NCBI GenBank assembly: GCA_011049175.1
Contig: DSCJ01000087.1
Coordinates: forward strand, 1 to 49,147
Origin: Bacteroidota bacterium
GTDB lineage: Bacteria > Bacteroidota > Bacteroidia > Bacteroidales > VadinHA17
Reading direction: 5' to 3'
Length of the DNA stretch: 49,147 nucleotides
The translations under genes were made by a program, and so were the position numbers. Position 1 is the first letter of the stretch; each line of letters opens with the position of its first letter. The notes beneath the pieces are model-generated. The model did no database searches, had not been told where the DNA came from, and saw only the letters and a list, made by a program, of their open reading frames with translations. This document shows positions 1 to 49,147 of the stretch, in pieces.

Positions 1-132
1 GGCCTTCCCCCGCCGTAGTTTTTCCATAAAAGCATCAGCAGCCAAAGGGTTTTTTGCATGCTTTTTTGCCCCCAAAAAAGCATGTCGCTCCGTTTCAGGA
101 ACGGAGCGAAACAGTGGCCGGTGGGATGAATA
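1..132. repeat. Hairpin-rich intergenic repeat, copy A (cut by window start)
   Basis: This stretch recurs at 378-510 with only a few substitutions and one inserted base. It carries two adjacent perfect stem-loops: arms 57-68 and 73-84 (12 bp, loop 69-72) and arms 85-94 and 100-109 (10 bp, loop 95-99). Short open frames through it exist in several frames, but none looks like a protein. It may be a REP/MITE-like element; the family is not recognised. The copy probably begins to the left of the window. Confidence 0.8.
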
Positions 133-377
133 AATCCAGTTTTTTCAAACAATCCGCTACTAACCGGCCAGATAAACCGGTTGATTCTTTTCTTCTAAAA
201 ACAGGCAGCCTTTACCAAACAATGTTCGGTATTTACACGAATTTCTTCAAAAGGACTGGCCTCTGAGGGTTTTATGTGAAAAACAAGGCGGGAGAACATG
301 CGCCATGGCCTGTGCAGCGATCCTGTCTGAGTCCCTGACAGGCGGAGCGCCGTCAGGGGCGAGTTTGGATCGCGGCA
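133..377. other. Spacer between the two repeat copies; holds one stem-loop
   Basis: No gene is recognisable. A near-perfect stem-loop lies at 333-358 (arms CCCTGAC and GTCAGGG, continued by GGCG and CGCC after one bulged base, loop GAG). A further 7-bp stem (373-379 with 386-392) overlaps the start of repeat copy B. The concentration of palindromes suggests that the spacer belongs to the same compound repetitive element. Confidence 0.5.
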
Positions 378-510
378 GGCTTTCCCCTGCCGTAGTTTTT
401 CCATAAAAGCATCAGCAGCCGAAGGGTTTTTTGCATGCTTTTTTGCCCCACAAAAAAGCATGTCGCTCCGTTTCGGGAACGGAGCGAAACCGTGGCCGGC
501 GGGATGAATA
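378..510. repeat. Hairpin-rich intergenic repeat, copy B
   Basis: Second copy of the element at 1-132, offset by 377-378 bases. Both stem-loops are preserved: arms 434-445 and 451-462 (12 bp), and arms 463-472 and 478-487 (10 bp). The stem sequences are identical between copies, while loops differ (loop 1 gains a base, loop 2 changes one base). This is what one expects if the RNA or DNA fold is under selection or the element moves as a unit. Confidence 0.8.
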
Positions 511-724
511 TATCAAAGAAAAACAGGCAAGGGGATTGTTCCAGTCCACTCTCCCTCTCCATCACTCCATCACGCACTTACACCCACCAGAGCCGCGTAG
601 CGGCAGGCTGCATGTTCAGTTCCCGCAGGTAAGGCGATGTGGATATTTTGTTCCCTGAAGCCTTTGCAGCAAAACAGGAAGCCGCATAAATACTTTATGT
701 AAACCCATTTCGGGGCAAGTCAGT
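511..724. other. Gene-free stretch downstream of the M1 aminopeptidase
   Basis: No convincing coding frame is seen. It contains a pyrimidine-rich run (about 540-585) and a short stem GCCGC-GTA-GCGGC near 592-604. No clear intrinsic terminator with a T-run is visible for the leftward aminopeptidase transcript. Confidence 0.4.
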
Positions 725-3289
725 TTATTGGTTGTTATGATACCAGGCCGATGCCCGGAACAGTTTATCGGACGACTGGAGGATCTTCATCCGCAGGTTT
801 TCCGGATAACCCGGTCTTTCTTTCAGGAAACTGCTGACCGTGTTTGCGGCCGAACGGCTGTTGCAGGTTCCCAGGGTGGCATCGAGCCAGCGGCCGGGGA
901 AAAAGATATCGCCGGTAATCTGTATTTCTTCCAGCCATTCAAGTGCGGGAAGAATATATTTCTCCGCGCGGGGGTGACGAAACGGATGATGCAGCCAGGA
1001 GAGCGATTGCAATACCCAGGGTTCGTGTTCCCTGTTCGGGGCCCGGGCAAAACTGGTAAAGCAGGAGTCACGTACTGCCGGATCGGGCGAGAGGGCCGGA
1101 ACCACAAAATCGAATTGTTCCAGCCGGTCGGGGTGGGTAATGGATGCCCGTTGCCTGATTCTGATCTCCTCGTATCTTTCGGGAAGGCGCAGCATCAATT
1201 CATAAGCCAGTTCCGTTCTGTCGGTTTCCGGAAGAAGCAGGCAGCCGGCCTGTTCCTTTCCTTCCCATACCCTGGCAAGCCACCGGGTGGTTTCATCCGA
1301 AACAGTCATATCGGAAAGGGCCGTGAACCAGGTGCGCGCCATATCGGGGGAGGAAGCGGTCAGGGTTTTCTCTCTGAGCAGGCTTTCCAGCGGCGCTGCC
1401 CATTTTTCTCTTGTCGCCGGATCAAGAAATTGCCGGAACAGGACATGGGCATACGACAGGATACGCCGGATGATCTGGCGGTCGGATTCCGCTTCCAGTT
1501 CCCTGAGGATGAGGTCCATCAGTTTACCGGGTTCCACCTGTCGGTGCATGAGGTTTTCCCACAGGTTGATCCAGCAAACACCGCGTTGCAAAGGGGGCAT
1601 ATCCTGCAGGCCTTTCAGAAAGGTTTGCCGGCTAAGGGAATCAATCCGGAAATACCCGTAGCCCAGGCCCTGGCTGTTGGGAAGGATATACCGCAGGGGG
1701 AGCGATCCGGGTTGCAGTTCAAGTATTATTTCATCTCCGGCAGTTTTTACAGCCAGGCAGGTGTCCCTGTCTTCCCAGGCAACCATCAGGTGCAGGGTTT
1801 GCGGCCAGTTCCTTTTCCTGCCGGCCGGATCTATGGCCGACAGCAAAACACTCTGTTCATTGCCTGCCTGAGATACATGGTAATGGGGCATGCCTGGCTC
1901 ATCGATCCAGCTTTTCCCCCATGTTTCCAGCTCTTCTGCCGTCAATCCGTCGAGTATCCGGATCAGGTCTTTCCAGGTGGCATTCCCGTAAGCAAAGGTA
2001 TTGAGGTATTGCTGCAGCCCGGCCCTGAGAACCGGTTCGCCCATGATCTGCTCCAGCATCCGCATGGCAATGGGGGCCTTGTGGTATATAATATTCCCGT
2101 AAAGGGTCCCTGCATTGCACAGGTTATCCAGTGGCTGAGCCACGGGATGGGTTCCGGCGGTACGGTCAACTTCATAGGACGGGGGATAATGGTTCAGCAG
2201 AAAAAGCAGATCGTGGTCGATCTCCGGAAAAGAGGGATTCACGATCTTGTCGGCCATGAAACCGGCGAAAACTTCCTTGAGCCATACATCGTTGAACCAT
2301 TCCATAGTGACCAGATCGCCGAACCAGATATGGGATGTTTCATGGGCGATAAGGTTGGCCCGCCCCAGTTGCTCCTGCAGATCGGGGGCCTCGTTCAGTA
2401 AAATACGGGTATCACTGTAAAAAATCGAGCCGGGATGTTCCATCCCTCCGTATTGAAACGAAGGGATGAGAACAAAATCGAACTTTTCGAAAGGATACGG
2501 TATGCCGGTATATTCTTCCATCCATTCCAGGGCGTTCTTATGCAGTTTGAACACTTCATCACGGTTCCTGCGTACCTTTTTTTCGTCGGTTTCCCGGTGG
2601 TAGAACCGCATGGAACCGCGGGATGTTTCCAGTTTTTCCACCTGAAAAATCCCTGCGGCAAAGGCGAACAGGTAGGTGGGAAGGGGAGGGGTGGACCTGA
2701 AATCGATCCGTTTCCTGTCACCCTGTGCAGTGATCCTGTCTTCGGGGGCATTCGCCACGGCTTCCCAGTGGGCGGGTATTTCCAGGCTGCAGCTGAAGGT
2801 TGCCTTCAGATCGGGCTGGTCTATGCAGGGAAAGCAGGTGGAAGCCCTGTCGGGGACAAACAGGGTGTACAGGAATTCCCGGTTCCGGTTCAGCGGGGAT
2901 TCTCCGGCAAGGAAGCCGACAGAGATCTCGTTCCTCCCCCTTTTCAGGTAGCGGTTTTCAATAAGCAGGTGGCCGTTTTTTGGTCGTACGGGGCAGGGTT
3001 TCCCGTTGGCGATGATTTCATGCACCGACCCGGCCGGTTGCCTGAAATCGATCACCAGGGGCAGTGACCGGTCACTGAGCAGGAAATGCAGGGTGACCCT
3101 GCCCGGGATGGAATCTTCCATGGATTCCGGAATACTGAAAAAAACCTGGTACTCCAGGCTGTCGATGGTTTGTTTTCGCAGGGAGGCCAGTTCCCGGCTG
3201 ACACCCGGTTCGGTCAGAACAGGGGATAGCTTCTGGCAGGCGGTTACCGGAAGTAAAAAGATCAGGAGGCAAAGGAATAAATTTTTCAT
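725..3289 (-). CDS. M1 family zinc aminopeptidase, secreted lipoprotein-like
   Basis: A metalloaminopeptidase that removes N-terminal residues from peptides, probably in the periplasm or at the outer membrane. The 854-residue protein has the M1 exopeptidase signature as GGMEH (281-285, variant of GAMEN) and the zinc site HETSH (316-320) with the third ligand Glu339, exactly 18 residues after the second His, as the family requires. The start at 3289 gives a short hydrophobic signal followed by LLPVTAC, a lipobox. The frame stays open far upstream, but that part lies antisense to the next gene and has no signal character. The conserved N-terminal saddle domain precedes the catalytic domain; the C-terminal 350 residues are helical and divergent. 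It is transcribed away from the ankyrin-phosphatase gene across a 180-bp divergent spacer. Substrate preference is not predictable here. Confidence 0.93.
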   Translation of the reverse strand: MKNLFLCLLIFLLPVTACQKLSPVLTEPGVSRELASLRKQTIDSLEYQVFFSIPESMEDSIPGRVTLHFLLSDRSLPLVIDFRQPAGSVHEIIANGKPCPVRPKNGHLLIENRYLKRGRNEISVGFLAGESPLNRNREFLYTLFVPDRASTCFPCIDQPDLKATFSCSLEIPAHWEAVANAPEDRITAQGDRKRIDFRSTPPLPTYLFAFAAGIFQVEKLETSRGSMRFYHRETDEKKVRRNRDEVFKLHKNALEWMEEYTGIPYPFEKFDFVLIPSFQYGGMEHPGSIFYSDTRILLNEAPDLQEQLGRANLIAHETSHIWFGDLVTMEWFNDVWLKEVFAGFMADKIVNPSFPEIDHDLLFLLNHYPPSYEVDRTAGTHPVAQPLDNLCNAGTLYGNIIYHKAPIAMRMLEQIMGEPVLRAGLQQYLNTFAYGNATWKDLIRILDGLTAEELETWGKSWIDEPGMPHYHVSQAGNEQSVLLSAIDPAGRKRNWPQTLHLMVAWEDRDTCLAVKTAGDEIILELQPGSLPLRYILPNSQGLGYGYFRIDSLSRQTFLKGLQDMPPLQRGVCWINLWENLMHRQVEPGKLMDLILRELEAESDRQIIRRILSYAHVLFRQFLDPATREKWAAPLESLLREKTLTASSPDMARTWFTALSDMTVSDETTRWLARVWEGKEQAGCLLLPETDRTELAYELMLRLPERYEEIRIRQRASITHPDRLEQFDFVVPALSPDPAVRDSCFTSFARAPNREHEPWVLQSLSWLHHPFRHPRAEKYILPALEWLEEIQITGDIFFPGRWLDATLGTCNSRSAANTVSSFLKERPGYPENLRMKILQSSDKLFRASAWYHNNQ

Positions 3290-3374
3290 TGGGAACGAAG
3301 ATTTGTGTAAAAACGGGAGATCAACGGAAACCATGGTATGAAAATATATAAAAAAAACATTTCTGAAGGAAAGT

Positions 3375-3395
3375 TGCCGTGTTTTGAACACGGCA
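3375..3395. promoter_or_regulatory. Perfect stem-loop in the divergent intergenic region
   Basis: Nine-base arms TGCCGTGTT and AACACGGCA separated by TTG lie between the divergent starts at 3289 and 3471. There is no T-run on either side, so it is not a simple terminator. It could be an operator or a leader structure. The rest of 3290-3470 is AT-rich and presumably holds both promoters. TATACCTTTA near 3430-3440 is a weak match to the Bacteroidota -7 element on the plus strand. Confidence 0.4.
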
Positions 3396-3470
3396 GCCTC
3401 CCGGGTTGTTATCTGAATAGGGAGATTATTTATACCTTTATCATCACATTCAAAAAAAAAGGGCTGCCCG

Positions 3471-5117
3471 ATGGATGTTTCCGGAAAAAATTTCCGAAGA
3501 ACCCTGTTTGCCGGAATAATATGGGTTATTTCGCTGTCATCTGTTGCACAGTCAGCAGGGGAAGATCTTCTTTCCATGGTCCGTGAGGGAGATCTGGCCT
3601 CTTTGAGGAAGGAGATCGGGCAGGCCGATCTGAATGCCCGGTACGGGGAAGAAGGAAAAACCCTGCTGCAGGCGGCCATGGAAAGCCGCCAGGCAAAAAC
3701 GGCCAGATACCTTTTGCGGAAGGGGGCAGACCCCAACCAGGCGGTGGGAGGGGTTCCTTTGCTTATTGCAGCCGTGGCCATGCAGAATTTCGAGATGGTG
3801 AAACTGCTGCTGAATTATGGGGCGGAAGTGGACACAAAAGATGAAAAAGGGAATACCGCCCTCATCTTTGCCGCTTATATGGGAAATCAGGAAATTGCCA
3901 GGCTGCTGGTACATGAAGGGGCCGATTACAATTATGAAAATGCCGCAGGGAAAACGCCTCTTGACTATGCCATTCAATTCAGAAATGCCGGAGTATCTTC
4001 CTATCTGCGATCATTGAATGCCCGAAGCCTTTCGAGGTTTTTTCCCGATTATCATGACGGACCGCATATCGTATGGCATGGAAGCGAAGAGCCTTTTGTT
4101 TTCTATATGTACCGCGACAGTGCCACTGACCAGGTGGGATTCAGGACGGAACGCCTCGGCTGGAAGAAAAATCCCTTCATGTTGAGGGGGTTTTCTGCCG
4201 ATACCCTTTCGTATCCCGTGCATCCGGGTCTGGAACCCGGACCTGCCCGGTGCCCGGGTGTTGACCGTATTCTGGTGATGGGAGATGTGCACGGGGGTTT
4301 TGATCCCATGAAAGACCTCCTGATCAGGTACGGAGTGATAGACAGCCGGCTGAACTGGACATGGGGCGACGGACATCTGGTTTTTGTGGGCGATGTATTT
4401 GACCGGGGCGATAAGGTAACAGAAACCCTGTGGCTGATTTACCGGCTGGAACAACAGGCGGCAGAGGCAGGGGGAAGGGTGCATCTTCTCCTGGGGAACC
4501 ATGAACAGATGATTATGGAAAGCGATCAGCGGGATATATCCACGAAATATTTCTACCTTACCTCTTCCCTCGGCATTTTTTATCCCGATCTGTTTTCCCT
4601 CGATACGGAACTGGGACAATGGCTCAGAAAAAAACCGGTGTTGGTTCAGATCAACAACATGCTGTTTGTTCATGCAGGCATATCCCCCGGTTTTCTGCAA
4701 ACAAGGCCCAACGTGGAAGATGTGAACCGGTTGATACGGGGTTACCTGCACGGCAGGCCCGATACCACGAGGCTCGACGACCTGAAGCTCCTGCTCGGGG
4801 AACAGGGGCCCCTGTGGTACCGCGGGTATTTTATTTCGGGAAGTCAGTATGCCCGGGCCGACAGTTCTTTCATTGATTCGGTGCTGAATTATTTCGGGGT
4901 GAAACGCCTGGTGGTGGGCCATAACAATGTGGATGAGATCACTCCGCTGTACAGCGGAAAGGTGATTGCCGTGGATGTTCCGTATTATACCGGACAAAGG
5001 GAAATACAGGCCCTGCTCATCAGGGATGACCGGTTATTCAGGGTCAGAGCCGACGGAACAGAGGAAGAGCTGGAAACAGGATCGGACGGTTCCTCGGGGA
5101 AAGCAATCCGGAAATGA
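3471..5117 (+). CDS. Exported ankyrin-repeat protein fused to a calcineurin-like metallophosphatase
   Basis: Predicted periplasmic phosphoesterase with its own protein-binding domain. The 548 residues comprise a signal peptide (1-28, ending SVAQS), about four to five ankyrin repeats (about 30-185; e.g. GNTALIFAAYMGNQEIARLL) and a metallophosphatase domain. Metal-site motifs are GDVHG (271-275), GDVFDRGD (307-314), GNHE (342-345) and GHNN (His484). This is the pattern of PPP-type Ser/Thr phosphatases, closest in style to Shewanella-like phosphatases. The stop overlaps the next start by 4 nt (ATGA), implying translational coupling with the CotH-like gene. Whether it acts on phosphoproteins or small molecules cannot be told. 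The fusion to ankyrin repeats argues for a protein partner or substrate (inference). Confidence 0.88.
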   Translation: MDVSGKNFRRTLFAGIIWVISLSSVAQSAGEDLLSMVREGDLASLRKEIGQADLNARYGEEGKTLLQAAMESRQAKTARYLLRKGADPNQAVGGVPLLIAAVAMQNFEMVKLLLNYGAEVDTKDEKGNTALIFAAYMGNQEIARLLVHEGADYNYENAAGKTPLDYAIQFRNAGVSSYLRSLNARSLSRFFPDYHDGPHIVWHGSEEPFVFYMYRDSATDQVGFRTERLGWKKNPFMLRGFSADTLSYPVHPGLEPGPARCPGVDRILVMGDVHGGFDPMKDLLIRYGVIDSRLNWTWGDGHLVFVGDVFDRGDKVTETLWLIYRLEQQAAEAGGRVHLLLGNHEQMIMESDQRDISTKYFYLTSSLGIFYPDLFSLDTELGQWLRKKPVLVQINNMLFVHAGISPGFLQTRPNVEDVNRLIRGYLHGRPDTTRLDDLKLLLGEQGPLWYRGYFISGSQYARADSSFIDSVLNYFGVKRLVVGHNNVDEITPLYSGKVIAVDVPYYTGQREIQALLIRDDRLFRVRADGTEEELETGSDGSSGKAIRK

Positions 5118-6205
5118 TTGGAAGAATGATCAGAAAATTTCCCGTTTTTCTAATGATGGTGTGGACCGGAATGATGTTCCAGGGAATTATGCTGAGCCTG
5201 CATACCCGGCAACCGGTACCGGCCGATACTTCCACTGTGCAGGGAACCGGTCATTACCTCTTCGCCACCGACAGCCTGCTGTACATTACGCTCGAAGCCG
5301 ATTTTCATAGCATTCAGTTCGATACAGGGGATGACAACCGCTGGCACGAAGCCCGGCTTATCCTTTACCGGGGGCGGAACGACAGTGTGGCCATGCCGGT
5401 GGAACTGGAAACCCGCGGTCATTTTCGCCGGTCGAGGAAAACCTGCGATTTTCCTCCCCTGCGTATCCGGTTCGACACGGATTATACCACTGAAACGGTT
5501 TTCCAGGGACAGAAGCGCCTCAAAATGGTTACCCATTGCCGGTCAAAACAGCCGGCTTATGAACAATTTTACATGCGGGAGTACCTTTTATACAGGATAT
5601 ACAACCAGCTTACCGGCCTTAGCTTCCGGGTAAGGCCGGCCATGATTACTTACCGGGATATTTCCGGGAAATCATCCGGCCTGGTGAAGTTTTCCTTTTT
5701 CCTGGAAGATGATGACGACATGGCCTCACGTAACGGTGGGGTAATAGCCGAGGTAATGAATGTGGCCCAGTATAAGCTGGATTATGACCAGGTACTGCTG
5801 TTTGTTATGTTTCAGTATTTTATCGGGAACACCGACTGGTCGGTTCCTGCCCTGCACAATGTAAAGCTCTTTTCACCCGGTGAAGGCGGGCCCCTTCAGC
5901 CCGTTCCCTATGATTTTGATTTTTCGGGAGCCGTCGATGCCCCCTATGCGGTTCCCGATCAGAAATTGCCGATAAACAATGTGAGGCAGCGGTTATTTCG
6001 TCATTACTGTGTTCCACGGGAGGACCTTCAACCCGTTTTCAACCTTTTTCTGGAACGGAAAGAGGATATTTATAGCCTGATCAGCCAATTCCCGTATTTA
6101 ACAGACCGAAATCGAAAAATAACCCTGAAATATTTTGATACGTTTTATGATATTATTCAGAATGAAAAAAGAATTAAAAGAGAATTCCAAAGAATGTGCT
6201 GGTAA
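5114..6205 (+). CDS. CotH-like kinase-fold protein, exported
   Basis: The 363-residue protein has an N-terminal hydrophobic segment (about 8-28) that serves as signal or anchor. Its layout resembles the CotH family, atypical kinases that phosphorylate secreted proteins such as spore-coat CotB. There is an RGHFRRS segment near residue 100 like the CotH N-terminal motif, then a GNTDWS...HN element near 236-247 and PYDFDFSG near 268-275, in the place of the CotH HN and WDFD metal/catalytic motifs. The assignment is by motif pattern only and is remote. It overlaps the phosphatase gene by 4 nt and is followed after one base by the 5'-nucleotidase, so the three are almost certainly one operon. A kinase-fold protein coupled to a phosphatase in the same compartment is suggestive. 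Alternative: a Bacteroidota protein of unknown function without catalytic activity. Confidence 0.6.
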   Translation: MIGRMIRKFPVFLMMVWTGMMFQGIMLSLHTRQPVPADTSTVQGTGHYLFATDSLLYITLEADFHSIQFDTGDDNRWHEARLILYRGRNDSVAMPVELETRGHFRRSRKTCDFPPLRIRFDTDYTTETVFQGQKRLKMVTHCRSKQPAYEQFYMREYLLYRIYNQLTGLSFRVRPAMITYRDISGKSSGLVKFSFFLEDDDDMASRNGGVIAEVMNVAQYKLDYDQVLLFVMFQYFIGNTDWSVPALHNVKLFSPGEGGPLQPVPYDFDFSGAVDAPYAVPDQKLPINNVRQRLFRHYCVPREDLQPVFNLFLERKEDIYSLISQFPYLTDRNRKITLKYFDTFYDIIQNEKRIKREFQRMCW

Positions 6206-6206
6206 T

Positions 6207-7967
6207 ATGAGGCATATAAAAGGTATACGGGTCCTGGCCTTTCCTTTTCTTCTCACGGTTCTGCTGTGGGGCTGCCGCTGGCAACCTTCTTCTGAAACCC
6301 TGTACATTGTGCAGACCAGCGATATTCACGGCGCCATATTGCCCCACGACTTTGTGCACGATACGGCTGCCGTTACTTCCCTGGCCCATGCCATGCATGT
6401 GATCCGGGAACTCAGGGAATCGGGCGAGGTGATCCTGCTCGATAACGGGGATATCCTGCAGGGTCAGCCGCTGGTGTATTACTCGAATTTTGTGGATACA
6501 GCCGGCCGGCATATCTGTTCCGATGTGATGGATTACATGGGTGTGGATGCTGCTACCGTGGGAAATCATGATATTGAAGCCGGACACGCGGTTTACGACC
6601 GGTTACGGCAGGAATTCCGCTTCCCCTGGCTGGCTGCCAATGTACTCAACCGGGAAACGGGAGAGCCTTATTTTACACCCTATGCCGTGATCAGAAAAGC
6701 AGGCTGGAAAATCGCCGTTCTGGGCCTGACCACTCCGGCTGTTCCGCAATGGCTTCCTGAAAAGCTGTGGGAGGGAATGGAATTCCGGGATATGCTGGAG
6801 ACGGCCAGGGAATGGGTTCCCATGATTCTGGAAAAGGAACATCCCGACCTGATGGTGGGCCTGTTCCATTCGGGTACGGGAACAGGGGACGAAACAACCG
6901 GAGTGGCTGAAAATGCCGGACGGTATGTGGCTTCCAGGGTGCCGGGTTTCGATATCGTTTTTACCGGGCATGACCACCGGGCCGTGCAAACCGCAGTGGT
7001 CAATTCCCGGGGCGATTCGGTTCTCATTCTGAATCCCGGCAGCCATGCCGCTTATCTTTCCTTGGTGGAAGTGCACATGGAAAACGGCCGACCGGTTCTC
7101 AGCCCTTCGCTGATTTCCCTGGAAAAGGTTCCGGACGACAGGGAATTTGTTGAAAGATACCGGAATTTCCATCAGGAAGTGGAGGGCTACCTGTCGCAAC
7201 CCGTTGGTAAGCTGACCCGTTCGGTTTTTGCCCGTGAGGCCATTTTCGGGGATGCGGCCTTTACCGATCTGATCCACCGTATCCAGATGGATGTGGCCGG
7301 AACACCGGTGTCGTTTACCGCTCCCCTGTCCATGGATGCCCGGGTGCCGGCGGGGGATATCACCGTGCGGGATCTTTTTGCCCTGTACCGGTATGAAAAC
7401 TTTTTGTATACCATGGAACTCACGGGGAGTGAAATACGTGACTATCTGGAATATTCGTATGCAGGTTGGTTTGAAACCATGACCGGTCCGGGAGACCACC
7501 TGATCCTGTTCAGGAAGGATGAGAACGGAGAACCTGTGTATTCGGAGTCGTATCGGAGCTACCGGCTGGCACGGTCCCCGTATCATTTCGATTCAGCCGA
7601 AGGCCTGGAATACCTGGTGGATGTGAGCGCCCCTCCTGGCGAAAGGGTTCAGATCCTGTCGTTGGCAGGCGGAGCGCCGTTCTATCCCGATTCTCTCTAC
7701 CCGGTGGCGGTCAATTCCTACCGTGGCAGCGGAGGAGGAGGACACCTGACCGCCGGCGCAGGTATTCCTCCGGAAGAACTGGCAGCCAGGATCAAATGGT
7801 CCACCCCGCACGACCTGAGGCAATCGATGATCGAATGGTTCCGAAAACAGGGTACGGCAGAACCGGTTTGTTCGGGTAACTGGACCGTCATTCCCGATAG
7901 CTGGGTTGACAAGGCAAAAAAGAGAGATTTCGCACTGCTGTTTCCCGAAAGCATAACAATAAATTAA
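6207..7967 (+). CDS. 5'-nucleotidase / 2',3'-cyclic phosphodiesterase-type lipoprotein (UshA/CpdB-like)
   Basis: Bimodular periplasmic nucleotidase releasing phosphate from nucleotides. The start at 6207 was chosen because it gives a signal peptide with lipobox LLWGC (Cys23) and sits one base after the preceding stop; the frame is open upstream but overlaps the previous gene. Metal motifs of the N-terminal calcineurin-like domain are TSDIHG, DNGDILQG, GNHD(I)E, FHSG and GHDH. The C-terminal half (about 330-586) is the 5_nucleotid_C domain with the substrate-binding pattern including YRGSGGGGH. Length 586 aa is usual for the family. It is cotranscribed with the ankyrin-phosphatase and CotH-like genes. 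Exact substrate (NMPs, UDP-sugars or cyclic nucleotides) is unresolved. Confidence 0.88.
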   Translation: MRHIKGIRVLAFPFLLTVLLWGCRWQPSSETLYIVQTSDIHGAILPHDFVHDTAAVTSLAHAMHVIRELRESGEVILLDNGDILQGQPLVYYSNFVDTAGRHICSDVMDYMGVDAATVGNHDIEAGHAVYDRLRQEFRFPWLAANVLNRETGEPYFTPYAVIRKAGWKIAVLGLTTPAVPQWLPEKLWEGMEFRDMLETAREWVPMILEKEHPDLMVGLFHSGTGTGDETTGVAENAGRYVASRVPGFDIVFTGHDHRAVQTAVVNSRGDSVLILNPGSHAAYLSLVEVHMENGRPVLSPSLISLEKVPDDREFVERYRNFHQEVEGYLSQPVGKLTRSVFAREAIFGDAAFTDLIHRIQMDVAGTPVSFTAPLSMDARVPAGDITVRDLFALYRYENFLYTMELTGSEIRDYLEYSYAGWFETMTGPGDHLILFRKDENGEPVYSESYRSYRLARSPYHFDSAEGLEYLVDVSAPPGERVQILSLAGGAPFYPDSLYPVAVNSYRGSGGGGHLTAGAGIPPEELAARIKWSTPHDLRQSMIEWFRKQGTAEPVCSGNWTVIPDSWVDKAKKRDFALLFPESITIN

Positions 7968-8026
7968 CCTGAAATGTATTTTATTTAGATTGAATTTAAT
8001 TAAATTGCACCGCAAAAGTTACAAAA

Positions 8027-9118
8027 ATGAAAACCAGAATATTTTTTTTATTTCCGGCGGTACTAATTCTTATTTCTGTCTGGTCGTGTCAAACCGTTGA
8101 AAAAGAAACTGTACCGGAAGTCAGGAACGTGATCCTGCTCATAGGGGACGGAATGGGAACCTCGCAGCTTTATGCCGCCATGGTGGAAAGCGAAACGCCC
8201 CTGTTCATGGAGCGTTTCCCTGTGGCCGGATTCCAGAAAACCTATTCGTTCAGTGACTATATCACCGATTCGGCTGCCTCGGGCACAGCCCTGGCTACAG
8301 GAAAGAAAACCCGGAACGGAATGATCGGGATGGGTCCCGACAGTGTACCGGTGAAAAGCATCCTTGAGCTGGCTGAAGACCACGGACTGGCCACCGGGCT
8401 GGTAGCTACCGCCACTATTACCCATGCCACACCGGCCTCTTTTATTGCCCATCAGGTGAACCGCAATATGTACGAAGAAATTGCCGCCGATTTTCTGGCC
8501 ACCGAAGTAGATGTATTTATCGGAGGAGGCAAAAACCATTTTACCCGGAGAAAAGATTCGCTGAATCTATTGACAGAACTGGAAACCAGGGGTTATTTCC
8601 TGGCCGGTTCCCTGGAAGAAGCAGGGGAGCTGGAGTCGGGGAAGCTTGCCTGCCTCCTTGCCCCGGGTCATTTGCCCACCTGGTCGGAAGGGCGGGGCGA
8701 CATGCTCCCACGGGCCACCGAAATTGCCCTGAATCTGCTGAACCGCAGTGAAACGGGATTTTTTATCATGATCGAAGGCTCTCAGATCGACTGGGGTGGA
8801 CATGATAACAGCCTGGAGTATGTTGTGAATGAAACGCTCGATTTTGACCGGGCAGTGGGGAAAGCGCTTTCCTTTGCCGAAAAGGATGGCCACACCCTGG
8901 TGGTCGTTACGGCCGATCATGAATGCGGCGGCCTGACCCATGTGGGGGGCAACATAGCGGAACACCGGGTGGAAGGCCATTTTTCAACAGGCGACCACAC
9001 GGGAGTGATGGTGCCGGTACTGGCCTTCGGACCGGGGGCTGAAAAGTTCGGAGGCATATATGATAATACCGATGTGTTTATGAAGATCAGAAACCTGCTC
9101 AATCTGGAGGAGGAATAG
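8027..9118 (+). CDS. Alkaline phosphatase (PhoA superfamily), lipoprotein
   Basis: A 363-residue phosphomonoesterase, predicted lipoprotein (lipobox SVWSC). It has the full alkaline-phosphatase signature: metal-binding GDGMG (Asp41), nucleophile Ser82 in DSAAS, the conserved THATPASF segment, GSQIDWGGH, TADHECGG and a final His in GDHTG. It is separated by only 59 bp from the nucleotidase gene and followed closely by a lipoprotein gene. With those neighbours it would complete nucleotide dephosphorylation or scavenge phosphate in the periplasm (inference). The upstream spacer has TAAATTGCA at 8001-8009, an imperfect -7 element, so it may also have its own promoter. Confidence 0.93.
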   Translation: MKTRIFFLFPAVLILISVWSCQTVEKETVPEVRNVILLIGDGMGTSQLYAAMVESETPLFMERFPVAGFQKTYSFSDYITDSAASGTALATGKKTRNGMIGMGPDSVPVKSILELAEDHGLATGLVATATITHATPASFIAHQVNRNMYEEIAADFLATEVDVFIGGGKNHFTRRKDSLNLLTELETRGYFLAGSLEEAGELESGKLACLLAPGHLPTWSEGRGDMLPRATEIALNLLNRSETGFFIMIEGSQIDWGGHDNSLEYVVNETLDFDRAVGKALSFAEKDGHTLVVVTADHECGGLTHVGGNIAEHRVEGHFSTGDHTGVMVPVLAFGPGAEKFGGIYDNTDVFMKIRNLLNLEEE

Positions 9119-9131
9119 GACAGGTTATTTG

Positions 9132-10049
9132 ATGAAAATTCAACCATACGCCGTTTACCTGCTGGTTTTCCCTTTTATTCTGACCTCCTGTCCTGACAGG
9201 AGTCCTTCGGAATTATCCGGGGGAAAGGCGTTGAAAGCCACACCCCAGCTGTACATCAGTTATCTGCCGGCTGAAATCAGGGAAAACAGCGGCATGATCC
9301 TGTATGACGGATTGGTATGGACTTTTAACGACAGCGGGGGCGGGCCGTTGGTGTACGGATTGCATCCCCGCACTGGCAGGATCGTTCGCCGTGTTCAGCT
9401 CGATGGGGCGGAAAACCGCGACTGGGAAGCCATTACACAGGATGAGCATTACATCTATGTGGGAGATGTGGGTAACAACAGCGGGGCACGTACCGATTTG
9501 AAGATCTACCGTTTGCGGAAAGACGATATGCCTGACGGACCGGAAGGCAGAGTGCCCACCGAAGCGATCAACCTGTTGTATGAAGAACAGTGGGCCGGCG
9601 GGGAACTGATCCCCGACCGCCGGTTCGATTGTGAGGCCATGGTGGCATGGAACGACAGCCTGGTCCTTTTTACCAAAGACTGGGTGAATGAACAAACCAT
9701 GCTCTTTTCTTTACCTGCTGTGCCCGGTGTGTACCGGTTGTACCCAACCGACAGCTTTCCGGCGGGAGGCCTGATAACAGGCGCTGCTTTTCTTCCCGGC
9801 GAACCCCTGCTGGTTCTTTGCGGATACAGTAACTTTGCCCCTTTTCTCTGGCTGTTCCAGGGTTTCGAAAGTCCGGATTTTTTTTCCGGAAAGAATATAC
9901 GTATTGAAATGCCCGAATTATTCAGGATACAGACAGAAGGGGTTTATCTGAAGAATGCCGACAGTTTGTTCATCTCCTCCGAAGCCACCGACATGCCCCC
10001 CCAGATGTACCTGCTGAAATTGAAATCATTCAGGAACCGGAAGGAATAA
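9132..10049 (+). CDS. Predicted beta-propeller lipoprotein of unknown function
   Basis: A 305-residue protein with signal peptide and lipobox LTSC (Cys20). ATG at 9132 is preferred to the TTG one codon earlier. The sequence runs in short beta-strand-like repeats with recurring elements such as ENSGMI, TFNDSGG, NRDWEAIT, YVGDVGNNSG and CEAM. This is a pattern seen in Bacteroidota proteins of propeller or phytase-like fold that are often annotated hypothetical. No catalytic site is assigned. It starts 13 bp after the alkaline phosphatase stop, so it is probably cotranscribed and may be a surface partner of the phosphohydrolase cluster. Function is not known. Confidence 0.7.
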   Translation: MKIQPYAVYLLVFPFILTSCPDRSPSELSGGKALKATPQLYISYLPAEIRENSGMILYDGLVWTFNDSGGGPLVYGLHPRTGRIVRRVQLDGAENRDWEAITQDEHYIYVGDVGNNSGARTDLKIYRLRKDDMPDGPEGRVPTEAINLLYEEQWAGGELIPDRRFDCEAMVAWNDSLVLFTKDWVNEQTMLFSLPAVPGVYRLYPTDSFPAGGLITGAAFLPGEPLLVLCGYSNFAPFLWLFQGFESPDFFSGKNIRIEMPELFRIQTEGVYLKNADSLFISSEATDMPPQMYLLKLKSFRNRKE

Positions 10050-10075
10050 TCCGCCCGTTCATCCCGCATTTTGCT

Positions 10076-10083
10076 TACCTTTG
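10076..10083 (+). promoter_or_regulatory. Bacteroidota -7 promoter element for queE
   Basis: TACCTTTG matches the TAnnTTTG consensus perfectly, with TTTTG just upstream. The start codon at 10091 lies about where transcription would begin, so the queE message may be leaderless or have only a few leader bases. Confidence 0.5.
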
Positions 10084-10090
10084 TTTTCTG

Positions 10091-10732
10091 ATGGGCCAGC
10101 AACAGAACAAACATAACAACCTGTTTGCAGGAAGGAAAAAACTCCCCCTGATGGAGGAGTTTTATTCCATACAGGGCGAAGGGCATCATGTGGGGAAGCC
10201 TGCCTATTTTATCCGCCTGGGAGGATGCGATATAGGATGCAGCTGGTGTGATACAAAATTATCCTGGAATGCTGATGTGCACCCCGCAGTAGAAGCCGAT
10301 ACGGTGGTTCACCATGCGCTGGAAGCAGGAGCCCGGTCGGTGGTGGTCACAGGGGGTGAGCCTCTGATGTACGACCTGAACTATCTGTGCCGGAAACTGA
10401 AAGAGAACGCACTGACCACCTATCTGGAGACCTCGGGGGCTTATCCCCTCACGGGCGAATGGGACTGGATATGCGTCTCGCCCAAGCCTTCCCGGCCGCC
10501 CATGGATTGGGCAGCTGAAAGAGCGGATGAGTTGAAAGTGATTATTCAAACCCGTGCCGATCTGTCGTGGGCAGAGGCCTGTGCAAAAAAAATGGGAAAA
10601 AACTGTTTGCTTTACCTGCAGCCCGAGTGGAGTCAGTATGCGAAGATCCTGCCCTTGATCATTGATTATGTGAAACGGCATCAGGAATGGATGATCTCTG
10701 TCCAGGCCCATAAGTTCATGCATATTCCCTGA
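10091..10732 (+). CDS. queE: 7-carboxy-7-deazaguanine synthase (QueE), radical SAM
   Basis: Converts 6-carboxytetrahydropterin to 7-carboxy-7-deazaguanine in queuosine tRNA-modification precursor synthesis, in the cytoplasm. The 213-residue protein has the family-specific EEFYSIQGEG near residue 22, and the radical-SAM cluster ligands Cys46, Cys50 and Cys53 (CX3CX2C). These are followed by VVTGGEPLMYD and the C-terminal VQAHKFMHIP, all typical. The roughly 20-residue extension before EEFYS is common in this branch, so the ATG at 10091 is kept. No queD or queC lies beside it. It has its own promoter-like element, separating it from the lipoprotein gene upstream. Confidence 0.95.
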   Translation: MGQQQNKHNNLFAGRKKLPLMEEFYSIQGEGHHVGKPAYFIRLGGCDIGCSWCDTKLSWNADVHPAVEADTVVHHALEAGARSVVVTGGEPLMYDLNYLCRKLKENALTTYLETSGAYPLTGEWDWICVSPKPSRPPMDWAAERADELKVIIQTRADLSWAEACAKKMGKNCLLYLQPEWSQYAKILPLIIDYVKRHQEWMISVQAHKFMHIP

Positions 10733-10772
10733 CATCCGGTATGATTCTTGCGCCCACATAAAACAAAAAACC

Positions 10773-12707
10773 ATGATCCGCCTGCTTCTGCCGCTGTCAT
10801 TTCTTTTCCTGTTTCCGGTATCTCTGGAGGCACAGGGGGATTATTCCACCCGGTCGAAAAAGGCTATTTCGCTGTATGAGAAAGGATATCAGAATTACAG
10901 CATCATGCGGTACGACCAGGCGGTAAAAGATCTGAAGGCGGCGATCAGGCAGGACAGGAATTTTATAGAACCCTATTTTATTCTGGCCGATATCAGTCGC
11001 CTGCAGGATGATCCCGACCAGGCCATCGACTGGTACCTGGAATCCCTTTCCATCAATCCCGATTACCATCCCGAGGTGTATCTTTACCTGGCCGAGCTGG
11101 AAATCAAAACGGCCCGTTACCGGGAGGCGGAAGAACATCTCATCCAATGCCTCGACAGGGAGGATCTTCGTTTGCGGGCACGCAAACGGGCGGAATTTCT
11201 GCTGAAGTGCAGCCGGTTTGCCCTGGAAGCGCTGAAAAGTCCGGTTCCCTTTGAACCCGTTAATCTGGGCGACAGCGTGAATTCGGAGCTGGACGAATAC
11301 TGGCCTTCCATGACAGCCGACGGGGAGATACTGGTGTTTACCCGCCTGATACCCAGCCGCTATCCCTCACAACCCGGTCAGGAAGCATTTCAGGAAGATT
11401 TTTTTACCAGCCGTCGTGCAGATACGGCATGGTCGCTGGCCAGGAATATGGGCCCACCGGTCAACACCCTCTGGAATGAAGGAGCACAATCCCTTTCGGC
11501 AGACGGTCAATACATGTTTTTTACCGCCTGTAACCGCAGCGACGGACTGGGAAGCTGCGATATCTATATGAGCCGCAGAACTGCCGCGGGATGGAGCGAA
11601 CCGGTGAATGTTGGCCCGCCCCTGAATACCGGGGCCTGGGAATCACAACCCTCCCTGTCTCCCGACGGGCTGTCGCTGTATTTTGTTTCCAACCGGCCGG
11701 GTGGAGAAGGGAATATGGATATATGGGTTAGCCGCCTGAAGTCCGACGGTTCGTGGGGAACCCCTGAAAACCTGGGGAAAGCGGTCAATACCCCGGAAAA
11801 TGAAAACTCCCCTTTTATTCATTTTGACAATCGTACCCTGTATTTTTCATCGGATGGCCATCCGGGAATGGGCGGTTTTGATATTTTCCGCTCACGCATG
11901 GACCGTGCCGGAAATTTTTCCGATCCCGAAAATATGGGATATCCCATCAACACACATTACGATGAGACCGGCCTGGTGGTTAATGCCGCCGGCGACCTTG
12001 CTTATTATGCCTCCGATCGTTTGCCGGGGAAAAACCGCGACCTGTATGTATTCGAGCTGTATCCTGAAGCGCGTCCCGATCCCGTGACATATCTGAAAGG
12101 AGTGGTGTATGATGCCGATACCCGGGAAAGGCTGGCCGCCCGGTTTGAAATGATCGACCTGGCTTCGGCAGAAACCGTCATGGAGGCAACTTCCGACCGG
12201 AACGGGGAATTCCTGGTGTGTCTTCCCGCCAACCGGGATTATGCACTGAATGTATCACGTACCGGTTACCTGTTCTATTCCGATCACTTTGCCCTGACAG
12301 GGGAATATACGCGTCCCGATCCGTTTATCAGGGATATTCCCCTGACGCCTATCCGGGTGGGGGAGTCGACCGTACTGAACAATATTTTCTTTGAGTTCGA
12401 TTCCGATTCCCTGCTTCCTTCATCCCGTGCCGAGCTCGACAAACTGGTGGATTTTCTGACAAACAATCCGGCGCTGAATGCCGAATTGGGGGGGCATACC
12501 GACTGGACAGGGCCGGATGAATACAATGAAAGGCTGTCCATGCGAAGGGCACGGGCGGTTTACCGGTATCTGGTGAACGAAGGGATCGATGAGGAAAGGC
12601 TGTCATACAGGGGATACGGCGAAAGGCAGCCGGTGGCAGACAATGAAACGGAAGAAGGCAGGGCCCGGAACCGGAGAACCGAACTTAAGATCACCGGGAT
12701 CCGGTAA
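10773..12707 (+). CDS. TPR / PD40 propeller / OmpA-domain outer-membrane protein (PorE-like)
   Basis: A 644-residue exported protein with signal peptide (about 1-21, ending LEAQ), TPR repeats (about 30-145) and a PD40-type six-bladed propeller (about 165-430; repeated SADGQ/SPDG...YFVSNRPGG blades). A carboxypeptidase-regulatory beta domain follows (about 440-520), then a C-terminal OmpA peptidoglycan-binding domain (about 535-644, [11 protein letters not shown] and NRRTEL). This domain order is that of PorE (PG1058) of the type IX secretion system, and PD40/OmpA paralogues of this kind are common in Bacteroidota. PorE is a lipoprotein, whereas no lipobox Cys is seen here. The likely role is anchoring an outer-membrane complex to peptidoglycan; a direct type IX role is only inferred. 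Confidence 0.85.
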
Positions 12708-12738
12708 CGGATTCTTTTTTTCATTGATTTCCTGTTTC

Positions 12739-12746
12739 TATCTTTG
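12739..12746 (+). promoter_or_regulatory. Bacteroidota -7 promoter element for the DUF6485 gene
   Basis: TATCTTTG followed by CA is an exact TAnnTTTG match, with TTG-containing sequence (TTGATTT) upstream. It lies 20 bp before the ATG at 12766 and just after the stop of the OmpA gene. It indicates independent transcription of the small gene. Confidence 0.6.
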
Positions 12747-12765
12747 CACGAAAAAAGGAAAACCC

Positions 12766-12978
12766 ATGGAGCATTGCAACCGCGAAGAAAACAAGGCACA
12801 GTGCAACTGTACCTATCCGTGCAGCCGGAAAGGACGATGCTGTGACTGCCTGGCCTACCACCGGCGGAACCGCGAACTACCCGCCTGCTATTTTCCCGAT
12901 GATGTGGAAAAAGGGTACGACCGTTCGGTAGACAATTTTATAAAGATATACCGGGAAAGAGGAGTGTGCTGGAACTGA
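12766..12978 (+). CDS. DUF6485 family small cysteine-rich protein
   Basis: The 70-residue protein carries nine cysteines (positions 4, 13, 15, 19, 25, 26, 28, 41 and 68), several arranged as CNC, CxxxC and CCDC. It also has the DUF6485 features [12 protein letters not shown], a tract near ELPACYF and a YDRSVDNF tail. The spacing suggests a metal- or Fe-S-binding fold (inference); no experimental function is known to me. The start at 12766 is chosen because homologues begin with a short M-x-C segment and because a strong -7 element sits 20 bp upstream. A longer in-frame extension would run through the preceding gene. No signal peptide, so cytoplasmic. Confidence 0.85.
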
Positions 12979-13006
12979 GTTTCTCCTTCTTTTCTGCTTC
13001 CCGGGT

Positions 13007-13939
13007 TTACCCTTTCACCGGTTTATCGATTTCTTTTAATTCCAGCCGCAAAGGATTGATTTCTTCACCCCAGTAAATAGTGGTATGGGGGAAGGGAATC
13101 TCGATGCTCCTGCTGTCGAAGGCTTTTTTGAGCCGCCGGCGGTATTCGCGACCGGCGGTCCATTGCTGGCCGGGCATTGTCTTCAGGCGGGCTTTGATTA
13201 CCACCGCACTATCGCCAAACTGGTCCACACCGAATATTTCCAGCGGTTCGATGATCTTGTGGCTGAATTCCGGATCGTTCTGCAATTCTTCCCCCACCTC
13301 CTTCATGACCAGGGCAACCTGGTCCGTATCCTCCTTGTAGGCTACGCCCACATCGAAGACCATGGCCGACCATTCTTTCGTCATGTTCGAAAGCGTGTTG
13401 ATCTTTCCGTTCTGGAAAATATGCACCACACCGGAGAAATCACGCAGGGTAATGGTACGCATCTCAATCTTTTCCACCAGACCGCCGGTGCCGTTTATCA
13501 CCGCCACGTCGCCCGTGCGGACCTGGTTTTCCAGCAAAATGAAAAACCCGGTGATAACATCCCTCACCAGTTCCTGGGCGCCGAATCCAATGGCCAGCCC
13601 GATGATACCGGCGCTGGCAATGATGGGGCCAATATCCACTCCGAATTTTTTCAGAAGGATCATAATGTACATGGCCCAGATAATAATGGAAATGATGCTC
13701 CGGATGATTCCCAATAGCGTATTGATCCTTTTTTCCGTTTCCACGGTATCTACATTTTCATTCTTTTCCGCACGGTGAACCAGGGTCATTTTCAGTCTTC
13801 GCAGGCCGAAACGGCTGACCCGGAGCAGTATAAGGACGATGACGGTCAGGATGAGAATGGAAGGAAGCTCGGTAACTGCCCAGTTAAGGGCTTTTCGGAA
13901 AATCTCCTGCCAGAATTCTGAGGTGATAAGTTGTTCCAT
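13007..13939 (-). CDS. Small-conductance mechanosensitive channel (MscS family)
   Basis: A 310-residue inner-membrane channel that opens under membrane tension during hypo-osmotic shock. Three hydrophobic segments are seen: about 15-37, 68-90 and a Gly/Ala-rich third segment (about 94-120, IIASAGIIGLAIGFGAQ) that forms the pore helix. The MscS beta domain follows (GDVAVINGTGGLVEKIEMRT) and then the C-terminal alpha/beta domain ending with PFPHTTIYWG. The start at 13939 gives the usual short N-terminus; the upstream in-frame extension has no MscS character. It is convergent with the DUF6485 gene and lies behind the tricorn-like gene on the same strand, separated by a terminator. Confidence 0.93.
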   Translation of the reverse strand: MEQLITSEFWQEIFRKALNWAVTELPSILILTVIVLILLRVSRFGLRRLKMTLVHRAEKNENVDTVETEKRINTLLGIIRSIISIIIWAMYIMILLKKFGVDIGPIIASAGIIGLAIGFGAQELVRDVITGFFILLENQVRTGDVAVINGTGGLVEKIEMRTITLRDFSGVVHIFQNGKINTLSNMTKEWSAMVFDVGVAYKEDTDQVALVMKEVGEELQNDPEFSHKIIEPLEIFGVDQFGDSAVVIKARLKTMPGQQWTAGREYRRRLKKAFDSRSIEIPFPHTTIYWGEEINPLRLELKEIDKPVKG

Positions 13940-13962
13940 GCTGTTGTTTTTAATAAATAATC

Positions 13963-13982
13963 CTGTGGCCGGCCGGCCACAG
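13963..13982. promoter_or_regulatory. Perfect 20-bp palindrome in the mscS leader
   Basis: CTGTGGCCGG followed by its exact reverse complement, centred 34 bp upstream of the mscS start codon. It contains a GGCCGGCC core. It could be an operator or a leader hairpin close to the ribosome site; no T-run follows it, so it is not a terminator. Confidence 0.45.
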
Positions 13983-14007
13983 TTCAAATTTCCAATAAGA
14001 TAATAAT

Positions 14008-14015
14008 TATCTTTG
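14008..14015 (+). promoter_or_regulatory. Orphan plus-strand -7 promoter element
   Basis: TATCTTTG is an exact TAnnTTTG match on the plus strand, although both flanking genes run on the minus strand. No convincing -33 TTG lies 19-21 bp upstream. The bidirectional hairpin at 14080-14106 would end a transcript of about 85-90 nt starting here. Confidence 0.3.
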
Positions 14016-14079
14016 AGAATCCAGCACGATCGGGGAAAAGTATGCATTTCCCTGCCGATTCGTTCCTCCGGGAGCAAAA

Positions 14080-14106
14080 AAACACCCGGCCGCCGGCCGG
14101 GTGTTT
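14080..14106 (-). terminator. Bidirectional intrinsic terminator after the tricorn-like protease gene
   Basis: A perfect 12-bp stem (14080-14091 with 14095-14106, loop 14092-14094) with an A-run on the left and T-run on the right. On the minus strand the GC-rich arm is followed by seven U, 14 bp after the stop of the tricorn-like gene. It would also work on the plus strand. Confidence 0.85.
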
Positions 14107-14119
14107 TTTTGATTTGGGA

Positions 14120-17100
14120 TCAATTGCCTGATTTGTCGGGAAAAGGGGGAATGGGAGGCAGCTTCCCTGGAGATTCTTTGATCTCTTCCATGATTACTTC
14201 AATGGCCGTGTCGAGCTGGGCATCTATCCCTTTATATACATCGGCCGGGTTGTTTTCCACCTCGATATCGGGCACCACCCCTTCGCCTTCTATCACAAAG
14301 CCTTTTCCGTCTTTATCATAGGGAGCGTAGGAAGGTGTGATGATCGATCCTCCGTCGATCAGCGGAACGGCGCCGCTGTATCCCACCACGCCGCCCCATG
14401 AGCGGGTGCCGATGGTTTTCCCGATCTCATTTACCTGAAAACGGTAAGGGAAAAGATCCCCGTCGGAGGCCGAGTACTTGTCGAGCAGGGTGACCTTTGG
14501 TCCCACATGCATTCCCACCGGATTGGGGTCCCCTTCCTGCTGTCCGGTATGCATGGTCATATAGGTGAGTTGCCGCATCAGGCGCTCAATGATCATGGGC
14601 GATACATTCCCTCCGCCGTTTCCGCGAACATCGATGATCAGCCCTTCTTTCGAAAGCTGGGGATAGTAATGTTTGGCGAATTCATTCAAACCGGTGGGAC
14701 CCATATCGGGAATGTGGATATATCCCACTTTTCCGCCGGTTTTTTCAGTTACATGGGCCATGTTGTTCTGCACCCATGCGTAATAGTACAGGCCCGATTC
14801 GTCGGCAATGGGCGTTACCAGCACCTCGCGGCTTCCTTCGGCCGTGGGCTTGCCGTTCACACCGAGCAATACTTCATGGCCTGCCTTTCCCACCAGAAAG
14901 GCGTAAATATTGTTCATTTCACGTGTTGGCCGGCCGTCAACGGAAATAATGTAGTCGCCTTCACTGACATTCACTCCCACTGCACGCAGGGGAGAAACCA
15001 GCTGCTCACTCCAGTTGGCTCCTTTGAGGATCCTGTCTATGCGGTAATAGCCACTTTTATCACGACTGAGCCGGGCTCCCAGCAATCCGGTCTGTATTCG
15101 CTCGGGCATCGGCCTTTCGCCGTTGTTCACATAGGCATGCCCCACATTCAGCTCGGCAATCATTTCTCCCATCAGATAGGCCAGATCGGAACGGTGGGCC
15201 ACATACGGCACCATTACGTTGTATTTATCGTATATGGCATTCCAGTTCACCCCATGCATGTTCGGAGCGTAGAAGAAATCGCGCATGTGACGCCAGCTTT
15301 CATTGAACATCTGCTGCCATTCTTCCTTCAGGTTCACCAGCACTTTCATTTCCGATACGTCTACCGGCTTGTCGATGCTGATCTTTCCCGATGGCAGGTC
15401 GATCACTCCCCACTGGCCGTTCATCCGTACCAGCATCTTTTTTCCGTTGGGGGATATGGTGAAGCTGATATTGCTGCCCAGTTCGGTTTCCTTCTTCGAT
15501 TGAAGATCGAAAACTTTTGTGCTGGATCCGCGGTCAGAGGATGAACGCACCTGGTAATAGATCTTTCCGTTCACACCGGTTACATTGTAATAATTGGCAG
15601 GAGGTACAGGCAGACCGATGATCCGCTCACCGATGCCGTCGATGTCGATTTTCATATCGTTGTTTTCCGCCTTTTCATTCGAAGGCTTTTCTTCCTTGCC
15701 GATCTTTACCACATCATTCTCCGGGGCAAAAGGTGAGGGAGTGTCTTTTGCCAGGGTAACCAGATAGATCCGGCTCATGTCAACATAAGCATGGTTCCAT
15801 TCGGTCTGACTGTATATGGGGTTGAAATCCCTGGCTGAGGTGAACAGCAGGTATTTCCCGTCCCTGCTGAACGAGGGGTTGTACGAATCGTACCATCCTT
15901 CGGTTACCCGGAATGAACGGCCCGTTTCAAGGGAATACAGCCTTACGACTGACATATCGCGCGACGGTTTGGTATATGCAATCCATTTGCTGTCGGGCGA
16001 CCAGCTGTAGCTGAACGAGGGTGAACGGTCGGAGGTAGCTACCGTGGTGACTTTTTTCGTTTCAATATCAATATAATTCAGTTCCTGATCTTTGGTGTGG
16101 AACAGGATCTTTTTGCTGTCGGGCGACCATTCAAGCGAAAAAATATAGGTTTCAGAACCCTGGGTCAGCTGTACGGGTTCTCCGCTGCCGTCCTGGTTCA
16201 GAAGGTATATTTCAAATTCGCCTGTGGCATCGGAAATGTAAGCAATGTATTTGCCATCGGGCGACCAGGCGGCATCGCGCTCATGCACACCCGGGGTGGC
16301 TGTGAGGTTATAGGTTACACCGTTCCTCGACGGGACCGAAAACAACTCTCCCCGTGCGCTGAATACCACCCTTTCGCCGTTGGGTGAAAGGCTTCCGCCG
16401 CGTATGCTTTTGCCGGCATCTTTCCATTCATGGCGGGCATAGGGCTGATCGTTCGCAATGGTTATGGTCAGCTTTTCCGCTTTTTGAGTGGCTACATCGA
16501 AAAGGTAAATATACCCTCCCTTTTCAAAAACAATGTGTTTCTGGCTGTGGGAAGGGAATTTGATATCGTAATCGGTAAAATGGGTTACCTTGCGTGTTTC
16601 TCCAGTACCGGTATGGTAGGCGAACAGGTTCATGGTGCGGTCGCGGTCGGACAGGAAGTAGATTTCTTCTCCTATCCACATGGGAATAATGTCTTGTGCC
16701 GGATGGTTTGTTATCTTTTTTACTTCTCCCGTTTTGAAATCGAAGATACGGATGTCGTCGGCCATGCCGCCCCGGTAGTATTTCCAGGTGCGGAATTCCC
16801 TGAACACCCAGTTGAATGCCAGCTTGCTTCCGTCGGGGGAATAGGAGCAGAAGCCTCCGTCGGATAGGGGAATTTCTCCGGAAAGCCCCCCTTCTGGAGA
16901 AACCGTGAACAACTGCCCGCGGAAGTCGTTGAACGATTGTTTCCTCGAACGGTACACAATGTGTTTCCCGTCGGGTGACCAGGTCATGACAATGTTGTTC
17001 GGCCCCATGCGGTCGCCAATATCGTCCCTTCCCAGGGTTGCCGTCCAGGTAAGCCTTTCGGGCACACCCCCTTCGGCAGGAATGAGGAATACCTCGGTGT

Positions 17101-17359
17101 TTCCGTCATACTGCCCGGTAAAGGCAATGTGTTTTCCGTCGGGCGAGAAACGCGGAAATACTTCATACCCGTTATGTGAGGTCAGTTTCCTGGCCATCCC
17201 TCCGTTAATGCCGGTGGTGTACAGATCACCGGCATAGGAGAATACCAGCCGGTCTCCTGATACGGTGGGAAACCGCAACAACCTGGCTTCCTCGGTGGCA
17301 GCCGCCATATGAGCGAATGCCAGTGTGAGGACAAAGATCAGAGCCATACATTTTTTCAT
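14120..17359 (-). CDS. Tricorn-like protease (S41 family), exported
   Basis: Large peptidase degrading oligopeptides; the exported bacterial forms act in the periplasm. The 1079-residue protein has a signal peptide (about 1-21, AHMAAA). Two propellers follow, made of PD40/WD40-like blades with repeated SPDGK(Y/H)I motifs (about 30-640). Then come the core helical domain, a PDZ domain (about 750-850, with GVNVSEGDYIISVDG) and an S41 catalytic domain. The nucleophile is Ser965 in SASDGD, and a conserved VGHAY His lies in the C1 domain, as in tricorn. The C-terminal tail is Pro-rich. It is preceded on its strand by a -7 element at 17401-17408 and followed by a strong terminator, so it is likely monocistronic. 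Confidence 0.93.
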   Translation of the reverse strand: MKKCMALIFVLTLAFAHMAAATEEARLLRFPTVSGDRLVFSYAGDLYTTGINGGMARKLTSHNGYEVFPRFSPDGKHIAFTGQYDGNTEVFLIPAEGGVPERLTWTATLGRDDIGDRMGPNNIVMTWSPDGKHIVYRSRKQSFNDFRGQLFTVSPEGGLSGEIPLSDGGFCSYSPDGSKLAFNWVFREFRTWKYYRGGMADDIRIFDFKTGEVKKITNHPAQDIIPMWIGEEIYFLSDRDRTMNLFAYHTGTGETRKVTHFTDYDIKFPSHSQKHIVFEKGGYIYLFDVATQKAEKLTITIANDQPYARHEWKDAGKSIRGGSLSPNGERVVFSARGELFSVPSRNGVTYNLTATPGVHERDAAWSPDGKYIAYISDATGEFEIYLLNQDGSGEPVQLTQGSETYIFSLEWSPDSKKILFHTKDQELNYIDIETKKVTTVATSDRSPSFSYSWSPDSKWIAYTKPSRDMSVVRLYSLETGRSFRVTEGWYDSYNPSFSRDGKYLLFTSARDFNPIYSQTEWNHAYVDMSRIYLVTLAKDTPSPFAPENDVVKIGKEEKPSNEKAENNDMKIDIDGIGERIIGLPVPPANYYNVTGVNGKIYYQVRSSSDRGSSTKVFDLQSKKETELGSNISFTISPNGKKMLVRMNGQWGVIDLPSGKISIDKPVDVSEMKVLVNLKEEWQQMFNESWRHMRDFFYAPNMHGVNWNAIYDKYNVMVPYVAHRSDLAYLMGEMIAELNVGHAYVNNGERPMPERIQTGLLGARLSRDKSGYYRIDRILKGANWSEQLVSPLRAVGVNVSEGDYIISVDGRPTREMNNIYAFLVGKAGHEVLLGVNGKPTAEGSREVLVTPIADESGLYYYAWVQNNMAHVTEKTGGKVGYIHIPDMGPTGLNEFAKHYYPQLSKEGLIIDVRGNGGGNVSPMIIERLMRQLTYMTMHTGQQEGDPNPVGMHVGPKVTLLDKYSASDGDLFPYRFQVNEIGKTIGTRSWGGVVGYSGAVPLIDGGSIITPSYAPYDKDGKGFVIEGEGVVPDIEVENNPADVYKGIDAQLDTAIEVIMEEIKESPGKLPPIPPFPDKSGN

Positions 17360-17400
17360 GAGATAGGTTTTTTGGTGATTGAAATGGTGATTTTAAGAAA

Positions 17401-17408
17401 CAAATATA
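17401..17408 (-). promoter_or_regulatory. Bacteroidota -7 promoter element for the tricorn-like gene
   Basis: Read on the minus strand the bases are TATATTTG, an exact TAnnTTTG match, 42 bp before the start codon at 17359. A matching -33 TTG is not evident. Confidence 0.45.
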
Positions 17409-17618
17409 GCGGAAATGTTCCGGAAAGAGGGCAGTAAAAATTCTTGCTGGCTTAATTTTTTCCGGCCGGCGAAATGAACTTCCTGTCGGATCAATGGACG
17501 AAATACCGCGCACTTCATGAAATTATGGAAACGAATCATTACTTTTGGGGATCAACCCGGCTTCCGTGATGCCGGAGAAGTTGTGATTTTGTAATTATTT
17601 GATTATTTGATTATTGCT

Positions 17619-20600
17619 ATGAAGCCTGTGCATGCCTTTCTCGCCGGAATGTTTTTGAGCATAATCCCTGCATACGGTCAGGATATTCCCGGCATACCCG
17701 GGGAAGGATATCCCGACCCTCCCTTTCTGCAGTATGAATATTCGGTATGGGTGGATTCACTGATGGAAAAACTTTCCCTGGAGGAGAAGATCGCACAGCT
17801 TTTTATGGTCAGAGCTTATTCGAACCGGGATGAGGAACATGCGGAATACCTGGAACAGATGGTGCGCAGGCATAAAGTGGGAGGGGTGCTTTTCTTTCAG
17901 GGAGGGCCGGCCAGGCAGCTTTCCCTTACCCGGCATTTGCAGGAGCTGGCCGATGTGCCTCTGCTGGTGGCCCTTGACGGGGAATGGGGGCCCGGCATGC
18001 GGCTGGATTCCACTCTTTCCTATCCCCGGCAGATGATGCTGGGAGCCGTACCGGACGATTCCCTGATTTACCGTATGGGGCAACACATTGCCGAACAGTT
18101 CGGCAGGCTGGGGACCCACATGAATTTTGCCCCGGTGGTGGATATCAACAACAATCCCATGAATCCTGTGATCAATAGCCGCTCATTCGGAGAGGACCGC
18201 TGGAATGTGGCGGTGAAGGGACTGGCGTTTGCCCTGGGCCTGCAGTCGGGACACGTATTGTCAACAGCCAAGCATTTTCCCGGCCACGGCGACACCGGTA
18301 CCGATTCCCACCACGCCCTTCCGCTGATACCGTTTTCGAGGGAAAGGCTCGATTCGCTGGAGCTGTTCCCATACCGGTATATGATCCCCAGGGGACTGGG
18401 AGGGGTGATGGTGGCACATCTGGAGGTGCCCGCCCTGGATCCCTTGTCCGGCCAGGTGTCAACGCTTTCTGAAAAAATAGTTACCGGGGTGTTGCAGGAA
18501 GAATTGGGTTTCAGGGGGCTGGTGGTAACCGATGCTCTCGATATGAAGGGTGTTACGGGGGCCCGAACGCCGGGCGACCTGGAGCTGGCTGCTTTTCAGG
18601 CCGGGAATGACATTCTGCTGCTTTCCGAAAACATCCCCCGGGCCATTCAAACCATCCGGAGGGCGGTGCGAAGAGGACAGATTGCCGAAGAGGAGATCGA
18701 CCGACGGTGCCGGAAAGTACTGGCTGCCAAACAATGGGCCATGGTAACCCGTTTGCCGGAACCGGCCACAGACAATTTGTACGAAGACCTGTACCGGCCC
18801 GAATACCTGGCGCTGAAGCACAACCTGGTGGCTTCAGCCGTAACCCTGCTGACCAACCGCGATTCCCTGATTCCCCTGCGGGATATACACACCCTGCGTA
18901 TAGCCACGGTCAGTATAGGGGGTAATGGTCATACTGCTTTTCAGGGGCAGGTCGATCTGTATGCCAGAGCCGGCCATTACAGCCTGCCGAAAGACGCATC
19001 ACAAAAGGATATGATTCAGCTTCTCGGGCGGCTGGGAGGATACGACCTGGTGCTTGCCGGGATCCATGGTACCCACGAGATCCCCTCAAGACGGTTCGGA
19101 ATTACCGATCAGACCATAGCCTTTATCGATACACTGGTGGTGTCGGTTCCTACGGTGGTGAGTGTGTTTGCCAATCCTTACAGCCTGGCATACTTTCCCC
19201 GCCTGAACCGGGCGCATGCCGTGGTCATGTCGTATGAAGACACCCCTCTGGCCCAGGAATACACCGCCCAGATGATCTTCGGGGGGATTCCTGCCCGGGG
19301 CCGGCTGCCGGTGACCGCCTCGTCCTCATTCAGGGCAGGGCAGGGGCTGACGACATCAAAAACCCGCCTTGGATTCGGTATTCCCGAACAGGAAGGCATG
19401 GATTCGGAAATACTGATGGGCATTGACAGCCTGGTACAAGGGGCTATCTGCGGGAAAGCCGCGCCGGGGGCCCAGGTGCTGGTGGCGAGGAACGGCAGGG
19501 TAGTGTACCATAAAGCTTTCGGATACCATACCTATCAGAAACGTCAGCCTGTGCTGACCGGTCATCTGTACGACCTGGCTTCGGTCACCAAGATTGCCGC
19601 CACCCTTCCGGCCCTTATGCGCCTGTATGAACAGGGGCTGATTTCACTCGACGAGCGGGTGGGAAAGTACCTGCCGGCACTTGACACGACCGACAAGGGC
19701 GATATGAAGCTGATTGATATCCTGACCCACCAGTCGCGGCTGAACGGGTGGGTGCCTTTTTACCGTCATACCCTGGAACCCCTGGATACTTCACAGGCGT
19801 TGTATGCCCGGGAAATATCCGACAGGTATCCCTACCGGGTGGATACCCGTTTGTACCTGAACCGCGATTACCAGTTCAAGCCCGGCATTTACCAGTCGCA
19901 ATTTTCCATGAACTATCCGGTTCAGGTGGCGGAGAACCTTTTCATCAACCGGCATTATGCCGACAGCATCGATGCCATGATCGCCGCTTCCGCCCTGAGG
20001 GAAGAGAAGGAATATCATTACAGCGACCTGGGCTTTTACTGGTTCCGGAAAATCATTGAGCGCATGACGGGTGAATCGCTGGAGAATTATGTTGCCGCCC
20101 ATTTTCATCAACCCCTGGGAGCTTTTGATATGGTGTACCGGCCCCTGGTATGGTTTCCCCGCGAGTGGATCGTACCCACCGAGAACGATCCCATTTTCCG
20201 TAAGCAGTTGCTGCGGGGGCATGTGCACGATCCCGGTGCGGCCATGCTGGGAGGAGTGGCCGGGCATGCCGGATTGTTCGCGAATGCTCTGGACCTGGCC
20301 CGGCTTATGCAGATGTACCTGAACGGAGGCGAATACGGGGGGCACAGGTTTTTTCAACCCTCAACACTGAAACAGTTTACATCCTCTCCGTTCCGGGAAG
20401 AAGGCAACCGCCGCGGCATCGGGTTTGACAAGCCCGAGACCGATCCGGAGAAGGAGGGACCTTCCTGTTTGCTGGCCTCTCCGGAAAGTTTTGGTCACAC
20501 CGGGTTTACAGGTACCATGGCCTGGGCCGATCCGGAATACGGGCTGGTGTATATTTTTCTTTCTAACCGTGTTCATCCCGACCAGCATAACAACAAACTG

Positions 20601-20705
20601 GTGGAAATGGATATCCGCACCCGCGTGCAGGAGGTAGCTTACCGGGCGATGGGGGTGGGGGATGCGGAGACTGGGGGGACTGAGAGACAGAGATTGAGAG
20701 ATTGA
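17619..20705 (+). CDS. GH3 beta-N-acetylhexosaminidase fused to a beta-lactamase-type serine hydrolase
   Basis: Two enzymes in one exported chain of 1028 residues. After the signal peptide (about 1-20) comes a NagZ-like GH3 domain (about 45-380) with KHFPGHGDT (218-226) and a following SH pair, the catalytic His/Asp loop of bacterial N-acetylglucosaminidases. A GH3 C-terminal-type alpha/beta domain follows (about 400-600). Residues about 620-1010 form a class C beta-lactamase/PBP4*-like domain with SVTK (Ser655-Lys658), YSD (801-803) and HTG (960-962). The fusion is known in Bacteroidota and suggests peptidoglycan turnover, joining amino-sugar release to peptide or ester hydrolysis (inference). 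The start at 17619 is an ATG; a TTG 12 bp earlier is less likely. The last about 15 residues are encoded by purine-rich simple sequence and look like run-on. Confidence 0.9.
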   Translation: MKPVHAFLAGMFLSIIPAYGQDIPGIPGEGYPDPPFLQYEYSVWVDSLMEKLSLEEKIAQLFMVRAYSNRDEEHAEYLEQMVRRHKVGGVLFFQGGPARQLSLTRHLQELADVPLLVALDGEWGPGMRLDSTLSYPRQMMLGAVPDDSLIYRMGQHIAEQFGRLGTHMNFAPVVDINNNPMNPVINSRSFGEDRWNVAVKGLAFALGLQSGHVLSTAKHFPGHGDTGTDSHHALPLIPFSRERLDSLELFPYRYMIPRGLGGVMVAHLEVPALDPLSGQVSTLSEKIVTGVLQEELGFRGLVVTDALDMKGVTGARTPGDLELAAFQAGNDILLLSENIPRAIQTIRRAVRRGQIAEEEIDRRCRKVLAAKQWAMVTRLPEPATDNLYEDLYRPEYLALKHNLVASAVTLLTNRDSLIPLRDIHTLRIATVSIGGNGHTAFQGQVDLYARAGHYSLPKDASQKDMIQLLGRLGGYDLVLAGIHGTHEIPSRRFGITDQTIAFIDTLVVSVPTVVSVFANPYSLAYFPRLNRAHAVVMSYEDTPLAQEYTAQMIFGGIPARGRLPVTASSSFRAGQGLTTSKTRLGFGIPEQEGMDSEILMGIDSLVQGAICGKAAPGAQVLVARNGRVVYHKAFGYHTYQKRQPVLTGHLYDLASVTKIAATLPALMRLYEQGLISLDERVGKYLPALDTTDKGDMKLIDILTHQSRLNGWVPFYRHTLEPLDTSQALYAREISDRYPYRVDTRLYLNRDYQFKPGIYQSQFSMNYPVQVAENLFINRHYADSIDAMIAASALREEKEYHYSDLGFYWFRKIIERMTGESLENYVAAHFHQPLGAFDMVYRPLVWFPREWIVPTENDPIFRKQLLRGHVHDPGAAMLGGVAGHAGLFANALDLARLMQMYLNGGEYGGHRFFQPSTLKQFTSSPFREEGNRRGIGFDKPETDPEKEGPSCLLASPESFGHTGFTGTMAWADPEYGLVYIFLSNRVHPDQHNNKLVEMDIRTRVQEVAYRAMGVGDAETGGTERQRLRD

Positions 20706-20729
20706 GTTATGGGTAATGGAGAGGGGGAG

Positions 20730-21123
20730 TCAAACACTGATCAATTTATGAGCTCTTAATTTTGCGGTTAACCGTGTTGTTTTTCCACTGATTTTTTTGG
20801 CATTTCTGGCCTGTTTCCTTAGAATAGTACCTAATTCTATCAACAGAAACTGCGATTCTTTATTATAAAATTCCCGGCCTTCAAAGATATTCTTTATGGC
20901 ATCCATTTTCCTTAATATAAGTTCCCAATCTATCTTAAATGATAGTTGATACCTTGATTACATAATCCTTAAAGTCTATGAATTTAATTTCGTCCTGGTT
21001 AAGAAAGTAAAAATTATTTCCATAAAAAAGGAGATGGGGAATATGGTCATTGATTATTATCCTGTCAAAACCATGAAGTATGCCATGAATATGAGAGTTG
21101 AAAGTTTCTGAAAAATCTGCCAT
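20730..21123 (-). pseudogene. Broken minus-strand gene: N- and C-terminal pieces of a GFDR-type multicopy family
   Basis: Two consecutive minus-strand frames. The first (21123-20935, 62 codons, with HGILHGFDRIIINDHIP) ends just before the second (open through 20906-20730, with GKTTRLTAKLRAHKLISV). From memory, the first resembles the start, and the second the end, of a 430-500-residue multicopy bacterial family of unknown or transposase-like role, recognisable by GFDRL...GT near the N-terminus and RKLRLLRAHGLI near the C-terminus. If so, the middle has been deleted and the frame shifted. The two pieces could instead be two small proteins, but neither has good start signals. Confidence 0.45.
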
Positions 21124-21225
21124 CTCTTTTTTTTACAAATATGCTGGTTATTGCATTTTGTTATGTTCATAACAATGCTATTACTTTATTTTTTTTGTGG
21201 ACTTTCTTCGTTGCCACGGCAGAAC

Positions 21226-21500
21226 TTAGCGGAATGCCTCCTGCAATTCTCGAAAAGATTTGTCAGCCCAATGATCTTCAGGTCTAGCGTTTTTTACTTT
21301 TTTAGGTAATGCAAAAGAGTAAAAAATAAAGAGAATTCCCAGAACTCTATGTCTTGGATCTTCCAATAGATCATAAAAAATTTGTTTGCAGCGAAGCTGC
21401 GGTAGGAATAATACGGGTTAAGAAATGTATCGAAAAAAATGTAAAACATAACAGGTGTTTTTTCCTTCTTATGGATATATATTAAAAAGGATTCATACAA
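21226..21500 (-). other. Possible second decayed reading frame at the composition boundary
   Basis: On the minus strand, 21417-21226 is open for 63 codons without any Met and reads like real protein (for example LLEDPRHRVLGILFIFY and ARPEDHWADKSFREL). An overlapping frame (21500-21294) supplies an ATG. A frameshifted gene would explain both. No family is recognised. The rest of 21124-21564 shows nothing else. Confidence 0.25.
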
Positions 21501-21564
21501 GAGGATATTTTAATAATCTTTCCTTATTATCATCTCCTCGCGAATAATTTCGATCATTCGATCA

Positions 21565-22794
21565 ATGGGCAAGAAGAAAAACGCGGAAATTTTTTACAGT
21601 ACGTTCAAACGCTTCTTTTACGGTAAGACTTCTGAAGCAAAGAATGAACAGGTCAGGGAATGGTTGAACCATCCCGCCAATAAGTTCCGGACAGATCTCT
21701 TTTTAAGGATGCTTTGGGATGAAATACAAGAAAATCCCCATGATGAGTCCTTTAATCAGGAAGCCCTGCTTGAAAAAATTCATTATACCATAAAAGAAAA
21801 AAGGGGAAAAACAGAGTACGAACCGTATTCCCATGAGACCTCAATTATTTCTACAGGAAAGATTTACAGACAGTTGGCAAGGGTGGCTGCTATTTTATTA
21901 TTGCCAGTCATGATGTATCTCGCCTGGGAAGTGTTTAGCCAGAGAATGTGGCTGGAAAGTCAGAAGGAAATCGTTTATAATGAGATTGTATGTCCGTTAG
22001 GGGCCAGGTGCCATTTTGAATTACCTGATGGAACAAGAGTAAGCCTGAACAATGGCAGTCGACTGAAATATCCCGTAAAATTTCAAGGAGATATCAGGAA
22101 AGTTGAATTAGCCGGTGAGGCTTTCTTTGATGTAAAGAAGAATACAAAACGACCCTTTATCATCGAAACCCATGGGCTGGATGTAAAAGTGACAGGGACC
22201 CGGTTGAATGTATTTTCTTATCCCGGGGACGAATACCAGGAATTTACGCTTGAATGTGGAACAATTGAGCTGTTAAAGAAAGAAGGTAATCGGCAAGTTT
22301 CTATAGCGGCAATGAAATCCGGACAACATGCGGTTTACAATCTTAAAGAAGCTCAGATGGATGTGAAGCAGGATAAAAAAGATAAAAAACTCACTGAAAA
22401 GGCAACCGAGTTAGAAGAATTAGGAGCAATGGTTTCGAAAATGAAACCGGATGAGCGGGTTGTTTATGAAACAGATGAAGGTATAGTAGAATTTGAGTAT
22501 AAAGAAGATATTGATAAATATACCTCATGGAAGGAAGGAAAACTGGTATTACGCAATGATCCCATGCCTATACTTTTAAAAAGAATTGAACGCTGGTATC
22601 ATGTTAAATTTAATATAGTGGATGAGGGGATAAATGAATACTCCTATTGGGCTACTTTTGAACAGGAAAACCTTAATCGGGTTTTGGACCTATTATCCCT
22701 CACCGGCCCTATCAAATTCGTTAAACACCCAATAAAGAAAGAGGCAGATGGTTCCTATAAGCCCCAGGTTATTGATGTGATGCTAAAAAAATAG
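21565..22794 (+). CDS. FecR-type anti-sigma factor
   Basis: Inner-membrane regulator that holds an ECF sigma factor until signalled by an STN-bearing TonB-dependent receptor. The 409 residues comprise a cytoplasmic N-terminal region (about 1-100), one transmembrane helix (about 106-124, VAAILLLPVMMYLAWEVF), the periplasmic FecR domain (LPDGTRVSLNNGSRLKYP near 151-168, then AGEAFFDV) and a C-terminal DUF4974 domain (about 325-409). A Lys/Glu-rich insertion (about 270-310, DKKDKKLTEK) separates the last two. It sits 203 bp upstream of an STN-type susC, the standard pairing. The usual sigma gene directly upstream is missing here; an ECF sigma gene lies 24 kb away at 47106. Confidence 0.92.
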   Translation: MGKKKNAEIFYSTFKRFFYGKTSEAKNEQVREWLNHPANKFRTDLFLRMLWDEIQENPHDESFNQEALLEKIHYTIKEKRGKTEYEPYSHETSIISTGKIYRQLARVAAILLLPVMMYLAWEVFSQRMWLESQKEIVYNEIVCPLGARCHFELPDGTRVSLNNGSRLKYPVKFQGDIRKVELAGEAFFDVKKNTKRPFIIETHGLDVKVTGTRLNVFSYPGDEYQEFTLECGTIELLKKEGNRQVSIAAMKSGQHAVYNLKEAQMDVKQDKKDKKLTEKATELEELGAMVSKMKPDERVVYETDEGIVEFEYKEDIDKYTSWKEGKLVLRNDPMPILLKRIERWYHVKFNIVDEGINEYSYWATFEQENLNRVLDLLSLTGPIKFVKHPIKKEADGSYKPQVIDVMLKK

Positions 22795-22870
22795 GAAACC
22801 TTATTAACAAATAAATCAACATATGATTTGAAACCACCAAAAACCTAACCTATGTATTAACCCAAAACAC

Positions 22871-22933
22871 ATGCCTATGAAACAAAAAAAACAGGAAAGT
22901 GCGGCCACACTTTCCTGTATAATCCAGCATTAA
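22871..22933 (+). other. Possible 20-codon upstream ORF in the susC leader
   Basis: ATG at 22871 opens a 20-codon frame ending TAA at 22931-22933 and spanning the stem-loop at 22891-22918. It has no ribosome-binding site. It may be chance, since the frame simply reads through the hairpin arms; a leader peptide is possible. Confidence 0.2.
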
Positions 22934-22984
22934 ACCTTTTACCCTGAAATTTTGAGCCACAGGGATATTTTGTTTAACACTACA
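22884..22984 (-). ncRNA. Putative DonS-like antisense RNA to the susC leader
   Basis: The spacer between fecR and susC encodes, on the minus strand, a promoter (22991-23021) and about 70-100 bp later a strong intrinsic terminator (22891-22918 followed by eight U). The predicted RNA of about 100 nt is fully complementary to the susC 5' leader. Known precedent: DonS and related small antisense RNAs lie between the anti-sigma and susC genes of ECF-controlled glycan loci in Bacteroides fragilis and repress susC. Position, strand and size all fit; transcription itself is inferred. Confidence 0.6.
22891..22918 (-). terminator. Intrinsic terminator of the predicted antisense RNA
   Basis: Perfect 11-bp stem with arms ACAGGAAAGTG and CACTTTCCTGT and a 6-base loop. 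On the plus strand it is preceded by eight A and not followed by T. So it terminates only leftward transcription, yet the nearest minus-strand protein gene is far away (beyond 25 kb to the right there is none). On the plus-strand mRNA it would be a leader hairpin. Confidence 0.75.
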
Positions 22985-22990
22985 ATCTTA

Positions 22991-23021
22991 CAAGATTATG
23001 AAAAAACTTTATGATTTGCAA
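22991..23021 (-). promoter_or_regulatory. Predicted minus-strand promoter of the antisense RNA
   Basis: Minus strand reads TTG (23021-23019), 20 bp spacer, TAATCTTG (22998-22991). This fits the Bacteroidota sigma consensus TTG - 19 to 21 bp - TAnnTTTG with one mismatch. It overlaps the first codons of susC, so start would be near 22984. Confidence 0.5.
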
Positions 23022-26000
23022 GAAACAGTACCACCGTTATGCTGCTTTCAAAAAATTAACCGTATTATGAGACTAACCGCTTTTTTGCTTTTGGTTTCTG
23101 TATTCCAGGTTATAGCAACCGAGAATTATGCACAGAACACAAAGCTAAACCTTAATATGGGTGAAACCACGGTAGGGCAGGTGCTCCAGGAAATTGAGCA
23201 TCAGAGTGAATTCTATTTTCTGTTTAACCAGAAGCTGGTGGATGTGAATAGAAAGGTGAACGTGAATATAAAAGACAGGAAAATCAGTGAAATACTCTCT
23301 CAGGTTTTTAATGGAACGGAGACTGATTATGTAGTCATTGATCGTCAAATAGTTTTGTCTCCCAAAGAGTATTTGACAGCCATTAAGAGTTTGCAGCCTA
23401 TAACTGTTACCGGAAAAGTAACCGATGCATCGACCGGAGATCCTTTGCCAGGTGTGAACATTGTTGTTCAGGGCACAACCCAAGGCACTACCACGGATAT
23501 GAATGGCAACTATTCCATTCAAGCTCCTTCGGATGGCGTGCTTGTGTTTAATTTCATTGGTTATTCATCTCAAACAGTGCCAATAAACGGAAGAAGTGAA
23601 ATTCATGTTGTTTTGGAGCCAATCGATATCAGTCTGCAAGAAGTGGTAGTTGTTGGGTACGGAACACAAAAGAGAGAAAATTTAACAGGGGCAGTAACTG
23701 ATGTACGTAACGAACGAATGGAAAATAAACCGGTCAGCAGCCTTTCAGCGGCGCTGCAAGGTGAGGCAGCAGGTGTATTTATTGTTAATAGTGGAGGCCC
23801 TGGCCAGGAACCCGTTGTTCGAATCAGGGGAGTGGGCTCCGTTAATTTATCATCCGCTCCCTTATATGTAGTTGATGGAATGCCTGTGGGAAGCATTGAA
23901 GGTCTTGACCCCAATTCCATCCAATCAGTTTCCATACTCAAAGACGCATCATCAGCTGCCATTTATGGTTCCCGTGCTGCCAATGGTGTACTTCTCATCA
24001 CAACAAAAAAGGGAATTCGGGGTGAAGAGATCATTGTCAACGTAGATGCATCCACAGGAATACAGCAAACCTGGAAAACCCTGGATTTAATGAACAGGGA
24101 GCAATATATGGACTTTGCCACCGAGTATTTGACAAACGCCGGGGATCCTTTGCCCGAAAGATTTTCAAATATGAATGACCCAATATACCCGGGAGCAACG
24201 CAAACTTTTGCCGAAACCGACACCGATTGGCAGGATGTATTGTTTCGTACCGCACCTATTTCAAAGTTCAACGTTGATCTTACAGGAGGAACTGAAAAAT
24301 ACCGGTTTTTTACCTCTTATGGTTTCATCGATCAGGATGGAATTATGGTGGGTACCGATTACAAGCGTCACAGTGTAGTGCATAATACCGAATTCAAGAT
24401 TAATGATTTTCTTACTGTTGGAGAAAATATCACTGGTTCTTACGGTATAAGAAACAACGAAAAGGAATCTGGAGGCCGAACTATGATAAAACATATTGTT
24501 AACCAGATCCCTTATATACCCGCTCGTGTTCCCATAGGTACAGAAGGTTATGAACATGGTTATCGAACGACATCACCTGCTGACGATACTGACCCTGAAA
24601 ATCCGTTAAGAATAGCCGAACAAGATATAAGTATGTACAAAAGGGCTAATATTATCAGCAATGCTTATGCCGAAATATCTTTTACCGACTGGTTAACCTT
24701 TAAATCCATTTTCGGCATAGAATATACAGAAGATCGATCCATTACAGACAACCCTATGTATCAAGATGATTACAATAAAAGGGAGTTTCATGAACTGACC
24801 GACAATCGTTTTAAATTCTATTCAAGAATTTTCACAAATCAACTGACATTTAACAAAAGCTTTAATAAGCATGATATCAATGCAGTGGCAGTTGTTGAGC
24901 AACAAATCACTGAAGGTCGCAGACTCATAGGCAGAGGAGATCACACAACCAATCTGCTGAATCAACTGGATGGTACGCAAAGTCAATCAGTTTCCGGAAA
25001 TCTAAATGAAACAGCGCTTATTTCCTATGCGGGAAGAATTAACTATTCTTACGCTGATAAATACTTGTTAAGTGCTTCTTTCCGGAGAGACGGTTCGTCA
25101 AAATTTGCACCAGGGAACAAATGGGGTGACTTCCCCGGAGCTTCCATAGGATGGGTATTAAGCGAAGAAAGCTTTATGCAGGATGTCGATTTTATATCGA
25201 ACCTTAAACTCAGGGCAAGTTACGGAAAGGTTGGAAATAATAACCTTGGACCATACGACTGGCAATCCACTATTGCAATGAACACCTGGGCAGTTTTTAA
25301 TAACAATGCAGAAAATAACCAAGGCGCATATTTTGGAAAGCTCCCAAATGAAGAGCTGGAGTGGGAGATTACCACGATGAAAAACGTTGGTCTTGATTTA
25401 TCCTTACTGGATTATTCTGTTACCTTTTCTGCTGAATACTTCAAAAGAGAAGTTGATAACCTACTTATAGAAAGACCACTGCCACCGTCGCTTGGATACT
25501 CTCAAAATCCCTGGTCGAATGTAGGTGCCATGGAGAACTCGGGACTTGAATTCGATGCCGGATATCACAAGCGCGAAGGCGAATTCAAGTTTTCTGTGAA
25601 TGCCAACCTTGGAACCATTAAGAACGAAGTAACAGACTTGAACGGTAGAATAATGGATAGATCGGCTGTAACAGGAGACTATGGCGGAGGTACCATCACC
25701 CGGACGCAAGAGGGACAACCCATTCAAGGTTTTTATGGTTACGTGGTCGAAGGCATTTTCCAGTCAGAAAGTGAAATTGATGCATTAAATCAAATTGCAG
25801 AACAGGCATTTATTGCAGGAAATGTTGCTCAACAGTATTACCAAAACGAATTTACCTCACCCGGGGATATTAAATTTAAGGATATTAATGGTGACGGGAT
25901 TATTAACGAAGATGACCGCATTGTAATCGGCAATTATTTGCCTGATTTCACCTATGGTTTGAGTTTCTCGGGATCATACAAAAACTTTGAGGTTTCGATG

Positions 26001-26450
26001 CAGGTACAGGGTGTATATGGCAATGAGATCTACTGCGGAACAAAAGTCCTGACTCAGGGTATGATGCGACTGTTTAATATGGATGAAGCTGTTTTGGATG
26101 CGTGGACTCCGGAAAATACAAACACCAATATCCCCCGTGCAATAAATGCTGACCCCAATAACAACGCCCGCACATCTGACCGGTTCGTTGAAGACGGATC
26201 GTACATGAGGATTAAGAACCTCACCATCGGTTACAATTTTCCCAACAATCTTCTATCCGGCATATCCGGTAACTCTATCAAGGGACTTAAGCTATATTTT
26301 ACAGCACAAAACCTACTGACCTTAACCGATTACTATGGGTATGATCCGGAAATTGCTTCACGAGGTGGTAACACACTACTTCATGGTGCCGACTTTGGAC
26401 AATATCCTCAGCCACGTACATTAATATTTGGAGTTAAGGCAACTTTCTAA
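22998..26450 (+). CDS. susC: SusC-like TonB-dependent transporter with STN signalling domain
   Basis: Outer-membrane importer of oligosaccharides, the barrel of the SusCD pair. The 1150 residues comprise a signal region (hydrophobic about 24-46, ending NYAQ), an STN domain (about 48-125) that signals to FecR, a carboxypeptidase-regulatory beta domain (about 136-215), the TonB-box/plug start with VVVVGYGTQ (about 219-227), the plug (DGMPVGSIEGLDPN...SSAAIYGSRAANGV), a 22-strand barrel and terminal Phe (GVKATF). The presence of STN places it in the ECF sigma/anti-sigma class and matches the FecR just upstream. Xylan-related ligand is inferred from the enzymes downstream. The ATG at 22998 is followed by a second ATG at codon 24, but the longer form is typical of this class. 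Confidence 0.95.
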   Translation: MKKLYDLQETVPPLCCFQKINRIMRLTAFLLLVSVFQVIATENYAQNTKLNLNMGETTVGQVLQEIEHQSEFYFLFNQKLVDVNRKVNVNIKDRKISEILSQVFNGTETDYVVIDRQIVLSPKEYLTAIKSLQPITVTGKVTDASTGDPLPGVNIVVQGTTQGTTTDMNGNYSIQAPSDGVLVFNFIGYSSQTVPINGRSEIHVVLEPIDISLQEVVVVGYGTQKRENLTGAVTDVRNERMENKPVSSLSAALQGEAAGVFIVNSGGPGQEPVVRIRGVGSVNLSSAPLYVVDGMPVGSIEGLDPNSIQSVSILKDASSAAIYGSRAANGVLLITTKKGIRGEEIIVNVDASTGIQQTWKTLDLMNREQYMDFATEYLTNAGDPLPERFSNMNDPIYPGATQTFAETDTDWQDVLFRTAPISKFNVDLTGGTEKYRFFTSYGFIDQDGIMVGTDYKRHSVVHNTEFKINDFLTVGENITGSYGIRNNEKESGGRTMIKHIVNQIPYIPARVPIGTEGYEHGYRTTSPADDTDPENPLRIAEQDISMYKRANIISNAYAEISFTDWLTFKSIFGIEYTEDRSITDNPMYQDDYNKREFHELTDNRFKFYSRIFTNQLTFNKSFNKHDINAVAVVEQQITEGRRLIGRGDHTTNLLNQLDGTQSQSVSGNLNETALISYAGRINYSYADKYLLSASFRRDGSSKFAPGNKWGDFPGASIGWVLSEESFMQDVDFISNLKLRASYGKVGNNNLGPYDWQSTIAMNTWAVFNNNAENNQGAYFGKLPNEELEWEITTMKNVGLDLSLLDYSVTFSAEYFKREVDNLLIERPLPPSLGYSQNPWSNVGAMENSGLEFDAGYHKREGEFKFSVNANLGTIKNEVTDLNGRIMDRSAVTGDYGGGTITRTQEGQPIQGFYGYVVEGIFQSESEIDALNQIAEQAFIAGNVAQQYYQNEFTSPGDIKFKDINGDGIINEDDRIVIGNYLPDFTYGLSFSGSYKNFEVSMQVQGVYGNEIYCGTKVLTQGMMRLFNMDEAVLDAWTPENTNTNIPRAINADPNNNARTSDRFVEDGSYMRIKNLTIGYNFPNNLLSGISGNSIKGLKLYFTAQNLLTLTDYYGYDPEIASRGGNTLLHGADFGQYPQPRTLIFGVKATF

Positions 26451-26480
26451 TTTAATGAACACTTTTAAAACAAAATAGTT

Positions 26481-27974
26481 ATGAAACGAATATATATTAT
26501 ATCCATTCTAATTGCTGGTTTATTGGTTTCATCATGCGATGAAGAAATCCTTAATAAAACTAGTCCTAACGGGTTTACCACCAGCTCGTATTATCAAAAT
26601 AAAGAACATTTAGAGTCTGCTACTAACGCAATTTATGCTAACTTCAACGGAGCGAACCTTTTTGGACGGATGATGAAATATTTATGTGCCTGTCGTTCTG
26701 ATGAACATGCATCAGGCGGCCCTCAGCTGGAAGTTCATAACGCCCAGCTGCTGAATGGCACGTACGATAACACAATCTACACCATAACAGGACCCTGGGA
26801 AGGATTGTACCGGACCATTCACCGCGCCAATTCTGTTATAGAGTTCGGACCGGCTATTGAAGATCCTACACTGAATCCTGACATAAAGGCGCACCGTATA
26901 GCAGAAGCAAAATTTCTGAGGGCATTTTGTTACTATTACCTCGTAGCTTTCTGGGGAGAAGTACCACTTTATACTGAAACTGTTAAATCACCGGAAGGGG
27001 AAAAAGCCCCTGCATCGGAATCTGAGATTTATACGCTTCTCGAAACCGACTTAGGCGATATTATCCCCGTTTTGAATGTTACACATGATGATGCAAATCT
27101 TGGCCGGGCAACCAAAGGAGCAGCCCAATTATTACTTGCCAGGGTTTTAATGCATCAGGGGAAATATGATGAAGCACGCACTATTCTGCTCGACGTCTAT
27201 GATGGACCATACGAACTGGTTGATAATTATGCGCATAATTTCCAGGAAGAAACTGAATACAACGAGGAGTCCATATTCGAGATAGGGTTTACCGGAACCA
27301 ATTTTAACTGGTGGGCTGATGGTAACGGGACCTCGGCCGCAGATAAAGGTCATGTAATGTTCCAGGATGTAAGCCCGACAGGGTGGAGAAACTTAGTCCC
27401 TTCAGACAAACTTTTAAATGATTTTGAGAGCATATCCAAAGGTGATGCAAAAGACGACCCCCGGTTAAGCGAAACAGTGATATTTGAAGGCGATACCTAC
27501 GGGCCTAACGGCGAGTATACTTTGACTGAGTCAGCATACGGTTGGTATAAATATTCCCCTATGTATAAATTAAATCCAGGTGGATACTATATATCAACGA
27601 TAAACTACAGAAACATGCGTTATGCCGAGGTGCTCATTAAACTGGCTGAATGTGAGAATGAGGTTGGTACGCCAGGGGCTGCCATTGGTTACTTGAATGA
27701 AATCAGGAGCCGGCCAAGTGTGGATATGCCGGATTATCCGACAACCAATTATCCTTGCGATTCAAAAGACGAAATTTACAGAGCTATAATGCATGAATCG
27801 CTGGTTGAGTTTTCAAATGAACTTTTCAGAGCTGTTGAATTGGCTCGTTGGAGGAAAAATGGCAAGTTCTCTGCTCTCAATCCGGAGCCTATTGAATATA
27901 TCGCTAATAACCCCAACAGAGCTTTGTTACCTATTCCAAGCACAGAAGTAAGTAACAACTCTGAAATTGATTAA
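26481..27974 (+). CDS. susD: SusD-like glycan-binding lipoprotein
   Basis: Surface lipoprotein that caps the SusC barrel and binds the oligosaccharide. The 497 residues have lipobox LVSSC (Cys19). The N-terminal SusD fold is clear (SPNGFTTSSYYQNKEHLESATNAIY split over two motifs; GPWEGLYRTIHRAN; AEAKFLRAFCYYYLVAFWGEVPLY), as is the C-terminal RagB/SusD domain (NYRNMRYAEVLIKLAECENE; EFSNELFRAVELARWRKNG). It starts 30 bp after susC, the invariant pairing. A hairpin follows 46 bp after its stop and may set the mRNA 3' end of the highly expressed susCD part. Confidence 0.95.
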   Translation: MKRIYIISILIAGLLVSSCDEEILNKTSPNGFTTSSYYQNKEHLESATNAIYANFNGANLFGRMMKYLCACRSDEHASGGPQLEVHNAQLLNGTYDNTIYTITGPWEGLYRTIHRANSVIEFGPAIEDPTLNPDIKAHRIAEAKFLRAFCYYYLVAFWGEVPLYTETVKSPEGEKAPASESEIYTLLETDLGDIIPVLNVTHDDANLGRATKGAAQLLLARVLMHQGKYDEARTILLDVYDGPYELVDNYAHNFQEETEYNEESIFEIGFTGTNFNWWADGNGTSAADKGHVMFQDVSPTGWRNLVPSDKLLNDFESISKGDAKDDPRLSETVIFEGDTYGPNGEYTLTESAYGWYKYSPMYKLNPGGYYISTINYRNMRYAEVLIKLAECENEVGTPGAAIGYLNEIRSRPSVDMPDYPTTNYPCDSKDEIYRAIMHESLVEFSNELFRAVELARWRKNGKFSALNPEPIEYIANNPNRALLPIPSTEVSNNSEID

Positions 27975-28020
27975 TTGATTTCATAACCTGAAGGTTACTA
28001 AAAACACACAAAACAAATTG

Positions 28021-28054
28021 AAAGAGGCTGCCTCTAAACAGAGACAGCCTCTTT
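28021..28054 (+). terminator. Strong stem-loop after susD, poor T-run
   Basis: A 15-bp stem with one mismatch (28021-28035 with 28040-28054, loop AAAC) beginning 46 bp after the susD stop. Only three T close the stem and the following bases are GCCTGAA. It is thus a weak terminator, more likely an attenuating or mRNA-stabilising 3' structure that lowers downstream enzyme expression relative to susCD. Confidence 0.5.
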
Positions 28055-28082
28055 GCCTGAACCATAAGATAATAAAAACCGA

Positions 28083-28610
28083 CCTCTACAAGATGCACAA
28101 CAAGCCATCAAAATCGTCCAGGAAAATGCTTCGAAATAGAAAATAAACCCGGTTAATATAGGTATAATGGGGTTTATGGCATGAGAGCATCTGGAATTAA
28201 CATTAGCAACCCGGTACCATCCATTAATCGACAACACTAATAACACAAGTCTGCGTCCTGACTATTACATATTGGTTTATCCTGTTATAAGTATGCAGGA
28301 AAGTCTAACGCACAGGGGTTCCAGAAATCAGCTATTAGGGGAAAATCCGGATTCTGAAGACATCAATAACTTTTCATCCGAAATGATGGTGGATGAAAAT
28401 AACCCGCCAGCCTGTATCACTCATGCAGCAAACGACAATGTAGTTGATGTGGATAATAGTATTTTCTATTTCGAACAATTAAAACATCACAAAGTGCCTG
28501 TGGAAATGCATATTTGTCAGAAAGGAAATCATGGATTCATTTTCAAACACGAAACATGGATGTATCCACTCATTCAATGGATGAAAAATTCAGGATTTTT
28601 GATTAACTGA
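28083..28610 (+). pseudogene. Dead acetyl-xylan-esterase-like alpha/beta hydrolase (BD-FAE type), N-terminus lost
   Basis: Reading one frame from 28083 gives the C-terminal two thirds of a BD-FAE-like esterase. PLQDAQQAIKIVQENA is followed by a TAG (28137-28139), then INPVNIGIMGF and the place of the GFSAGGHLAS nucleophile elbow, here GFMA-stop-EHLEL (TGA at 28182-28184). The rest follows: TSLRPDYYILVYPVISM, GSRNQLLGENP, the acid-bearing CITHAANDNVVDV and catalytic-His region GNHGF. The catalytic Ser is replaced by Met and two stops interrupt the frame; the N-terminal about third is absent, ending near the post-susD hairpin. The open 112-codon part 28272-28610 can look like a gene but cannot be active. 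Position between susD and GH8 fits a former xylan esterase of the locus. Confidence 0.85.
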
Positions 28611-28654
28611 ATCAATAGATGCTCATTTATCATTTTTAGAAAAACAATAATTAA

Positions 28655-31881
<3,227 letters not shown>

Positions 31882-31924
31882 ACATAATCAGTCAATTCAG
31901 CAATAACAAACTAAAACACACAAA

Positions 31925-34462
31925 ATGACTTTCAAAATTATTAATCTGCGGAAAATCCTGTTGATATTTCTATTCGCTACAACTAGCATTCTTTCGTTTG
32001 GACAAAAACTACAACTCAACGAAAAAGAGTATTTTGAAACCACCGGGTTAAATGTACTGGTGTTCAACAATGAATACAACGGAATGTTCTTCGATGAAAA
32101 AACCGCTGGCATCGAACTGATACATCATGGTGTAAGAACATCTACCGGTGGAGCCGTCAGACTTCAAAACACGCCTGAACAATGGGATTTAATCCCTGCT
32201 CTGGTAAACAAGACGGTTGATAAAAACAACAACAGCATTGAATTCACTTTACGGTATGATGCTTATGATTTTAATCCAAATATCACAGTGACCCCGAAGG
32301 ACGATGGTTTTCAGATAGCCGTATCACTGGACCAACCCCTTCCGGATGAATTAGAAGGAAAAGCTGGCTTCAACCTGGAATTTTTACCTTCTGCATACTT
32401 CGAAAAGAGCTACCTTGCAGACGGCAAACCGGCAAACTTTCCGCTTTACCCGTCAGGTAATACAACCATCAAGCCAAGAAAAAACAAGATACCCCAGTAT
32501 GCAGGACACAGCACTTTTGACGACCGTGGGCTTGAAGAATACATCGACCCCGACCCATTGGCCAAAGGACACACCCTGGTTTTGGCTCCCGAAGATCCGG
32601 AAAGATATGTAAAGATTGAATCTACATCGGAGATAATGCTTTTTGATGGTCGAAGTCTCGCTCAAAACGGATGGTTTATTGTCCGCAGTATATTGCCGCC
32701 CAACCAAACCGGTGAAGTTCTTAACTGGTATGTGGAACCAAAAACAATTGAAAACTGGGTACGCGAACCAAACATCGGTTTTTCCCAGGCCGGATACCAC
32801 CCCGATCAAAAGAAAGTGGCCGTTATTGAACTCGACCAAAATGATACCCCACTAATACATGCTTCCATATATGAAGTAACTGAATCAGGAGAGAAAGTAA
32901 AACACCTGACTGTTGACGTAGAAGAATGGGGAAAATATTTACGATACAATTACCTGAAAGCGGATTTCACTTCTGTCAAAAAACCGGGATTGTACTGCAT
33001 CGAATATGGAAATCAAACAACCAATACATTCTCCATTGACAATAATGCTCTGGCAGATGTATGGCATCCAACGTTAGATGTCTTTCTGCCTGTGCAAATG
33101 GATCACATGAAAGTAAACGAAGCCTATCGTACCTGGCATGGAGAACCCTTTAAGGACGATGCCTTGCAGGCTCCTGTAAACATCGAATTTTTTGATGGTT
33201 ACAGTATGGACTCGGTTACCGACACAAAGTATAAACCACTGGAGCGCATACCAGGCCTGGCCGTTGGTGGCTGGTTTGATGCCGGCGATTATGATATCCA
33301 AACCGGCACGCACTGCCGTACCATACAAAGCCTGGTGGATTCATGGGAGTACTTCAAAGTGAACAGAGACCAGACTTTTATTGACCAGGAAACCCGATAT
33401 GTGGATATTCACCGCCCCGATGGCGATCCGGATATTCTTCAGCAAATTGAACATGGCACACTGAACCTGGTGGCACAGATTGAAAATATCGGGCATCCTG
33501 TAAGAGGAATTATTGTTCCCAATCTGCATCAATACCATCATCTGGGTGATGCTTCCACCGAAACCGACAATTTGCCATACAATCCGAGCCTCGGCCTTTA
33601 CGAAACGGATGGAACAAGTTCCGGAACATTAGATGACAGATGGGCTTTTACCAACCGTAACCACATGCTTGATTTTTCAACCGTAGCGGCTCTCGCCGCA
33701 GCCAACAGGGCGTTAAAAGAATACAACAGCGAACTGGCAGCAAGATGTCTCCGCCTGGCGAAAAACCTGTATGCAGAAGCTACTGAAATAATAAAAAATG
33801 CAAAGCCAAACAGGTTTTCACAATGGGGGCACTTCAGTGAAATATCTGCAGTATTACAGTTATATATTGCAACGGGAGAAAAAGTTTATGCAGACCGTTA
33901 TGAAGAAATCATCTGGCCCGCTTTGGATGAATCATCAGAATGGACGCTTTCAATGGCCTTGCAGGCGATTCCTCACATGGATGAAGACTTTAAAGAGCAA
34001 CTTGAAAAATACGTAGTTAAACACAAATCAGAGATCACCGAATTAGAAGCTGAAAATCCTTATGGAGTCCCGATCTCCACAAGAGGATGGGCCGGAAACT
34101 CAGGTGTCATCGATTGGGCAATCACCAACTACTTGGCATACAAAGCCTTTCCCGAAATCATTGAAAAGGAAGATGTTTACAAAGGATTGAATTACTTGTT
34201 TGGATGCCACCCTTATTCCAACATCTCGTTTGTATCAGCCGTTGGCACCCGGTCAAAAAAGGTCGCTTATGGAAGCAACAGGGCAGATTTTAGCTTTATT
34301 GCAGGCGGCGTGGTACCGGGAGTATTGATATTAAATCCTGATTTCCCCGAAAACAAGGAAGACTGGCCGTTTTTATGGGGAGAAAACGAGTATGTGATAA
34401 ATATTGGAGCAGCCTATATTTATCTGGCCAATGCAGTTAATGATTTGTTAAGCGAAAAATAA
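31925..34462 (+). CDS. GH9 family glycoside hydrolase with N-terminal extension
   Basis: Inverting endo- or exo-acting glycoside hydrolase; GH9 is mostly cellulase but also includes glucosidases and xyloglucan- or mixed-linkage-active enzymes. The 845 residues contain a signal peptide (about 1-26), an unassigned beta-rich region of about 240 residues, a CelD_N-type Ig domain (about 275-370; GFSQAGYHP, KPGLYCIEYG) and the (alpha/alpha)6 catalytic domain. Catalytic Asp452 and Asp455 lie in GGWFDAGDYD, followed by a GCHPYSNISFV segment and general acid Glu822 in ENEYV near the end. It starts 43 bp after the CE1 gene. Its substrate in an otherwise xylan-type locus is unclear; it might be the backbone-cleaving enzyme or act on contaminating beta-glucan. 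Confidence 0.88.
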   Translation: MTFKIINLRKILLIFLFATTSILSFGQKLQLNEKEYFETTGLNVLVFNNEYNGMFFDEKTAGIELIHHGVRTSTGGAVRLQNTPEQWDLIPALVNKTVDKNNNSIEFTLRYDAYDFNPNITVTPKDDGFQIAVSLDQPLPDELEGKAGFNLEFLPSAYFEKSYLADGKPANFPLYPSGNTTIKPRKNKIPQYAGHSTFDDRGLEEYIDPDPLAKGHTLVLAPEDPERYVKIESTSEIMLFDGRSLAQNGWFIVRSILPPNQTGEVLNWYVEPKTIENWVREPNIGFSQAGYHPDQKKVAVIELDQNDTPLIHASIYEVTESGEKVKHLTVDVEEWGKYLRYNYLKADFTSVKKPGLYCIEYGNQTTNTFSIDNNALADVWHPTLDVFLPVQMDHMKVNEAYRTWHGEPFKDDALQAPVNIEFFDGYSMDSVTDTKYKPLERIPGLAVGGWFDAGDYDIQTGTHCRTIQSLVDSWEYFKVNRDQTFIDQETRYVDIHRPDGDPDILQQIEHGTLNLVAQIENIGHPVRGIIVPNLHQYHHLGDASTETDNLPYNPSLGLYETDGTSSGTLDDRWAFTNRNHMLDFSTVAALAAANRALKEYNSELAARCLRLAKNLYAEATEIIKNAKPNRFSQWGHFSEISAVLQLYIATGEKVYADRYEEIIWPALDESSEWTLSMALQAIPHMDEDFKEQLEKYVVKHKSEITELEAENPYGVPISTRGWAGNSGVIDWAITNYLAYKAFPEIIEKEDVYKGLNYLFGCHPYSNISFVSAVGTRSKKVAYGSNRADFSFIAGGVVPGVLILNPDFPENKEDWPFLWGENEYVINIGAAYIYLANAVNDLLSEK

Positions 34463-34486
34463 CTATAAACTATTAACAGAAAGGCT

Positions 34487-35998
34487 ATGAGACTTTTTAA
34501 AAATATTTGCTTTTACACTTTGGTATTATGTTTGGTTTCAGGCAACCTTACTGCACAGGAAATCGCATTAATAAAAATTGATCCCGACCGCAAAATTGAC
34601 ACCATTGACCCGAATATCTACGGGGCGTTTGTTGAGCCGATCCGAACGGTGGTATATGGAAATATCTACGATCCCGATTCCCCATTTGCTGATGAAAATG
34701 GCTTCAGGAAAGACTTCATTGACCTCATAAAAGAGTTGAATATTCGTAATGTCCGCTGGCCAGGAGGAAACTTCGTTTCCGGCTATAACTGGGAGGATGG
34801 CATCGGGCCGAAAGACCAGCGTCCCGCCAAACTCGATCTGGCATGGAATCAAATTGAAACCAACCAGATGGGAACCGACGAATATGCCAAATTCTGTAGT
34901 CTGATCGGCGCCGATAATTTTTTGTGTATCAATGGAGGAACAGGCACGCTTGACGATGCCCGCAACTGGGTGGAATACTGCAACTATGAAAAAGGAACAT
35001 TCTACTCTGATTTGCGAAGAAAATATGGCAATGAAGAACCTTTTAATGTGAAATACGTGGGGCTGGGAAATGAAATAGACGGTCCCTGGCAAATGGGACA
35101 AAAATCGGCAGAAGATTATTGCAAATTTGCACTGGAAGCCGGAAAACTTATTGCGCTTATCGATGAAGACATTAAGCTTGTTGCTTCTGGTGCTTCATTA
35201 TACCGCCCCGGAAACGAGTGGGTCGATTGGAATGAATACGTTCTGGATAAAATGGTGGGCAAAATTGATTACATCTCGGTACACCGATATGCCACCGAAG
35301 CCCTCCCCGGGGGCAGAGAAAACAATGTATTTTCCGACCGTATGTCACTTGGTCTGGATATCGATGAAAAAATAGAAACCACACACGCACTCATTAAAAA
35401 AGCAATGGTAAAATCCGAGTCCGATCGCCCGGTTTACATCTCTTTTGATGAGTATTCGCCCGGTTTTGGAGGAATGGCCAGTTCACTTTTGTTAGCTCAA
35501 CACCTGAACTCATTTATCAGACATGCCGATATTGTAAAAATGGCCAACATCACCATGATTACAAATCTGACAGGACATTCTCCTGAAGGTGTTTTTAAAA
35601 ATTCCCTGTTCCATACCTTTCATCTCTATTCCAACAATGCGATTGGTACCGCGCTGGATATTTATACTGACGGACCATCTTATGACAATGAGATATTCAA
35701 CAATATCCCCTATCTGGATGTAACAGCAATTTTTAATGAATCGGAAAAGAAAGTAATCCTCAATGTGGTAAACAGGCACGAGACAGAAGCGATAGAGACA
35801 AAAATCGATTTACAGGCCGGCAAATACACAGGCAAAGCTACTGTCAACGTAATTAATGCCGAAAATCCGAATGCCAGAAATACCATTGATGAATCGCCTG
35901 TTTCAGTCGAAACCGATCAACTTAACTTTAAGGGAAACGTTATCAAACATACTTTTCCTGCGCATTCATTTACTCAAATCGAAATCCCGGTGAAATAA
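34487..35998 (+). CDS. GH51 alpha-L-arabinofuranosidase
   Basis: Retaining exo-enzyme that removes arabinofuranose side groups from arabinoxylan or arabinan. The 503-residue protein has a signal peptide (about 1-24, LTAQ), NIYGAFVEP, RWPGGNF near residue 90, acid/base Glu196 in GLGNEIDGPW and nucleophile Glu322 in SFDEYSP. The C-terminal beta domain follows the barrel. It starts 24 bp after the GH9 stop and ends 17 bp before the GH3 start, so it lies deep in one operon. Export fits a periplasmic step after SusCD import. An endoglucanase activity known for few GH51 members is less likely given the neighbours. Confidence 0.93.
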   Translation: MRLFKNICFYTLVLCLVSGNLTAQEIALIKIDPDRKIDTIDPNIYGAFVEPIRTVVYGNIYDPDSPFADENGFRKDFIDLIKELNIRNVRWPGGNFVSGYNWEDGIGPKDQRPAKLDLAWNQIETNQMGTDEYAKFCSLIGADNFLCINGGTGTLDDARNWVEYCNYEKGTFYSDLRRKYGNEEPFNVKYVGLGNEIDGPWQMGQKSAEDYCKFALEAGKLIALIDEDIKLVASGASLYRPGNEWVDWNEYVLDKMVGKIDYISVHRYATEALPGGRENNVFSDRMSLGLDIDEKIETTHALIKKAMVKSESDRPVYISFDEYSPGFGGMASSLLLAQHLNSFIRHADIVKMANITMITNLTGHSPEGVFKNSLFHTFHLYSNNAIGTALDIYTDGPSYDNEIFNNIPYLDVTAIFNESEKKVILNVVNRHETEAIETKIDLQAGKYTGKATVNVINAENPNARNTIDESPVSVETDQLNFKGNVIKHTFPAHSFTQIEIPVK

Positions 35999-36015
35999 TC
36001 TTTTACATTTCTGTC

Positions 36016-39000
36016 ATGCAACGAACAAAAGCAAAACGGTTTGTTTTAACCATTGTCATTGTTTCCATTATGGCTTTCATCCCCGGCGGGGAACATAGTA
36101 AAAAGCCAATATACCTGAACACCGCCTATTCATTTGAAGAGAGGGCGGCTGACCTGGTTTCGCGGATGACCCCCGAAGAAAAACAAAGCCAGTTTGGCAA
36201 CACCATGCCTGCAATCCCACGATTGGGAATCAACTCATATAATTTCTGGGGTGAGGCGCTGCACGGAATTATGGGCCGTAACAACAACAGCGGAATGACG
36301 GCCACATCATTTCCCAATAGTGTAGCGGCAGGCTCTACCTGGGATCCTGAATTAATTAAACGGGAAGCTAAAGTCATTTCGGATGAAGCCCGCGGGTTTA
36401 ATCATGATTTGATTTTTACGCTCACTTACTGGTCACCGGTTATTGAACCGGCCAGGGATCCACGCTGGGGCAGGACTGCTGAAACATTTGGAGAAGATCC
36501 GTTTCTGGTTTCTGAAATAGGGAAAGGATTTATACAGGGAATGATGGGTGATGATTCCCGCTACCTGAAAACGGTCCCCTGTGGAAAGCATTACCTGGCC
36601 AACAATACCGAGTTCAATCGTCATTCCGGAAGTTCTGAACTGGATCAAAGGGATATGTATGAATATTACCTGTTGCCCTACCGCACACTCATTCGCGATT
36701 ACAACCTCCCTTCTATTATGACCGCCTACAATGCAGTAAACGGGATTCCGGTGTCAGCCAGTAAATTTCTGGTCGATACCCTTGCCCGTAAAATATATGG
36801 TCTTGATGGATACGTTACCAGCGATTGTGGTGCAATTGATGACATTGTAAGAGGACATCATTATGCCGAAAATTACACACAGGCCGCTGCAATGGGCATT
36901 AGAGCAGGTGTGGATATCGACTGTGGAAGTGTTTATCAAAACCATGCGTTTAAAGCATTGGAAGAGGGCTTAATTACTCAGGGTGAAATGGATAAGGCCC
37001 TGATTAACATTTTTACTATCAGAATGCGAATCGGCGAATTTGACCCCAAAGGCATGGTTCCTTACGCCGGCATCAAACCCAACAAAGTAAATGATCCTTC
37101 GCACCATGACCTGGCCATTGAAATGGCAACAAAGACACCTGTTCTGCTAAAAAACAATAAGATGGTAAAATCAGGAAATAACGTGTTGCCTATTGATCTA
37201 TCCCAAATCACGAAAATAGCCGTTTTAGGCCCTCAGGCCGATTTGGTAGAACTGGGAGATTATTCAGGTCCGGTCGAGCCCGATTTGAGAATCACTCCGT
37301 TGGACGGAATACAAAATTATATGAAAGAACATAACCTGAAAACAGAAGTTGTCTCAAAATCTGTAGGTAACACTTCTAAAAAGACAGACTTCTTTACCAT
37401 TTCCGGCTTTTCAACCGTCACCACTGACGGCCGCATACAAAAATTTAATGCAACCAAATTTGATAAATCAGCCAAAGGTTTGATTACTGCTGAACGTTTT
37501 GGACAAACGACTGTAAGAGGCATAAAAGATGGTGACTGGACTTTGTATGAAAATATTGACATTACTGATGTGGATTCCATCCGCTTCAACATGACCATTG
37601 CCGAAGATGGTGGTATACTGGAGGTTCGCGTTGGATCTGCAACCGGAAATGTTCTGGCATCTCAGGAAATAGTATCCACAAACAAGGAAAATAACAATTC
37701 ATGGCTCAGACGCCCCGAAACCATCCCGGTTAAAATAAACACCCTGGGAATCACTGGCCCCCAAACACTGGTGCTCGTATACCATGAACCGGAGCCCGAC
37801 GGCACCGACCAGGAAACACTGGATATGGCCGCTTCTGCTGATGTGGCTTTGGTATTTGTAGGAACCGACCAATCCACCGGAAGAGAAGAATCGGATCGTT
37901 TCTCTATCACACTTCCCGGTAATCAGAACGGGCTTATTAAGGACGTGGCAGATGTCAATCCCAATACCATCGTAGTAATGCAAACCATGGGTATGGTAGA
38001 AGTTGAAGAGTTTAAAAGCCATCCCAATATAAAAGGTATTATCTGGACAGGGTATAACGGCCAGGCACAGGGAACTGCAATGGCAAAAATCCTTTTTGGT
38101 GATGTCAATCCCGGAGGAAAACTCAATGTTACCTGGCATAAGTCACTCAACGATTTGCCTGATTTTAACGATTATTCCCTGAGAAAGGGAAAAGAAAATA
38201 ATGGCAGAACTTATTGGTATTTCGATGGGGATGTATCTTATGAATTTGGTTATGGGCTATCGTACACCACATTTGAGTACAGTAATTTTTCCATAAGCCA
38301 GACCGAAATTACACCCAACGATAAAATTACCGTGAGTGTTGATGTAAAAAACACCGGACAGTTTGATGGGGATGAAGTCGTTCAGGTTTATGTAAAAACA
38401 CCGGACAGCCCGGCTTCTCTCCAAAGACCCATCAAGAGATTAAAAGGCTTCAAAAGAGTCACCATTCCTAAAGGCCAGGTAAAAAGAGTTCATATTGATA
38501 TCGACTGTGAAGACCTTTGGTTTTGGGATGCAGAGAATGATCACATCACTTTTGACCAGGGGAAATACATTTTTGAAATTGGCACTTCTTCACGAGACAT
38601 CAAAGGTAAGATAGAAGCAACCATGCAAGGCAGGTATAAACCCGAACTCGTCAATGTTGTGGCCGAAAGCGATAAAGTTGTTCTGAAGCCGGGTAACGTA
38701 ATCCAAACCTGCGTAACTGCTGCAATGACCGATGACAGCTTTTATGACATCAACAAAGCCAATGTAACATACAGAAGCAATAATCCGGCAGTGGTTAGTG
38801 TTGACCAACACGGTGAAGTTACAGCAACCGGTGTGGGTGTTGCATCTGTATTTGCATATGTTACGATTGATGGTAAAACGGTTTCAGACAGTTATCCGGT
38901 GAAGGTGATGCCCGATTTGACACCAAAATCAATTTCCGTAAATGGAAAAACCATTCCGGAATTTGACAAAGAGGTGAAAGCCTACAGTTACCTGCTTAAA

Positions 39001-39834
39001 AAAGGTTCAAAAGCACCAAAAGTAGGGGCAACAGCCGTTAGTGATCAAATCAGGGTAGATATTCAACAAGCAAAAGGTGTTCCCGGAACTTCCGTGGTTA
39101 CTTTCGTGGATAACATTACACTGGAGAAAAACACTTATTACGTGAATTTTGATGTAAAATCAGTCAGTGATGAATTTAATGGCTCTGAGATTGGCTCGCA
39201 ATGGGAATGGTTGCGGGAAAACCCATCAACCCACAGCCTATCAAAGAAAAAAGGAGCTCTTACCCTCACCAGTGAACCAGGTGGCGTATCGGAAAACACC
39301 AACAATGCAAAAAACATCCTGCTTCAAAGTGCCAATTCCGACTGGACTATTGAAACAAAACTGGTGGGGTCAAGAATGCCTTCTCAGCCCGAAAATGCGG
39401 GAATTATTGTTTATCAGGATGACGATAACTTCATTAAACTGGTGCACAGGGCCGTCATTAAAACCACGCGTGTAAAGGACCCCCAACCGGGAACCATCGA
39501 CCTGGTGATGGAAGAAAACGGTATTTCCAGATCAATGGCCTCTATTAAACTCGAAGAACCTGTAACCGACGGAAATGAGCTGGTTCTTAAGTTGACAAAA
39601 AAGGGAAGCATCTACACCGCTTACTATTCTGTTTATAACGGTGAAAACTTTGTAAAATTGGGTACAGTCGACCTCCTGCTTAAAGATATTAAAGCAGGAT
39701 TGATGGTGGCAGACGGAATAATTGCCAATTACATGAAAAGTACTTTCTGGTTTGATTCCGACACCACAAAACCGGATTCGCCTTTTGATGTTTCGTTCGA
39801 TTACTTCCGCATCGAGAACAGCGGCATAGAGTAA
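36016..39834 (+). CDS. GH3 beta-xylosidase-type enzyme with inserted CBM6-like module and C-terminal Big2 and lectin-like domains
   Basis: Retaining exo-beta-glycosidase, probably beta-xylosidase. The 1272 residues comprise a signal segment (about 8-24), the GH3 N-terminal barrel with nucleophile Asp270 in TSDCGA and the PCGKHY substrate-binding stretch, and the GH3 C-terminal alpha/beta domain. That domain is split by a CBM6-like beta-sandwich (about 455-595; ITAERF, DGDWTLYENID, GILEVRVGS). An FnIII-like domain follows (about 750-870), then a Big_2-type Ig domain (about 895-975), a linker domain, and a concanavalin-like module (about 1055-1272, EFNGSEIGSQWEW to FDYFRIE) like the C-terminal domain of GH43 xylosidases. 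It is much longer than usual GH3 enzymes (about 750-900 aa). A decayed copy of its first about 180 residues lies at 46400. Confidence 0.9.
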   Translation: MQRTKAKRFVLTIVIVSIMAFIPGGEHSKKPIYLNTAYSFEERAADLVSRMTPEEKQSQFGNTMPAIPRLGINSYNFWGEALHGIMGRNNNSGMTATSFPNSVAAGSTWDPELIKREAKVISDEARGFNHDLIFTLTYWSPVIEPARDPRWGRTAETFGEDPFLVSEIGKGFIQGMMGDDSRYLKTVPCGKHYLANNTEFNRHSGSSELDQRDMYEYYLLPYRTLIRDYNLPSIMTAYNAVNGIPVSASKFLVDTLARKIYGLDGYVTSDCGAIDDIVRGHHYAENYTQAAAMGIRAGVDIDCGSVYQNHAFKALEEGLITQGEMDKALINIFTIRMRIGEFDPKGMVPYAGIKPNKVNDPSHHDLAIEMATKTPVLLKNNKMVKSGNNVLPIDLSQITKIAVLGPQADLVELGDYSGPVEPDLRITPLDGIQNYMKEHNLKTEVVSKSVGNTSKKTDFFTISGFSTVTTDGRIQKFNATKFDKSAKGLITAERFGQTTVRGIKDGDWTLYENIDITDVDSIRFNMTIAEDGGILEVRVGSATGNVLASQEIVSTNKENNNSWLRRPETIPVKINTLGITGPQTLVLVYHEPEPDGTDQETLDMAASADVALVFVGTDQSTGREESDRFSITLPGNQNGLIKDVADVNPNTIVVMQTMGMVEVEEFKSHPNIKGIIWTGYNGQAQGTAMAKILFGDVNPGGKLNVTWHKSLNDLPDFNDYSLRKGKENNGRTYWYFDGDVSYEFGYGLSYTTFEYSNFSISQTEITPNDKITVSVDVKNTGQFDGDEVVQVYVKTPDSPASLQRPIKRLKGFKRVTIPKGQVKRVHIDIDCEDLWFWDAENDHITFDQGKYIFEIGTSSRDIKGKIEATMQGRYKPELVNVVAESDKVVLKPGNVIQTCVTAAMTDDSFYDINKANVTYRSNNPAVVSVDQHGEVTATGVGVASVFAYVTIDGKTVSDSYPVKVMPDLTPKSISVNGKTIPEFDKEVKAYSYLLKKGSKAPKVGATAVSDQIRVDIQQAKGVPGTSVVTFVDNITLEKNTYYVNFDVKSVSDEFNGSEIGSQWEWLRENPSTHSLSKKKGALTLTSEPGGVSENTNNAKNILLQSANSDWTIETKLVGSRMPSQPENAGIIVYQDDDNFIKLVHRAVIKTTRVKDPQPGTIDLVMEENGISRSMASIKLEEPVTDGNELVLKLTKKGSIYTAYYSVYNGENFVKLGTVDLLLKDIKAGLMVADGIIANYMKSTFWFDSDTTKPDSPFDVSFDYFRIENSGIE

Positions 39835-39907
39835 TTTGAAGCGGATACCCTGTACAATAGAATGTTAGATTTTAGATATAAGATGTACTTATTTACTAAC
39901 CAAATAA

Positions 39908-42199
<2,292 letters not shown>

Positions 42200-42264
42200 G
42201 AAAATCTGTTGATATCCGAAAGAAGGAAATTCTATGAATCACAGAATCTTATTTTTTTACAAGT

Positions 42265-42369
42265 ATGGGTTATCGATTCGGCTTATATAACTATTCAACC
42301 AAAACCGCCGGCGGATATGTTGATTTCGATTATTTCCGTATAAACAATGAGATTTCAGAATCATACTAA
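42265..42369 (+). pseudogene. C-terminal scar of a GH43-type concanavalin-like domain
   Basis: A 34-codon frame ends with GLYNYSTKTAGGYVDFDYFRI and then TAA. That is the characteristic final strand pair of the C2/concanavalin-like domain of GH43 xylosidases, also similar to the end of the GH3 at 36016. Nothing upstream (42200-42264) continues the domain, so the rest of the gene has been deleted. The remaining part of 42200-42540 shows no gene and no clear promoter. Confidence 0.65.
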
Positions 42370-42540
42370 AATACTTATTGAAGATCCCGGAATGGATTGA
42401 GGGCTGGTATCCTATCCGGTTCATTCTGTTATTCCCAGCGTAGGCTTATCCTTAAGGTAATCTTATGACAATAACCGTGGGTAATAATGATCTTAAAAAA
42501 TTGACAATGCAAAAAAATATTTGAAGGAATCATTTTAATT

Positions 42541-45033
42541 ATGAGCAATCTCAGGTTATACTTACTTATTGTTATTTTTTTAATTTTTCAGCTGACGTCT
42601 TTCAAAAGCAAAGCCCAACCAGGAGAAAGGCTTAAAATGTGGTACGATAAACCGGCAAAAGTATGGAACGAAGCTCTTCCAATTGGAAACGGGCGGTTGG
42701 GAGCAATGGTTTATGGGGATCCGGTTAATGAGAAAATCCAGATCAATGAGGAGACATTCTGGTCGGGAGGTCCATCGCGTAATGACAATCCGGATGCCCG
42801 AAGGGTTCTGCCTGAAGTCCGGCAGTTGATTTTCAAAGAAAAATACAAAGAAGCCGAAAAGCTGATCAACCAAAACATGGTGGCCGAACAATTACATGGA
42901 TCAATGTATCAAACAATTGGCAACCTGAACTTGTCTTTTCCTGATCATAAAAATTATACCAGTTATTACAGGGAACTCGATTTAAAAAGAGCCTTGTTTA
43001 CTACTACCTATACAGTTAATGGTATTGATTACAAACGTGAAGTCTTTGCTTCAAAACCCGATCAGCTGATTGTTGCCAGACTTACTGCCAGTGAACCGGG
43101 AAAGCTTTCATTTACAGTCGGAATGAACGGGCCTTTACAAATAAAGACCCAAGCCCTGGATGCAAATACTCTTGAAATGACCGGAATTTCCATTACACAT
43201 GAAGGGGTTCCCGGCCAGGTAAAATTTCATGCCCGGGCAAAAATTATCAATTCCGGCGGTTCTACTGCTATTGAAGCCAATAAGATTAGGATTCGTCATG
43301 CCGACGAGGTAGTTATCAGGATCTCGATAGCAACTAACTTTGTTAATTACAAAAGCCTGGCTGCTGATGAAACCAAAAAGTGTCTGAATTATCTAACGGC
43401 TGCTGAATCAAAATCGTATCGGGATCTTTTATGCGACCACATAGCTTCTTATCAGAAATATTTTAACCGGGTCAGTTTGGATTTGGGAACAACACCGGCA
43501 GTTGACGATCCAACTGACGTCAGGGTTAAAAAGTTTTCAGAAAGAAATGATCCGGCCCTGGTTTCTCTCTATTATCAATTTGGCCGCTATTTGTTAATAT
43601 CCAGTTCCCAACCGGGAGGACAACCTGCCAATTTGCAGGGCATCTGGAATGGAAGTACCCATCCGGCATGGGATAGCAAATATACCCTGAATATTAACAC
43701 CGAAATGAATTACTGGCCGGCCGAAAAATGTAATCTCCCCGAAATGCATCAACCCCTTATTCAGATGGTTATGGAACTTTCAGAAGAAGGCCGGCAAACT
43801 GCCCAAACCATGTATGGATGCGATGGCTGGGTAACCCATCACAATACGGATATTTGGCGGATCTGTGGCGTTATTGACGGCGCTTTTTGGGGTATGTGGC
43901 CCATGGGCGGAGCCTGGCTTTCACAACATTTGTGGGAAAAATATCTGTATAACGGCGATTTGGATTATCTGGCTTCTGTTTATCCTGTGCTGAAATCAGC
44001 ATGTAAGTTTTACCAGGATTTTCTTGTCGAAGAACCCGAGCATGGCTGGCTGGTAGTAAGTCCGTCCATTTCACCCGAAAACGCTCCCGCGGCTCATTCT
44101 ACTTCGGTATGTGCAGGAGCTACAATGGATCATCAGATTCTTTTCGACTTGTTTTCAAAAACCATAACAGCCGCTTCTTTACTGAAAAAAGACAGCGCCC
44201 TGAGGGTGGATTTTCAAAAGATCCTTGACCGGCTTCCGCCCATGCAGATTGGCCGTTTTGGCCAGTTGCAGGAATGGATGAAAGATTGGGATGACCCGAA
44301 TGATACACATCGGCATGTTTCCCATTTATATGGGTTAATGCCCAGTAATCAGATCTCTCCTTATACCTCTCCCAAATTGTTTGATGCAGCACGTACATCG
44401 CTTATGCATAGAGGCGATGTTTCAACAGGCTGGTCAATGGGATGGAAAGTGAATTTATGGGCACGTTTGCTGGATGGAAACCACGCGCTAAAACTTATAT
44501 CCGATCAGTTAAGCCTGGTAGATCCTGAAAATCCAGGAAATAAGGGGGGGACCTATCCCAATCTTCTGGATGCCCATCCTCCTTTCCAGATTGATGGGAA
44601 TTTCGGATGTACATCAGGAATTACCGAGATGCTTATGCAAACTCATACCGGGGCCATTCATCTTTTACCGGCATTGCCACACAAATGGAAGAGCGGCAAT
44701 ATAAGCGGATTGCGTGCTTATGGCGGTTTTGAGGTCAGTTTTAGCTGGGGAAACAACACTATAAAAATAATAAAGATCAAGTCAATGCTCGGTGGGAATT
44801 GCCGGATTCGGTTACCTAATCAAGTATCTTTAAAAGGCAATGGAAAACTCAGTAGTGCTTCAGGGGTCAATCCAAACCCGTTTTTTCAAACCCCGAAAAT
44901 TAAAGACCCGATCATATCAGATTCTACCTCTTTAAACAAGGTTAAACCTCCCACCACCTTTTTGTATGATTTGCAAACAAAGCCTGGTAAAACCTATACT
45001 ATTATCAATGAAAAAAACCATCATAATGAGTAA
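42541..45033 (+). CDS. GH95 alpha-L-fucosidase/alpha-L-galactosidase
   Basis: Inverting exo-enzyme removing a terminal alpha-L-sugar. The 830 residues contain a signal peptide (about 1-25, SKAQ), an N-terminal beta-sandwich (WNEALPIGNGRLGAMVYG), the (alpha/alpha)6 domain with NIN (384-386) in NINTEMNYWP, acid Glu513 in SPSISPEN and an HRHVSHLYGL segment, and a C-terminal beta domain. The residue two before the first Asn is Thr382, where fucosidases carry His. As I recall, Thr there marks alpha-L-galactosidases such as BACOVA_03438, which works on complex glucuronoarabinoxylan. Neighbours support the galactosidase reading. The gene overlaps the GH43 gene at its 3' end. The C-terminal about 50 residues are low-complexity Lys/Pro/Ser-rich. 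Confidence 0.9.
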   Translation: MSNLRLYLLIVIFLIFQLTSFKSKAQPGERLKMWYDKPAKVWNEALPIGNGRLGAMVYGDPVNEKIQINEETFWSGGPSRNDNPDARRVLPEVRQLIFKEKYKEAEKLINQNMVAEQLHGSMYQTIGNLNLSFPDHKNYTSYYRELDLKRALFTTTYTVNGIDYKREVFASKPDQLIVARLTASEPGKLSFTVGMNGPLQIKTQALDANTLEMTGISITHEGVPGQVKFHARAKIINSGGSTAIEANKIRIRHADEVVIRISIATNFVNYKSLAADETKKCLNYLTAAESKSYRDLLCDHIASYQKYFNRVSLDLGTTPAVDDPTDVRVKKFSERNDPALVSLYYQFGRYLLISSSQPGGQPANLQGIWNGSTHPAWDSKYTLNINTEMNYWPAEKCNLPEMHQPLIQMVMELSEEGRQTAQTMYGCDGWVTHHNTDIWRICGVIDGAFWGMWPMGGAWLSQHLWEKYLYNGDLDYLASVYPVLKSACKFYQDFLVEEPEHGWLVVSPSISPENAPAAHSTSVCAGATMDHQILFDLFSKTITAASLLKKDSALRVDFQKILDRLPPMQIGRFGQLQEWMKDWDDPNDTHRHVSHLYGLMPSNQISPYTSPKLFDAARTSLMHRGDVSTGWSMGWKVNLWARLLDGNHALKLISDQLSLVDPENPGNKGGTYPNLLDAHPPFQIDGNFGCTSGITEMLMQTHTGAIHLLPALPHKWKSGNISGLRAYGGFEVSFSWGNNTIKIIKIKSMLGGNCRIRLPNQVSLKGNGKLSSASGVNPNPFFQTPKIKDPIISDSTSLNKVKPPTTFLYDLQTKPGKTYTIINEKNHHNE

Positions 45034-46372
45034 AACCAAGCGTCACCTACTACTAATCAGCCTGTTTTTACCGGCGATTTTCTGTAACACATTCTCCCAG
45101 AATCCGATCATTCGCGATCAGTTTACAGCCGACCCTTCTGCCAGGGTTTTCAATGGCAAGGTGTATCTGTATCCTTCTCACGATATACGGAAAGATACCG
45201 GACGTTTTGCCACCTGGTTTTGTATGGAAGACTATCATGTATTTTCATCAGAAAACTTAACTGACTGGACTGACCATGGGGTGATTGTAAGTCAGGATGA
45301 AGTGAACTGGGTTGATCCAGCCTCCTACAGCATGTGGGCACCCGATTGTATTGCCAGGAACGGAAAGTATTATTTCTATTTTCCATCAAATTTCAAAGAA
45401 CGCTATGGGAGAGGGTTCGGAATTGGTGTTGCGGTTGCGGATAAACCATACGGACCCTTTACTCCACAGCCGGAACCCATCAATAATGTGCACGGCATCG
45501 ATCCCAACGTGTTTATCGATAATGACGGGCAGGCTTACTTATACTGGTCTGCCGGGAAAATTTTCGTAGCCAAACTGAAAGATAACATGCTTGAGCTGGC
45601 ATCTGAGCCAAAGGTAATCGATAACCTGCCCACTGAAGGACTGATTGAAGGCCCTTACCTGTTTGAACGAAACGGCAACTATTACCTGACCTATCCGCAT
45701 GTTGAATATGAAACAGAAAGGCTTGAGTATGCAATGGGCGATAACCCCATGGGGCCGTTCAGGCAAACCGGGGTCATTATGGATGAATCGCCAACCGGTT
45801 GCTGGACCAACCATCATTCTGTTATCGAATACAAGGGACAGTGGTATTTGTTTTACCATCATAACGATTTATCGCCACACTTTGATAAAAACCGCTCGGT
45901 CAGGATAGACAGTCTGTTCTTTAATCCTGATGGTACTATACAAAAGGTAGAACCTACTTTGCGGGGCGTTGGTCTGACACTGGCATCGGAAAATATCCAG
46001 ATCGACAGGTATACCTCGAAAAGTGCAATTGGTTCCTCCATAGCATTCAATGATTCGATCAATACATTTGAAGGGTGGAAGACAATACTCGATATGCCCA
46101 ATGCATGGATAAAATACAACGCAGTTGACTTCGGAAATAAAAAAATTAAATCGGTTCAGGTAAAGGCTAAATCACTCAAGGGTGGCACCTTACAGATCCG
46201 ATTGGATAAAGCGGATGGAGCCATTCTTTGCGAAGTGAAAATTCCTAAAGGTACAGGATGGAATAGAATGAATTCAAATATTTTTACATATCAAGCTGGA
46301 ATCCATAACCTGATTGTAATCCTGAAAGATGGTAATCCTGTTGAAATAGACTGGATCAGATTTAATTATTGA
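45026..46372 (+). CDS. GH43 beta-xylosidase/arabinofuranosidase with C-terminal CBM6
   Basis: Inverting five-bladed propeller enzyme acting on xylosyl or arabinosyl linkages. With the start at 45026 (448 aa, ATGAGTAA overlap with the GH95 stop) the signal peptide is about 1-25. An ATG at 45008 adds six residues and is equally possible. Catalytic residues are base Asp36 (TADPSAR), pKa-modulating Asp159 (GIDPNVF) and acid Glu208 (IEGPYLF). Residues about 325-448 form a CBM6-type sandwich (WIKYNAVDFG; GGTLQIRLDKADG; ending DWIRFNY), which binds xylan chains. The IRDQFTADPSARVFNGKVYLY start resembles GH43 arabinoxylan-active subfamilies. Last intact enzyme of the locus. Confidence 0.92.
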   Translation: MSKTKRHLLLISLFLPAIFCNTFSQNPIIRDQFTADPSARVFNGKVYLYPSHDIRKDTGRFATWFCMEDYHVFSSENLTDWTDHGVIVSQDEVNWVDPASYSMWAPDCIARNGKYYFYFPSNFKERYGRGFGIGVAVADKPYGPFTPQPEPINNVHGIDPNVFIDNDGQAYLYWSAGKIFVAKLKDNMLELASEPKVIDNLPTEGLIEGPYLFERNGNYYLTYPHVEYETERLEYAMGDNPMGPFRQTGVIMDESPTGCWTNHHSVIEYKGQWYLFYHHNDLSPHFDKNRSVRIDSLFFNPDGTIQKVEPTLRGVGLTLASENIQIDRYTSKSAIGSSIAFNDSINTFEGWKTILDMPNAWIKYNAVDFGNKKIKSVQVKAKSLKGGTLQIRLDKADGAILCEVKIPKGTGWNRMNSNIFTYQAGIHNLIVILKDGNPVEIDWIRFNY

Positions 46373-46399
46373 TTTCTTACTAATTAAAAATACCATTTT

Positions 46400-46979
46400 A
46401 TGAAAATGAAAATTTTAATTTTTGATTTATTAGTTCTTTCCTGATTTGGGATTATTGCTTATTTACCTCGGGACAAAACGGCTCCAGATAAACCTATTTA
46501 TCCTGAATACTGACAATTCCTTTGGGGAAAGAGCAGCAGACTTGGTATCGAGAACGACCCTTGGGGAAAAACAAAGGCTTCCTGGAAGCAGGATGGCTGC
46601 TGTACCCCGTTTTGGTGCCAATTCATATAACGTATGGGGTAAAGCCTTGCACGGTGTTGTAAGAAAGTATGTTTAATAACAACATCGGACCAATCACTTT
46701 ATTTCCGAATCGTGTCGCCCCAGGTTCTTCCTGGTCTGCCGAATTGATAGAACGTGAAACTATAGTAATTTCAGATGAAGCCGGGCATCGAATTATGATT
46801 TTAATTCAAATCTTGCCTACTGGTCTCCTGTTGTAGAACCGATGAGGGATCCGAGATGGGAAAGAACAGGTGATTCATCCGGGGAAGATCTGTTCTTGGT
46901 TTCTCAGATTACAGGTGGTTTTATTCGCGGAATGATGGGCTATTATGATACTTATCTCAAAGCTGTGCCGTGCGGCAAA
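46400..46979 (+). pseudogene. Truncated, frameshifted GH3 copy
   Basis: Starting with an apparent signal peptide at 46400 (stop TGA at 46442), the pieces ERAADLVSR, ANSYNVWGKALHG, ELIERETIVISDEAG, AYWSPVVEP, RDPRWERTGDSSGEDLFLVSQ and AVPCGK follow each other in three different frames. Each aligns with residues about 30-195 of the GH3 protein encoded at 36016. At least three frameshifts and one nonsense codon are needed. Homology stops after PCGK, at 46979, before the catalytic Asp region. It lies between the GH43 gene and the ECF sigma gene. The remaining bases to 47105 hold no recognisable gene. Confidence 0.85.
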
Positions 46980-47105
46980 CGATTTTTCTTTCTTAGTATG
47001 ATAGTATTGATATTTTCATTATTATTTCTTACTATTGTAACTGTACGGTATAAAGGTGGGTATTTATTGTTCCAACCAAACCACTAAGAAGGAGTGATCC
47101 ACAGA

Positions 47106-47681
47106 ATGTCACTGAATAAAAATACCGTCAAACGGTTTATTAAAGGCGACCTCAATGCCTTTAACCTAATTTACTACACCTACAGTAAAAAATTGTACCA
47201 CATCGGATTGGGTTTGTTGAAGGATCCTGACAAAGCAAACGAGATGGTGCAGGATGTATTTGTCACTCTTTGGGAAAAGCGGGAGAAGATCAATCCCGAA
47301 CTGAACTTCGAGAATTACCTCCTGACCATGACCTACAATTCCATCCGGAAGCTCTTCAGAAAAAAAAAGATTGAGCAGGAAGTAAAACATGAGGTTTTGA
47401 AAGAAACTTCCATTACCCATAGTAATACTGAGAATTCGGTAATTTATAATGATCTGTTGCGTCTGGCTCAGAATTTAATTGAAAAGATGCCCCCGAAAAG
47501 GAAGTTGGTCTATAAACTTAACCGTCAGCAAGGCGTTAGCATTAAGGAGATATCTGAAAAAATTGGAATCTCGAAACGTACCGTGGAAGGCCACCTGACA
47601 AAGGCCTTAGGTTATCTTAAAGAGGAAATGGCAAAATACTCGCTTTTCTCTCTTCTGCTTCTTGCCTGTTTATTGCCTTAG
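47106..47681 (+). CDS. ECF-type RNA polymerase sigma factor
   Basis: Directs RNA polymerase to promoters of a surface-signalled locus. The 191 residues have sigma region 2 (about 20-85; LYHIGLGLLKDPDKANEMVQDVFVTLW split over helices) and region 4 with a helix-turn-helix (about 133-178; KRKLVYKLNRQQGVSIKEI). The tail is hydrophobic (SLFSLLLLACLLP), as in several SusC-linked sigma factors of Bacteroidota. An AGAAGGAG stretch precedes it: the ATG at 47106 has it 11 bases upstream, whereas a GTG at 47094 overlaps it, so the ATG was chosen. No anti-sigma gene follows; the next sequence is an istB remnant starting at the stop codon. Likely partner of the FecR at 21565 or of a lost one. Confidence 0.9.
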   Translation: MSLNKNTVKRFIKGDLNAFNLIYYTYSKKLYHIGLGLLKDPDKANEMVQDVFVTLWEKREKINPELNFENYLLTMTYNSIRKLFRKKKIEQEVKHEVLKETSITHSNTENSVIYNDLLRLAQNLIEKMPPKRKLVYKLNRQQGVSIKEISEKIGISKRTVEGHLTKALGYLKEEMAKYSLFSLLLLACLLP

Positions 47682-48237
47682 ATTTTCCCTATAAAAAGTA
47701 CCTGCACAATCTCGGAGCGAAGAACTACCAGAGAATGCACAAACCAAAATAGATATTCCGGAGAGTCCGGAGTTTATCAAAGAAGGTCACAATGTCATAC
47801 TGGCAGGCAACCCCGGAACAGGCAAGACCCATTTATCTATAGGGCTGGGCAAAAAAGCATGTATGGAAGATTACAGGTTGTTTTTTACCACCATACCCCG
47901 TTTAATTACCCAAATACGCGAAAGCAGATCGCAAAAAAAACTGCGAATCCTGGGAAGCCGGTTTGAAAAAATTGATCTGGTTATATGTGATGAATCTGGC
48001 TACCTAATCTTTTAACAAAGGGGAGCAGAGATGCTGTTCAGCCATCTCTCGCTGAGGGCAGGAAGAAAATCAACCATCATTACCACAAATCTGTTTTTCG
48101 ATCGGTGGAGTGAAATTTTTGGAGACCTTGTTCTGACTGCTGCCATGGTGGATAGATTAACACATAAAGCGCACATTGTCAATATGAACGGAATGTCTTA
48201 TTGTGCATTGGAAACAAAAAAATGGATGAACAGTTGA
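47682..48237 (+). pseudogene. istB: Decayed IS21-family IstB helper ATPase
   Basis: Pieces of an IstB/DnaC-type ATPase in order: DFPYKKYLHNL from the N-terminal linker, a frameshift near 47750, then GHNVILAGNPGTGKTHLSIGLG (Walker A within NPGTGKTH). Next are TTIPRLITQIRESRS, LVICDESGYL (Walker B), an in-frame TAA at 48013-48015, SLRAGRKSTIITTN and LTAAMVDRLTHKAHIVNMNG. The first about 100 residues, the istA transposase gene and terminal inverted repeats are not visible. The remnant begins directly at the sigma-factor stop, so it probably inserted into or deleted what followed the sigma gene. Confidence 0.88.
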
Positions 48238-48284
48238 TCAACTCAGGAATAACAGAAAAAAGAAATCATCCGTTCCATCTTTCC

Positions 48285-48312
48285 CTGTTGGGTGAAGCGC
48301 TTCCCCCAACAG
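48285..48312. terminator. Stem-loop after the istB remnant
   Basis: Arms CTGTTGGG and CCCAACAG enclose an inner palindrome GAAGCGCTTC. No T-run on the plus strand (AAATAAAA follows); on the minus strand the preceding bases would give a U-rich tract. It may end leftward transcripts or be a mobile-element relic. The rest of 48238-48407 holds no gene. Confidence 0.3.
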
Positions 48313-48350
48313 AAATAAAATACGTCCTTTTAATAATGAAAAATTAGTAT

Positions 48351-48358
48351 TAATCTTG
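48351..48358 (+). promoter_or_regulatory. Possible -7 element for the YdeI-family gene
   Basis: TAATCTTG is one mismatch from TAnnTTTG, 50 bp before the start codon at 48408. No clear -33 element. Confidence 0.3.
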
Positions 48359-48407
48359 CATGTAAGTGGTATACTTTTGAAGTGAAATAGTGGTATGGCT
48401 TCCCTGA

Positions 48408-49001
48408 ATGAAAGGCCTTGAACACATATACTTTGAATCCCGGAAATCTTTCCGGGATTGGCTGGAAAAGAATCATGACAAAAAGAAGGGCATCTGGATG
48501 GTATTCTTTAAGAAACACACCCGTGTCAAATGCATAGAATACAGGGAGGCACTGGAGGAAGCGCTCTGTTATGGGTGGAGTGACAGCATTATTAAAAAGG
48601 TGGATGATGACCGGTATGTTAGAAAGTTTACCCCTAGAACCAATACTTCCCACTGGTCGGAACTGAATAAAAAGATCGTGCTTTCCCTGATAGAGCAGGG
48701 AAAAATGACTGAAGCGGGGCTTAAAAAGATCGATAGTTACCTGAAAACGGGGAAAGTAGCCTGGAAATACGAAACCTCAAAGGAAATCAGTCAGAAAAAG
48801 GAACTTCAGGTGCCTGATTTTATCTCCGGGGCTTTGGCCGAAAACGAGCCGGCATGGGCCCATTTCAGGAATCTTGCCCCTTCCTATAAGAAACAATATG
48901 TGCTTTGGATTGCCGGGGCAAAAAGGGAAGAAACCCGGCTTACCCGCCTGGAACAATCCATTGCATTATTGAAAGAAAACAAAAGATTGGGAATGAAATG
49001 A
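48408..49001 (+). CDS. YdeI/OmpD-associated family protein
   Basis: A 197-residue cytoplasmic protein. Recognised by YFESRKSFRDWLEKNH, KGIWMVFFKK, YREALEEALCYGWSDS, RYVRKFTPR and SHWSELNKK, the ordered motifs of the YdeI/OmpD-associated (also called bacteriocin-protection-like) family. The C-terminal LAPSYKKQYVLWI and ETRLTRLEQSIALL are also typical. No enzymatic reaction is established for the family. No signal peptide. It stands alone after the istB remnant, with its composition closer to the left part of the window, so it may mark the return to core genome. Confidence 0.9.
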   Translation: MKGLEHIYFESRKSFRDWLEKNHDKKKGIWMVFFKKHTRVKCIEYREALEEALCYGWSDSIIKKVDDDRYVRKFTPRTNTSHWSELNKKIVLSLIEQGKMTEAGLKKIDSYLKTGKVAWKYETSKEISQKKELQVPDFISGALAENEPAWAHFRNLAPSYKKQYVLWIAGAKREETRLTRLEQSIALLKENKRLGMK

Positions 49002-49147
49002 TGAGGATTACGGCAGAATGTTTGCAGGTAGTTCCCCAACTACGTAGTATACTGGCTATGTACTAATATATGGTGTGCCCATTTTTAATTTTTTCAATTC
49101 AGCAAGTGCATTTACAACACTTAATGACAGCCAGAACCATAATTTAA
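49002..49147. other. Right-hand end, no gene seen
   Basis: No open frame of note and no clear terminator. ACTACGTAGTATACTGGCTATGTACTA near 49040-49065 is locally palindromic (CTACGTAG) but too short to interpret. Confidence 0.3.

Follow-up and report, generated by a model that had tools for sequence, protein, structure and literature searches.

A predicted DonS-type antisense RNA between fecR and susC, with an anatomy recurring at related FecR-SusC junctions

In a 49,147-nucleotide stretch of a Bacteroidota genome (Bacteroidales, VadinHA17; contig DSCJ01000087.1 of assembly GCA_011049175.1), called the window here, the spacer between the anti-sigma factor gene fecR and susC holds a hairpin that ends in a U-run only when it is read on the strand opposite to both genes. 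What is such a structure for? The sequence-only reading had proposed that it terminates an antisense RNA like those of the DonS class, the PUL-associated cis-antisense RNAs of Bacteroides reportedly described by Cao in 2016, and had observed that no minus-strand protein gene is near enough to need it; our search for such genes of at least 120 amino acids adjoining the spacer likewise found none. The features on which the argument turns are these:

21565–22794, plus strand: fecR, encoding the anti-sigma factor; the sole FecR_C match in the genome.
22873–22879, plus strand: GCCTATG element of the sense leader; recurs in relatives.
22877–22933, plus strand: 18-codon upstream ORF that begins in GCCTATG and extends through the hairpin; usually 1–9 codons in relatives.
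22884–22987, minus strand: predicted antisense RNA of about 104 nt with two stem-loops, from an inferred start, the U-run as its end, and its fold.
22884–22891, minus strand: terminator U-run (an A-run on the plus strand), supported by the asymmetry of A and T counts in relatives.
22891–22918, minus strand: terminator hairpin of 11 Watson-Crick pairs and one G-U pair, with a loop of 4; kept in relatives.
22922–22984, minus strand: 5' stem-loop of the predicted antisense RNA, from the fold here and z-scores in 136 relatives.
22991–22998, minus strand: -7 box TAATCTTG (consensus TAnnTTTG) over the susC start codon, from relatives compared with controls.
22998–26450, plus strand: susC with STN domain (TIGR04056), the presumed target.
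23019–23021, minus strand: TTG, a doubtful proposed -33 box; present here, not enriched in relatives.
26481–27974, plus strand: susD.
28655–46372, plus strand: xylan-type enzymes (GH8, esterases, GH9, arabinofuranosidase, GH3, GH95, GH43).
47094–47681, plus strand: ECF sigma factor gene, 24 kb from fecR.

As in known FecR/ECF-sigma control of SusCD systems, fecR is followed here by an STN-type susC; the differences are the predicted antisense RNA unit added in the spacer and the distance of 24 kb between the sigma factor gene and fecR. The genome has 33 SusC matches and one FecR_C protein, and so a single locus of the ECF/FecR type. The ECF factor encoded at 47094–47681 is 54% identical to the one beside the closest fecR relative, where FecR identity is 53%, and it is probably the partner of this FecR, although it lies at the far end of the locus instead of beside fecR. 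Directly downstream of it, at 47695–48234, is the remnant of an IstB (IS21) ATPase gene with an in-frame stop, which may be related to this rearrangement. A separate observation concerns the susD-GH8 spacer, where a strong 15-pair hairpin (28021–28054), terminator-like in the minus-strand scan, probably serves processing or partial termination after susCD.

From 22918 to 22884 the minus strand of the fecR-susC spacer reads ACAGGAAAGTGTGGCCGCACTTTCCTGT and then the U-run. The hairpin can be written ACAGGAAAGTG-U-GGCC-G-CACUUUCCUGU, with 11 Watson-Crick pairs and one U-G pair, and is followed by seven unpaired U (22884–22890), or eight if the paired one is counted; the plus-strand reading has no U-run. 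The perfect 11-bp hairpin with eight U, on the minus strand only, that had been described before is therefore there, with one G-U pair more. Upstream on the same strand, TAATCTTG at 22998–22991 departs from TAnnTTTG by one mismatch (C for T) where most relatives are exact, and covers the A of the susC ATG, as the proposed overlap of promoter and susC start had it; a TTG lies 20 bp further upstream (23021–23019). An Rfam scan of the site returned 0 matches above the gathering score. Because a generic count of terminators over 15 kb was no better than in shuffled sequence (16 versus 15.9), the terminator at this single site is by itself little proof, and it was homologous spacers that supplied it.

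When the spacer was compared by BLAST with 60 relatives, what matched, apart from the spacer itself, was mostly the hairpin, beside fecR of other genera and families. The relatives' spacers follow a fixed order: the fecR stop codon, GCCTATG, an A-run with the hairpin, and then CAAANNTATG at the susC start, the last being the reverse complement of CATANNTTTG and so an exact TAnnTTTG -7 box on the minus strand. We assembled an order set of about 130 junctions, made up of FecR_C junctions gathered irrespective of hairpins and of junctions from closer relatives, five of which were brought in by hairpin similarity; since several junctions may come from one genome, its counts are not fully independent. 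Among the spacers of 60–450 nt, 51 of 103 carry a minus-strand terminator, where dinucleotide shuffles average 0.2, and one of 103 a plus-strand terminator, where they give 0.04; the called hairpins are picked by score, and some will be false. The flanks are lopsided too, with 6.2 A in nine positions on the 5' side and 2.4 T in nine on the 3' side (75 junctions, P 8e-13). Of the 63 terminator-bearing junctions, 48 have CAAANNTATG exactly and 60 have it with at most one mismatch, counts that are raised slightly by moving the start codon to an in-frame ATG with a box where one lies within 50 codons. The controls gave one exact box at 40 susC genes that lack a fecR and come from these genomes, the window's own supplying 12 (start codons by the same rule), and three at 200 other genes, taken at their most upstream ATG, one of the three apparently itself a FecR-type susC. 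At some junctions there is a box and no called terminator, at others a called terminator and no box.

The promoter proposed earlier, TTG-20 bp-TAATCTTG, thus divides into two parts. The -7 box holds up, with its single mismatch here, whereas a TTG at 19–21 bp shows no enrichment among relatives (7 of 71), so that the window's -33 box may be a matter of chance. This agrees with promoter data from Flavobacterium, in which the -7 was found and the -33 was not (PMC7366714). Relatives that kept the hairpin and lost U-run and promoter had been named as the finding that would speak against an antisense RNA; for the most part the comparison went the other way, with hairpin, U-run and -7 box all kept in dozens of families, and the -33, which is not conserved, as the exception.

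A hairpin can pair on either strand, and the question becomes which one carries the structure. Non-Watson-Crick stem pairs are informative, as such a pair can be G-U on one strand only. In the order set, imperfect pairs are G-U on the minus strand 84 times and on the plus strand 24 times (P 5e-9), a ratio that is conservative because the stems were picked by a score that favours plus-strand G-U. Among the stems collected across the phylum (below) there are 124 minus-strand and 0 plus-strand G-U pairs, or 55 to 0 after subtraction of the 69 that the search pattern, with its one G-U per stem, builds in. The 5' half of the predicted RNA, from start site to terminator, was not selected for structure, and it too folds better as the minus strand, with a mean z of -2.5 versus -1.1 for the plus strand in 136 relatives (P 1e-15; the shuffles keep mononucleotides only). 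For the window's own predicted minus-strand RNA the fold is -35 kcal/mol and z is -5.2. The G-U bias and the better folding of the minus strand together indicate that the structure is kept on an antisense RNA, and on the sequences compared this strand test is the strongest evidence that selection keeps such an RNA and not a hairpin of the sense leader. Anatomy, conservation, strand of the structure and the link with FecR can all be read from the DNA directly.

Where would such an RNA begin and end? We placed its start 5 nt after the -7 box, at -11/-12 from the susC ATG, following the position of the sigma A box of Flavobacterium psychrophilum at -12 to -5 (PMC9723704), and its end at the U-run. 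Column -12 from susC favours C on the plus strand, that is G on the RNA, in relatives (54% in the order set, 53% in the phylum set). The predicted length is 104 nt here and a median of 94 nt in relatives. Such an RNA, running from about 22987 to 22884, would not include susC codons and would be fully complementary to the stretch of susC leader between about -11 and -114.

The arrangement reaches well beyond the order. A plus-strand hairpin pattern scanned over 84,980 species genomes matched at least 118 stretches, of which 80 loci were read; among the matches listed, about 69 of the 80 are FecR-SusC junctions or have SusC or FecR at a contig end, and the remainder are mostly single hits outside Bacteroidota. 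The same listed matches come from Flavobacteriia, Chitinophagia, Cytophagia, Sphingobacteriia and Bacteroidia, and from genera that include Flavobacterium, Maribacter, Zobellia, Arenibacter, Chitinophaga, Pedobacter, Dyadobacter, Belliella, Fulvivirga, Draconibacterium, Mariniphaga, Parabacteroides and others. The box is absent from the search pattern, and 38 of their 68 susC starts have it exactly and 65 with no more than one mismatch, counts biased towards the box because the start codon was chosen by likeness to the box and a following A-run. A sample of FecR not picked by hairpin has the arrangement in part of the class's genomes; it was not found in that sample's genomes from other classes of the phylum. 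The 30 junctions of Parabacteroides gordonii alone hold 20 exact boxes and 15 minus-strand terminators. (The FecR_C profile also gives weak matches to many SusC proteins of this species in their N-terminal STN region, which suggests that the FecR_C and STN domains are related.) The sequence-only reading was right to see a xylan-type locus in a different lineage; the arrangement is spread through the class and is not peculiar to this locus.

Three other accounts of these data deserve consideration. The hairpin might be a structure of the sense susC leader, an mRNA stabiliser or a regulator site, with CAAANNT as translation-start context. The leader is indeed transcribed with susC and the sense hairpin pairs too, and the co-occurrence of box and terminator is not independent proof of an antisense unit, since both are tied to the same junctions. 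We nevertheless consider this account improbable: minus-strand G-U outnumbers plus-strand G-U by 84:24 among the imperfect pairs, folding of the 5' half is better on the minus strand, the A-run is at the 5' flank, where the U-tail of a minus-strand RNA has to be, and the box is not the usual context of a susC start, being rare at the 40 susC genes without FecR in the same genomes. Still harder to credit, and to our minds very improbable, is a terminator that merely stops leaky minus-strand transcription through susC, with the -7 box there by chance. The window's own box is mismatched and its -33 unsupported, as this account would have it, but terminator-bearing relatives have an exact box in 48 of 63 cases, control genes in three of 200, and the body of the RNA is structured.

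The account that comes closest accepts the antisense promoter and dispenses with the RNA: polymerase firing at the susC start codon would block sense transcription, and the transcript would be a by-product. A promoter placed over the susC start codon and directed into the leader is what one would expect, yet collision needs no folding of the RNA body, and strand-specific folding is what has been conserved, so that we regard collision alone as unlikely, if less so than the other two. That the folding is conserved speaks for an action of the RNA itself, through pairing and perhaps protein binding, in addition to any polymerase collision.

The reading that we prefer, and hold to be quite probable from the sequence comparisons, is that of a cis-antisense RNA of the DonS type in a SusCD locus under ECF-sigma/FecR control. 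The RNA would lie opposite the susC 5' end in an ECF/anti-sigma locus and end at an intrinsic terminator; its 104 nt, from inferred ends, fall within the 78–128 nt of the DonS class (PMC7366714). For the housekeeping (sigma ABfr) promoter of the DonS type there is a candidate, whose -7 box has one mismatch here and is exact in most relatives, and whose -33 is not conserved. The match in place, strand and length that had been claimed is supported by the spacer position, the terminator, the -7 box and the length of about 104 nt. DonS and the other PUL antisense RNAs of B. fragilis and B. thetaiotaomicron (PMC7366714, PMC10994844) likewise lie on the strand opposite susC, are of similar length, and have an intrinsic terminator and a housekeeping-type -7 box, as predicted here. 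They belong to loci for mucosal glycans, whereas this locus is for xylan and in other lineages, and its RNA is predicted from DNA; the likeness is one of anatomy, with DonS compared by its description.

We infer transcription, pairing and repression of susC along the following lines. A housekeeping sigma factor would read the minus-strand -7 box over the susC start codon, and an RNA begun near 22987 would cross the susC leader backwards, form two stem-loops and stop at the terminator at 22884. As long as the glycan is absent, the RNA would pair with the scarce susC mRNA and prevent its translation or mark it for decay, while polymerase on the antisense promoter would also obstruct sense transcription; once the glycan is present, sense transcription driven by the ECF factor would outpace it. 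DonS is cited as repressing its own locus (PMC7366714, PMC11697453), and repression is likely here. It is not certain, as among the 32 PUL antisense RNAs that B. thetaiotaomicron expresses some are anticorrelated and some correlated with susC (PMC10994844).

The FopS sRNAs of Bacteroidaceae (PMC11697453) are likewise complementary to susC start regions and control SusC post-transcriptionally. They are trans-acting and multicopy, whereas the RNA predicted here is cis-encoded and single-copy, the spacer matching only itself in its own genome. The FopS seed holds the complement of the start codon (CAT), while the RNA here would start after its promoter, with a 5' end near 22987, 11 nt before the ATG. 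A FopS target site was also considered as the cause of CAAANNTATG and rejected, since the published seed complements ...TAATACTATG and not CAAANNTATG (PMC11697453). Set beside minus strand 22970–23010, the published seed makes FopS sRNAs resemble trans-acting copies of the strand opposite the susC start, and they may have arisen from such antisense loci.

The leaders hold a further conserved part. Fifty-three of 140 leaders have an exact GCCTATG, upstream of the hairpin by about 39 nt in the median, where 0.5% would be expected per leader; it is present in 2 of 40 susC leaders without fecR and at 6 of 34 junctions without a called terminator. In frame with its ATG the median distance to a stop is one codon, where the other frames give 13 and 18, and the mini-ORF is closed before the hairpin in 49 of 53 cases, versus 24 and 22. 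The peptide sequence is not conserved; the position of the in-frame stop is. The leaders of P. gordonii, an independent sample, encode M*, MK*, ME*, MT*, MV* and similar peptides, none longer than five residues. A fixed DNA motif is disfavoured as the explanation, because leaders in which the stop comes at neither of the first two codons nevertheless reach one sooner in frame (median 3 versus 17 and 17 codons), which favours an ORF. GCCTATG thus appears to open a genuine start-stop mini-ORF; the window departs from these leaders in that its ORF runs for 18 codons through the hairpin. Our guess is that the mini-ORF holds a ribosome in the leader. That mini-ORF and antisense unit form a class-wide composite leader, jointly setting susC output in ECF/FecR loci, is a tentative proposal to which we give slightly less than even chances; the ribosome held at the mini-ORF might, for instance, compete with the antisense RNA for the leader. 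In the literature that we found, a layer of mini-ORF and antisense RNA is not described for ECF/FecR switches.

Antisense RNAs opposite susC were known before from two Bacteroides species, and for one the function had been tested. With the anatomy conserved in soil, marine and gut species, a susC antisense RNA is probably a standard part of ECF/FecR nutrient switches across the class, and the same leaders have in the start-stop mini-ORF a second conserved part. The U-tailed hairpin and CAAANNTATG offer marks by which such RNAs can be annotated from DNA alone, and the shut-off of ECF/FecR loci becomes testable in many cultured strains.
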